Assembly: GCA_037043015.1 (NCBI GenBank)
Contig: CM073321.1
Span: forward strand, 3,167,001-3,231,000
From: Bryum argenteum
Taxonomy: Eukaryota; Streptophyta; Bryopsida; Bryales; Bryaceae
Direction of reading: 5' to 3'
Length of the DNA stretch: 64,000 bases
Shown here: positions 1-64,000 of the stretch, piece after piece
How the letters are laid out: each line of letters begins with the position of its first letter
How positions within the stretch are numbered: the first letter of the stretch is position 1
The notes under the pieces: generated by a model
Told to the model about the DNA's origin: nothing
Seen by the model: only the letters and a program-made list of their open reading frames with translations
The model's database searches: none
Made by a program: the position numbers and the translations under genes

Positions 1-646
1 GGGCAAGGTCGTTGATGTGGGGCAATTTTTTTCTAATTTGCTTCAATCCATTGACAAAAATACAGGAAAACAGGTCTATAGTTCGAGATTGACTTGAGAA
101 CTCGCGTATTTTGTATTGAATAGCAGATAGTGCATGCTAACCTATTGTTTACTCTGTATCTTGTTTGATGCGATACCTATTGTTTACTCTGTATCTTGTC
201 TGATGCGATATTTTATGGCTTGAGTGGGGAAGCAGATGGGACAAAGCGCGGCCACCTTCTATTGACAATTTGATTTTGTTAACTTTTGACGAGGTTAGTG
301 GTTCTTAATTTGTTTGCCACTTATTTTGCTCATGCAAAGTTCTATGAACCTGTCTTGATTTTTTTTTCGTTTTCATTTGTATTCGTTTTCATTCGTACTC
401 TAATTATGTTTAATCATATAGTATTGGGTCTCGCTATTTATTGGAACGTATTATGATCTGTACTGGTCATTATTTATCAGCACCTTCAAGGCTATGTTGG
501 CATATTAGGTTGGGTTAAATTGAACTGGTATATTGCAGGCGGAATCTCATGAATTAACGACCCTGGAGGATTTAGCCTTCGACGAATGGGAATATTATTC
601 AATGGTCCAGTCTGTGTTCGCTCGTGCAGCGAAGGATTTGATCTAA
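1..646 (+). CDS. 3' end of an unrecognised spliced host gene (last two exons)
   Basis: Two open stretches join in phase across a good intron. The first runs from position 2 to 73 (24 codons, ends in CAG before a GT donor). The second runs from 539 to 646 after a TATTGCAG acceptor and ends in TAA. The junction is phase 0 on both sides, and both segments look like ordinary protein, ending FARAAKDLI. The 465-bp intron carries T-rich and AT-rich sequence as expected in plants. The product would continue upstream of the window. I do not recognise the family and assign no function. The opening segment (GKVVDVGQFFSNLL) looks amphipathic. Confidence is limited because only 59 residues are visible. 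Confidence 0.5.
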
Positions 647-3600
647 TTGCAGGTTCGCCGTTGGCTTTTACTTGTTTTTGACCTTTGCACGCCTAATTAC
701 ATCACCAAGCATTTTAGGGACCTCAGAGTGAGGCTCCTCTTACCGTTACTTCAGAAACTCTGTACATTGAGCTGATAGCTTATGCAATTTGAATGGATTC
801 TGAAGCCGGTTTGCGGATTATGCAATGGCCAATTCAAATACTCTCGGCATATTGAGAAAGTTTTCACTTCCGGTGAACGATGCCATTTATATACCACGAC
901 GAATTGTAGCCACTTCAAAGTACAATTCCTAGGTAACCCTCGAAAGAGAGACGATTGTAGCCACTGTAAAAGATAATCATCGAAAGAGAGAAACTCGTTT
1001 TGAGTCGTTTTGACCCTGTTCAGGTTCACAGTTACCAAATATAGGTCGTGTGAAGATCGAAGTTTCTGAGGATCGTTGAGGTAATTCATACCTTTCCAAC
1101 GGGGATCAGAGCGATGAGCAGGCTAGAATTGAACCATGAGTAGATGCTATTCTAACGAAGTACAACGTAGGTGGATTGTCAGTGAAGCACTTCGACCCCA
1201 AGTAAAGTGAAGCCTTCCGGCCGAATTTCGGGGCTAAATTTGCAATTCGTGTGCTCTTGGATTCGCAAAGCTTAAGTGGACATCAGAAAAATATTTATTT
1301 GTTTATTTTTTTCTTTTCTCTTCTTTATTTGTACTTCAAGAATAAGAGATTCTTATAAAATTTAAAACATTATTTTAATTTAATAAAACGTCGAAAACAA
1401 AAATGACAAAGTAGTACTTTACATGTAAAACATTATTATAAATTTTTATTTTCTAATTTTTATTTATTTAAAACAATTATAATATGTCGCCAAAGCATGA
1501 TTAACGTATTCCCTTGTATAGGAACTTCTACTTTCTGATTTCTTGTGTCTATACCAAACATACTATATACAAATCATTTGACTATAACTTCTCATTCTCA
1601 TATTTTGAAGTACAAATATCTTCTATTTCATTTACGCGAAATTATTCTAATTTGCTGGACTTAAGTACTCCTTTTACATTTTCAGAATCATATTTGGATT
1701 CAAAATGTTGACACTTCTTTCTAGATTCACATTTATATATTTTATTCTCTTTTTACTTCATTATGATTTTTGTATTCGGTTTAGGATATAACACTGTTTC
1801 GAATTTTGTATCACTCTACTTTTTCAATATGGTGACCACTCATATGGCCCAGGTGCGCAGGCTTAGTGCCTCCATCTTGCGGTTGAGCTAGTTTTGACTG
1901 CTATCATCTTCCTTAAACTTCAATTCTTTTCCTTCCTTCCAACGTTTCTTTTGGGGCTCAATGACGAGTACTTCAATTGTGATCAATCGAGTCTACTATA
2001 TTCTTGCTCACTGCATGAAACCTCAAGGCCGTAGGTTCATATGCAATTACATCATGTTAATTCTCCATTGTGCACAAGTAGCAAACCCTAATGAAGCAAA
2101 CAAAAAAGAAGCAACGTCAGACCAAAAAGAAGTAGCAAGAGAAGGAAGGAGGTAAAGTTCTTTTTAAGAACAATAACAAGTTAAAAACATTCTCCAAGTT
2201 ATTGATGGTTGAGATCTAGGAAATCCAACGATGGAGCCCCATCTAGCCCTAGATGGGGAAATGGGCCACTAAAAATCCTAGTCCAGTTGCTTCCTTGGAG
2301 CAGGATGGTTTGGTGCCAAAACCATGCTACCTAAGGTGAGACGTAGGATGAGTTATGCTTTTGATCGGCTCCAAATGTAGAGACCTTGGGCCGGATTTGA
2401 GAGGTTTGAGCAATGCCATTGATTGAAATTGGAAGACTTTCGGCTGGCTCTCCATTCGGCTCTAAATGTAAACGGGCCCCTTGTCTATTCTGATCTAGGT
2501 CAATAGCATCCAAAATCATACTCTTAGTTCTTACTTTTCAGTTGTGTAAAACAACTCACGGTGTCCACTTTAATGGGCTTGCCATACCAATGGATTAGGT
2601 AGAAGATCTTGATGGCCTAGACAAGATCCCTATTTTAGTCTGAGGGCCGGTTTACATTGTAGTGTAAGAGGCCTGTGGTTGGTCAAGAATGCTTGGCCTA
2701 GACGTTGGTCATATGAGGTGAATAGTGAATGTTCCAGAGAAGAAGTAAAGGCAAGAAAATATTTCTTGAAAGCTCTTGAGCAAGGAATAGTTTAGAAGCT
2801 TAATATGAAGAAGTCCTTCGAAGAAATTCACTTGTGAAGAAAAGTTTACTAAATGTTGAAAATTAACTATCATTTGAAAACCATATTTTCTTACATGAAA
2901 AACTGAATTGTACATGGATGGCAATATAATTTAAGTTCATATCAATTTTCCTATGGAATTGTGCTGCAAATTGTAATTTTTGGTACATTATCACTTTCAA
3001 TTAACAAAATGAACATCACATAGTAATTTATACGAATTTTCTTAAAAATTACCAAATATTTTGTTAAATTTTGACCCATGTAGCTAGGGAATAGATGTTC
3101 CCTTTGGTATTTAGCCCCTTAACACCCTAATGTCCAAGAGAGCCAAAGACGGATCATTTGAGGTCTGGTTGGCTCTTTATTTACTATATTTAGCTTCTAT
3201 GAAATTAAAACCTTTCGCAGGATGTAGAATGTTTGCACACCTTTGTGAAAAGCCGTTTCATGCTTCAAAATTCGTCATACTTAAGGAGATATTCATGGTC
3301 AAAATTTTAAAGCGCTATTTGAAAAGTGCCCAAAACTACCGGAACCGCACTATATGCTTGTTTATTCTCAAAATCTGCCTAAAATATATCAGATCGTACG
3401 AACTTCAAAAATTCACCAAAAATTGAGATTTTACTTTTTTTTTGAAGTTTTGGTTTTTTACTTGGAAATAAGGTTTGAACACATAATCATGTTGTTAGGA
3501 TCTTTTATCCAATCAATCTTCACATGCCATTTTTTTGATCAAAGAAAGGCCTTTGATGTTGAAATTCAACATACAACGGGATACTCGTTATTTTGAGACA

Positions 3601-3740
3601 AAGTGCACACATTGACATGTTGAGATACACACACGAAGGGGAATAAGGAAAAATTTGTTGCAGTATTTGAAAAATACGAAAGTTAAATCCACATGCGAAG
3701 CTTAAAGAAAGAGTTGAAAGGTCCAAAGACAAAGTAATTG
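647..3740. other. AT-rich intergenic sequence, no gene seen
   Basis: No open stretch here has protein-like character. The small overlapping open frames at 751-1089 and 2709-2924 are on opposite strands or are compositionally random. 1300-1800 is very AT-rich. No tRNA box pair, terminal repeat or tandem array was seen. Confidence 0.5.
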
Positions 3741-5276
3741 TGTTGAGAAAACAGCTTCAATTAGGCCCAATCGTCCAATAGAATGTAAAGAAGGTTTAAA
3801 TTAGAATAAATAAATAGATAGGATATGAAATAATAGGACGAAACGGTTTAAGAAATAGAAAGGTAGATCTCTTAAAGTCTTCATACGTACCTTTTTGTCT
3901 TAAGAGAGATAAAAGGTGTGGGATGACAAGTTATTCTTGTCTACACCCTTCTCTCCGTGTATTCCACTTAGAACAATTTTAATATGATTTATAGTTCAAG
4001 CTTTAAGATTGTTTATAGTTGTTTGCTTAAGTGTAACTGCAAATCTGATTAGTCGGGGAGTAATAAGAAGGCGAGTGCCGGAAGCGGACCCTAACAAAGA
4101 ACAATTGAAGCAAGAGGCTTCAATTGGTGATTTCAATATTTAATTGTATAAAGCATTTCCAATTGTTATTAAATTAGTAATATACTTGTAAACTTGATGA
4201 AATGCTTGTGTGAGTATGTAGAATTGTCTAATTGAGTTGCATAAAATGTCAATCATATGAATATCTTGGAATTGAATAAATGATAATATTCATATGTGTA
4301 AGTTGATATGAATAGACAATAGAACATGGTATGAAGAGAAATGGTTGATATAAAATAAGTCGATTAGATTGAAGAGACCACTTGGACATGAAAGAACATA
4401 TCCAAGCGTAAGGAGTCAATTAGTCATCATTATTAAGGTGTACACTTAGTGAAAGAAGAATTAAAATCCTTCACTATATAATTTTTATTCTTAAGGATAG
4501 AGAAGAGTCTAATCTTGAGATAAAGGAATGCTTAGAAGCATTGCCGTTGAATTAGATTTTCTACGAATTAGAAGATAAGGTTGGCCAACAAGATTAAGCA
4601 TTATTGAAGTCTAGCTAGCTTCGAATAGTGAAACAAGCACATACAATAAAAGATATTCTTAAGAGGATCCCTAATTTTCTTGGAAATCAATAGTGTAAGG
4701 CTTGATCAACCTCATATTATTGCCTTATGTTCATTTGACCCCTTCTAATAAGAAATACTATCTCAAGAGTGCTTTGCAGATAGAACTTGGAATGATGAAG
4801 ATAAAAGCGATTTAAGGAACGAATAGGGAAGGACTAAAGCATATCTTGATAAGTCTTTTAACCTTAAGACTCATTGAATTGGAAGAGTGGGATAATAGTG
4901 AAATTGACTTAAAACTTTCAAATGCAGGTTGTCAATTTGACTTAAGACTCTCAAACTACCAAATGTCAATTTAACTATAATCCTCTGTCCATTTGACGAC
5001 TAGTGATAATAAATGCACCCACAGCCATTGTCAATTTGACCAAACCAAAACTTGATAATATGATGTCCAATTGACCAGTGGGTTCACTTAGATATTGAGT
5101 GGTTGTAGAAAGTGACCTAGAGTGTCTTGAGTTGAGTTTAAGATTCAAACTTTACTATTTTTTAGCATATGACATTAGTTGCATTAAAACATTAGACGCA
5201 TAAAACCTTTCATCAAAGATCCTCCACCAGGATTTTATTTGAGATATATTTGTCTTAGATAAAAAACCCGTCTACA
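3741..5276 (+). repeat. 5' LTR of element C
   Basis: The segment begins TGTTGAGAAA and ends GTCTACA (TG...CA ends), immediately before the primer site. At 1536 bp it fits plant Ty3/gypsy LTRs. The right end is set by the primer site. The left end is inferred from the TGTTGAG start and could be wrong, because no second LTR copy is in the window for comparison. Confidence 0.55.
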
Positions 5277-5279
5277 TTT

Positions 5280-5297
5280 TGGTGCCGCTGCTGGGGT
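5280..5297 (+). other. Primer binding site of element C (tRNA-Asp-like)
   Basis: TGGTGCCGCTGCTGGGGT lies three bases after the LTR end. It differs at a few positions from the TGGCGCCGTTGCCGGGGA site that pairs with the 3' end of plant tRNA-Asp in Athila-type elements. Reverse transcription would have been primed here. Confidence 0.65.
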
Positions 5298-5579
5298 AGG
5301 GTCGGCTAACGGCAACTAATATGTTAAAACAAATAATAGTTCATATGTTTTCTTAAACTCAAGAAATATAATAGAAAGAAAAACATAGTCTATCGCGCCA
5401 AAATACTTATAGGCTTTTAAGACACATTAAACTTAACAAGCCTTAGAGAGAGTGAAGGTAGAACAATGGATTTTCTTTAAATTTTGAACTATCTTAAGAA
5501 AGATCAATTTAATTAAATACCACTTAAGATAATTCAACCAAGAACTCTGAAAAAAGAAAAAATTAGTAAAAATTTAAGG

Positions 5580-8489
5580 ATTCATGAATGAAGCATGTTT
5601 CCTTGGGAAATAAATAGAGAGAGGGTCACCGAGTTTTATACGGGACCCTATTTATTTTCCGCATTATATAGAGCTTATAGAGGAGCGTACTTTTGTCAAA
5701 GATTTCAATTAAGAGGAAATCCACCAAAACTATCTAAAAACTTTAAAATTTTATTTTAAAAATTACCTTTAGAAGTTAAGGGAATAGTTTTGAGTAAACT
5801 TTGGAAAGAAGGGAAGAATCACAATAATTTTACAATAGACAAAGGAGAATTATTGCTACCCTTAAAGCTTCAATTTTTGTTTGCCCAATTTGGTAGAATA
5901 AAACACTTTACCCAAAGTCTAATTCCAAAGGGATGTGGTGCATGGAATGGAGCCTTAGCATCACAAAACAAATCTCGACGCTATATATTTGAATACGGCG
6001 TACCAAATCTCAAATGTAGAGTTCTAATATTGGATTTTCTTAATAGTGAAAGACGGAAACCATTGGCTATTCATTATGGATTATTATGTCCATAAATGGA
6101 TATTCCAAATGAATTAATCCAACCTTTTATCCATTTAAGAAAATTATTGGTAATGTATGTAAATACCACAAAAAATTGTAAGGAATTAATACAGTTATTA
6201 GTTCAACATACAGAAGAACTTAAGGGAATTGATAAAAATAATTTCTTTATAGAAACCTTGAAACTCCAATATTAACTATTTAATCGGTTCTAGATAGCCT
6301 TGGAGGAATTGAACAAGAAGGACATTTTCCTACTTTAAGTACTGATTCCTCTTTAAGAAGTGGATATATAAAACTTCAAGAACACCATCTTCAAGTTCAA
6401 GTTCTGGAAGTAGTTTAAATAATCTGCTTCCATTATTTACAAACCCATTTGTAGGCCAAGTAACAATGGCTCAAGAGAGGGTTTTAAATGTGGCTCCCTA
6501 TCCATTGTTTTATGGAATAGTTGGAACAGATCCAGATAGACATGTAGACAGATTTTAGTAGTAGCCAGGGCAGATCAACTACCGGAACCCCTATATTTAA
6601 CCACATTCCCAAGTACTCTAATTGACATAGCCGGTAATTTATACTGCCAATTTTCTGCTGCCCCAGCCACATGGGACGAATTACAAGATGATTTCTTAAG
6701 AAGATTTAGACCTTGATCGTTTGTACGTGGTCTAATTGATAGGATAAGAAACATTAAAACGGGAATGAATGAGGGAATAGATTGTTGCTATACGCGTATG
6801 AACACACTCTTAAGAAGATGGCAAGGGCATCATATGCCAAACGATTTCCTAGTAAGCACCTTTATTGGAGGTGTATACCCAGAAATGTTAAGAATTTATT
6901 TAAGGAAACAAAACCCAGTAGATGTTGCCGCCGCGTATACACTAGCTAAAACTTGGGAAGAAGCTAGGGTCAATCATGATTATGTCCAAATTGAGGATCT
7001 ATCTCTATACCCACCAACTAGGCATCATTCAAGTCATATATATGGGATTGATCCGCAAGGAAAGGATATGTATTCTAGGAGAGGTGAGGAACTCTTAAGA
7101 GTAGAGGCTCCACCTCCAATTTATAATCCCAAACCTTTAGCAATGAAACCTCTAACAATAGATCCGGTAACGGATCCTATTTCATAATTAGAAAAGAAAT
7201 TACATGATCTTACAATTAGGTTCACTCAAGCTAGAAAAAAACGTCCTAAGTCATCAAATTAAAGGACAAATATGTGGTGTACTAATTGTAAAGAACATGG
7301 ACATTTAGCCCATGAATGGCGATCACCTACCGTAGGAAATATTTTTTTTGACGTTAAATGTTGATTGTGTAATGGTAATCACCCAACGGAGAGGTATTGG
7401 AATTTGAAAAAGGCTGTAGCCGCAATAAGTAAGATGCAAAATAATAACAATAGTAATCCCTAAACCAATAGTGTTGAACCTCTTTACAATATTACCTCAA
7501 AACGTCCATTCACACGTCCAAACGATAGACTCCCTTATAAACCAAGAGACGGTGGGACACGGTGGAATAATGCTTCTACCAGTTGGAATAGACCATCATC
7601 AAATGTTAACCCTTGGAAGCCTGGGATGAATAATATTGGTAGAACTTTGGAGTGTTATAATTGCGGGCAATTAGGACATTTTGCAAGAGATTGTCCTGAA
7701 CCTAGGAGAGTAATTGGATACAACTTGTTTTGTAGACAGTGTAAGAAACCTAGTCATTTGGCTGAGGATTGTCTTGCACTAGAACCAGTTAAACAAGTTC
7801 AATTCTCAAACCTCGAAAAATTCAAGAGGTCAATAATGTCTTAAGAACAACCAATTTCTTTGATGATAAGGATTGTCAAATAGTCACAAGGTCCAAAGTA
7901 CGGGAGAGAGGAATTAATCTTGAACCCAATCAAGAAAGTAGCTCTGATACTGATTATAGAAAACCGGTTAAGAGACAATCATCCACTCCTTAAGAATGGT
8001 CGGAATTAAAAAACAATCAAATCATTAATGAACCTTTAATACCGAACACTACACCCAAAGCCGTAGGAGAAAATGACAATACATATCTACCACCAATTAA
8101 AGAAACACCTGGAGAGGTCAATTTAGCGAAGTCTAATAGACTTGAAAATTTGCCGGAGGAAGAACCGTTGAAAGTGTTAAATAAAGAGCAAATGGCTCTT
8201 TTAACACAACCATCATTCTATAAACCACTTAGAAAAATAATTCAGAAAATTATAAGGGAATTTTCCGTACCACTAAAAAGAGAAAACATAATCAAATCAT
8301 GAATCTTATGATAGGAATGAACCCTTATAACATACTCACAAATATGGACAGTAATCAACCCCAGATATCTATAAGGCAATTATTGGCGGTTTCACCCCAA
8401 TGTAGGAGTGAACTTAGCTCCTCGATGGGCAAAAAACGTCCAAAAATAGTTGAGGTACATGATGATTCCATAGATCCTGGTGTACCAAC
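5580..8489 (+). pseudogene. Decayed gag (and start of protease region) of element C
   Basis: Gag packages the element RNA. The capsid-like core is recognisable around 6560-6880 across two frames (a TWDELQDDFLRRFRP-like segment, then MNEGIDCCYTRMNTLLRRW). CCHC zinc knuckles follow: CYNCGQLGHFARDC near 7652 and CRQCKKPSHLAEDC near 7730. Two earlier knuckles around 7270-7400 have lost cysteines. A pre-protease segment (PYNILTNMDSNQPQISIRQLL) follows near 8310, similar in position to the one in element A. Stops and frameshifts interrupt the reading frame at least six times. The copy is cut at 8490 before any protease active site. Confidence 0.65.
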
Positions 8490-10669
8490 TGTAAGCCTAA
8501 ATTCCGGTTGCCCGGTTTTTAAGCCACAAGTTGGCCGTGGACATGGAGTACAATCAATATAGCCTTCCAAGCAACGGACACCCTAGCAAACACTCTAGCC
8601 AAGCATTCCAATCATTCCAACATGAACACGGAACATCTGGAGTGAATTGGGCAGCGCTTCCGCGCTTGATCCCAATTTCCCGATTTTTTAACCTAAATTC
8701 ATAATTTCAGCCCAAAAATGGGCAGCGCTTCCGCACTACCCTTACTCACTGTGCACACTAACATCCAATCATTCAGCAATGCAACAAGGGCACAACCTTC
8801 CCAACAAAACAAACATCAACACACTTTATATCAAAACAAGCAATTTTTGGGCAATGAATTTGCCATTTTGTAAGATAAAGTTCCCAAAAATCTACCGTGT
8901 TCAACCCACACAACTTAGCAAAAAGAACAATGAATAATAGAGCAAAAAGGAAGAAGAGGGGCTCCCTCTGTAATATCACCCTGTCCACCCTCCATATTAT
9001 CACGGAGAGGTGACAGGGCTTCGATGTCGCCCTTTTGCTAGTTCGCTGAATTCCGGCTGCAATTTGCCGGTGTCGTCCTGATGCTACTCGGTGGCAAGAC
9101 CCACGAACTGGATCGCCGTCGGAGTTGCTGGATTGAGGTGCCTCGGTGCCGTGAACTGCTGCTGCCGGTGCCGGATCAACCTCGTCGAAGCCGCATGAAC
9201 TTCTGCCGTTCTTCCGGCTGCCCCTTCCAGCTCGTCGATCTCCTGCGCCGACAGTGCTGCTCTTGTCGTCACGCGATGGTCGTCCCCCCTACACGTGCTG
9301 TCGATCAGCTGCGGTTGCTCCGACTCCGACTGCCTGCTGTCGCTGCCGGATCTCTGCCGGTGTTGACCTCCGATCCCTCACTCCGAACTGATCTTCGATC
9401 ATGTGCTCATGGTCACTGTTGGTGCTGGATCAGCTGGCCGTCGAGCTTCCAGGTTTACCGATCCGCCGTCGTTGGCTATTCCACCACAATCGCCTCGCCG
9501 TTGCCGATGCTGCTCGACGTCCTTCGCTGGTCCTCGTGAACTGGATCGTCGTTGTCGGTGATGATCTGGCTCGGTGGTTGCTGCTCCGTCCTGGCCGTGA
9601 TCGCCTTGCGAACTGGATCGCCGTCGGAACTGTTGGGTCGAGGTGTCTCGGCGCTGTGATCACGACGTCTTGCTTAGGCGCTCCTCGTGCCGGTCCTGGT
9701 CCTGACGATGTGCTGATCCGCCTTACAGCTCGTTCTGGCTGTTGCCGGATTGGCTGCCGGCCGATCCCTGGCCCGATCAGCTTCCTCTGGCCGATGAGCT
9801 TCCGTCGCCGGCTCTCCGACTTCGCACTCCTGCTGGCTTCTGCTCGCCGGCGCGCTGATCCTCCTACGAGCTGTTCGATCGGCGTATGAGCTTCGTCGAC
9901 AGCGAAGTTGCTGATCCTCCTCGTCAATGTGGATTTGCTGATCCTCCTCGTCGATGCGGGGTTGCTGATCCTCCAACCTCGACTGCAGTTGTCACCGTCT
10001 TCTTGTTTGAGTTGCTGTTTAGATGGCGGTTCGGCTTCCTTCAGGCTGATGCTGCTTACAGCCTCTGCGAGTGTCGGCGTCACCGCCGCTCCTGCTCCAA
10101 TCGTCGTCCTGTCAAGTTTGACATTCTCCCTGCAAAACTCTCACACATGCACACTTTCACAAAACACACACAAGAACGTAACCAAAACCAATTCTCCATG
10201 TCAGCGCTGCACACACACTCTCCAAAAAACATACAACCCTAACTCTCTCTAACTCCTTCCTGACCCATTTGACTTAGTTCGATGGAGAACAAGTTTCATC
10301 CGCTTCACCGGATGAATCTTTGCTCATCCAACAATTTCATCCGCATGATTTAACTAAGTTCCTTGATTATTAAATAGGAGGTATTTTAGCAATTACATGT
10401 ACGTGCGCTACATTATGAATACTACTGGAGGCATAAAAAATATCCAAAAATATACCGTAATACATTAACACCAATCAATTTTACAAATTTAGAATAAAGT
10501 AAACCAACGCCAAGGCATTTAGCCAAAACTCCACCCGAGAACATACATTTCCCGGGAATCGAAAGAATTGGCCTAAATGTCCCAATTTAGGGAATTAGAA
10601 TATGAATAACCTAGACTAAAACTTGTAGAGAGCAATTTGCATAAGCGTAAACCGTTTTAGCGGTTCACA
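8490..10669 (-). repeat. 3' LTR of element A
   Basis: On the plus strand the segment begins TGTAAGCCTAAATTCCGG and ends CGGTTCACA. On the minus strand it therefore reads TGTGAACCG...GGCTTACA, about 2180 bp. The start matches the 5' LTR stub at 18829 and the end matches the inverted LTR fragment at 23895. A GC-rich part (9000-10100) contains three direct repeats of a TTGCTGATCCTCC unit at 9908-9980. Open frames in this GC-rich part are on both strands and are not genes. Confidence 0.7.
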
Positions 10670-10880
10670 GGTGTCGGCCATCTGCGGGGCATTTTTGCCT
10701 AAAAATGCAACGGACTCAGGGTCTCGAAGCTCGTAGGCAAATGCTTCCCATTGGGCGTGCACGGTCACATGTGGTACAACTTGCACCGCTTGGCATTTGT
10801 GCTAAAGGGGAAAGGTGTACCATCTAACGTCGCGAGTTGAACGGTGTTGTTTGGACGGACATCCAAAACTTCAAATGGGC

Positions 10881-11876
10881 CTAGCCATATGGCATCGAAT
10901 TTGCTCGGAAATTCCAACCTCGTGGCATCTTGAGCATCACCAAGTCTCCCGGAGCCAAAAATAGCTTCTTATGAAGCTTGTCAAAGGCCAACTTGCGGCG
11001 CCGGGCCATCGTCCCAATATGTTGAGCGCTAAGGCACCGGGTCTCACTCAACCCTTCAAGCATGAGGACCCGATCAAAGATAGAGTCCGAGATAGGAAGT
11101 CTAGCCTTGATCGCTATGCGTAAGGAGGGAAATTTCAATTTCGATGGGTAAAACTGCTTCTATCCCATAAACCAAGGCAAACGGGATTTGCTTCGTGGTG
11201 ACCTTAAACGTGGTCCTATATGCCTACAAAGCGGCATTAAGTTTGGTGTCCCAATTTCGTTTGTTATCATGGATAGTCTTCCTCAAAATCCTTACGATGG
11301 TTCGATTACATTGTTCGGCCAAACCGTTGGTTTGGGGATGGTAAGGGGTGATTTTATGGTGGTCAATCCTGTAAGTCGTGGTACGTTCCATAATGAGATC
11401 ATTCAGAAAGTGGTTGCCCCAGTCGCTAACCAAAACCCGTGGGACCTCGAAACGAGAGAAAACATTCTCAAACAAGAAGAGTGTCGTGGACTTCTTGTTT
11501 GCAACCTTGACCGCTTTGGCCTCTACCCATTTGGTCAAATAATCAATCGCAATTATAATGTATGCCATTTGGCGCGATGAAATGGGGTGCACGGGGCCCA
11601 CATAGTCAATACTATACTTCTCAAAAAGGAGTAAATGTAACAAAGGTTTTAGAGGAAACATCATATGGAGGTCAACCTAGCAAATCGTCGGCATGCGTCA
11701 CACTTGGTCGCGTGCCGGTGGGCGTCGGCAAACATGGTGGGCCAAAAGTACCCGGCTCTGGATTTTTTGGGCCATGAGACGACCCAAAAAATGCCGGCCA
11801 CAAGTGTCACCGTGGCATGCGACAATAATCCGTGACACCTCGGGGTCACTAACACACCCGCGGAGAACCCCGTCAA
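10881..11876 (-). pseudogene. Integrase of element A (frameshifted)
   Basis: Integrase inserts element cDNA into the genome. The zinc-binding end (HATKCDACRRFARL) is near 11700. The core at 11224-11664 shows the three acidic positions in the contexts SIDYVGPVHP, VSDWGNHF and NGLAEQCNR, so the DDE triad is visible. A C-terminal segment at 10881-11138 (KLFLAPGDLVMLKMPRGW) resembles the region before the GPY/F module. The three parts lie in different frames, so it is not translatable as one protein. Confidence 0.8.
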
Positions 11877-12447
11877 TGCCGCGCCGATACAACCGATTTG
11901 CTATAATAGCATAGTGGCGGCTATTGACCCTGATCTTGCGCCGTTCGTTGGTGTGTAGGTGATCCGCGAGTTTTTGAGTGCTCAAAAACTCTGAGATATA
12001 GGTGTCCCCCGTGGGGATCACGGTGATGGAGAAAAGGTTGGCATCGGAAAGCTCATCCTCAATGTCAACCATGCCCATTGATTCGGACAACCGTGAGAGG
12101 TGGTCCGCTTGAAGATGCAAGCGGCCGGGTTTGTATTCCACGGTATAATCTAGCTCCTCTAGGAGCAAAACCCATCGGGCCACACAACCGCTAAGGTCGG
12201 GTTTGTTGACCATGTAGCATAACGCTAAATGGTCGACAAAATATACTACGAGGTTCATAAGTAAATAGTGCCTAAATTTCTTGCCACTAAACACCATGGC
12301 TAAACATTCCCTCTCCGTGGTGGAATAATTCCTCTCCGCGGCGGTCAATTGGCGACTAGCAAATGCCACGGGGCGGTCCTTGCTGTTGGATCCATGTGGT
12401 TGGCACAAAGTAGACCCCACGGCTACCGCCGAGGCATCACAATACAC
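11698..12447 (-). pseudogene. RNase H domain of element A
   Basis: The protein opens with MYCDASAVAVGSTLCQ, the usual DAS motif of Ty3/gypsy RNase H. It continues through [30 protein letters not shown] and LQADHLSRL, all hallmark segments. The end runs into the integrase zinc-binding domain. It overlaps the RT frame by about 25 bp in another phase, so a frameshift separates it from RT. Confidence 0.85.
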
Positions 12448-13480
12448 ATGAAATAGGATGTCTCAATTTGGGGCACCAGACACGGATAGGACGTCAATTT
12501 GGTCTTGAGGGCATCAAAACCCTCTTGACACTCATGGGTCCACTCAAATTTGACCTCCTTCCTTGTGAGGTTGGTCAAGGGTATGGCGGCCGTGGCATAA
12601 TCGGCCATGATGCCCCGATACCACCCAAAATGGCCAAGAGCACGTTGTATGCCATTGACCGAAGTTGGGGGTTTAAGGTTGAGAATAACCTCAACCTTTT
12701 CGGGGTCCGGTTCCTTGCCGGCTTTAGAAACCGCGTAGCCCAATAATACCCCCTTTTGAACCCCGAGGTGAACCTTGGTGGGGTTTAACGAGAGGCAGTT
12801 TTGATGGCATCGCACAATACACTCACGCAGCATTGCGTAGTGATCTAATGCACTTGTTTGGGTGCTTAAGTCGTCAATGAAGACCGACATGCACTTATGG
12901 AGGAGATCAAAAAAGATAGAAGTCATGACCCGTTGGAACGCCGAGGGTGCGTTGCACAAACCGAAGGGCATGACCACATAGATGAAGGTCTCCCAAGGGG
13001 TTGTGAAAACGGTCTTGTGATAATCATCGGGATGGATGGATAGTTGGTTGTATCCCGAGTATCCATCTAGAAAGGTGTAAAGCTCATGTCCCCCCACCTC
13101 ATCCAAGATTTGGTTCACAAATGGAAGGGGGAAATGATCCTTTTGGATGGCTTTGTTTAAACGACGATAGTCGATACACACCCTTATCTTTCCATTTTTC
13201 TTTTTCACAAGCACCATAGAGGACACCCGATCCGTGATTTCCACCGGTTTAATGAACCCGCCTCTAAAAGTTTTTCCAACTTGGCTTTGACCACGAGTTG
13301 GATGCGGGGGTTCACTCTGCGTTCCTTTTGCCGGACCGGTATGGACCCCGGGATTAAGGGGATCGTGTGTTGGGCAATTTCCGGTGGGATACCCTTAAGG
13401 TCTCTATAAGACCACGCGGAAATGTCCCGGAATTCGAGGAAAAGACCCTTGAACCTCTCAAGCTCTTCCGGGGGTAATTA
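12423..13480 (-). pseudogene. Reverse transcriptase of element A
   Basis: Minus-strand protein with the ordered RT motifs: VLVKKKNGKIRVCIDYRRLN, LDGYSGYNQL, MPFGLCNAPSAFQRVM, and FIDD as the catalytic YxDD box. The connection region with GHFGWYR follows. The upstream end (13244-13480) continues in another frame with a VNPRIQLVVKAKLEKLLEAG-type segment, so the start is frameshifted. The catalytic Asp pair is intact. Confidence 0.85.
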
Positions 13481-13777
13481 AACCCCTATTTTGATGGGGC
13501 GGGGCTCTTCGCCCTTTAGAGACACGGCTACATCTACGCAATCGTTGATTGGTACCGTAACCGGGTTGGTGGGACCGTCGTACCAATCACTTGGCACCGC
13601 GGGGTAAATAGGTAAATCGGAACCTACCTCGAAGTTAGTGGAGGTTTTGCGGAAGTGAAGGAGAAGGGGGAGGATCTCCTCCTCATCCATTAGCCCTTCA
13701 AAACCAAAACCTTCGGTTCCGTCGATCTCAAGGTTATACACCACCTCGTATTCCACTTCGTCAACCAAAGTTGTCAT
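13478..13777 (-). pseudogene. Protease-RT linker segment of element A
   Basis: A 99-residue acidic open segment lies between protease and RT. It has no recognisable domain and is interpreted as the polyprotein linker because it has the same strand and order. Frame changes separate it from both neighbours. Confidence 0.4.
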
Positions 13778-13987
13778 CCCGCGGTATTGGTCACCCGAGT
13801 TTTACATGGCTCTCATGGTAGAGATGACATTCACAGTTTGTACCCTTGGGGTATCCAGGTCCTCGGGATTTTCCCGAAGCCATGCCGTGAACTCACCATC
13901 ATCCTCCCAATCATAGAGTCCGGGGCCGAGGTTTTTGATCGAGCCTGGGTCACTGGGGGGGTTTTCTCGATACAAGCGTAGGTTGCA

Positions 13988-15265
13988 CTAGGCTAACGAC
14001 TCGCCATCAGTGGCCGCCGGTACCTTTGGCCCATCTGCAAGTGTCTCTGTAGGCACGGGGATCCAAGACCCGATGGTCACAACCGACCGTCTATCCGGCG
14101 GACCAAACTTGACGGTCGATTGATTGATGGACCAACGTTCCGAGGCGTTGGCTCGCCTCAACCAATCTCTCCGTAGAAGAAGGGGGTAGGCGGCCTTGTT
14201 AGCTTCAAGCCGCAAAACGTGAAAAGTGAGCGTATAAACCTTACAACCCGCTTCCATTTGGCATTGGGTAATCTCGCCTAAAGGGGTGATGGGGCGCCGA
14301 TGCGCTACCTTGACAATATAGGGAGACGGACCGGTGATGGAAAGACCAAGTTTCACCATCGTGGTGAGGGGCATGATGTTAATGCCACTTCCATTGTTAA
14401 TGAGGGCCCCCGGAATAACCCGATCCAAGATCGTGACATCAATTTCGAGGGCGCTGTCATCAACTAATGGGCTTGCATAGATTCTAGCGGTCATTACCGC
14501 CCTTCGAGGTCTCCGCGGCACCGTGGCCCCCTCCGTAAACCCCTTCCTCAAAGAGGGTGCTACCCGGATAAGTTGGGCCACGGAATTGTTAGCCCGGAGA
14601 CTACAAAGATCCGTCCAAAGATCATAATCTTTGGTCGGGTTGAACACGCGGGTTCCCTGAGCTATAGGCTCTAGGTGTTCCCGAGTTTCTAAACCGGTGG
14701 GGTCCACAAATTGGTAGAGGTCATCATCCTCATAATCAAGAGGGTCTAGGAGATCTCCCTCCATTGATGGTTGGTCAATCGGCAGTTCTATTAGGGGATT
14801 TCCATTTAGTTGGTCCCGCAAAAACTCTCTCACGGTCGGGATATCCAGTGCCGCTTCCGACACACTTTCATCCGCGGAGATTGACTCCGAGGGCGGATTG
14901 GTTGCTCGTTGTTGGCGTGTCATGACCGCCACCTCGTGCTCTACCGATCGCCCATTGGAACTAACCACCTCGGGTGCCTCTTTCTCATGTATTACCAAGT
15001 TTAAACTTTGGTGATTTGGAGGTTGGGAGGTCGATGGGCCCACCCCCGGGGTTGAAGAGTTACCGGGTGCTATCCCCTCATACCGGACATCTTGAGATGA
15101 AACCGGGATTGAGTAACTCGGTTGAGGAGGTGCACTAGGTAGGACCGGCGGTACCCCCATGTAGTATTGAGGTTGAGGAATACTTGGTCCCGAGCCTTGT
15201 GTCGGAGATTGCGATGCAACACTTGTATTAGGTTGGAGGTACCACGGGGATGGATATATTTCCAC
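13988..15265 (-). pseudogene. Protease region of element A, active-site Asp apparently lost
   Basis: The open frame of 425 residues starts with a Pro/Ser/Gln-rich linker. A pre-protease helix follows (DLCSLRANNSVAQLIRVAP), then a retropepsin-like fold. The active-site loop reads GALINNGSGINIMP, whereas the matching loop in element B reads VLVDGGSGVNVM. The catalytic Asp position is therefore Asn here, which should inactivate the protease. Flap and C-terminal strands (LRRDWLRRANA) are still recognisable. It lies immediately downstream of gag in another frame. Confidence 0.7.
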
Positions 15266-15295
15266 GAGGTACCCTTGTTGCGAGGTTTGGAGTAA

Positions 15296-16564
15296 CTAAG
15301 GGTTACTTGAACCCCCCGCACCCCTTCCGGTACCTAGTTGGTTACGCCGGCACATCTCGGTGGGGTGGTTTCCCCCGCAACCCCCACATACCACACCCGT
15401 TTCCACCCAACACCTTCCCGGACCAAGAGGGTGGTGCCGGCAACATGTGGGACACACCGTCCTCCTAGATTGGGATTGGTTACCTCCTTGGGGGTTAGGC
15501 GGGTTTTTCCGGTTATGTGGTGGGACATAGGCCACTTGGTTAGGTGTTCCTGAGCAATGGGTGGGACTATGGCCATATTGCTTGCAATTTATGCACCATA
15601 TGTTTGAGGCATGATTCCCGGTCTCATTTGATGGTGGCGTGGCATTCACGTTTTTTGCATTGATGGTCATTGTCAATTGATTCCCTAGGGACTTAATTGT
15701 TTTCATCATATCCTCTTTTAGATCGTCATTAGCCCTTTTGAACCGTTCCACCAAATCCGCCAACCGCCCCACACTAACGGGTTCCGGTTGGGGGTTCCAT
15801 TGGATTTGAGGAACTGGTGGCCTCGAATCAAGGGGTGTGGCGTGCACATATCCAAGACGTTGGAGTAAATGAGCTATAGATGATTCCCCCGAAATCGAGC
15901 CCTCTCTTTGACGGGGTGTGTAGTGTGTAGGAATAAAAGAAGGGACCGGGGCCACCGTTCGGGCCGACATCCGGTTGTTCTCCTTCTCAATTCTCTCCAC
16001 AAGATGGGCCGCCGTTTGGGCCTCCTCCACGGTTTGAGGCATGGCGGTTAAAACATCCCAAATAGTGGATTGTTTGTTAAACCCTTGTATAAAATAATAC
16101 CAGATGGTGTCTCCGGTGAGGTGGTTGCTCACAAACCGGGTGACTACCGTGTTGAACCGGCAAATATACTCCGAAATATCTTCGGTGGGTCCTTGCCTCA
16201 TCCCTGTGAGGGCCACCAAGGCATTTTGTTGCTCGGTCTCGGGCCTGAATTGCCTCATAAAGGCAGTTTGTAAAGTGGGCCAATCCGCAAACGTCTCGGG
16301 GGCGTGCGAGCGGTACCACTCATAAGCCGCCCCCTCTAACGTGGTGGAAAACCACACTAGCCTGTAGATTTCTTTGGAGATGACATTAGTCACGAGAGCC
16401 TCAATATATCTCACAACATGGTTGGAAGGGTCCTCGTGGGCCATTCCAGAAAACCTCGAGAGGTGTACGGGCATATTTCGCGGTACTAGACCCGGGGGCA
16501 TCACTATCAGAAGTCCCCTTGGGGCCATCATCGCATCCGCGGGGTTTTGCGGCCCTATGTCCAT
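15296..16564 (-). CDS. Gag of element A
   Basis: A 422-residue open frame on the minus strand. The capsid region near residues 40-160 has the retrotrans_gag pattern (AAYEWYRSHAPETFADWPTL, FMRQFRP, TEDISEYICRFNTVV). Three cysteine/histidine knuckles follow at the C-terminus: CINCKQYGHSPTHC, CPTCCRHHPLGPGRC and CGGCGGNHPTEMC. Element C gag had the same multi-knuckle arrangement, so the two families are related. This frame is intact, unlike the downstream pol frames. Confidence 0.8.
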   Translation of the reverse strand: MDIGPQNPADAMMAPRGLLIVMPPGLVPRNMPVHLSRFSGMAHEDPSNHVVRYIEALVTNVISKEIYRLVWFSTTLEGAAYEWYRSHAPETFADWPTLQTAFMRQFRPETEQQNALVALTGMRQGPTEDISEYICRFNTVVTRFVSNHLTGDTIWYYFIQGFNKQSTIWDVLTAMPQTVEEAQTAAHLVERIEKENNRMSARTVAPVPSFIPTHYTPRQREGSISGESSIAHLLQRLGYVHATPLDSRPPVPQIQWNPQPEPVSVGRLADLVERFKRANDDLKEDMMKTIKSLGNQLTMTINAKNVNATPPSNETGNHASNIWCINCKQYGHSPTHCSGTPNQVAYVPPHNRKNPPNPQGGNQSQSRRTVCPTCCRHHPLGPGRCWVETGVVCGGCGGNHPTEMCRRNQLGTGRGAGGSSNP

Positions 16565-18808
16565 GGTTAGCGAGGGTGTCGGGACTTCCGGTACTACCGG
16601 GACTGCTATCCTTCACGGCCAACCTATAACTCTTCGGGTAAGAGTTCCCTTTTTAAATGTCTAAACCGATTGTAGGTGTTCTTGGAAATAGATGGTAATT
16701 CGTAGGAAGATCCCGATCTAAGTGTAACCATCGGGGGTCACCTCCTTTGTCATCATCGGCATCATCCCTAGTGGAGGTTCAATGGTCCACTTCCTTTCCA
16801 CCAACAATCCTAAACAACCGGCAAACACACTCAAGTGGGTGAATTGCACGCCAAAATAATTGCAAATGGGTAGGAACAAGTAGGATAAAATCCTCAAGCA
16901 ATTGGCCAACTCAAGAGCCACCAAATCACCTAGATTGAAACCCCTAGCCTCCGCGAGTAAGTGGGTCCACCAAAATAAAAGAAGACCCGTTTATCCAACA
17001 CGGGGAGAAAAGCGCCACAATCTAGAACCCGAGTGCCTGTGCATGAAGGTGGGAAATCGGTAGCCTTGCCTTCTACCGGCCAACACCGATAATCCCCCTA
17101 GGTCACCGTGCACTAACTGCCAAAGCGTGGGATGGCCGGAGCCTTTCGCCTGCAGTGCCTTCAAGCCCGGTAAGCACAAGGAGAGGAGGTGGTCCTTGAT
17201 ACCGGGTAGTGCATCCCGGTAACACGTCGGGGATAAACCCTCACATGTCAAATCCTCACTCCCATCTCCCCCATGGACGAGAGATGGTGGTTATACAAAG
17301 TGCAACTTTAAACACGTGTCAAACTTAGGCTTCCCTTACCAGGAGTAGCACTTTCCGAAGGCCCCTAGATTCCTTCCCCTTAAAGTCTAACCGGGATAAT
17401 TAACAACCCAAACTCACGGGGAATTACTAGGTTAGTTTCCAATGTAAAGATCACCGTTCGGGACCTCTAAGGACTTTAAAATGACCAAGGAAAGTTCCGG
17501 GCAGCATACAAAATCATTCAATTAAACTTGGTGAATTTTAAGAATTAACACAAAATTTTACCCACAAGTGAACAAATGGTCCTCCGCCCCTTACCAAGAT
17601 GGCGCACGTCTCGGGAGTGGTAACTACCCAAAGACCCCGTGCCGGTCCTTGAATAGGCGGCTTCACCCGGCCCACTTCTCGATTTACCGTTTAGCTTACG
17701 GACCCACAAGAGGTTTACAAAGAATTTTAAAGGTTTTTAAGTACAATTCACGGTTGGACCAAGTCGCGATGGACGGGTTCAGGGCAAACTGTAAGTTCAA
17801 CCTGCAAACACAATCTCTCAAGACCGTTGACGCATCACTGCCAACGATCTCGATTTCAAACAACATAAACGGTCCCGCAGGCCATTAGGCCAACCTCACC
17901 GTATACAAAAACCTATGTAAATAAAAGCAACTACATACAAGTGTAGTTCACCCAACAATAGTGAACAACACTTTCGTTTGCGAGGAGACCGCACAAACTA
18001 AACACAAGTGAATCCCACCCATATGGCGGATACAATCCACTTTCACCCACGAGTAGACTAAAACCGAAGTCCCATCCTACTAGGGTAGGGCACGATGTGT
18101 TTATAACACACTCCGGGCATCAAGATGAAAAAGGGGCAGATTACTATTAATAGTAATCTGGCCTTAACCTTCTCACTTGACTACGGAAGACAAGGGAAAG
18201 ACTTCCCTTGACGTCCAATTACTTTGACGGTAACACAAGGCCACCCCAAAACTTCCCACCACAAAAACTCAATACACATAAATACAACACCAATCGACCG
18301 AGGCCAAATGGCCAACAATGCCCACCTCATGTCCGGGTCAGCCGGCTCACTAAGTTACGCCTCCCCCCCTACAACAAAATTCAACAACAAAAGGGACAAA
18401 AGCCACGAACGTCTTCGCTACACAATCCAAACCACGGTCAATTTTCACGCAATTGCAAGCATACATTCCAAGTCCACACTAGAAGCAAAGAGCCGGTTTA
18501 AAGAAAAACCGTTGGTTCATCTCCAAATCCCTCAACTTCACAGTTTACTATATATAGTAATCTACCTCTTCCAAGTCAAGAGAAGGCCTACAAAACCACT
18601 TCCACAATTTAATTTAAAACTCAATTTGTACCAATCAAATCACCTAAGACAATAAAACCACAAAGCATTAAGCAAAACACAAACATATGAGTTCACTTTC
18701 TTTTTAGCCACAAATTACTATTTATAGTAATCTGCCCTTTCTTTGCAATCCCAAATCCTACAAAACCAACACAAACCTTCAAACGAGTTAGAATCGAAAC
18801 ACCCACCT
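16565..18808 (-). other. Long 5' leader of element A, no gene
   Basis: About 2.2 kb lie between the primer site and gag, with no protein-like frame on either strand. It holds three 22-bp palindromes at 18138, 18542 and 18712 (core TTACTAT...ATAGTAA), listed separately. The leader would contain packaging and dimerisation signals, but none can be assigned from sequence alone. Confidence 0.5.
18138..18733. repeat. Three dispersed 22-bp palindromes in the element A leader
   Basis: The copy at 18138-18159 is a perfect palindrome (AGATTACTATT followed by its reverse complement). Copies at 18542-18563 and 18712-18733 have one or a few mismatches. All three are followed by a short C-rich tail. They could fold as RNA hairpins near the 5' end of the genomic RNA. 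Confidence 0.7.
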
Positions 18809-18826
18809 CCCGGCAGACGCACCAAT
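18809..18826 (-). other. Primer binding site of element A
   Basis: On the minus strand TTGGTGCGTCTGCCGGGA follows two bases after the LTR end (GGCTCACA). It resembles the tRNA-Asp-type site but with several changes, so the primer tRNA is uncertain. Confidence 0.6.
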
Positions 18827-18828
18827 TA

Positions 18829-19768
18829 TGTGAGCCTAAATTCCGGTGACCCGGTTTTTAGGCCACAAGTTGGGCCGTGGGGGTGGAGTGCAACACTAAT
18901 TAGCCTTCCAAGCAATGTCTTTTTAAATTCTCCTTACAATTTCAGCACATCATTCATATTCATACCCATAACTACTTGTGTTAAAATCCTTTCTTCTTAG
19001 TTTCCATGCAACCCAATTACCACATGAACGGTCACGAGTAATTAAACATAAAATTCATAGATTGGATACAAATTAGGATTGATTGGACATTTATTTGGGC
19101 AACGCTTCCGCGCTACGTTTACCACGGTTCCAATTGCAATACCACACAATCAAATTCAGCATGACAACAAAGAGCAACACCACCTTCAATCACAAATACC
19201 AATTCACATGCAATTTATCTTCAACTATACTATTGAACAAAATTACGTGACAATCAACCATGTGTTTTTTTGGTAGACAAACCACCGGTTCATACTTCAA
19301 GTGTCAAGTCAATACAACACTAATGTAATGTAAGGAGGGATTTTTAAAGTGAGAGGAAAGAGCTCCCTCAATTGGTGTCGCTTTGACCCCGGGTGCGGTG
19401 GTGCCGAGCTCCTACCCAATCTTGATCCCTTGCTGGGTTCGATGAGGTATTGCTGGATCGGCCCTGCTTAAACCAACACCCGAGGCTGTCTGGCTGCTAG
19501 TGCCAGCTTCGTTCCGTCCCCTCCACTAATGTTCAGCCGTGAAGCCAGGCGTTGCTCCTCCGATGGTCGAGGCGCCGGCCTCTGATGTTGAAGTCGATAC
19601 CGGTGCTGTATCCTCCTCCATGCCGTCGCTCCGGCCTTCTGTTCTGGCCTCCGAACTGGTCCTTGATCACGTGATGAAGCAGCCGTTTCAGCTTGCTGCT
19701 CGCCGCGCCTTTGACGTCGGCAGTGTCGGATGCCATGTATCTACGTTGTCTTGCCTTACACGTTTATT
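18829..19768 (-). repeat. 5' LTR stub of element A
   Basis: On the plus strand it begins TGTGAGCCTAAATTCCGG, matching the start of the 3' LTR at 8490 through the first 90 bp (GCCTTCCAAGCAA) and again in a GGGCA(G/A)CGCTTCCGC block and the GC-rich part. It is interrupted near 19769 by other sequence. Confidence 0.65.
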
Positions 19769-20715
19769 AGTGTAATATCCGTGTTTAGGTGACTCGTGTA
19801 TCGTGCCAGGGATTCTGTGAACTGTCCAAGACCAAATAGTGCTAAGACAACCAACCACCAACCGTACTATTCCCAAACTTATATTTAACCTTGCTTGGCA
19901 AGGATATCCCTTTGCAAGAGGGTATGCACAAAGACTCTTTCCCTTATGTTTATCGTGGCGGAAACGTCTACACTTAAACTCTACTCACACAAACACCTAC
20001 ACTTAGGCAAGTATTACGTCCTCACAACTAATCCGTCCTGTCCGTCCGGATTAGCAGGTCACGCAAGCCGTCCTGATTGCCTATTACACTTTCTACAATG
20101 ACAAACTCGAAGAGATCCAAATCCGGCTAGAGGACGTCTACACGTATTCCGGTCACGTACTCTTCATGATCCGTTCCCTGAGACTACAGAGGAACCCAAG
20201 TCTGTAGAACTTGGAGGTTGGATTGGAATCCGGCCTCACACACTCTACTCCCAGACCCTTCCTGACCGTAAGGTGTTTACCACAGTAGTTTCCCTCTCTC
20301 AGACACCTAGACCATTTCAAGACACAAGGCACTCGCTAATACGCCCAACTCGTCCTCAACTCCACAGATACGATCTAGTAAGGAATCTGGATTCCTAACT
20401 TCCAACTTACAACTCACGAACAGTAGATACGACTTCTAAGCACTCGACCTCAAAAGAGAGACAGAGCAAGGATCACACTGAATATGCGCATAAGTGGTTG
20501 TTGATTAACAAGTAAGGAATGTTTTAGGTGACAACACTTTCACCTATATGTACTTCTAAGTCAACGACTTAGAAACCTAACTAGATTGCGGCGGCCGACC
20601 TACACGGCCTACTCCGCAAAAAGTGACTCGCTTCCCAAAAAAATAATCCTACCAACTGTTCTAATCCAACTTCCTAACCCTGGCCGGCTTCTACTTTACG
20701 GATTCCGAATCCGTC

Positions 20716-22626
20716 CTACTTATTCTTCCTTGAGCTTATCCCATGCTTTGGCCGTTTCAGGGGTGTGCCTGCAATCCGACCCGTCTTGACTCTCTTGCCC
20801 GCGTTCGTCATCATGTACTTTTCGTCGCTTGCGTCCTCGTTTGTCTCATCACCGCTCTTCAATTCCTCTTCTTCTGAGACTTCGAGGCCGAGCTCGTAGA
20901 GCTTCTGGGCGCCAGGGGATTTCCCCCACTCTTTGGTCAAAAGCTTCCTTTTTACTGATCGGGTATTCTTGGCCGGAGAATCAGCTGGGCCGGCCACGCC
21001 TTCTTCTGTCATCACCTTGTCCTTGCCCCTAGGGTCGGTCGGACTTGAAGGTCCTGCATCCGTCCTCTGAACTTTGGCCGGATTGGGCCTTGGGGTCGTA
21101 GTCTGCGTTGGCGTAGCTACAAAGGTCGGAGTCGAAGCCATCTCCGCAATCCGCTCATGGACGGAGTCCAACACTACCTTTACTTTGGTCTTGCTATTTT
21201 TGATCTTCGTCGAGTACATCTTCGCTGCAAGCACGAACTTGCGGAAGGTCTCTGCCTTGAAGACTTCCAACTGCAAGATTCCGGCCTCAAAAAGATTCGC
21301 CTTTTGAAGCACCTCGGCCGGAGTCTCACAAATCTCTACGGGCTTGACCACCTGCTCGTGAGCGGTCTGAACGGCTTGCCGGCCGATCACGAGCTCTTCT
21401 TCCCTCCGCTTGACCGTCTCTCTCAAGCGTCTATTATCCAGCGTGAGCTTCGTAATCTGCCTCTGCAACTGCTAGTACTGCTCCTCGGTCGGCTTGGAGT
21501 CCCACTTCTGCTTCACCTTGAGCAAGGTCTGCACTCCAAACTCCTTACACATCTTTGCAATCAGTTCTTGATAATAGAAGTACATGGTGCGGGCTTCCGT
21601 ACAATGGTACCAAGCCCTCCTCATCGGATCCGGATGGTTTGGAGGGGACAGACGGGCGGCTGGAGGGAGTCGGGGGTCGTTAGGCTGCATCGGATTCTCC
21701 CAATCCGCTCACACCTCGTAGTCGCCTTCGGCCACGCTCCTTCTAAACTCCGACCGAAGCTGGCTTCTCAATAGGGGACGGGGACAGAAGTATGATTACC
21801 TCCGTTGCGGCTCGCGGCGGGGTTTCCTCGCGAACCGGCTCTTGCGGCGCATCCGGCTGCGTTTCCTCCTCCTCGGATCCGGCCTCCTCTTTCTCATCTG
21901 AGTAGACGGCCTTGCTGTCTACGTCCTCCTCCGATTCAAAGATGTCGTTGTTTTGAGCCGCCAACGACATTTCGTACGACGACTCCTCATCCTCTGTTAG
22001 AACTTCCTTCTTGTGATAGAAATGATAAAGGAACGGGGTAATGGGGCTCGCCGGCTCTTACCCACATTTTCTGCGAGCCGGGCGACAAAGACGCGGATGA
22101 CAATCGCCCAGTCCGCCTCACGCTCTCTGCGAAGTGAGCCGAGGACGTTGTTGGCAAGCCGGACAGTGATACGGTGCGGCTTCTCCGCGTAAATAATTGG
22201 GGCCAGAAACATTACGACCGCGCGCTCCCTCGGATCCTTGCAGTCTTCCACCGCGTACCTGTTGTTCTTGTGCGGCTTCCCGTGAAAGGCCGTCTTCGCC
22301 CACTTGTGTTTCCGGTTGCATAACCCTACGCCACTATTTTCGATCAGGTCGTAAACTGCCCTCCGGTGATCGGCCGTCCAGGTCGCCGGCTTCCCTCTAA
22401 CCGTCCTTTCAAACTGGATCGGCACGCCGGTCTTTATCTCGCGCACCATCCCCATATCGCGCAATCTCCACAGTGTATCAAACATTCTGGAAAGTCCTAT
22501 CTGATCAAGGTCTTCGATCAACAACTTCTTCTCCTATTCCTCGGCCGGAATGGTCGGAAGCACTAACTTGATGGATATCTTGATCTCCTCCTGCGTCGGA
22601 GCGGAAGCAAACGCCGATCCTGCCAT
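20716..22626 (-). pseudogene. Uncharacterised gene with acidic linker and coiled coil (insertion D)
   Basis: The start at 22626 (MAGSAFASAPTQEEIKISIK) lies 165 bp downstream of a CCAATAAAAC box and a CT-rich leader. In-frame stops occur about 30 codons in and at 21471, and frame changes occur near 22015 and 21740. A globular region at 21997-22524 includes DPRERAVVMFLAPIIYAEK. A Glu/Asp-rich linker is at 21743-21970 (ESEEDVDSK, EEAGSEEEE). A heptad-rich coiled coil is at 21300-21480 (ITKLTLDNRRLRETVKRREE). A Lys/Arg-rich tail ends it. The layout is like the extra protein of element B (35833-37295). A distant relation to plant 'putative transposon protein' domains is possible, but I cannot confirm it. 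Confidence 0.45.
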
Positions 22627-22784
22627 TGGAAAGAAAAACAACAAAAAGTAACGAGTGGCTCGGTTGAGATGGGCCTGGGGGCCGGATTGGAACCGTTGGA
22701 CAGAAGGCGAGAAAGTAGGAAGCAGGATCGCAAGAAGGCAAGAAAGCAGGAAAGCGAGAAGGCAGGTAACGACAAGAGCAGACG

Positions 22785-22800
22785 GGTCGCGTTTTATTGG
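22785..22800 (-). promoter_or_regulatory. Possible TATA-type promoter of the insertion D gene
   Basis: On the minus strand CCAATAAAACGCG precedes a CT-rich untranslated leader and the ATG at 22626. The spacing fits a plant core promoter. There is no further support. Confidence 0.3.
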
Positions 22801-23150
22801 GAGGGTCGGATTGGTATCCGGCCATCATAACTTGTCCGTCCGCCATCATGACCGTCCTCGTACGGAGCTGTCTTTGGCACTCCGCGTCATAATTGTCCTT
22901 CCACCCACTCCGGCCTTCAGCCGCTGTCTTTAAACCCTGTCCGGCTTCTGACAGTACGTCCTTGCCTATTTGAGTGCAGAGTACGGGTTCATGAACCCGT
23001 CCTTATTCAAAACTACATTCTAAGGTTAACGTATAATTATTTAAATTTATTTGCCTTATAGTATATGGCCTATTACATACTTAGGTCGAATTCTAGACAC
23101 TATACTTATTCATAATGCGCATTTAAACATATTGAGGACTCAATCGAAAA

Positions 23151-23894
23151 AACAGGGCCCGACAAGCACTGCTCCAAATCACGTGCTCCTCGTGATTGCT
23201 TCGCCTTCACCGGTCCATCCTCGCTTTGGTCGATCTCCGGAATTGCCGATCGAGCTTGTTGTGCCGGCGGTGCCCGATTGTCTTTCGCCTGCGTTGTCGG
23301 TGCTGCCAGTGATAGTTGTCCTCCTCACGATCGCTCGCCGTGCTGATCTGTCCTCGTATACATGCTGCTAGTCGGCGCCTTCGAGCTGCTACCGGCTCGT
23401 TGTCGTTCCGCGCTCCTCCGATCGACTCCTCCTCACTGTACTTTCTACAACGCTCTGACTCGCAACCGCAATCCAGTAAGTATGTCTGCTTAATGAGAAA
23501 CCTCCAAATTCCCGTCACGACTTTTACGTCACAGCCTCTACACTCTACGGATAACGCCATAAAAAGTAACCTTCTCGAGATCACTAGTCCAGCGGAGCTA
23601 CCACAAGAAAAAAAGCTTTTGCAGCCTCTAAAATGTCCAAAATCTGCAAAGCACACTACTTCCGCAACCACGGAAACACTTGGAGCACGATCTCACAGAA
23701 GTGCATTGTAAAGAACGCAACGGAAGTGACGGATCCAAGGTGCACTGGCCGGATCTCGCACCCCGATGCTGCCTGGCTGCTGGTGCCGGCTCTTGGTTCT
23801 AGCGTCGGTGTTGTTCCGATTCCCGTGCTACTCGAGTCGGTCCTCCTTTTAACTTCCTAACTTCGCCGATCCTCTTGATGGTGTCGAGGAGCTG
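23151..23894. other. GC-rich LTR-like sequence, no gene
   Basis: The composition and short matches (CTGGCTGCTGGTGCCGGCTC here, CTGGCTGCTAGTGCCAGCTT near 19490) tie this block to the GC-rich part of the element A LTR in the same orientation. Open frames on both strands are compositional artefacts. Confidence 0.4.
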
Positions 23895-24480
23895 TGTGAA
23901 CCGTCAAAACGGTTCACGACTTCACGCTTGTAAGAAACTTTATCTACAAGCATTAGTCTAATATTTTTATGTTCAAAATCCCCAATAAGGACATTTTGGC
24001 TAATTCCTTCGGTGTCCGGAAATTCTATGATAATTGGAGGGGTCTTGCCTAAATGGCCCGGTAGTGTTTAGTTTATACTAAATTAGCAATATTAAAATTG
24101 TGTCGAAGTAGTATGACATGTTTTTTATTATGTTTTATGAATTTATTATTATTCATAATTACCTAGAATCATTCTAATGAAAAAGCATAATAAAAGTAAT
24201 TAGTTAAATGCTGCGGATGACATGCTGGATGAACAAAGTTTCATTCGGCAAAACTGGATGAAACTCTACCACATCCAAGTATCCAACTAGGGAGAGAGAG
24301 AGGAATTAGGGTTCTAGTTTTTTGGAGGGGATGTGTGAGGAGTGGATTGTGTGCGTGCTAGGAGGAGATCTAGAGTTTTTGGGGAAAAAAACTCATGATT
24401 CGGTGTGTTTTTTTCGTGTGTAATTGAACGAGCTAGAGCAACTTTGACGAGGTGTACCAGCACAAGATTTCAGCCAGCCC
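23895..24480 (+). repeat. Diverged LTR start of the element A family, opposite orientation
   Basis: It begins TGTGAACCGTCAAAACGG. It matches, in the same order, the reverse complement of 10200-10669: the CTACAAG(C/T)(A/T)TTAGTCTA block, GGACATTT(T/A)GGC, the CATCC/GGATGA-rich stretch and an AATTAGGGTT...TTTTTTGGAG block. It is therefore a plus-oriented LTR beginning, truncated near 24480 where CACTA-related sequence starts. It is either a separate copy or an inverted piece of the element A 5' LTR. Confidence 0.6.
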
Positions 24481-24549
24481 GTGGATTCTCGACAATTCAA
24501 CCTACGCAGGTTGCTGATGTAGACAATTTCGGATTTCCGGACGTACGAC

Positions 24550-25457
24550 TTGATTTCTTGTCTATCATGGAAGGAATATAAAAGTTGTCCTTGTTGTGGC
24601 CCAGAGGCGGATGCTCATATGGCGAAGAGTGGGGATCTCCGCGCCGACCGTACGACAAGACGTTCAAATATTGTGTATGGAGGAATACGTCGATATCTCG
24701 GTCGTCACCATCCATCTCGGTGCAACAGCAAGTTTAACAACTAGCCTGAGACTCAAAGAATGCCCCTGACGGTCTTAGAGTTAAACATCATCTAATATGC
24801 TCGATGGCGGAAAGAGGCTCCCGCCGACCCTTTTCATGGCACTCGAGTCAAGCGCCTCAGTGCCTTCTTTGAGCTACTGTATTGGCAGGTAAATAAGTCA
24901 TTACTCTACAGCTGTAAAACCCGTCTACTACACTTTACGGGCATATAATCGATATTGGACATCGTCCATGATGTCTTTTGAGTCTTGACAGATGTCTTTG
25001 TAGACGTCTGCGTAGACTCCAATTAAAACAGGTAGAGATGGACGGAATTGAATCGCACAATGAACATTTTGATCACAATGTATATGGATTTAATGACATG
25101 AAATGTTACTATGTGATAGTATTTGAAGGTTCGACACATCTTGGATGTCATGCACACTAAGAAAAATCTATGCGAGAACATTTTGAAGACTTTGTTTGGA
25201 ATGAACGATAGCCTCGGAAGTCGCCAAGATGTATAGGAATTGAACATATGTGAGGAGATTTGGGTGCAGCCTCCACGTTGTCGCACATCCCATACCTTCT
25301 GAAGCTTGATGAGAAACAACAGTTTGTCCACATAGTTTCAAATGTGCATACTTTTACAAACTACGTGGGGGCAATTCACAAGCGGTTGCTAGACGGGAAA
25401 CTACAATATATAAAGATGCACGACTACCATGTCCTTATGCAACAAGTACAAATTTAA
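24550..25457 (+). pseudogene. CACTA transposase (TNP2) N-terminal and middle fragment
   Basis: TNP2 is the En/Spm transposase. The cysteine motif CPCCGPEADAHMAK followed by IVYGGIRRYLGRHHPSR (24585-24720) fits the TNP2 zinc-binding segment. A later piece at 25260-25457 contains KRLLDGKLQYIKMHDYHVLMQQ, the segment that normally precedes ILPVAI in TNP2. Several stops and frame changes lie between. The frame breaks off just after HVLMQQ, next to an A-tract at 25475. The normal continuation (LQILPVAIWNVL) appears only at 25896, inside the separate TIR-bounded element. It is therefore probably a remnant of another CACTA copy. Confidence 0.65.
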
Positions 25458-25474
25458 AGTTGACATCAATAAAG

Positions 25475-25497
25475 AAAAAAAAAAAAAAAAAAAAAAA
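25475..25497 (+). repeat. A-tract (23 bases) preceded by AATAAAG
   Basis: A run of 23 A follows AATAAAG directly. It may be a simple repeat or a copied poly(A) tail. The signal is unusually close to the tract for a true poly(A) site. Confidence 0.6.
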
Positions 25498-25528
25498 CTA
25501 CGATACATAGACTTATTTAGACATCATT

Positions 25529-25660
25529 TACTATAAGAAAACCCTGTTTTTTTTTATGTCTCAACAGACATCTTTAAGCTTGTAGGAAATCATGAGATGT
25601 CTTATAATGTCCTAGAGGACGTCTAGATTTCTAGGATGTCTAATAAGTTGACTTGAGATT
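25529..25660 (+). repeat. CACTA left TIR and subterminal repeats
   Basis: ACTATAAGAAAACCCTG begins a stretch that matches the reverse complement of the right end for over 100 bp, including AAGCTTG, TGTCTTATAATGTCCTAG and GACTTGAGATTGG blocks. Confidence 0.8.
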
Positions 25661-25895
25661 GGCGGGGCATTGTAACGAGGATGTTTGGGATGTTGGTCCA
25701 GACATCGCACTGTCCAGACATGTCTTACAAGACATAGCTATTAACATGAGTATACCACGCTGGCAAGGAAGTCTGGACTAGTGAAGTACATAGACTCGTT
25801 GAGACATCACTTCAAACGTCCGCGTGTCAAGAAGGATGTCCAGAAAGACATCCTTATGTCCTTGCACCCACGGTTGATGTTTTTGTATAGGACGC

Positions 25896-27295
25896 TGCAG
25901 ATACTTCCTGTAGCCATTTGGAACGTCTTGGAGAAGAGGTGCGAGTTGCAATCATCAAAATTTGCAGGGTTTTCTGGCGTATATGTGAGAAGCAGGTTTG
26001 AGATCACTCCCGCAATAGTCTCATGTACAATGTGGCAATGGCAACATATGTGTTGGAGAAGGAATTCTCACTGACACTGTTAAATGTCATGGCCCATCTT
26101 TTTGTACATCTTGTAGAACAATTTTTCATATGCGGACCGGTCCATTGTAGATGGATGTATTCCATTGAGAGCTACATGAAGACCCTTAAAGATTACGTAG
26201 AGACATACGCACATCCCGAAGGTAGCATAGCGAAAAGGTACCGGTTGGACAAAACTCTAGGATTTTATACAGAGTATATGAAACACTACAGAGCAATATT
26301 TTTCTGGGTATGGGATGCTAACAAACATGCTACCATGAATTATGAGATCTCGGGACGCAATAAAACAACAAAGCGCCGAATGGCATAAGGTACGGGGCTA
26401 CGCACATGCATTTGTCATCGACAACGGAGCGTGCATGGAATGATTGCAAAAGTGAGTACCTGTACTTATACTTGGGCATGTCAAGCCATCCCTGTAGTTG
26501 GCTCTTTTTGATGTTGATTAAGATGTCTACAATGATGTCCAATACGACATCGCTTCAACATTCAGGAGTCAACAGAAATGTCTTGAAGACATTAATGTAG
26601 ATTTAGGCGTTGTCAGTTCGGACGGTAGGATGTCTATAAAGACTTAGTCAAGGACATTGAGCGGCTGACACATGTGTTGTTTGTTTAAAGCATGGAACTC
26701 AATACCCTAACAACAACCTTTGTGCACAGGAAATACATCAATGCGAAAGGATGCCAATAGGAAGAGAAAGAAGCATTTTGAGTACAGTCAATACGTCATC
26801 AATCCTCTAGACCTCTGACGTATCCACCCGAGTTGATGGATTTGACATGCTTTGCAAATTGGCTAAATGCACGAGTGTGTAGTGGCTACTTATACACAAC
26901 AATTACATTGGGGGATTTGCAATGGAAGGCCCATTGAGCATACGGCCGAGCATGTGGGATATTTTCAAGCGATACTAGGGCTGGATTACCATAACTATTG
27001 CAAGACGGTTTTGCTATGCAAATGGGTAAGAGCCTCACTGAATATGCAAGTACCGAGTATTGAGCGTGACAAGAATAGATTCAGTATAGCAAACTTCAAC
27101 CACATGGACAACAGAGTGCATTCCGATTCATTTGTATTCTTTTTGGACTGTCAGCAAGTTTTTTTCTCTAATGACCTGACAAGATGCGGTTGGAAGATTA
27201 TTTGCGGAACAAACGTCCGCGGTCGACGTACAACATCACAGCATCGACAACCTGTCGCGAATGGAATTGCAATCAATGACGACGCAAACTTCTAA
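25896..27295 (+). pseudogene. CACTA transposase (TNP2) C-terminal part (DUF4218 and DUF4216-like)
   Basis: LQILPVAIWNVLEKR at 25896 opens the C-terminal half of TNP2. 26040-26300 carries the DUF4218 pattern (MAHLFVHLVEQF, CGPVHCRWMYSIE, GFYTEYMKHYR). 26930-27180 carries a DUF4216-like segment (LLCKWVRASLN, FSIANFNHM, CQQVFFSNDL). Stops near 26389 and between 26600 and 26860 break the frame. The catalytic N-terminal half is missing inside the TIRs, so this element could move only with help from another copy. Confidence 0.75.
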
Positions 27296-28179
27296 GGCTT
27301 ACAACTGCAGATCTTGGAAACAGAGTCTAATCCGAGACCCGGCGCCGACAGGATGGTTCTATGTTACAGCTCCAAGAAATTCTGACGCCGATGGTGAATA
27401 GGATGTTGAGCAAGACATTTTTATGGGCATCAAAGTTGACGTCTGCTGCGACATTCATGTGTGACTGTACGCAAACATCTTGTTAGACATCTTGTAAGAA
27501 ATCCGTATAGATGTCGTATGACTGGTCAAGTCGTCCGACATGGAGTTTTCATTGCCATGTAGATAAAGCGCTAGAAATTGCTCTTTTCTTGTACATCCAC
27601 GTGTTTTTTGAGGTTTCAATATCAGCAAAATATGCATACTTTAAAAATCTATGTTTTGTCACCAATAATATTTTACTGATATTTTATTAATTAAATGATA
27701 TTAAATTTATATTTTCATATTAATAAAGAAATACTATTTTTAATTATAATCTATTATTTTAATATTATAATGTATTGAATTTAATTTAAAAATTACACTC
27801 TATATTGTATTGAATAATAAAGCTATATTTTAGCATCATTTTAAAAAATGGACTAACCGCAAAATAGTGAGATTACCCTAAAATTAATTAATCCAATATT
27901 GCCATGTAAAAGAATTATTTTTTCAATATAAAAAAAGAAAATACCACACAGAAGTGTGAAATCTTTTGTTTCACTCTTGAAAACAAATGCCAATTGAGCT
28001 ACTTTTTCAACATTAGGTCAACATTTTACCCTGCCTACTAGTAACTTTGACACGTTTTTACCTCACTAGACCGAAATTACTTGCTAGTGTGGCAAATTCA
28101 TATCATCGTTGATATCTTGTAAGACATCTAAAAAACTCCGATGTCTCAACCATCATCTCCAGACATCTATGTTGCTATG

Positions 28180-28307
28180 TCCCTCCAATCTCAAGTCATC
28201 TTATTAGACGTTCTACAATCTAGAAGTATGCTAGGACATTATAAGACATCCTTCAAGCTTGAAGATGTCTGCTGAGATATTAAAAAAAACAGGGTTTTCT
28301 TATAGTG
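28180..28307 (-). repeat. CACTA right TIR and subterminal repeats
   Basis: Reverse complement of the left end, ending CTTATAGTG at 28307 before the ATT duplication. AGACATC motifs are dense. Confidence 0.8.
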
Positions 28308-31006
28308 ATTGTCATGTTGTCCTGTAGAGTGGGTCAACTATGAGTGTCACGTTGACCAATACTGTGATGTCCGGTCGACTATCAATTACAAAAAAAAAAC
28401 AAAAGTACAAACATGAGAAGTACCGATTACAAGAGATCCTAATCTCTTGTTCATAGACATCAATGAGCAGAACTTAAAGTTTGGAAAGTCCAACAAAAAA
28501 CAGAGCAAACCAACAATCCATGCGCCCGCAATACCGCGGTAATGGAGTTGCCTAAAGGTGAAAAGTTTTATTCTAGAGATAGTCATTAAGAAGGAGGTGA
28601 GGTACTCGGTTCCAAGCCACTGAAGCTAGAACTAATGCTTGTGCTCAAACTTTGATCATGATCAATAATGAACACCACGTTGAACCAAACGCATCTTCCG
28701 GAACCCATTTTTGAATCCAAAAACCACCATGACAGTGGTTTTTGGTCACAAGGGAATGAACAAGAACAACACATAAGAAGAGATATTAGGGGAGGAAGAA
28801 AACGTAAAGAAATAAAGAAGGAAGCCTTCCGTCGATCTCCTTTTAACCCTCTTCTGGATTTTAGCTAGCCATTTCTTTGTCCTACCTTTGATTGGGGCGT
28901 GCCATAGCTTGATTGGGGCGTGACATAGCTAAGTCAATTTTGCGCTCACCTCCAAAATCTCAAAAGCATAGGATCAAAATCCTAGGAAAAATTTCCAAAA
29001 AATTGGGGCCTACTTTTCTACTATCGGTAGGAGCAAACCTTGCAACACCCCTAACTTTGGGGACTCTTATCTCCCTCCCTACAACTTGGAATGGGGTGTG
29101 CCATGTCCCTATCGAAAGTCCTACTTAATTTTTGCTTTCCTATCAAATCTTATTCTACTTATATAAAGATCAAGGGGCAGATGGAGAAAATAGCAGAGGA
29201 CACAAGTAGAAGAGGAAGAAAACAAGACAATAGATCATGATAGATTGAAAGTCCCTCTCTAGCATGCAAAATGGGATCAAAGAAGAGTGAGAAGGAGGAT
29301 CTCGGCCTTCTTTTTCCTAACAACTAATTATCACAAGAAGGAGGCCCCTCACCTTCCTTCTCCTAATTAAAAACCGTCACAAGGAAGAGATGAAGAGAAA
29401 TAATATCTAATAGATTGAGAGGGCTAGACAATGGCTTGAATACAAGCTCTTAAAGTACAAAATATGTAGCCTCCAAAGAGGCGGCTCATCATACCCATCT
29501 GAGGGTCAAAGCTCTAACTAAGGTCTTAATGGATGAATGTCACCATTATTCTGCGGTCGTCTGTTCATGAAACACCCCATCCATCACCAGCTCTACCAAT
29601 GAAAGTAGCTCTCACATATCATCACAAAGTTAAGTGAACAAAACCAAGATAATCAATTACGAATGCAAAGATGGAGATCAAAAGTTAGATGAGGAAGGCC
29701 AATGATAACACGCTCTAGTGTAATTCAAGCAACTAGTCTTTTTCTACATTTTGGAATTAGTAAGGGGAATTTTTATCCTCCTCTTGTCATTCTGATCTAA
29801 TCCTAATCTAAAGCATAATTTTGCGCCAAATATTCTACCCAAGACCTTCCAACAACTAACTCCTAATGTGCACATTGCATTTGTAACTAAATTATCTTAG
29901 TTTCCTCAAATTATTTCAAAATGACATGGTTTGTTAACTCTCCATTGATAAAAACCGCAATATACAAGACTTCAAGAAAAGAGCGCGTAGACGCTTTTAC
30001 ATCAATATCCGACGTGTGATCGCTATTCTTGAGACTCAAATGGACGAGAAGCTATAGCACATTGTTCCTCCGAAAAAGTCTTTATTTAAGGTTTGTTGGG
30101 CAATTATGGCCGAGAGTAAAAAAATTGTAAGTTCCGAATTGTCCTGAACAAGAAGGCTACCTAAGCTCCAATCTATACCGAGATATGACATCTCCCTAGG
30201 AAGAACAAAGTTGGAGAATTTTTCTTTTTATGGGGAGTATCTTCCTAGGAACCTCACGTTTACAAATACTACACTGCCAAAGGATTTAGATTACATTCTA
30301 GTGCCGTACAATACAAATGTATTTCCAAAGAAGAAGTCTAGGTCACTTTGTTGTCTATGCTATTGTGCTAGCTCATAGTATATGAAAAACATCTACTTTG
30401 CCCAGACAATGGAAGCAACCGTTTTGAAGGTAACCATAATATCCTACCAACTCTTGGCTACATTGTTAATTTGCAGTCTAAACTGGCGCCAACCGTGTTA
30501 TTTTAGCGAATTACAATTAGTTCAAATCCTTCATACACATGTCTGGCGTTCAAGGAAAATCTCGTCAATTTAGGTGGAAAAAAGTTTTCATACAATAATT
30601 ATAAGCACATAACACGTAATTTGTTATAATGGTAATATTCAAACTCTCAAAAACCAATCGACTCAAATTCCAACATATGTATTGAGCTAAACACGCCTCT
30701 GTAGAGCTAAAGTGAATACAAAAGATGATGAAAGTAGCAAACGCAAAATGCATTCCGACAGCAATTTGCAAAAAGAGCACAATAAACGATAAACACAATT
30801 AAACAGGGAATCGACAATCAACGCCAAAAATATACAAACACTTGAATCGTTGACCTTTAAAGCACAACGACTATACCAATACTTAACTACAAATATCAAC
30901 TGCTAGCAAAGATAAGAGATAGGACTTCTACATGCATTTCTAAGATGATTCTATTGGAAAAAAGTCACGATACGATAAATTGATTGCTCAAATTGCACTG
31001 AGGTCA
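28308..31006. other. AT-rich sequence without a supported gene
   Basis: No coding signal stands out on either strand. A 21-bp unit (TGATTGGGGCGTGCCATAGCT) is duplicated in tandem near 28890-28931. 29100-29700 is purine-rich. This stretch may include the 3' end of the DUF7869 element, but no terminal repeat could be placed. Confidence 0.45.
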
Positions 31007-31027
31007 TTTAGCTCGACTAGAGCTAAA
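31007..31027. repeat. Single palindrome 3' of the DUF7869 gene
   Basis: TTTAGCTCGA, C, then TAGAGCTAAA: one mismatch from the palindrome of the arrays at 43951 and 51812. It lies about 35 bp past the end of the DUF7869 frame and is the leftmost copy seen in the window. Confidence 0.75.
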
Positions 31028-31059
31028 TTGGCATGCCCAAATAAACTAGGGATGTCAGG

Positions 31060-33853
31060 CTACTCCTCTCCACCGTCGTACCGCTCAATACTTTGTTTGA
31101 TGATGTCGATTTGACGCTCCGATAATGAAATAATCGGACGCCGAGAGCCAAGTTTTGCACTTGATTTCCATGACGTAAAAATAGCATCAGCATGAAGCCA
31201 TTCCGGAATGTGAGTGTCTTCAACTTTCCATTTGAAAGTCTTCTTCGTATCCCAACCAGCATAGGTTTCCTGAACAACACTATTTTTTGATGCAGGTTGA
31301 AAATATTGCATTTGAATACAGCTTGGATAGTTGTGATCAACATCGAAATCAGTTAAAGCCCTAGCAATCCAGAAAGGACGAGCATCCCCATCGGCTGGAC
31401 GTAGAGCTACAAAATATCCAGCAAAAACATCTCGACCAACCCGAAACGACTTCCTTGGTCTATCACACAACCGTCCAAAAAAGTGCAGATCACGCCCATA
31501 TTCCTCTCGCAATTAGCCAGTATTTAAGAATTCTCGTGTCGCAGGTACTCGATTGAAGGCCAACACCCGTTTTTCAAAAATGAAGACACTTCTATAGGCT
31601 CAACCAACGCAAGGTTCACAGCTCGCCAATAGCGAATAACAAATTCATGACGCCGACCAAAGACATGTCCACAATTTTATGCCTCCATTAGTAGAAGGTA
31701 ACCACTCATTGTCTGTGCATAACATCTTATACTGCATCATGGGCCATCCATTGTCATGCTTGTAAAACTTGCATTGCTGACCCTACAAATGCCCAACTAG
31801 AATTTCATCTCTAGAACCAATGTAGTCTTTGATATAACCCTTGAAGTCAGGTATTTCCTCTATCAAATGAGGAATGACCGGCAAAGACTCCTCGTCCATA
31901 AATGACTTCATCAACTGAGGAAGTGTGAGAAAGTCATTCTCTTTGAGATTCATGCTTCAACGTCCGAAGAGAGCGTCAATATCTTCGTGGGTATGTCCAA
32001 CTAACAAGAAATTGACATATACTTCACGGAACACACCCATGTGTACGAGAAGAGACCAAAAGCAAAACATAAATCTATTCTTGTTGTCAGAAGCTCCATT
32101 GTCCAGTTGCACATGCAAGATAGGAGGTAGAGGCTCCGCCACCCCAGAATCTTCACTTTCAGGTAGAAGAGAGTTTAAACACCCTTCTTTTCCAAACAAT
32201 ACAGCTTCAAATACAGGCAACGACCCCGAATTTGCGAATAATGATTTCGAATACGAGATCAGAACACCTTCTAGATCTCGTAAAAGCTTTAATATTGATC
32301 CAACAGTGTGATTGCCATCACTTGGATAAATATCGAGCCCATAATGAGCATACCGGACATCGCTATGCCCGTGCGCAATCATGCCAGTCACAGCAATTGG
32401 AAGCTTCATCAATGCATCATTTGCCTTTGTTTTATGTGAAAATACAGGGCACGCAGTCTTTGCATGATCCATTTTGTCATATATTATACAAAGTACATCT
32501 CTCGGCCTCTGAATAGAAAGAGAACGATTTGAATAATAATACTCACGATGCGTTTCTTGATGATGCAAATGCTCTTCTAGCTTCTTGATCCACATATTCT
32601 CTTCACATGAATCGGGTACCATCGACTTGATCATTGTCTCCATCCTATCACAGATTGAGGAACGAGCAAAGTTGTCCCCCGGCGCCTTCTTCGAATACTC
32701 AGAAAATTTTGACCTCCTAATCCTGCTAAGTGTGCTCTGCGAAATGGACTTCAAGCCCAACCTCTCATTGATGTCATTAATCCTGGTATGGCATGCTTCC
32801 ATCTAAAGGACAACGGCAAGGACTTAGACACAACCTTCTTACCAGATGTCAACATCTTCGTCCTGTGAGGCATATGATCATCAGCATTGTCAATGAATTT
32901 CTTCAAAGTAGCTACAGCTTGCTTAACATGCAATCGTGGTTTCTTCTGACCAACATTGCTATGGTGGCGAGCACGTAGTCCAGCTGCAGCTTCTGCCTTC
33001 CTCCTGTAGAATGTTGACATCAGAACTCCACTTATATGTTGCCATGCACGCGCGCAAACGTCAATGCCTTCAGTGGTTACCATCATTGTGCCGTCTGGTG
33101 CCTGATGAAAACAATTATTAACATCTATCTTGAAATGTGACTTAAATTTAAAACCCGACACCTTGTACATTTGCTTTCGGAGAGCCATAATTTTGTCTCG
33201 AGGGAAGGGTTGGCAACAGTTCTTACTGCAACAAATCTTGCTTGCAACCAAGTTGACTGAATCTAATGTCAGGAGCTCCTCTTCTCTCTTGGTCCTTAAG
33301 AATCGTGAGTTCAGTGGTCCCAACTCATACGGTCGCACCCCCTTTCTCTTTGGATGATCGCAGGCATAAACAACAACATGAAATTGATTAACTCGTGAAT
33401 GATCAAGTAGTGACCAACCCTCATGGATAGCATGGCTAAGCTTCCAACTCCTAGTTCCATATATGGTCTGAGCACGTACGAAGTCAAAATTCAAGCACTT
33501 TACGATCTGCACAACTACCTAATCTTCACATACGGGCTCGTCATTACTTTCTAACATTCTTTCAGCGTCCAGAGTCTGACAAATGCCTTCACCTACAACG
33601 TCCCCACTATCGTTTAGAAGTGTCACAAATTTTGTAACCCATTTACTTCTGGGCAGTCCGGGTCAATCTTTTAAATGGTCCAGAAGAACAAGCTTGGAAG
33701 GGACATCCAAGTCCTATAAGACCACAAACAAAGACGAATTAGTACGAATGGATAAACTCAAGACAAAAATATATGAAGCAAAATTAGTAAATCCAATACC
33801 TCAAAAATAAGACGCTGAAAATCTCCGTCGCCATCGGATTCACTCAATTCCAT
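31060..33853 (-). pseudogene. DUF7869-type putative transposase gene, copy 1
   Basis: Exon 1 (33853-33800) starts MELSESDGDGDFQRL. It joins exon 2 at 33713 across an 86-bp intron with GT and TATAG ends. The N-terminal half has a CC/CxxC-containing segment (KICCSKNCCQPF) and a basic helix region (RRKAEAAAGLRARHH). The C-terminal half has the DUF7869 signature: HVQLDNGASDNKNRFMF, then VNFLLVGHTHEDIDALFGR. Conserved D, N and H/D residues there look like an RNase H-type catalytic core, which is why I suspect a transposase. A distal domain at 31060-31512 (FFGRLCDRPR, DIIKQSIERYDGG) ends it. Stops occur near 33666, 33520 and 31955, with more at 31513-31925. The frame change near 32810 may be a short intron. 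The gene is decayed here. Confidence 0.65.
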
Positions 33854-33956
33854 GATTACCCGAATGCCAGCAATAAACACACAATCATGAGAAATCACTG
33901 GTAAATTAATATACCTGCAGTCAGAAATGTGTATGACCATTGAGAAAGTATGGCCA

Positions 33957-34057
33957 TTTAGCTAGACTCGAGCTAAATGGTCTTCAAGATATTTGTTCAT
34001 CACGCTAACCCCGAAGCATTTGTAGCTGGATGACCGTTTAGCTCGAGTCGAGCTAAA
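33957..34057. repeat. Palindrome pair upstream of DUF7869 copy 1 (truncated array)
   Basis: Two 21-bp palindromes start at 33957 and 34037 (80 bp apart) with one related spacer between them. Element B begins 31 bp after the second one. Compared with copy 2, two units are missing, joined within the palindrome. Confidence 0.85.
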
Positions 34058-34087
34058 TGGTCTTCTTTTTACACGTGCTTCGGGGTG

Positions 34088-34852
34088 TGTTAGCCGGGGT
34101 ACGGGTATGGAGATGCCCGAGGTATGAGAACGGGGAAGGTAAAGGTAGGAAACAGGGAGAAGACCGGGGCTTGGAGACGACGCTCACAATTACTCCCAGG
34201 GTCCGGGTAGAGTATGGCGGTCGTTGACCGGGCCGCAATCACCTAGTGATTAATTCGGTCGGGCGAGCCAGTCCTGAGCGGCCGAGGTATGATCGAGGGG
34301 GGTCAAGACCCAGGGTTACAGTCTCCCGGGGTGACTCGTCCTTGGCTCACTTCCACGGCCACGGTGCTCGTTCAGCGAGACAGATCCTTGGGCGGGGCGT
34401 TTGCGACGGCAGCTGCACAACCACGTGAGAGATTGAGACACCAAGGCTCCGACTCAGTGACTACCACGGTGCCAAGGCCTCCGCAGATGAAGCGCGATTA
34501 GAGGAGGGTAGTAGAAAATAGATAGAGGCGGGGAAGATAGAATTGGGTCGAGTCCTGTGTTTTCATTGAATTGGAGAATGCCGTAAGGCTACAAAGTTCG
34601 TGAGTACGCACTCGTGGCTAACATCCTGTTCTAGCAATACAAGGAGCTGCTATTGTATCATTCTACCCTTATTTATAATAAAACCTAAATCCCTTGCGCG
34701 CCCCTTCGACTTTCTTGCTGTGTGTCACGGTCTCGATCCTCGTGGTCCTCTCGATCACCGTGTCCTTGGCCTCGAGCCCCGGGTCGTCGTTAATTCCTGG
34801 TCTCCCGTGGCCGTGGTCTTCGATGATGATACCCGTGGTTCGGCGGGTAACA
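34088..34852 (-). repeat. 3' LTR of element B
   Basis: On the minus strand it runs TGTTACCCGCC...CCCCGGCTAACA, so both ends carry TGTTA/TAACA. The 16-base purine tract lies immediately upstream (34868-34853). A TTATTTATAATAAGG box near 34670 would be the U3 TATA element. Length is 765 bp. Confidence 0.75.
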
Positions 34853-34868
34853 TTTTGCCCTCCTTTGC
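34853..34868 (-). other. Polypurine tract of element B
   Basis: GCAAAGGAGGGCAAAA on the minus strand directly precedes the LTR start TGTTACCC. It primes plus-strand DNA synthesis in LTR elements. Confidence 0.65.
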
Positions 34869-34961
34869 AGAGTGCAATTCGTCCTCGATTTGCTGGCTTA
34901 GCGGCGCGTGGGGGCGGGCCTCCTGTTCGGTCTGGCTTGCTCCCGGGGAAATTGCCGACCG

Positions 34962-35693
34962 CTACGAGGGGGTTCTTCGCCGTGGTACGATCGACGGAGT
35001 GCCTCGCCACCGCCGATGTATCGTGACATGGTTTCCTCGAAAATTGAGCGCATGTGTATACACATCGAACACCGTACCCCCTAAGGTCCGATTGCATGCA
35101 GGGCACTGTCGCCCTGTACTCTCAGAGTTGGCATAATGTGCGGTGAGGTCCGGGTGTTCGTGGAAATAACGCAACACGAACTGCATGGACTCCGAGGCCT
35201 CGTCTCCGTCTTCATCCGCGTCTTCCATGTTCCACCCCTCCTGTTCCTCCTTCCGGAGGAGGATTTGCCCGCTGGGCGAGAGATAACGGGAGGGTATTAC
35301 TACGCAACGGGAGAGAACGTGGGCAGGGGGTCCGAGTGGGCTACCGGGGACTCGGCCCGAGTCGGCCATGGGTAAGTACCATCCGGATTTTGTCTCACCG
35401 GGGACTCGTACTGTGTAGGTGGTGACAGAACCGGAAGGTGGTATGGGGGCGAGCTTGCCGAGGGGTGCTACCGCGAGAGATCGGTGTGGGGGTCCTGTTC
35501 GTGTCCACAACCCCTCGGGTATGTCCACCCTCTCTTCTCCAATTTGTGTCGGGAATTGATAGATGCCTTTCCCGGAGTTAGTGTCCATTGCCCTGTCCCC
35601 GGCGTGTGTAGGGGTCGGCTGCTCGTGGGTGTCCTCCTCCTCCTGTATGTTGTCATAATCCTCCTCGTGGGTGTATGTCCGGGGCTGGGTCAA
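34962..35693 (-). CDS. ORF4 of element B with a C-terminal zinc-finger-like motif
   Basis: A 243-residue frame on the minus strand. It is acidic at the N-terminus (EEDYDNIQEEEDTHEQ) and Pro/Gly-rich in the middle. A helix (MQFVLRYFHEHPDLTAHYA) follows, then CPACNRTLGGTVFDVYTH, which fits one C2H2-type finger, with a basic tail after it. It is the last gene before the polypurine tract. I do not recognise a family. RNA or DNA binding is suggested only by the finger and the basic tail. No internal stop was seen. Confidence 0.45.
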   Translation of the reverse strand: MTQPRTYTHEEDYDNIQEEEDTHEQPTPTHAGDRAMDTNSGKGIYQFPTQIGEERVDIPEGLWTRTGPPHRSLAVAPLGKLAPIPPSGSVTTYTVRVPGETKSGWYLPMADSGRVPGSPLGPPAHVLSRCVVIPSRYLSPSGQILLRKEEQEGWNMEDADEDGDEASESMQFVLRYFHEHPDLTAHYANSESTGRQCPACNRTLGGTVFDVYTHALNFRGNHVTIHRRWRGTPSIVPRRRTPS

Positions 35694-35832
35694 TTCTGTT
35701 CCTCCATGGGTTGAGGTTGTACCTCCTTGTCATCCTCTCCGAGGAAGGGTTCGCCTTGGCGCCCCAGTGTTGTCGGAGCCCTCAAGCTCCAATGCGATTA
35801 ATGCATCACCCGTGCATTGATCAAGGAATGCT

Positions 35833-37295
35833 ACGGGGGTTCTTCCGATGTGTGCGGTTCCGATCGCAAAGATGTGGTATCTGTGGTGGCGATAATTCTA
35901 GCCGCGTGATTCGTCGAAGCCACCTTGTTGGCTTTGAAGTTCTCCCGGGCGTTTTCCACCTCCTGGCGGTGCCGCTGCACCGTGTCCATGTCCGTGGCAT
36001 TGGAGAAGGAGGTCGTGGCTTTGAGGGCCAACTCCTCTGACAATGTCTTGCATTTGGCGAGGAGTTCGGCGATTTACGGTCTAGCCGCTCAATTCTCTCC
36101 CCGTCCTCGGTGCTTTGGTCCTCGAAAGTGCGGGACCTTTCCGTGGGCTGCACGAGTTCTAGATCCCGTGCATCGAGTTGGTTCTGCAGGGAAGTTATCT
36201 CGTCCTGAGTTGGTTGGTGTAGAGCTGGACCTCCAGCTTGTACTCCTCCATGGATTTACGAGCCGTGGCCTGGGTTTTCTGCATCAGCTGTGCCGTATGG
36301 CGCTTATGCCGAGTCTCCCAGTCTTTGTACTTGGCCGAGGCTGTCTGCTGCTGTTGCTCCGCGCTGTGAAGGAAGTGCAGCATCTCTTCCATACAAGTCT
36401 CCATTGTGCGTTTTTGGGCCTCGAACTCCTTGGCGCGGGGGCCGAAAACCGTGGTCGTGGACGTACTGGCGATCTCCATGGGGCCGCCTCCTCCTGTTGT
36501 CCCCTCCTCCTCGGTGCGTGGCCGCTTTCCACGGTGGGTTGGCGTGGTGTTTGGCTGCTGGGATTCTGCCACCTCGCGCTGTACATCAAGGAAGGTGCCC
36601 ATGGCCCAGGGGTGATGGTTTACCCGGTGGTAATCCAAGAAATGGCCGATAAACTGTGTCAAAAATGGGGCGATGGGGCTCTCGTAGTCGTCACTCTGGA
36701 CATGCCCTTGGATTTGATTCACCGCATTCCAGTCCACGAGCCGACCCCAGTTAATCTTTTCGCCGCGGCCCGCCATGACACACAATGCAATTTGATCCGG
36801 ATGCACTGCATTGCAGTCATTCCGAAAAAATACTTGGCTGAGTATGCCACGGATTCTGCCAAACCACGGGTCGGGCATCTTTGGATTGTTCCGTGTGATA
36901 TCGTAAACGTCGAACTTGCCTCCTCCTCGGATAGGGTACCCGTAGGTGTAAACCGTGGTGTCGGGCTGTGGCAGACTGCTGCTGTGCGGTGACCAGCTAG
37001 TGACCCCCGTGCCATCCCAACCGAAGAATTGGTGGAGGTACCTCGGGGAGTACCTAACGAGGACCCCTTCCACGACCCCGGCCACCTCGGTGTTGTTAGG
37101 ATCCTCCTGCTGCCGCTCCCTCATTGAGGCGATAAATGCCCTGCATCGTCCGAGGTCAATATTCTCACGGAGGTGGTTTGCGTATCACAACAATCCTGCC
37201 TCGGTGAGCCATTCAATGTCGGGGTACTTCTTCCACTCCGCGATCTGCCGTGGGACGTACAGTGGCTTCCGCTCCCGAGGGGCACCGCGCGCCAT
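35833..37295 (-). pseudogene. ORF3 of element B: N-terminal domain plus coiled coil
   Basis: The ATG at 37295 starts MARGAPRERKPLYVPRQ. One in-frame TGA lies near residue 38, and a frame change near 36190 separates the tail. The N-terminal half includes WFGRIRGILSQVFFRNDC and PDQIALCVMAGRGEKINWG. That arrangement recalls plant 'putative transposon protein' domains found beside gypsy elements, an uncertain match. A Lys/Arg patch (HRGKRPRTEEE) could be a nuclear signal. The C-terminal third is coiled coil (FEAQKRTMETCMEEMLHFL, QHRQEVENAREN). The insertion D gene has the same plan. Confidence 0.5.
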
Positions 37296-37713
37296 GGCTG
37301 CTAACACCTGCAAGGGGTCCGAACTGGGAGCAAGGATGGGTAGAGAGAGCAAAAGACGCGAAAAGCAATGCGCACGAAAGTGAGCTGATGTTGCAAAAAG
37401 AGTTCTCCCCGGAAGTCCGCACTATTTGAGTTTGCACCGATGCGCGGGTGGGAGAGTAGTGGTAATGATGGCTCTGTCCGTGGCGGCGGTGTCTGCCTTT
37501 ATAGAATAGAGTGATGGTGTCTCGGGGGTAGAATCTGGTGATGATGCCTCGGGCGGAACTTGGGGGGTAATTATGGTGTTGATGTGGCATTCCTCGGGAG
37601 TAGATTCATGATTGGGACGTCTTGTGTTTGGGCCCTGGATGACATGGATGTGGCTTATGTATGCACATGGGATGTGCATGGGTATGGCCTCGGTAGGGAG
37701 GTCGCTTTTGCGG

Positions 37714-38166
37714 CTAAGTCCCATGGACTGGTTTTGTGCTTTTGGATTGTGATTCCTCCGTGCCCCTGGATCTGCTCCTCGGTGTTGTGGGTGTGTGTGT
37801 CTTCCGCGGGTCCCGTGCGTGTCCGCTGTGTTCATTCCCGGGTTTTTTGCCTGGCTTGGCCTCGATGCCTTGGGTGTTTGGTGACCCGAGTTGTGTGTCC
37901 TCGGTTGGCGTGGCTGTGTCCGTTTTGTTAGCTAGATCGATGTGGTTTTCTTCCATGTCCCGTGCCTCGGATGCCAACGTGGTGTGAATATCCTGTAGGC
38001 TTAGGGCCGTCCCGGGTTGTGGTCTTTGAGTGTAGTATTGTTTCGATTTTGTGGCGTTGACTATCGTGGCGTGGGGGTCGTAGTTCGTCTTTGTTGACGA
38101 GGAGTACGGTATTGTTAGGTAGAACCAATCTGTATCGTATATGGGCCATGCCATATCGACTCAAAT
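37714..38166 (-). pseudogene. Integrase tail and Thr/Pro-rich region of element B
   Basis: After the GPY/F-like integrase end the frame runs into a Thr, Pro and Lys-rich low-complexity segment (THTPTTPRSRSRGTEESQ). It has no domain. It probably marks the end of pol and the spacer before ORF3. Confidence 0.35.
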
Positions 38167-39017
38167 TTAGACCGTTTGAGTTTTGGGGTCTCGGGGGCAC
38201 CAAAGTACTTGGTCCCCCTTTTGAAACACCCGTGGAGGCTGCGTTCCCTGGAAATGGCGGGCCGTCAGGGTCTGTTTGTGATGTATGTGCGATGTAGCCA
38301 TGGTTCTAATTTCTTCGAGGTGGTGTAGGTCGTTGATGCGGGCCGCCAAAGACCTCGTGGGGGTGTAATCCCTCGGTCAGTAGTGTTTGGAACGTTGGTA
38401 CGATGTACTCCGTGGGAAGCAGGGGTTGAGTACCGTAAACCATTTCGAACGGGCTGGCATTTGTGGCGGTTTTGACGGCGACACGGTAAGCCCAGAGTGC
38501 GGCTGGTAGACAATCATCCCAGTCCGCCTGATTTGCGTGCACAAATCTTTTCAGCATATTAATTAGTGTCTTGTTTGTCGACTCTGCCTGCCCATTTCCC
38601 TGAGGGTAATACACTGTGCTGGTGCGATGTTTGATAACGTGGTTATCGAAGAGGTCCTGTATGACGGTATTCACGAAATGCGTGCCTTGGTCTGATACTA
38701 TCTCCAGGGGGCATCCAAACCTTGTAATTATGTTTTCGTAAATGAACGAGGCTGTGACGACGGCGGTGTTGGTCCGCAGAGGCTTGGCCTCTACCCACTT
38801 CGTAGTGTAGTCCGTGGCCACGAGGATGTACTTGTACCCCTGGCGTGTAACTGGTTTGATTGGTCCCACGAAATCCAACCCCCACCGTTGAAATGGTCCC
38901 AAGGGAGGTATGGCCTTCATTGGTACTTTGCCTTGGTGCTGAAAATTTGTTGTGGAAATTTGACAGGCGTGGCAATTTTTGACATGGGCAATCACGTCTT
39001 TGTGGAGCGTTGGCCAC
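38167..39017 (-). pseudogene. Integrase of element B
   Basis: The DDE core at 38306-38995 shows [21 protein letters not shown] and NGQAESTNK, giving all three acidic positions. The zinc-binding end [11 protein letters not shown] lies at its start and continues upstream in another frame. The C-terminal part (QKGDQVLW near 38200, then a WHGPYTIQ segment in another frame) is the GPY/F module. Frameshifts break the ends only. Confidence 0.85.
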
Positions 39018-40068
39018 CAGTACTTGCGGAGAGAATCTTTTTTACCGTGGTGTCAGGGCCCTGGTGGCCTCCTGCGGGTCCATCGTGGAGATGTCTGATG
39101 ATCTGCTGCTGCTGTTCAATGGGTACGCATAGCCGGATCTCTTGATCCGGCCCCCGTTTGTATAATTTCCCATGGACCACGGTGTAAGGGAGTGTTGTCT
39201 GCACGAAGCTGACCCTGCGTGTCGCCGTTATGTCCACGGGAGTGTTGCCCGTGGTGAGATATCTAATGATATCGGCCCTCCAGTCGTCCCCGTGCTCCTT
39301 GGTGTCCGTGGCGATTTGTGTGGCTTGTACACAAGCCTCGTTGAAGGAGTCATCTATTCCTTCTGCCGTGGCGTTGGTGTCCCTGGACAAGTAGTCTGCC
39401 ACGATGTGTCGCTTCCCGGGGACGTATACCACTTCGAAGTCGTATTCGAGGAGTATCATGATCCACCGAGCCACTCGCCCCGTGACCAATGTCTGGTTTA
39501 CGAGGTATGATAAGCTGTGGTGGTCGACCATGAACCGGAATTTCTTCCCGAGGAGGTAATGTCTAAACTTTTTGACGGCGTATATCATTGCCAAGGCTTC
39601 CCGCTCCGTGGTGGAGTAGTTTCGTTCGGCCTGGTTGAGTAGTCTACTAGCGTATGCCACGGGTTGATCGTACTTGCCATTTACATTTTGTGCTAGCATT
39701 ACTCCCACGGCAAGATTAGACGCGTCCGTGTGGACGTGGAATGGTTTAGACCAGTCCGGGGCTATGAGTATCGGTGCGTTGGAGTATGCGTTTTTTATCT
39801 TATCCAACGCTGCTTGTGCCTCGGGTGTCCAGTCCCGTGGGTATGTGCACTTGGCATGGTTCAAAGCCGTGATCGGGGCGGTGATGTGGGCTAGTTTTTC
39901 TATATAAATTTGGTTGAACTGTGCTAGACCCAGGAGCCATTGTACGCCTTTTTGATTTGTTGGTGGTGTCATGTCCAGGATGTCTTTGATCTTCTCAGGA
40001 TCGGGAAGCTTGCCATATTTACACACGATATAACCCAAGATAACCCCCGCCAAGTACGAAACATGCAC
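38992..40068 (-). CDS. RT connection, RNase H and integrase zinc region of element B
   Basis: A 358-residue open frame. The RT thumb/connection ([20 protein letters not shown]) comes first. RNase H follows with [50 protein letters not shown] and [13 protein letters not shown]. The end leads to the HHCC region ([20 protein letters not shown]). The frame is intact over its length but is separated from the RT catalytic core by frame changes near 40080. Confidence 0.85.
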
Positions 40069-40097
40069 TTGTCCGCGTTAAGGCTTACCCGTTGGCT

Positions 40098-40660
40098 CTA
40101 CAGCGTGGAAAATTTGCCTCGAGATGCGAAACATGGTCTTTCATCTTGCCGTAGACGGTGCCATCGTCCAGGTAGATGCGGAAGAACTGTTTGAGGTATG
40201 GTCTCGAAGATTAATTCCATGACCCGTTGAAATGTCATGGGTGCGTTTTTGGCCCCGAAGGGCATGCGCTCAAATTGGTACGGTCCCCATTCCGTGGAAA
40301 AAGCCGTTTTACCTTTGTCTTGCTCGCCATGGCTACTTGGTAGTACCTGAAAAAGCAATCAATGAACGAGTACATTTCATGTCCAAAGAACCTCGTCGAT
40401 GATCTCTTCCATGTATGGTAATGGATAATGGTCCTTTTTTGTCGCGGCGTTGAGTTTTCAAAATCCACACGGATGCGCAACGTGCCGTTTTTTTTAGAAT
40501 AATGACCATGGGAGAGAGCCACGGTCGCATCCACGGGCGAAATGAACTTGGCGTGGAGTAGTTTGTCTAGTTCACTTTGACTCGGCGGCGTAGTTCGATT
40601 CATCCTGTACCTCCGTTCTTTGTCTGGGGTGCACCGGGATGAGATCGATGGTATGTTCGG
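40098..40660 (-). pseudogene. RT catalytic core of element B, split over frames
   Basis: Conserved RT pieces occur in order: LRIRVDFE near 40470, [17 protein letters not shown] near 40350 (a changed form of the usual DGYSGY region), and [19 protein letters not shown] near 40240. A YLDDG catalytic box lies at about 40165-40179 in yet another frame. At least three frame changes make it non-functional. Confidence 0.75.
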
Positions 40661-41222
40661 CCAAGGAATTGGGGATGCCTTTCGTGTCCTCGTGGTTCCA
40701 GGCGAATATGTCCCCGTACTCGTGGAACAGGCGATGGCGGGCGGCTTGTTTAATGCCCGTGGTGCGTCTGTGTTGATTTTGATGTACTTGGGCTCGTCCT
40801 TGTTCCGAGGTTGACCACCGTACTCTCTCCTTGGCCCCGTGTGTCCATCCCGTGATGGTTTCGTGATGTAATGCCGTTTTGGTGGGACGGCGTTCACCAC
40901 AACCTCTCCAACTATCTCCGGGTGAAGTGCTCGGGGATATCCAGATTTTTCTTCTTGCATCATACTAGCCAAATGTATGTCCGCCACGGGTATCGGTGCA
41001 GGTGCACGTGGAGTACGAGCCTCTTGCTCATCGTTGAATTCTTCCGCCAATCCGTTCGGCCGAAGTTCGATCTGGTTCATCTTGGCACGGGTCAGACAGC
41101 TATCCACGGGGATGACCACGGTTCTTCCGTGGCGTTGCAGGTGGATCTGATTTTTTGTCCAGTCGTGAATTGCTTGCATGTCTCGCAACCACGGCCTCCC
41201 TAAAATTACCGGAAAATTGTCA

Positions 41223-41609
41223 TCATGTGGCATATCGATGATTACGAATGTTCTTGGTGTTGATACCCGTGTATTGCAATCCCGACCATGGTGAGAATTC
41301 CCGGGGTGTGTGACCGAGCGCGTCATTAGCCATACGTAAAATGAAACGAGCGCTTCGGGGCTGCGGCAATCCTAGTGCTTGTCGAACATGGTTGCTCATT
41401 ACGTTCACGCCCGACCCTCCATCTACGAGGACGTTGGTTAGCGTCTGTCCCCCGAGTTGCACTCGTATCACTGCAGCGTCGGGGTCCAAAGTGGTGGCAT
41501 TAACTTCCACGAACGCGGGATCTGATTTTGCCTCGGTTAACGCAGCCCGTTGTAAATATTGCTGCAGTTCGGGGCTGATTTGTACTAACTTTGCCAGGGT
41601 GATGGTCAC
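41223..41609 (-). CDS. Retropepsin region of element B
   Basis: The open segment of 128 residues shows NVLVDGGSGVNVMSNHVRQ, an aspartic-protease loop with the catalytic Asp present. An ALGLPQPRSARFILRMA strand region follows. The flap and C-terminal strands (VIDMPHDDNFPVILGRPWL) continue in the next frame near 41200. It lies between gag and RT as expected. Confidence 0.7.
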   Translation of the reverse strand: MTITLAKLVQISPELQQYLQRAALTEAKSDPAFVEVNATTLDPDAAVIRVQLGGQTLTNVLVDGGSGVNVMSNHVRQALGLPQPRSARFILRMANDALGHTPREFSPWSGLQYTGINTKNIRNHRYAT

Positions 41610-42016
41610 GTTAGTAGTGTCCAGTATTTGCTGCAGGGTGTGATCCGTGGCACGTCCTTGGTCCGGGAGTGAGGCTTCCAGGTCTTTTTGTATATCTGTT
41701 CTCGGGTTGTGTAGCCGCTCCCGATGTTTTTCTAGAAATGGCTTTCTGTGTTCCGCTCGTGGTTCGGGAATCGCTTTTTTGATCTTGTCGTCATCAAGGA
41801 GGCCGATATCGTGGACACATTAGTCTCTCGTCCGTGCACCTCGATCGGCGTTACCCCTCCCCTCCTCCCGTGAGCCGCGGTGTTTGTGTTCGGGGCCCCG
41901 GGTATTATTGTTTCGATTTTGAGCCCATTTCTGTTTGAATATTGGGCACGCTCCGTCGGTGGTCCATCCCTCCGCATTCCCGCATGCATCGAGCGGCGGG
42001 CCGAAAGGCATCCACG

Positions 42017-43075
42017 TTAACCTCGTCGGGGTATACCGCGGCCATGGTGTTCCCCGGCGCGCCAGGGTCCTGGGGCGGCGTTGTATTGGTGGAATACCAA
42101 AGATCGTCCAAGGTGTGTTTTTCCACGTGTCTCGCACAGGGGTTGCCACCGCATCATCCTGCCGTGTCGAGGGCATGGTAAAATGGGGGCTTGTGTCGCT
42201 TGGGCCGTGAGCTCTCTCACGATGTCGTTTGCGGCAGAGAGAAATGTCCGCAACGTTTTTACGCCACGGATGACAATGCCCTGTTGTATCCATGGAAGTA
42301 GCCCCTTTTTAAACCATTCACACATATACTCCTCTTCGGACCGTTGGCTAAGTTTATCCGCCAACTTCTTGAATCTATCATAAAACTTATCCACAGGCTC
42401 GTTCGTGGATTGAGTAATTGATCCCAATGCTCGGAGGACTTCCGAACTTGTTTTAAGTTTTCGAAACTTGTGTAAAAAACTACGCTCCATATCTTCCCAA
42501 CTGGCATTGTTGTGTTCTGATTCGAAGTCGATGTACCAGTTGATATGGTTTCCTTGGAGCGTGGTACCAAAAATGTTCTGCAAATCCGTGGCATGGAAAA
42601 TGCCGTTCGTGCGCGCGATTACCTTAAATCTCCTGATGTGCCAGTCTGGGTCCCCCGATTCGTCGAACACGGGGTAAGGTATTTTGGGTAACTTAGCTTG
42701 GGCGTCAAGGCTCCCGGGGTTATGTGATACACTTGGGATCCCCGTGGGTACCACTACGGGTGGCGGGGATGGCATTCCCGAAGTGCTTGAGCTGGCCGCG
42801 GCGTTGTTTCCCCGAGGGATGGTTGCCGATCTGGCTGCCTCTGCGGGTTCCCCCTCACTCCTTGGGGTGGAAGCGATAGCCTCGGGGTTACCATTACCTT
42901 GGATATCTTGGTATTTCAGGCTAAGCAGTTCTAGCTTAGCGTTCGTGGCATCGTTCTTAGCAGCCAGATCTGTCATCTGCTGCTTCATCCACTGTAGTAT
43001 CTCCCTGGTTTCATCCTCATGTTGCACTATTTCTTCCATACAGTGAACTTCAAAACTGTCCCAATGTTTGTACAT
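42017..43075 (-). CDS. Gag of element B
   Basis: A 352-residue frame. A coiled-coil start (EIVQHEDETREILQWMKQQ) is followed by a Ser/Pro linker. The capsid-type core is WHIRRFKVIARTNG, NHINWYIDFESEHNNASWED, FLHKFRKLKTSSEVLRAL and DKFYDRFKKLADKLSQ. No zinc knuckle is seen in this frame, and the next 400 bp downstream are frame-broken. The leader and LTR expected upstream are absent. Confidence 0.75.
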   Translation of the reverse strand: MYKHWDSFEVHCMEEIVQHEDETREILQWMKQQMTDLAAKNDATNAKLELLSLKYQDIQGNGNPEAIASTPRSEGEPAEAARSATIPRGNNAAASSSTSGMPSPPPVVVPTGIPSVSHNPGSLDAQAKLPKIPYPVFDESGDPDWHIRRFKVIARTNGIFHATDLQNIFGTTLQGNHINWYIDFESEHNNASWEDMERSFLHKFRKLKTSSEVLRALGSITQSTNEPVDKFYDRFKKLADKLSQRSEEEYMCEWFKKGLLPWIQQGIVIRGVKTLRTFLSAANDIVRELTAQATQAPILPCPRHGRMMRWQPLCETRGKTHLGRSLVFHQYNAAPGPWRAGEHHGRGIPRRG

Positions 43076-43268
43076 GTTACATTCAAAAAATAATGTAGGT
43101 AAGAGAAACTCATGGAATGGAATGTAGTAAATTTATTGAAATAGTACATACAATGTACTAATTGATTACAAAAATTCCAACAAAATTGAAGCGCTCAATG
43201 AGAAAGGAAAAAAACCTAAAGCTACTCTGTACATTGGTACACTTTTGAACGTCCAACATGGAAATTCC

Positions 43269-43538
43269 TCACCACTTTGTCCATTTTCCTCTGGATTTAA
43301 ATACAGTTGCTATTCGTCTGGGCATTGATTCTATAAGTCTCTTGCAATCATCAACAGTGATAGAAGGGAAGGTTTCTTCCACACGAGACCATAATTCAAG
43401 TATCCCTTTTGGTGGTGTGTCATATCGATTCAATCTCCTTTTCAAAATTGCCCATAGATTTTCTATAGGATTCAAATCTGGAGACTGCGCAGGCCAAGAT
43501 AAGACACCAAAAGGTTGCCTAGAAAACGGGCTCGTCAT
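43269..43538 (-). pseudogene. Tc1/mariner (DD34E-type) transposase, C-terminal fragment
   Basis: WPAQSPDLNPIENLWAILKRR is the classic Tc1 C-terminal motif containing the final catalytic Glu. It is followed by PSITVDDCKRLIESMPRR, also typical. The first two acidic residues are missing. The fragment is cut upstream at about 43530, where the DUF7869 copy 2 starts. TGTACATTGGTACACTTTTG at 43229-43248 beyond its end may be the remains of a Tc1 terminus. The Tc1 form (PIENLW) differs from the usual flowering-plant mariner form. Confidence 0.8.
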
Positions 43539-44607
43539 TACTCTCTAACATTCTTTTAGCGTCCAGAGTCTCACAAATGCCTTCACCTACAACGTCCCCA
43601 CAAATGTTGAGAAGTGTCACAAATTTCGTAACCCATTTACTACAGGGCAGTCCGGGGCAATCTTTTAAATGGTCCGGAAGAACAAGCTCGGAAGGGACAT
43701 CCAAGTCCTATAAGACCACAAACAAAGACGAATTAGTACGAATGGATAAACTCAAGACAAAAATATATTAAGCAAAATTAGTAAATCCAATACCTCAAAA
43801 ATAAGACGCTGAAAATCTCTGTCGCCATTGGATTCCCTCAATGCCATGATTACCTAAATGACAGCAATAAATACACAATCATGAGAAATCACTGGTCAAT
43901 TAATATACCTGCAGTCAGAAATGTATATGACCATTGAGAATGTATGGCCATTTAGCTCGACTCGAGCTAAATGGTCATTAAGATAACTGTCCATGACTCA
44001 CCCCGAAGCAAGTGTATAAAGAAGACCATTTAGCTCGAGTCGAGCTACATGATCATCCAACTTCAACAGCTTCGAGGTGAGCATGATGGACAGTTACATT
44101 CATGACCATTTAGCTTGACTCGAGCTAAATGGTCTTCAAGATATTTGTTCATCACGCTAACCCCGAAGCATTTGTAGCTGGATGACCATTTAGCTCGAGT
44201 CGAGCTAAATGGTCTTCTTTTTACACGTGCTTCGGGGTGAGTAATGGACAGTTATCTTGATGCCCATTTAGCTCAAGTCGAGCTAAATGGGCATCAAGAT
44301 AACAGTTCGTCAAGCTCACGAGGCATGTGTATAAAGAAGAACATTTAGCTCGAATCGAGCTAAATGATCCTCCTACAATCATCTCCAAAGAAAAATCAAA
44401 TAGTACTTAGGTGGATGACCATTTAGCTCGAGTCGAGCTAAATGGTTTTTGGAAGTAAAATAGTATATTTGCCTCGATTTCCGTGCACACCAACTCTGAA
44501 GAAATCTACTTTGCCATTAGGAATGCACCACGATGAAGGCAACATATGACCAATTAACAACAAATTCTTGTTACACATTGAAATTGAGGTTGTTGATCGA
44601 ACTCACT
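43530..44607 (-). pseudogene. DUF7869-type gene, copy 2, 5' end only
   Basis: Exon 1 (43847-43794, MALRESNGDRDFQRL) and exon 2 (43707-43530) match copy 1 closely in sequence and splice sites. Copy 2 keeps a Cys codon where copy 1 has a stop near 33666. The copy ends abruptly at about 43530 against the Tc1 fragment. A likely 5'-UTR intron runs from a GTGAGT donor near 44606 to a CTGCAG acceptor near 43909, and it contains the palindrome array. Homology to copy 1 spans 33536-34087. Confidence 0.7.
43951..44442. repeat. Palindrome array 2: seven copies, 77-80 bp apart
   Basis: 21-bp palindromes start at 43951, 44029, 44109, 44189, 44267, 44344 and 44422. Each has arms TTTAGCTCGA and TCGAGCTAAA (few mismatches), often extended to 13-bp arms by CCA/TGG. 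The first five spacers are one sequence family alternating in orientation. The array lies in the predicted 5'-UTR intron of DUF7869 copy 2. Confidence 0.95.
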
Positions 44608-45090
44608 CTCACGCCGTGTCCGACAGCTGCAATACTTCAACGAAGGCCCTGGGCATTCTCAAAAGCAGCACGCACATCAGCTCCAGAGCTACTAAGAGTC
44701 TCAAACCCTAATCAGAATTTACTAAACCGGAAGCACAAATGGGAAACGGAGTACAGGCGAAACGTAGTATAGTGAGACGAACGGCAGAGGTGCGGAGGTG
44801 CGGAGGTGAGGCAAAGGGCAAATGTGTGAAAGTACGAAGGTGCGGAGGAGCAAAGGAGCGGAGCAGCAGAGGAGCGGAGGAGCAACACCAAGCGGGAAGA
44901 GAAATGGTGCCAAAAAAGAGCACGAACTGGACAGAGAAAGGGCGCCAAAAAAGGCCACTAACGGTCAGAGAATTTTGAGTAAAAGCGATGTGGTTGGGAA
45001 CTTCGGGAGGAACGGAGAACTTCACGAGGAACGGGGACATCTTGGGAACTTTGGGAGGAACGGGGACATCTTGGGGGAGTAAAAGTCATT
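44607..45090 (-). promoter_or_regulatory. CT-rich leader and probable promoter of DUF7869 copy 2
   Basis: On the minus strand this is a pyrimidine-rich stretch (CTCCGCTCCTCTGCTGCTCC-like) that looks like a transcribed leader. A donor-like GTGAGT lies near 44606. The far end (44997-45080) holds direct repeats of a GGGAGGAACGGGGACATCTT unit. Open frames here are compositional. Confidence 0.35.
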
Positions 45091-47116
45091 TGAAGTTAAG
45101 TCACCGAGAAATCCAGAATATTTCTAAAAATAGAAATTACATAATTGTAATCAAACAAACCGGATTCGCGAGGAAAATGGATAACCCAAACTCAAATTAA
45201 CAAAATAATCACATATTGGGCACTAGAATGTTAACACCTAAATGCGCCGAATGTCGAAAAACGACATTTTGGATGGAAGGCAGCTCTTTGAATAGCCATA
45301 TCTTCTTCATCCGAGGTTTGTTTTGGATGAAATCACTTGAGTTATGCTCCAAATCAAGTCTAGTTTGTATTGTAAAATTTGCAATAAAGTATGAATTACT
45401 GGAATGCAGTTTAGTGAAGACAGATCTTCTATTTTATTGGAGCTCCAAGCATGGGGCATGTATTATCATTGCAAGCCAATTATGTGAAATTAAAAATAGT
45501 TTTTCATGATTTGCTTTTTCATGGTCATGATCTTAAGGTGATTCTTAACAACTTTTATAGTGACAAGTATACTGATCATAATGATTTTGCTATTCGATTT
45601 GCAATGATGTTTCGTCAACATAAAAAGTAACAAAATGGATGATATTTGAGGAGCCATATCTCCTTCATCCACCGTTGGATTTCAACTTAGTTTTTTGGGA
45701 TGGCCTATAATTACAGTCTAGTCTGAGTGATAGAAACCTTAACTAGATCTAAGATGTTTTGAAGATAAGGCATGAAATTTAATGCAAAGGTTCTAGTTTT
45801 CGACTATTTTTCCTTTGTAAAATTTTCGGTAGTTTTTACCAAGGCATTCATTTACATGGCTTTTATTTGAGCCAAGAATTTCTAAAAAAATAATTTTTGT
45901 GGCGAGTTAATGTATGGCGAGTTAATGTATTATCAGTAAAGAAATTAGTCGAGTTTACATCAAACCATAAGACCGTAATGAAAAACTCTAAACCCTAGAC
46001 CATAACTAACTTAACTTTTGATATTTTAAAAATCGATAACTTTAATAATAAAACTTTTACCATTGTTGCAAACATATTTTACCACAATTCATCCGACTAC
46101 ACAAAGAGAAAAAGAAACTTCTAGTTGTTAAAGAGATAGTGTCATTTGTTATTTGAACCTTTACAAGATTACCTTAAATAGAGTATAGAGAGAAAAACAT
46201 GAAAATATTTAATTACATGAAACTTATACTTAATAAATGTTCAGAGGGAAAACAAATTTTTCTCGTCGTGTACCTTGGATTGATGTAGTCTTGACTAATT
46301 TAATTTAATTTTATACTAAATAAGTACGCAGAAGTTCAAAGAGTTTCGTAGAGCTGTGATAGAGTAGGAAATGGAGAGTAGAATTATAGAATAATTATGT
46401 GAATCTATTTGTTTTACTTCCATATTTCAATCCTAACAATTGTTAGGTTTATTTTAGTGAATTAGCATGTGAAATGGTGAACGCTATTAACATTTGCTAA
46501 GCCTTTAAGCCTAGCGTTTATGCTCAATTTATCAAAATCGACAATTGATGTGAAGTATTGTAAGATTCGTATTTACTAAAATACGTGTAATATTAAAAGA
46601 TTAATACTTTGTACATTAAAACAATTATAGTAAATAAAATATTGAATTTATTTAAATGTCATTCTATAAGATTAGTTTCTACTTAATTAGGTGTGGTATA
46701 TTAAGTATGATATTCAATTATGCTGAATGTGGTATTCTACAAGTTGATATTATAAACATAATAATCAATATATTTCTGTGAGATACTATTATATAAGTAT
46801 TTAGACAGTGAATAAGTTGAGGAATTATAAGTTTATTACTTACTTTTTCAAGTGTATTATTTCCATATATGATATTTAAAGTATAATATTATTGGTTTAG
46901 AATCAAGTCTTGTTAACATTCAGTGAGTAAATATATTTTGCAGGTTTAGTATTCTATGTGTGATATTCAAACGTAATAATATTTAGTTTTACTTCAATTC
47001 TTATGCTAAGGTGATTTTTATATTATGGTATTCTAAACCTATTTTCAAAAATTTAGATTGTATCCGCATTTACGCTTTCTTCCATAAAGTTGCTATCTAG
47101 CTTCTATCTTTACTTT

Positions 47117-47275
47117 TCATCCTAAATCTTTAACTTCAAAAATAATTAACCTTTAATCCTGAACCCTTAACCCTACAACCAAAACCTTAATTCCTGAACT
47201 CTATAACCTAAATCCTATATCGTAAACCCTATACTAAATCTTTAACCCTAAACACTTAACCTTGAATCATAACTA
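47117..47275 (+). repeat. Degenerate telomere-like (CCCTAAA-type) tract
   Basis: Successive 6-9 bp units such as AACCCTA, CTTAACC, AACCTAAATCC, AAACCCTATAC and AACCCTAAAC run in one orientation for about 150 bp. The pattern resembles a decayed interstitial plant telomere repeat, but no long perfect run remains. Confidence 0.4.
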
Positions 47276-49005
47276 CTACACTGTAAAATATTTTAAACTT
47301 GGTAGTTACTTTGAACTCCATTCCGTAATCATGGAAAAATATCGAAAAACACAAATTTTAGAATTCGCCCGTCCAACACTAGATAATTTTTGAGATTATA
47401 GGTATTTTTAAGTTAAAGGTATTTTTTAGTATTACGTAAACTTTTTTAAGAATATAAATTTAAATTGTTTTAAAGAATAAAGAATAAAAACGATATGTAA
47501 AAAATAACTTAGACAATGTTTAAATAAAAAGTTATCATTTATTAAACTAGGTTAAAATTATTATGAAGTAAGGCTTTTAGCAATTTATCCTTATGATTGA
47601 AGTTATATACTATTTCCGAACATAATTCTTATTTCTACAACTAACACAAAACACGTGACATTACACGTAAGTATGCATTAGGTATATATATGACCTCTTA
47701 AATTAAGGAATGGTGCGGCGGCCAATAAACTTGTATTTTGTTTTAAAAGTATATTATATTATATTATATTATACGAAAAGGTGACCGAGATGCTACTAGC
47801 AACATTTTGATTACAGAGATTCGAGAAGCATTTTTGCAAGTTTTGAAGGTTAGGAAGAAACAACATGAAGATGAACGTGAGGTGAGTCGTTTACTTGAAG
47901 ACTTAGAAGAAGACATCGATCGATGTGATCGATCGATTTCACGTAGATTGAAATTGACTGATTGTGACTGCCTCTAGAATGGAGTATCTCTTATATCGAT
48001 TCCAGTATATTCTATAACCTTGGACGTCTATAGGATCACTGTCTTGGGAATTTGAAGTCATGGCCGAATTTTTAGTGTTTTTGATTTTTTTGATGGGGAA
48101 TACTATGAGTTCTTCAAAGGGCCGGTTCACATTACGGCAAAAATGCGAGAAGTTTTTCGACTTTATAGTTTATTAAACTATATCAAACTAGATTTATTAT
48201 TTTCTTATATTAAACTATATTAATTTTTATTTAATATATTAATGTGTTTTATTTTACTATATTATACTATATGAAAATATATTTCTTATTTAAGTATATT
48301 AACTATTACCAAATATGCTATTATATACTATTTTACTATATTAAACTATATTAAAATAATTATTATTATATCATATCATGTTAAGTTATGTTGTATTATA
48401 CTATTATACTTTGAATTTTTATTATTATACATAGAATAATCTATTGTACTTTAAAATTTATAATAATATTTGGTATCTATCATTTCTAGTAGTTGAATGT
48501 GAATTTTTATTATGTTTTGTTTCATTAGGATATTTCCTTGCTAAATGAGGAAATGTAGATTTGCAATCATGTGCATTCTTATACATAAATTAAATGCAAT
48601 TTGAATTGAGCGTTTATACTTTATTCCGTTCCTTGCTAACAATATGCTTATTGCATACAAAATTACCTAATGTAGGTGAAATAAATTAAATTTTAACCCT
48701 TTTCAATTAGATAATTACGTTGCAATAATAAAACTTGTCCTAACTTTGAAATCAAACATCAAAAAGAACCATTTTAAACAAACAGTGAAGGAAATTAGTG
48801 AAGAACTCTAAGCAAGGACTGGAATCTCAATCCAATATGTCAGATGTGAAGACTTAAAACGAGGGAGATTGATAACGTTATGAGCATACCAACCTAAGCG
48901 GGTAGGATTGATCTTTGTAGGATTGATCCACTTGACTCCGCTCCCCGCTTGATTCCTCCATTGAATCAATCTGATAGTTGCTACCGTAGAATGTCTGCAA
49001 ATGAC

Positions 49006-49077
49006 ACAAGTTGAGTGTCGTCCCTCGAGACAAGTTGAGTGTCGTCCCTCCAGAAAAGTTGAGTGTCGTCCCTCCTA
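49006..49077. repeat. Three tandem copies of a 24-bp unit
   Basis: ACAAGTTGAGTGTCGTCCCT plus four bases recurs at 49006, 49030 and 49054. On the minus strand it encodes a repeated GGTTLNLS-type octapeptide inside a 112-codon open frame of unknown value. Confidence 0.75.
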
Positions 49078-51062
49078 TTTTTTTCAAGGAATGTAAGCAA
49101 TCGGAATAGAAGGCGATGTAGTTGAAGCGCAAGAGGTTCTTCTTGCTTGATTCAAATTTTACAATGTCACCCGTTACATAGGGCGTCAAAGTTTCCTCGT
49201 GAATTATGATCGACACGATGAAAATATAAATAATACGAACTTAATTGTTTAAAGTTTCGTTTTATTCATTAATTTTGATAAAATCATAAGATTGGATTCC
49301 TAAAATTTAGTTTAGATCTTAAATAAATATTTGAGTGTTACTAGTTTGTACTAGAGGATCACAAGTGTCAAGTTAGTACTTGCGGGTTTCAAAATTGTAG
49401 TGGCGGGTCACAAGTTCGTACTTCTAGTTTCAAGTTTGCATTAAAGGATCCCAAGTTTGTATTTAGGCTTGAAAACAATAATAGTAAAGGAGTCTTTTGT
49501 ATTTCATTTTGTCTTATGTATTTGTATTTAAACAATCATAAATAATTGGATCCAAAGTGAATTTCTTTAGACTTCAGTTCAATGCACTCATTTAAATAAA
49601 ATGATAAGATTAGATTTTTAAATTCGATTGGGATCTCAAGTTAGTTCTTGAATGTCTCTAGTTTGCCTTAAAAAGTAGTAATCCGGCTTACACCTGTATA
49701 TAGTAAAATTATCAATCTATAATATATCCATCTTTATCATAATTGAAAACTTGCTGAATGAGGTAGGCAATGATTGTAATTGATACCGTTTGTAACGTTT
49801 ATGGTGACAAATTCATACATGCGATATTTTGAGTCTATTTAGGCGCTTTAGGGTTAATCGACATGTTCGGTTTTAATTAAAATTGCTTATATCTCTCATA
49901 ATTACATAAGTTTAAGGTTAAACGTCATGTACAAAATTAAGTCTCATAACATGAATACCATAATTCTTATGATGAATGCACTCCTATGGGTTTAAATGCA
50001 CCAAATCGGTAACCAAAATTTTGCATGCAAGTAGCTAACTTGGAATCCTACTTGAACAAAAATATGCCATAAATTTTTGAGGTAACGAACTTCAACTTGC
50101 CCTTGGCACCATTTGCACTATGTGTCCCGGACAATAGCGAAAGAAACTTTTGCATCAACTTTGAACGTTATGATCTCACAAATGGAAAAGATCCAACGGT
50201 TGAAATTTTCATCAACAGATCAAAATTAAGTAAGGTACAAGATCTTACGGTTGGATTTCTCAAATTTGTAAAAACGTTTGATGCAGATGGCCGGGAGTGA
50301 ACAGGACTCAAAACAGGCAGGTTTGAGACTTCTTGCTCCCGAAACATCAAGGAAATTTAGGGGTTAATAAGATACTCCTACGTATCGACTGATGATCAAG
50401 TCATTGATCAGCAGCAATTTTCCATCGAATTTGACGATTGATCAATCATCAACATCACTATGAAGTGTAAATTCGCGAGCGACTGGGAGCTCACTTGCAA
50501 AAGAGATAATTGTAGACAAAATTTGAATTTATTAACATCTAATGCACTTGAATTCTCATTTTCCTTCTACACATAGTTGTTTTTAGCATATGATACTTTT
50601 AACATGTTTACTACATATAAATGATCTTATTTCGGTATTTTAGAAATGATAATATCCTCCTTATTCAAACTTAAGAGGGTTAATGTAAATGATGACAGGT
50701 ACATTCGTTACTCTTATATTTCATTTGTTGGATTGTTTCATTTTTTTAAGGTTCTTTTAAGGTAATACAAGTACAACAATCTTATCCTCGTATTTTATTT
50801 AATTACATTTCACTTATTATTCAAAGTTTGAATGTATTAAAACTTTTGCAAAAAACTCATAGCATATAAAGTCAATTTTTTCACAAGTTATACAAGTTAT
50901 AAATATAACCATCATTTTTATAGGATTCCTTTTTAAGATTTAAAAATATCTTTATTCACCTTATTTTGATTTCCTTCCAATTAATCAACATTTTAACCAA
51001 ATAAATTAAAGTAATTGAATTGTCAAAACAAAAAAAATAAAAAATAAAAATTTAAAAAAACA

Positions 51063-51517
51063 AACGAGCAACTTGGGCAGCCTAAGGAGGTCAGCTTAGC
51101 CCGGGCAGCCCGAGCAGCCCGGGCAGCACCCAAAGGCGGCGGACGGGCTTTGTACAAGGCGGGAGCGGCCTCCTCCCGACAGGTCTGTCCGCCTGCCTCC
51201 CCCCGCCCAACTCCCGCGCCTCTCTCGCGTTGTCTAGTTGTTGTTCATCGTGCGGTGTCGCTGTGTCGGTGTTGCCTTCACGCCTACTTGCGCCTGCTCT
51301 GCGCCTGCTCCGGCCTTCCATTTCCTCGTCATCGTTTCCAGCTCATCAAGCGCATTTTTCCACGAGCTTTTGCGCGTCCTCGTCCTCGTCCTCGTTTCCT
51401 GCTCGTTCTCATTTCCTGCTCGTTCTCATTTCCTGCTCGTTCTCATTTCCTGCTCGCTGATTTAGGACGCTGCCACGTCCTCATCGCATTCTTTCACGAC
51501 CTTCCAGCGCAGATTGT
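51063..51517 (+). promoter_or_regulatory. GC- and CT-rich leader of the DGQHR-like gene
   Basis: An abrupt shift from AT-rich to GC-rich DNA occurs at about 51063, beginning with GGGCAGCCC-type repeats. A CT-rich stretch follows, with a 17-bp unit (TTTCCTGCTCGTTCTCA) repeated at 51395, 51412, 51429 and 51446. A GTAAGTTT donor at 51518 suggests this is the 5'-UTR exon. Its intron would end at the CAG acceptor at 52423 just before the ATG. The same plan is seen upstream of DUF7869 copy 2. Confidence 0.4.
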
Positions 51518-51701
51518 AAGTTTATAATTTTGAATTTTAGGTTTTACATTGAGGTTGCGCTTTTGGAGCTTGTTCTGTACATTGCATGGCACAATGTTTT
51601 AGAATTTTGCTTGCAGTGTAATGGCATTCACGCAAATTTGTGTTCTTTGCTTCAAAATTTGTGTTTTCTGCTGAAATGTGCTCATTTCAACTTTCAGCTC
51701 A

Positions 51702-51781
51702 TTTAGCTCGATGCCCATTTAGCTCGATGCCCATTTAGCTCGATGCCCATTTAGCTTGATGCCCATTTAACTAGATTAAAT
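51702..51781 (+). repeat. 16-bp half-palindrome tandem repeat
   Basis: TTTAGCTCGATGCCCA recurs at 51702, 51718 and 51734, then with changes at 51750 and 51766. Each unit has only one arm of the palindrome. The last ends in a degenerate palindrome. It directly precedes the regular array. Confidence 0.9.
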
Positions 51782-51811
51782 ATTATAATTCTCCAAGACA
51801 ACCCAAGCCCA

Positions 51812-52321
51812 TTTAGCTCGAGCCGAGCTAAATGCTCTCGCACCTTGTTTCAGGGCAAGCCCATTTAGCTCGACTCGAGCTAAATGGACTCAATACTCTG
51901 GTTGAGGTCAAGCCCATTTAGCTCGATTCGAGCTGAATGGGCTTGACCTGAAGCCAAGTAGCAAGTCAATTTAGCTTGACTCGAGCTAAATGGGCTTGAC
52001 CTCAAAACGAGGTTCGCGACCATTTAGCTCGACTCGAGCTAAATGGTCTCGAACTGGAGCCAAGTAGTAAGTCCATGTAGCTCGACTCGAGCTAAATGGG
52101 TCTGACCTCTAACGAGGTTCGAGACCAATTAGCTCGAATCGAGCTAAATGGGCTCACTACTTGGCCCCAGCTCAAGCCCATTTAGCTCGACTCGAGCTAA
52201 ATGGTCTCGAACCTCGTTTTGAGGTCAAGTCCATTTAGCTCGAGTCGAGCTATATGAGCCTGTAAGAGTGCACAAGGAATAGGAATACTGCTCAAGCCCA
52301 TTTAGCTCGAGTCGAGCTAAA
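51812..52321. repeat. Palindrome array 1: ten copies, nine at 52-53 bp spacing
   Basis: Palindrome centres are at 51822, 51874, 51927, 51980, 52033, 52086, 52138, 52191, 52244 and 52311. The first eight intervals are 52 or 53 bp and the last is 67. Arms are TTTAGCTCGA and TCGAGCTAAA, with the central base mostly C or G. Spacers 1-8 fall into two families, present in both orientations. The array is in the predicted 5'-UTR intron of the gene starting at 52426. Confidence 0.97.
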
Positions 52322-52425
52322 TGATCTCGCCAGTGAATCAAGACTTGCAAAATTATACTTCTCTGATGTGCGTGTATATTGCTGTTGTGAATCTTACATG
52401 TATTTCTTTTTATTGAATGACAGTG

Positions 52426-55400
52426 ATGCCGAGAACGAGAACCACTACCAAAATTGTTCAGACGGCTGCGAATGCACCTGCCGAGCCTAAAGTTGAAGTC
52501 GATATGGAAGCGGAGGAGCCAGAGTCTGTTCCTCACGTAAAACTCCACCTCATATTCATATGCCCATCTGGTGTGTCCATTTAAATCGAGTTGAGTTAAT
52601 TTGCCCTCTGTACATTTGTTATCCATAGGTCACTTACAACATGCAAGCACTGGAGGGATACCTTGAACCAGTCGTTCACGAATCAGCAGACAATTCGCCT
52701 GCAACCATTGCTGAGGACGTGCAATGGGGGAGGTTGTGGACCCCCAAGAGAAATTCCATCGTCTCTTGGTCTATTCGTTCGATGAACAAGACCCATTTCT
52801 TCTTCTACCAACAGTCGGGGTCTCATGGGGCATTTCTACCTCTGTGTCTTGATGCTTTCATCGGTCTTGTTACTTATGAAGACGCATACCTCCTGATCAA
52901 GTTCGAAGCGTTGGAGGTCGAAGGTTTCCTCTTCACTATTGTATTTCCGCCCAATGAAGTCCGATTCTCCCACGACTTCATCCGCAATTATACGGTCGGG
53001 AAGGTCAATCCCACTCAACTTCATCATCTTGACATGAGATTGGTGCCCAATGTTTCTTCGCCAAAAGCCTTCGTGAGATTGTACATTCCTTACACGGTGC
53101 AGATTCGGAAGGCTCTGTCTGATTTCAAGACTGCGAAGAAGAAAGGGAAGGCTCCGATGAAACGGACCGGGAATCTACTGTTGCAGGCTCCATCCGAAAA
53201 TGCTCCGTCGGGTCTAGGCACTTCAGAGGGAAGTCTAGGCGGGCAGGGAACGAAGCGGACAATCCCAATCTCATCCAGCTCTGGCTCCAAAAGGAGCAAA
53301 TCCTTCGGCAGCGCACTTACGTTCATGAACCCCACAATGAACGTGGTTGTCTCGGAAAAGGAGATCAAGTATCAGGAAGCAACGAAGGCTCTCAAGGACT
53401 ATTGGAGCAACTGCGCAGACTGTTATGTCTTTGGTCGTGACGATCCGCTCGACGTGTCGATTGACCTGCTCGACCCTGCAGAACCAGGATTTATCGTGAG
53501 ATCTTTGGAACCGACCGGAATTGCCTATTACAAGAACATATTGATGAATTCCCTTCAATGTTAGTTCCAGGCAAACGATCATCATTATGCCAAAGATTAA
53601 AGATGAGTCTGAGATTTGGGATTGGGAAGTGCTGGTCCAAACTTGTCGGTTCCGGATTATCGATGGGCAGCACCACGTTGAGGTTGCGAAACAGTTGATT
53701 CGTGACAAGAAGGTTGACGACGCGAAGATCCTTGCCCTGCAGACATGGAAAGCCCATGTTGTGTGGCATTCAGACATTAGCAAGATTATGGATGTGTCGG
53801 CCATGGTGAACAAGACGAACAATGCTGGCACCTTCATTCCTTCATGGGCAATGAACATCAAGGGCGCAAGAAAGGTTTGGGAAGATTACGGTCGCCCGGT
53901 AAAATTGAAGAAGCCACACCAACGTGAAACAGCGGTTGAAGAAGATAACCGTAAACGATATGAGGTATGAGATTACTTATTCTTTTCTGTTTCTGTTTGG
54001 CTTAATTCGCATCGTATGTCGACGTTTTTCGGTGACATCGTTTTAGCTCGACTCGAGCTAAAACAACATATCTTGTTCCTTATTCGTTTGGCTTTGGTCC
54101 AGGCATTCACGGCTACTATGGTGAAGAGGTTCATAAGCATCAACACAAACGCGAGGGACAAGATTGTCAGTCCGTCCGACCTTTGCAACGAGCTCCTCAT
54201 CATCACATCTCCGGACGATGTCTACGAGTTGTGGTCGAGGTCTATCACCGACTACGGACTTGGAGAGCTGATCGACCCCGACACTGAGCTACCAGTTAAT
54301 CAGGCGAAAGATTGGAAAACCATCGCAAAGAAGTTCACCTTGAACAGGGAGTTCTTCAAGGGAATGGGGCAGCTAGACGTAGAGGACCTCGAGGTGTTGG
54401 CGCTGCATTTGTTGAACGAGACTCCGGATTGGACATTGCTTTACCCGAAGGTGGCGGTGAAGAAGCCTGCAAAAATGTACTTCCAGTGCATGAGCGCAAA
54501 ACAGTGGGTCAAGAACCGGAAGAGGAAGAACACTGTCGCAGGGAAAATGCACAACCTCAAGCCCTCGCTTGGTTTATTCAACTCGGAGTGGGAATTCGAC
54601 GCTGACAGCCAAAAGAAGTTTAAGAAGACAAAGAATAAGAGTGCAGAAGAAATTTCGGAATATGCAGCCGAGTTCTTCAAGAAGTTCCTGGATGTCAAAG
54701 GGACATTTGAACCTCCTGCATCAATTGTTTACACGCGGCACTTCTACTCATTGGAATTCAGATTCGGGATTTGGGACAAGGACTACGCCTGGAGCCAATC
54801 TAGCAAGTTTGATATCGGCTTCATTGATTTGCGATCTGTCCCTAGAAGTGGAAGTAGAGTGGACGACACGGAGAGTCCATACTTTCAAGAATTCCTTGAT
54901 ACTTGGGCAGACACCGTGACCGATCCTCACATCAAGAATCCCGAGGTCTGGATGTTCATCACCTCAAATGTCGACCGACACTGCCAGGCAGTGGTTTACG
55001 TTGATAAGAAGTTGAAGGATGAGTACGCTCGCAAGGCAGCCAACTACATGCTTTCCTGCAACGAGCGTTTCAATGGCATAGGAGAGGAAAAAGCTTCGGA
55101 GAAGCACCTGCTCCCCTTGCTCTTCCTTGTCATGAAGAGCAGCCGCGCAAAGAATGTCCTGAATACAATTCCACTTGTATTCTATGCGCCAGACTTGCCC
55201 CTCTACTCGAAGTCCGGGGCGTACAAAGAACACGACTTAGGTCTTAGTCACTTTGAGCTGCAATTGGAGTTTTATTGTCGTGTGTTGAAGATGTTTTCAT
55301 CTCCGGGGGGGAAGTTCTTATCGATAATGGCTGGCACAAAGCCAATGTTGGCTGGAATTGTGAGTACCTCACACCATTCCTTTAATTGTAAGTACATAGG

Positions 55401-57286
55401 CTCGTTTAGCTCGAGTCGAGCTAAACGATCTCATGCTCGTTTAGCTCAAGTCGAGCTAAACGGTCTCATGCTTAAATCTTTTCATTCTTTGTATTTTGTT
55501 CATGGCCTTTTAGCTCGAGTCGAGCTATTTCGTCTTAGTCTTCTTATAAGTTTCTATCTCCTTCTAAAACAGATGTGTCAGGCTGAGACATATGTTGTTA
55601 TTAGCAAGAACGAGGCGGAGGCTTATACAAATGCTGCAGCGGACTATCAACATTTGGACTACAACGATATCAACGTTGCAGCATACATAGATCCGGAAGC
55701 TAATGCCGTTCCAAAGCCTGGTCCTGGGGGGTCGGGGAAGGGGAAGAAGAGGAAGTCAAAAAAGAGGTCCCGCAATTGACTGGGAAGCTGTGGCAATTCC
55801 GTCTAGTACTGCTCGTGCTCCCCCTCGTGGTCGTGGTATTGCTCGTGCTCCCTCTCAGGGTCGTGGAAGCGGTTGAGCTCGGTCTTCAGCGTCTCGTAGC
55901 CGCGGTACAGGACGCGCCCCCCCCGCGCAAATCCGCTAAGCGTTCTTCTTCTGAGATGCGAGATGGCGAGGCTTCTCGGTCGAGAAGCAATACCGTGCCT
56001 CAAGCACAAAGGGCGCTCGCATTCAATTATGACGCCTGCGATCTCGTCGGGGACACAGAGAGCCCCCCACTTCAGTGTCTGCGTCGTGGACGATCTTCCG
56101 GTGAGGATTTAGCTCGAGTCGAGCTAAACGAGCAGTCTCATGGGGTCGTCGATCTTGGGGCCGCTAGGACTCTGGTTGGACAGACGGTTCCACCCTCGGG
56201 TTTTCGAAGGGAGATTCGTTTAAAGAACTCGAATGATGGAGTCTACCGGGAGATCTTTAGCGAAGATGATGTAGTGCCTGGCCAAAAGCGACTGCCACGG
56301 GATGCGCCAACTTCCTACAGCTCTGACTCGTCCGACAATGACGATGTTGAGGATGCGAGCGACGACGATGACAGCGACGACGATGACCGCGCTGATGATG
56401 CTGACCCCGTGGCCATGACTTTAGGCGACAAGGTGGATCCTGATCCATCCCACGACGAAACTACTTTGGCGGCTGCTCTCCAATGCCCACAGATTGCAGC
56501 CAGGAGGCAGATTGAGAAGGGGAAGTACGACAAATGGTTCGTGAAAGGAGTGTGGAAGCCCGAGGACGAGCCGGAGGATAACATAGAAATCCGGTATTAC
56601 GACTTCTCGGAGGAGCCTAGTTCTCCAAAGCCAAAGAGCACTGAGGATGATCCTCTTCTCCATGTCGTGCCTCCGCTCAGGGAAGAAGGAGAGCCTTCAC
56701 AACCACCACTGAAGCTAGAAATTGTCGCCCCTCTGCTCACGAAAAATCAGAAGCGTGAACAGAAGCTGCAAGAGAAGGAGCGCGGAAGGCCCTCAAGGCA
56801 AAGGAAGAAATGGAGAGAGAGAAGCAAAGGTTAGCAGACATTGCAGTCCAGAATGTACGAGTTGACAGATTGGAGTCCACCCTCCTAAGCTCTCAGTCTG
56901 AAACTCGCATGCAGCTAGGCAAGATGGAGAAGATGTTTCTTTCATTCGGGAATATCTTATCCCAATTGCCTATTTCTCTCCCCATTGCCTCCATCAACTC
57001 TGATCAACATCGCCTCAGCATCTGTGACGCGAGTCCACGAGCCATCGTCGCGCCTCCACAACCTCCTCATGTTGCTGAACCGGAGATCGCACCCCGCCCC
57101 ATACCCCTCGAGATTTTGGATAGGCCTGCACAAGGGCATGATGTCCCAACTGAGGTTACGGCAACGCCGACGCATCACACCGCTGCAGTAGCATTGGGTG
57201 TGGGGGAGAATGCAGAGGTTGTCCCTTCCCGTGACTCTCCCGTGGCTGCTATCGAGACGGCTAAGTCTTCATGTTTGTCTTTGTGA
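52426..57286 (+). pseudogene. Palindrome-bearing multi-exon gene with DGQHR/ParB-like motif
   Basis: Exon 1 is 52426-52536 (MPRTRTTTKIVQTAANA). Exon 2 starts at 52629, exon 4 spans 54103-55359 and exon 5 starts at 55573; donors and acceptors are consensus and all junctions are phase 0. A one-base frame change near 53560 separates exon 2 from the frame carrying FRIIDGQHHVEVAKQLI (53647-53700). That motif resembles the DGQHR/ParB-type fold; DDPLDVSIDLLD before it fits the same fold. Later parts are a Lys-rich tail, a frame-broken RGRG-type segment (55800-55920), acidic runs (DDDDSDDDD at 56365), and a coiled coil changing frame near 56780 (EEMEREKQRL). Palindromes lie in its introns and in an exon (56108). 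Not a known family to me; I infer a transposon-borne nuclear protein. Confidence 0.5.
54042..56128. repeat. Dispersed palindromes within the DGQHR-like gene
   Basis: Copies start at 54042 (intron 53965-54102), at 55405, 55440 and 55509 (intron 55360-55572) and at 56108 (coding, read as LARVELN). Several have the CGTTT/AAACG outer form rather than CCATTT/AAATGG, so they form a sub-family. A degenerate one lies at 52580 in the first coding intron. Confidence 0.85.
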
Positions 57287-57589
57287 TCGTTGTTGGTTAT
57301 GGCAGTTGCTCTGCTATTTCCTCATGTCTTGAAGTTTTCGTATTTTGTAATCTTAAAGCCGGCGCTCCTTGTTTGACAGGAGTCTGGCACCGATGGCGGC
57401 GAGTAGGTTGACGAGTAGTCTCCGAATTATTGGATGTTGTTTTGCTTTTTGTACATAGTACACTTATAAACGTTGTACTCATTGAAACAACATTCAATAA
57501 AATTGAGACTCTTTTTTTGTACATCACTTTTCGTCTTTATTGAGTCTGCGTCCTTCTCATCACAAGGTCCTAAACATCGTCATTTTCTA

Positions 57590-59436
57590 CCAGGCCCCCC
57601 TTCTGAATACCTTGTTCCGTCCGATTGCTTCAAAATCCCCCACCAACCACCTCATGTTAACTCTGGGTGTCGCGGTTCAATACCAAATGACTGCTGGCAG
57701 TTCTTTGCATACTTCAGCATTTTGCAAGGTACACACCGTCTTGTTTTAATACCATTTGCCATTGTTACGTGTTCCCTTGCTGCAAGCCGGACCGTCCAAA
57801 CAGCCGAAATAGCGTATCTCGCCCGAGCTACCTATTACGCATATGACGCGCAGTCTTTTATAATCCAAGTCCAAGTGGTTGAATGTGGTGTTGGAGTTGG
57901 ACGGGCTTCTATGTTCGATGGCCTCTGTGTCTACTCCAACGCCTGCAGAGTGCCTGTCTATTCTGGATCCCAATAATCCTCCGATGTTTTCCTCCACCAT
58001 CCCAACCTTAGTTGCCGGCAGGGTCGTCTACTGTCGTCCCGGGTTGACCGGGTTCTTTTGCTTATTAGATTTGTTTTGCCCCATCTACGTCTGGAGTACC
58101 CTAGATCCTAAGGTTGTCCATGGACTCTGCTCCTTTTTGTTCTCGAAGTCAGACGTTGCCCCTGGACTTGTCTTGGCTTCCAACCAATGCGATAATCTGT
58201 TGTTGAAGAATTACGCATTCCCCAAGTACCCCCGCACGACAAATTCCATCCTCTTAAAATATCCTCGGCGTCGGTTGTATCCTAGGAAGGGTGCCGATTT
58301 CAATGACGATAAATTGCTCATTGTCGATTCCGAGCCTGAGACTTGCATTGCGGTTTCCACAAAGAACACACTTTTCACTGTTCCGTGGAACCATTCCTGT
58401 CAGGAGGAGCCAAAGTCCGAGTTGTTAAAAAGGATAGGCGAGATATGTCTTGCCGTGCATTTGAACAGTCCTGAGAATTTCACGAGACTATGCGCTATCA
58501 TAGAGCCACGCATAATGAACTGTCGAAGGACTCAGAGTTGTATATGCTCCTGAGCCGTAATGTCCCATATTTGTGGAATGAGGACCAAATCACTGGAAGA
58601 ATTTGCCTTGAATACTTTCATCATTGGTATTATTCTGATATTTACCCTAGAAACCTTATGTTTATCGGTTGCTTAGATGCAAATATATTGTGGATCAATT
58701 GGTGAATCCCCCCTCGACATACGTGATTAAATGCGTTGTTATATTGTGTACCTTTTTTATTGCACTTAGTGTCATGGACTCACTTTCTAAAATGGGTGTG
58801 TTTATAAACCAGGTTGCTGCCGTTGGACGTCAGCTCTCTCCACTTCCATCATGTGCTTTGCAAGCAAATCTTGTAATTGGTCCTTCAACGGTGTCAGATG
58901 CTTCCATTACAAGTGAGGACTCGAGAACTTTCTTGGAACGAAAGCGGGGTCGGTTGATCTACTGTGCTCCGGACGACGCGTCGGCTGTAGATTATACGAA
59001 GAAGGATATGGATAATGACGAGGACGGTGTAGTAGACAGTCCCCCTATTCAGACTCAACCAAGTATTGCAACCGGCCATGATCGAATCGGTGTGATGACC
59101 TCGGTTGCAGCGGCACCCCAAGGTGAGGTTGTATTTCGCAACTACGTCGTAGATGGCCGTGTCTATTTAGCTCAATTTGATCTAAATAGTTCCTTGCCGA
59201 ATATTGTGCCTCATTGCTCCTTGTCTCTTGGGGCAAACACTCGCGTTCATCTTGCACGATTATCGTCCGAGACTCATCATCTATTACGGAGACGTACATT
59301 GAAGCGTCGTGGAAATGGTGCGCTTATGGAGATGGATGAGCCCGCATTCTCTAAATACACACGTAGTGAAGAACCTGTATTCACTAAGAAAGATTCTAGT
59401 GGTGATACCTCCTCTCCGCCACGTCGTGATTGGTAG
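57590..59436 (+). pseudogene. Unrecognised gene downstream of the DGQHR-like gene
   Basis: Protein-like frames run on the plus strand in three pieces. 57879-58553 contains PRRRLYPRKGADFNDDKLLI. 58490-58705 contains ELYMLLSRNVPYLWNEDQI. 58669-59436 has a basic patch (FLERKRGRLIY), an acidic patch (DMDNDEDGV) and an Arg-rich tail (HHLLRRRTLKRRGNG). The pieces overlap in different frames, so introns or frameshifts are present. A degenerate palindrome at 59166 lies in the last frame. I considered a Ulp1-type protease, which often accompanies plant transposons, but no His-Asp-Cys pattern was convincing. Confidence 0.35.
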
Positions 59437-59844
59437 ATAATATAATGCCTACCTATTGGAGCTCTACAATTACACCAATAAATTGTATTTGTGCTTTCAT
59501 ATCAATAAATTTTTCTCTTGGGGAAACATATTTCTTAGCTTGCATTATGATTTTCTTTCTATTATTGTCTTTTATATTGAAAAAATTCATCATTATCAGT
59601 ATATACCTGGTGATTTGGTAAATAATTAGGTCAGAATCAATCTAAATGGAAGTCTCCCTAATTACCAAAATCAGTATATATTCCCATTATAACGAATTGC
59701 GTGTTACATATACTATATCCTACTATCAATGTACAATCTAGATGTTGAGGATGATATTTTTATGCATGCCCCTACCCTCAGCTTCAACGAGGTGAAGAAG
59801 ATCATTTAGCACGGACTTCTAGACTATCATACTTAAATACTCAT

Positions 59845-59875
<31 letters not shown>

Positions 59876-62529
59876 TCATTTTATCATTAAGCATTTGCTT
59901 TGATCATCGTAAATTATAAAATACTTCACTAAATTACATGGTTATGGCCTTACGGGTAGATTAATCCACAAGCATGGGTTAGGAATATTAATATGTTCTT
60001 ACATATATTTTAAAATCTAATTTTTGATTTCAATTTAAGTAAGTTTTTTACTAAAAATAAAAAATTACCGCTAACGATTCTAAAAATGTACGTTCACCAC
60101 TCTACGTTGTTTGCTCTACGCTTATGTAGTAGCAACATCCATAATCGCTATATTCGTCGCGACTCAAGCAACTCCTCTTGTTATCTGAGAAGAAAGAGCA
60201 ATCTACAATGAAGCTAAAGTAGTTGACATCGTCTTCATTCAAAGTACAGGTACGTGAAGCCACCTCTTGAGTGGGCGGTTGTCGGCTTCATACCAACTAT
60301 CAGAATATTCTAGCCTATTCTGCTTCACTTGTATTAATTTCACAAGAGTATATAGCTCAAAGGCAGGCCTATATTAACCGAAGCTATGAAAATCTTTTAG
60401 TCTAAATTTGGCTAGTCTATGTACAATCTCTATAAGCTCGATAGGCAATATCTCATAGGAACATACTTAGTAGCATATAGATTCTAGTATGTATACTTAG
60501 GTTTGGCTATGGTAGTCAGATCTACCTACTGGTAGGTCGGGTTCACTTACCAATCGACTAGGTCTCACACTTTCTCTAACTAGTTTACTACATATACTTT
60601 CATTCTCATTGAGAAGTTTTTGCAAGCTATCATATATTCTCTCTATTCATTGTTTGTACCCACAGTTGTAGTTTTTTGTTCTAGGGCTCGAATATTTTTA
60701 TAATTGTTTGCAGGTCTTTAGTTTTGAGAGCAAAATTGTGTTACTATTTAAATTATTTTTGAGTTTGCATTCAACACTTGGACACAATAGTTTGCTAATA
60801 CACATGGTCAGCTACCCTAATTTCTTCTTTCAATCACTCTTAGTCTTAACCTATAATCAATTGGATTTCCTAGAAGGTTGGTTGCTAAAAAACCACATTA
60901 GATCCCACTCCAATAGATTTTGAAAATTGGATTTTAGACAAAGAAGTTATGGCTCTCTAAAGTATCAATCCTTCATCCAAAATCTCAAATCCTAAAGTTG
61001 TAAGCCGTTAAGTGTTAAAACAAGCTACATTGATTCCAAAACATCCCAACTTTCCATTTCTTAAAACACTTACTTGAAAGTATTGGAGAAGAAAATTCTA
61101 CCAAGGAAGCTACTACAATAAAAATATCTTCCACAAAAAACTTGTTTACTTTTATCTCAATAACCCTCTTCTACCATAATGGTTCATAAAACTAAAGTAC
61201 TACCCTTGCAAAGGTGTAAATTAGTAAAAATTTAGCATGGAAAATAGTCCAAAAGCAGACCCTTCACACTCAAACAATCACTTCATCTTTCATACCTAAA
61301 TGCCCAAGGGGCCCAAAACTAGTTGATTTTCAGTGTGTTTTGAAACCTGTGGACGTAAGGAGTTAAACAAGAGTGGAATGTAATTTCACACTATTAAACA
61401 AAGTTGGAATTTAACACTCCTTTTAGGTGAGGTAGCTTTGCACAAGTAGGATATCTTCAGTACATATCCAATGCCAAATGTTCACATTAACATGAATATG
61501 GAAAATTCATCAAGAGTAATTTTTAATTGCACGAAAGTGGCTTCCGATTGCAAAACATTCGTTACGTTCGTACTGTCAAAAACAAAAGCTCTCTTCACTA
61601 GAATGGATACTACCAAATCATCTTATTCAACAGTTTTGCATTTTGTCTCCCACACGCATTCTTTCAGTCCCGACCTGAATGACTACCTCACGTTCCTGCC
61701 CTCTGTCCAAAATGTCATTTTTCTGCATCAAGGATGTGTAGGATTCCAACCAACCGCCTTCCATCCAGTGAGTAGATTGAATGAACGAAAGAATGTTCCT
61801 TTTCATTTCTCCGCACATAACCAAGTGTCGGATTGTAATGTGTTAAAGCACGTCCCTCGTCAACAGGCAGCCACTTCCTCTACCGCACCTCGTCATGTCT
61901 TCGCAAATTTCTAACCTTAGGTGATGTGTTCATTGTCCATTCCGTCTGGAGCAGAAGCATTAAAGGCTCTCGATTCCTTCTCGGCTAACCCACTTTGTGT
62001 ACGCCGATTCGTTTATAAGTGTTGTTTGAGATGATGCCGGCTAAGGAATATGGGAGTATATACAACATCCATTATGCAGTTGTACCATGGATAATGTCCT
62101 ACAACCTGTCGGCAATTGCACTTGCTTCAGATTCAGTACAAAGGAAGTGCACGATTTGTCCACTATTATTCAATGATCGATTGACAAATCTAGTCACTAT
62201 CCTCCCAACCGTAGGAAATAAGAGGCAGCATAGGTCTCACTAGTCCCTCCTGGTGCTCTAATCTCCATTGACATTCGATAGGGCAACAATCTTATAGAAC
62301 AATTCCTGTGACTGACCTGATAATCTCTTCCAACAGAAAGATGATTACTGATACTTGGATCTCGTGGTCATTTCGACAGCTCAGATGTTTAGTGCGCAAT
62401 ATGTATGACCCACGGTACTCACGATACTTCTGCTATCGACAACGCGACTAGACGAAGGATATCGGATCTCAACTGCATGCAGATAGGAGCTCACTACGGA
62501 AAAAGTTCTGCAGAGCTATGATCTGCTAC
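59437..62529. other. AT-rich intergenic DNA, no supported gene
   Basis: It contains a (TA)13 run at 59845-59870 and an imperfect inverted repeat at 59605-59672. Part of the right side is presumably the 3' UTR of the ABC transporter. An open frame at 61471-61914 has no protein-family character. Confidence 0.5.
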
Positions 62530-64000
62530 TTAAACGGTTGGCTTCTCATTGTAACAGGCAAACGGCTGCGCCATACCAGTTTTCTGGTGCTGAATACCTA
62601 AGAATTGTGCGTAGACTCCATTCTGAGCCATCAATTTCTTATGGTTGCCTTGCTCTGCAACCTGGCCTCCTTTGATCACAGCTATTGTGTCCACGTCGCG
62701 GATAGTTGAGAGTCTGCACAGGCATGTGGTGATAATGAACTTGACGTAGTGCTCACGAATGTAATCAAGTGAGTCGCGCAGAACGAGTCATAGTATAAGA
62801 ATAGCTCTAATGGTTTGTTGCAAATTTTATGACTCTCAGTCGGATTCAGAAATATATCCTCAAAGAACCTCTGTGGTGCTCACCTATGTGCAATCACAAG
62901 AGTCGTCCTCCCGTGCATCAACCTATCAAGAGCCTCCTGGACAACTTTTTCAGATCGAGAGTCCAGGGCACTTGTTGCCTCATCAAGCAATAAAATCGTG
63001 GGATCCTTCAAAACTGCGCGAGCAATTGCCACACGCTGCTTTTGACCTCCAGACAATTGAACTCCCCTTTCACCAACCTCTGTCTGATATCCTTTAGGTA
63101 GTCCGCATATAAAAGCGTGAGCGTTCGCGGCTTTTGCCGCTTCAATAACCTCACTCTCTGTTGCACCATCTCTACCATAGAGAATGTTCTCATAGATTGT
63201 ACAGGAAAATAGAGAAGGCTCCTGAGAAACAAGCCCAATATGCCGACGAAGGGACCTCAATTTCAATCTACGAATGTCATGGCCATCTATCAGAACTGAT
63301 CCAGCAAGTGGATCATAAAATCGCTGAATCAATGCAATTATCGAACTCTTGCCTGCAGAAAATCTCACCATCAGATAACACTAAATTGATATACGGTTGA
63401 TGCCGCAAGAGGCTGGAACGTGTACAATTGAGGAAAATTCATTTTTGTATGATACTCCCATGTAGCATGTCGGTACGTCCCCTAGCCTGCCTCAACCCTA
63501 CGCATTTTGGGTAGATTTGAGATAATCTAAGGAACGTAGGGCATATAAACTTCATATGAAACCAATTAACTCAAAATCCAAAGACGCAATATCTGCAACA
63601 ACCATAAACGCACCAGATCCGCTCTGTCCGACGAGCGCTAAACTCCTTCCAGCTTCAATTTTCAAGTCGAAATTTGTGAAAATATGAATATCAGGTCGTG
63701 CTGGATAAGCAAAACTGACACGCTTTAGTTCAATCTCTCCAGAAATCCGTGTCAACTCCACTCCCAGTGGATTCTCAGGATCAATAGCTGTTTGACGGTC
63801 CAGAATCTCAAATATGGAGGTCAGGGCATGAGAACCCTTCACAATGTCGGGTGCCAGAGCAAGCGTCTCAGCCACACCGAAAGCTGTAATAATGAGGACC
63901 ATGAAGACCTTCAAAACTTCACCGAATTCTGCCTTGCCAGCTTTTACCAACGTTGAAGCATACCATAAAGCCAGGCCGTAAGACGCATACATAAAGAACT
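62530..64000 (-). CDS. ABCB/P-glycoprotein-type ABC transporter, C-terminal part
   Basis: Minus-strand exons at 64000-63614, 63352-62884 and 62713-62530 join in frame with consensus splice sites. The stop is at 62530. The first visible exon covers the end of the second membrane domain ([41 protein letters not shown]) and the start of the second nucleotide-binding domain. Walker A, GQSGSG then KSS, is split by the 261-bp intron. The Q-loop (GLVSQEP), the signature [14 protein letters not shown], Walker [13 protein letters not shown] and the switch His (LVIAHR) follow. The tail after the domain is short. The family exports substrates, including auxin in some plant members, across the plasma membrane. 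ABCB1/ABCB19-like is the closest type, but orthology cannot be set here. Confidence 0.93.

Follow-up and report, generated by a model that had tools for sequence, protein, structure and literature searches.

Introduction

Self-recognition of transposons through motif arrays is best known from the VANC system of Arabidopsis. Two reports describe the short VANC motifs of Arabidopsis VANDAL elements as forming tandem arrays, both upstream of the genes that the element carries and within their introns, which gain and lose units fast and whose motifs differ between related families, and they present the transposase as better conserved than the accessory protein (PMC5735166, PMC10398659). In soybean, a 20.5-kb CACTA element carries palindromic subterminal repeats whose binding protein is thought to diversify with them, and the repeats of Tgmt* lie within 159 and 732 bp of its two ends (PMC2613891). 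A third kind of repeat, found in the introner elements of Amoebophrya, consists of inverted repeats by which the two intron ends pair with each other and which appear able to spread (PMC7789003).

Here, we analyzed a window of 64,000 nucleotides from Bryum argenteum (C1:3167001-3231000), in which a DNA transposon carries regular arrays of a palindrome. The genes recognized by eye on the plastid contig of the source genome (chlB, matK, psbA, ndh genes and rbcL) are indicative of a streptophyte. By analogy, this element would probably work like the VANC arrays, in an unrelated transposon that is not a VANDAL. It resembles VANDALs in where its motif arrays lie (within introns and upstream of genes), in the fast turnover of these arrays, in motifs that differ between families, and in a DUF7869 protein that is better conserved than its exons A and B. 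It differs from them in its 21-bp palindrome, its spacers in both orientations, its AACACG termini and its 4-bp target duplication, as well as in a DUF7869 protein as the candidate transposase and a candidate reader with weak ParB/DndB and methyltransferase-like signals. A Pfam scan of 26 ORFs from element copies, with exons scanned singly, found no Mutator-like (MULE) transposase domain, and the VANC domains DUF1985 and DUF287 were found neither in these 26 ORFs nor in the 10 exon members scanned.

Similar to the CACTA elements Spm/En and Tgmt* (PMC2613891), this is a large element with palindromic repeat arrays and a proposed element-encoded binder that would diversify with the motif. In contrast to them, its arrays lie kilobases inside, on the leader sides of its genes, and its protein domains differ. 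Membership of the CACTA superfamily was rejected on the basis of the termini, which read AACACGTAATT and not CACTA, and of the duplication, which is 4 bp and not 3 bp; the tnp2 transposase domain was absent from the 26 ORFs. The likeness to introners lies in inverted repeats within introns and in an apparent ability to spread (PMC7789003), but here the palindromes are internal to the introns examined, form arrays and belong to a large transposon. Tagging by motif arrays would be a general strategy if the present system, found in a distant green lineage and with a different type of transposon and of protein, is a second and independent one.

The palindrome array lies in a DNA transposon

The first-pass annotation had described ten palindromes, eight of whose steps in a row measure 52 or 53 bp, and both statements proved accurate. 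The array at 51812..52321 consists of ten near-perfect copies of the 21-bp palindrome TTTAGCTCGA-N-TCGAGCTAAA, of which four are exact and six have one mismatch. They start at 51812, 51864, 51917, 51970, 52023, 52076, 52128, 52181, 52234 and 52301, with spacings of 52, 53, 53, 53, 53, 52, 53, 53 and, finally, 67 bp. Beyond this array, the window contains 16 further palindromes, including a seven-copy array at 43951-44442 with a period of 77-80 bp; the resulting 26 matches (up to three mismatches) compare with 0.01 expected in shuffled sequences. The exact palindrome occurs 5,878 times in the 258.8-Mb genome, and the reversed, non-complemented control word does not occur in it at all. A 33-bp version was present at 17 places, 11 of them on chromosome C1, while a first, longer guess at the palindrome yielded no matches. 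Searching viral contigs with the palindrome also gave none. Directly before the array, at 51700-51769 (+), tandem half-sites (CATTTAGCTCGATGCC) recur with a 16-bp period. Among the literature matches listed for the two half-words, no title was transposon-related, and the titles and abstracts of the best matches included no paper on this element.

The unit that bears the array is a DNA transposon (30611..59705), as indicated by inverted terminal repeats and by identical 4-bp duplications outside its ends. The left terminal repeat, AACACGTAATT..TTATAATGG.., occupies 30611..30638 on the plus strand and the right one 59678..59705 on the minus strand, and the target duplication, ACAT, is found at 30607..30610 and 59706..59709. 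A comparison with 15 stretches of C1 showed that 30.6-34.1 kb and 43.5-59.7 kb of the window form one repeated unit, split by a Gypsy-like block. The element is multicopy; it measures about 20 kb without this block, and nine other long copies measure 16.2-21.5 kb. An initial reading of the locus as a host gene with a promoter array was dropped when the terminal repeats and target duplications were found.

We examined 15 end pairs, ten from long copies and five from derivatives of 151-166 bp, which were picked by plausible distance among the first 100 terminal-repeat places listed, together with copies already in hand. The 4-bp duplication was identical on both sides in all 15, a result which, given the preselection by spacing, speaks for intact pairs and not for the fraction of copies that are intact. 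Because the flanks of L012 and L024 are homologous and thus trace to one insertion, the 15 pairs stand for 14 events. The miniature elements, of 151 and 166 bp (L060-L062, L012 7889-8054 and L024 8413-8578), share the ends of the long copies and have 4-bp duplications as well as degenerate palindromes.

Several other features of the element were noted. A piece of it of about 555 bp flanks the Gypsy-like block on both sides (about 33530-34090 and 43526-44081), and in L015 and L021 related Gypsy-like sequence adjoins the same part of the element. Its central region contains a degenerate plant-type telomere-like repeat (CCTAAACCCTA) at 47147-47262. In a CpG-decay comparison, CpG/GpC ratios of 1.4-2.4 in three F1 copies (the family of the window, see below) gave no discrimination.

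Genes of the element

Exons and splice sites of the plus-strand gene were read from the sequence alone. The ten-copy array lies within a predicted leader (5' UTR) intron, 51516..52423 (+), which is bounded by GTAAGT..ACAG and followed by an ATG at 52426. A predicted first coding exon (52426..52536) continues in frame, across intron 1 (52537..52628), into exon A (52629..53964), whose C-terminal part is ParB/DndB-like in look and whose frame is broken near 53555 in the window copy. Exon A is followed by intron 2 (53965..54102), by exon B (54103..55387), the C-terminal half of which models as an amino-methyltransferase-like fold (model of the L016 copy), and by intron 3 (55388..55572), all on the plus strand.

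Divergent from this gene is a minus-strand gene (31315..33506) with a DUF7869 domain (E 1.3e-31 in the Pfam scan), whose product we infer to be the candidate transposase. A first look at the genome gave 1811 DUF7869 candidates (150 of them scored), many in other long open frames, so that DUF7869 proteins seem to be widespread in this genome and shared by several groups of elements. The DUF7869 protein had no relative among the viral contigs. DUF7869 and exon A genes formed divergent pairs about 8-11 kb apart at no fewer than 11 places, matched by eye among the matches listed.

A 307-aa exon A query gave 129 scored places of 573 candidates, and stop-free exon A frames occurred, among the matches listed, on C1 and several other chromosomes. 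The copies were grouped into families: F1 is that of the window, F2 and F3 are 45-49% identical to F1 over the 307-aa query, and F4 (L013, L014, L019 and L025) and F5 (L020) are more distant from F1. Between F1 and F4, identity is 38-55% for the DUF7869 protein, 24-40% for exon B and 30-34% over part of the length of exon A, with one 40-residue piece of the latter at 45%.

Downstream of the exon A/B gene, the element has a gene for a NIF/SCP-like phosphatase (57864..58460, +). A copy of it in L019 (8016-8822) scored E 9.1e-13. The first phosphatase motif, which is DLNG in F4 but ELDG in F1, presumably deviates from the canonical one, and the protein is perhaps inactive. An NCBIfam scan returned this phosphatase and otherwise chance-level rows.

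Placement of the palindromes

All 26 window palindromes are inside the element; the flanks, the Gypsy-like block and exons 1, A and B have none. Each of the four delimited introns of the plus-strand gene contains the motif: ten copies in the leader intron, one decayed copy in intron 1 (52580, five mismatches), one exact copy in intron 2 (54042) and three copies in intron 3 (55405, 55440 and 55509). The intron 1 palindrome is kept with 1-2 mismatches in seven other F1 copies (L016, L023 and L051-L055). The DUF7869 gene has, on its leader side, the seven-copy array and, left of the Gypsy-like block, two palindromes at 33957..34057. The remainder are single palindromes: a one-mismatch copy at 31007..31027, about 400 bp inside the left end, an exact one at 56108..56128, and a three-mismatch copy at 59166..59186, about 520 bp inside the right end. 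Across the window and 15 C1 loci that had been chosen for having the palindrome, 206 of 232 palindromes are within 1 kb of sequence common to another locus; the remaining 26 all belong to L020, in which 25 precede exon A, at the place expected for a leader. There is no palindrome in the 7.4-kb central region between the two arrays or in at least one intron of the DUF7869 gene. Thus, the palindromes do not cover all non-coding DNA, unlike what a pure silencing shield might do.

We consider it probable that the palindromes constitute a leader-intron self-recognition array for a dimeric protein that the element itself encodes. Such a protein would bind the palindrome and mark the element's own DNA, sustaining expression of its genes and/or countering host silencing, and its binding may also help transposition. 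The first candidate would be the product of the gene directly downstream of the array, with its ParB/DndB-like and methyltransferase-like parts. The first-pass annotation had proposed an oligomerising DNA-binding protein as the reader of a helically phased array; a dimeric or oligomeric reader is, by inference, the most likely explanation, while the phased array was not upheld as a design rule.

It is also conceivable that the palindromes serve the transposition complex as binding sites, much as the subterminal repeats of CACTA/Spm elements do for TnpA, and that the big arrays are extra copies of such sites. The single palindromes close to the ends, at distances of about 400 and 520 bp, are consistent with this role, as are the degenerate copies in all five short derivatives (four insertions), whose best matches have 2-4 mismatches compared with 5-7 or more in shuffled sequences, and as is the soybean element with its subterminal repeats. 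However, the large arrays are not subterminal, their distances to the closer end being roughly 3.5 and 7.3 kb in the L022-L023 copy, and the end-proximal palindromes are inexact (1-3 mismatches in 5/5 ends examined). We therefore regard transposition sites as an unlikely primary role.

Conservation of the palindrome across families

In 238 F1 and 100 F4/F5 palindromes, each of the 20 arm columns was 92-100% conserved and the centre base was free, in a set found with up to five mismatches, a selection that by itself favours conservation. The outer flanks, which lie outside the hit-selected core, are family-specific and palindromic too. They read CCA..TGG in F1, with 83-89% conservation per column, and AG..CT in F4/F5, with 88-93% conservation and an adjoining C/G at 64-67% (CAG..CTG).

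The first-pass annotation had offered selection or recent amplification as the source of the regularity, and there is evidence of both. Selection on the palindrome is indicated by intron 2, where the 21-bp core is kept while the surrounding sequence no longer aligns across the five families. The motif is present in intron 2 of all five, at one locus each and degenerate in F2, and the palindrome-masked introns aligned no better than shuffled sequences in 10/10 family pairs, with approximate limits for the F4 and F5 stretches. Likewise, F1 and F3 share the motif in intron 1, and their masked sequences are unalignable there, whereas two copies of F1 can still be aligned. In L059 (F3), the palindrome is present in both introns 1 and 2.

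The leaders of related copies either kept or changed the motif. The F1 palindrome is retained in all six F1 relatives with 55-93% identity (L051-L056), in degenerate form in L056. Leaders were also compared for seven of the 21 places with 45-49% identity. Six of these were F2 leaders (L044 and L046-L050), none of which had the F1 palindrome at up to four mismatches and all of which had 30-bp repeats of TTTAGGTAGCTGCCTNCTAAACGCACA instead; the F3 leader, L045, had a 104-bp repeat with TTTAGCTCGAACCAAGCTAAG. Arrays of the F2 motif, TTTAGGTAGCTGCCTNCTAAA, which has 207 exact copies genome-wide, occur in the F2 leaders and, in both F2 copies compared there (L057 and L058), in intron 1 as well, and intron 2 of L057 contains intermediate forms such as TTTAGGTCGACTCCACCTAAG and TTTAGCTGGACTCGAGCTAAA. 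The presence of kept-motif and changed-motif families in one genome makes coevolution of protein and site directly testable.

These comparisons bear on the idea that the palindromes have no function and are a neutral tandem repeat that hitch-hikes in the transposon and expands since palindromes recombine easily. The varying number and period of the arrays and the duplicated and inverted spacers (see below) would be expected of such a repeat, but it would hardly account for single-copy palindromes kept in the same introns of families that are otherwise unalignable there, for fixed arms with a free centre, or for the fact that F2 has a different motif at these positions. We judge a neutral repeat to be very improbable.

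Alternatively, the palindromes could act in RNA, with leader-intron hairpins serving as a source of small RNAs, a splicing aid or a protein target. They do lie in predicted introns, and folding is far stronger than in shuffled sequences for the window array (z -26) and for the L038 leader (z -49), although strong folding in F1 is expected of any palindrome array. In F1, conservation dips slightly at the two positions flanking the centre (0.93 and 0.95, versus 0.95-1.00 at most arm positions), as a hairpin loop would also cause; in F4/F5 these positions are 98-100% conserved. In contrast, wobble pairs showed no strand bias, with 38 G-T versus 30 A-C in F1 and 17 versus 14 in F4/F5, where part of the set (e.g., seven in L014) is on the divergent gene, for which the strand label is reversed. 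Compensatory changes on both sides were found in 9 of 2,380 pairs in F1 and 0 of 1,000 in F4/F5. This lack of strand preference and near absence of compensatory changes argue for recognition of the DNA sequence. Furthermore, the two homologous F2 leaders examined, with the other motif, fold little better than shuffled sequences (z -4.3 and -6.2), and an Rfam search of 43000-60000 of the window gave no match. On these grounds, selection for RNA hairpins was rejected, and an action in RNA appears quite unlikely.

Spacing and history of the arrays

The 52-53-bp steps had been interpreted as an almost exact five-turn helical phase that would place every binding site on the same side of the helix. 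As a rule, this phasing did not hold, since other arrays have periods of 32-38, 44-46 and 77-80 bp. Nor would all sites face one way within the element, because its partner array has a period of 78.5 bp, or 7.48 turns, which would put neighbours on opposite faces. Among 21 arrays of at least four palindromes (window and 15 C1 loci), modal periods of 46 (four arrays), 78 (three), 53 (two) and 54 bp (two) were found, and periods of 33, 35, 38, 44, 45, 52, 60, 80, 88 and 93 bp once each. A 10.5-bp phase was absent from these 14 distinct modal periods (R 0.22, p about 0.5) and from the 40 distinct spacings (p about 0.4). A 10.5-bp phase was present when all 149 spacings were pooled with relatedness ignored (R 0.24, p about 2e-4), a statistic in which related arrays are not independent, and it was borderline with one vote per array (p about 0.06; 0.045 at 10.6 bp). 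The 52-53-bp array alone may be under a local constraint.

The spacers between the palindromes point instead to a history of copying. In F1 leaders, 169 of 227 spacings at 19 loci were 52-53 bp; L023, an F1 copy outside this set, was much less regular. Amplification of the array, the other process that had been suggested, was borne out by F1 spacers duplicated in direct and inverted orientation, at least two of each occurring in 19/20 arrays. Of 1,167 F1 spacer pairs, 266 were related directly and 326 in inverted orientation, and some of these calls are ambiguous because the spacers are partly self-complementary (0.525 versus 0.428 in shuffled sequences; 46/213 above their own 95th percentile). 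In a wider set, with another threshold, 12/21 arrays had no inverted pair, most of them from other families or with few spacers. The L038 leader has two spacer types in the repeated order A+ B+ A- B-.

Since the spacers recur as duplicated and inverted units, the 52-53-bp period looks as if it was inherited from a set of units that was repeatedly duplicated and inverted. The even spacing would then have arisen by repeated duplication and inversion of palindrome-bounded units, and it looks like a record of copying rather than of helix engineering. A palindrome reads the same both ways, so recombination or template switching between copies could flip a spacer and leave the site undamaged. The palindromic form makes array inversion visible in the sequence.

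Candidate reader protein

ParB-parS partition systems, the site GANTC of CcrM and HinfI, and fusions of ParB with methyltransferases are known from prokaryotes and phages. The element's exon A/B gene resembles these in a weak ParB/DndB similarity, a second half that models on amino-methyltransferases and the GANTC at the centre of its palindrome. It differs from them in that it belongs to a eukaryotic transposon and is predicted to contain introns, and in that the DPPY motif was not found.

Structure models and profile scans identified no DNA-binding domain with confidence in the element's proteins. The exon A model had a mean pLDDT of 36 and the exon B model (L016) one of 50. In profile searches, four of ten exon A members matched the ParB-like family phrog_1033 weakly (best E 0.012) and two of ten matched Pfam DndB (best E 0.026), below the cut-off level of confidence. 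Overall, the ParB/DndB matches had E values of 0.012-0.3, below normal thresholds, and unrelated families scored alike (DUF5622 0.054, RusA 0.084 and, on another ORF, Mis12 0.013). No ParB- or DndB-type PDB chain was matched, comparing exon profiles with PDB chains yielded no informative hit, and a phage tblastn search gave no match. The best viral structure match was a phage protein named ParB/Sulfiredoxin.

The C-terminal half of exon B, in a weak model, resembles amino-methyltransferases of the beta class or MT-A70 fold, CcrM among them. The catalytic motif of amino-methyltransferases is DPPY or a close variant, and the DPPY-like pattern [DNSE]PP[YFWLI] was absent from 10/10 exon B translations, of which eight have a conserved G-x-I-D-[LF] segment. 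The GANTC at the palindrome centre may be coincidence, since GA stands beside the centre of any such palindrome about once in 16 by chance. We put forward as a tentative and rather doubtful possibility that the transposon took over a bacterial-type DNA-modification module as a sequence-specific reader, in which a ParB/DndB-like part would be combined with an amino-methyltransferase-like, probably non-catalytic part, and that the GANTC-centred palindromes would be a coevolving self-tag against silencing.

Chromosomal distribution

Copies of exon A are concentrated on C1, to which 100 of the 129 scored exon A places belong and which makes up 17% of the genome sequence. The first 1.31 Mb of C1 contains about 76 exact palindromes per Mb, compared with 22.7 per Mb genome-wide. 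C1 may be a sex chromosome or another chromosome of low recombination. At C1:3324663-3325583, 105,022 bp downstream, there is a protein-level duplicate of window 52641-53561 that is identical at 307/307 residues, and this exact match suggests a recent segmental duplication.
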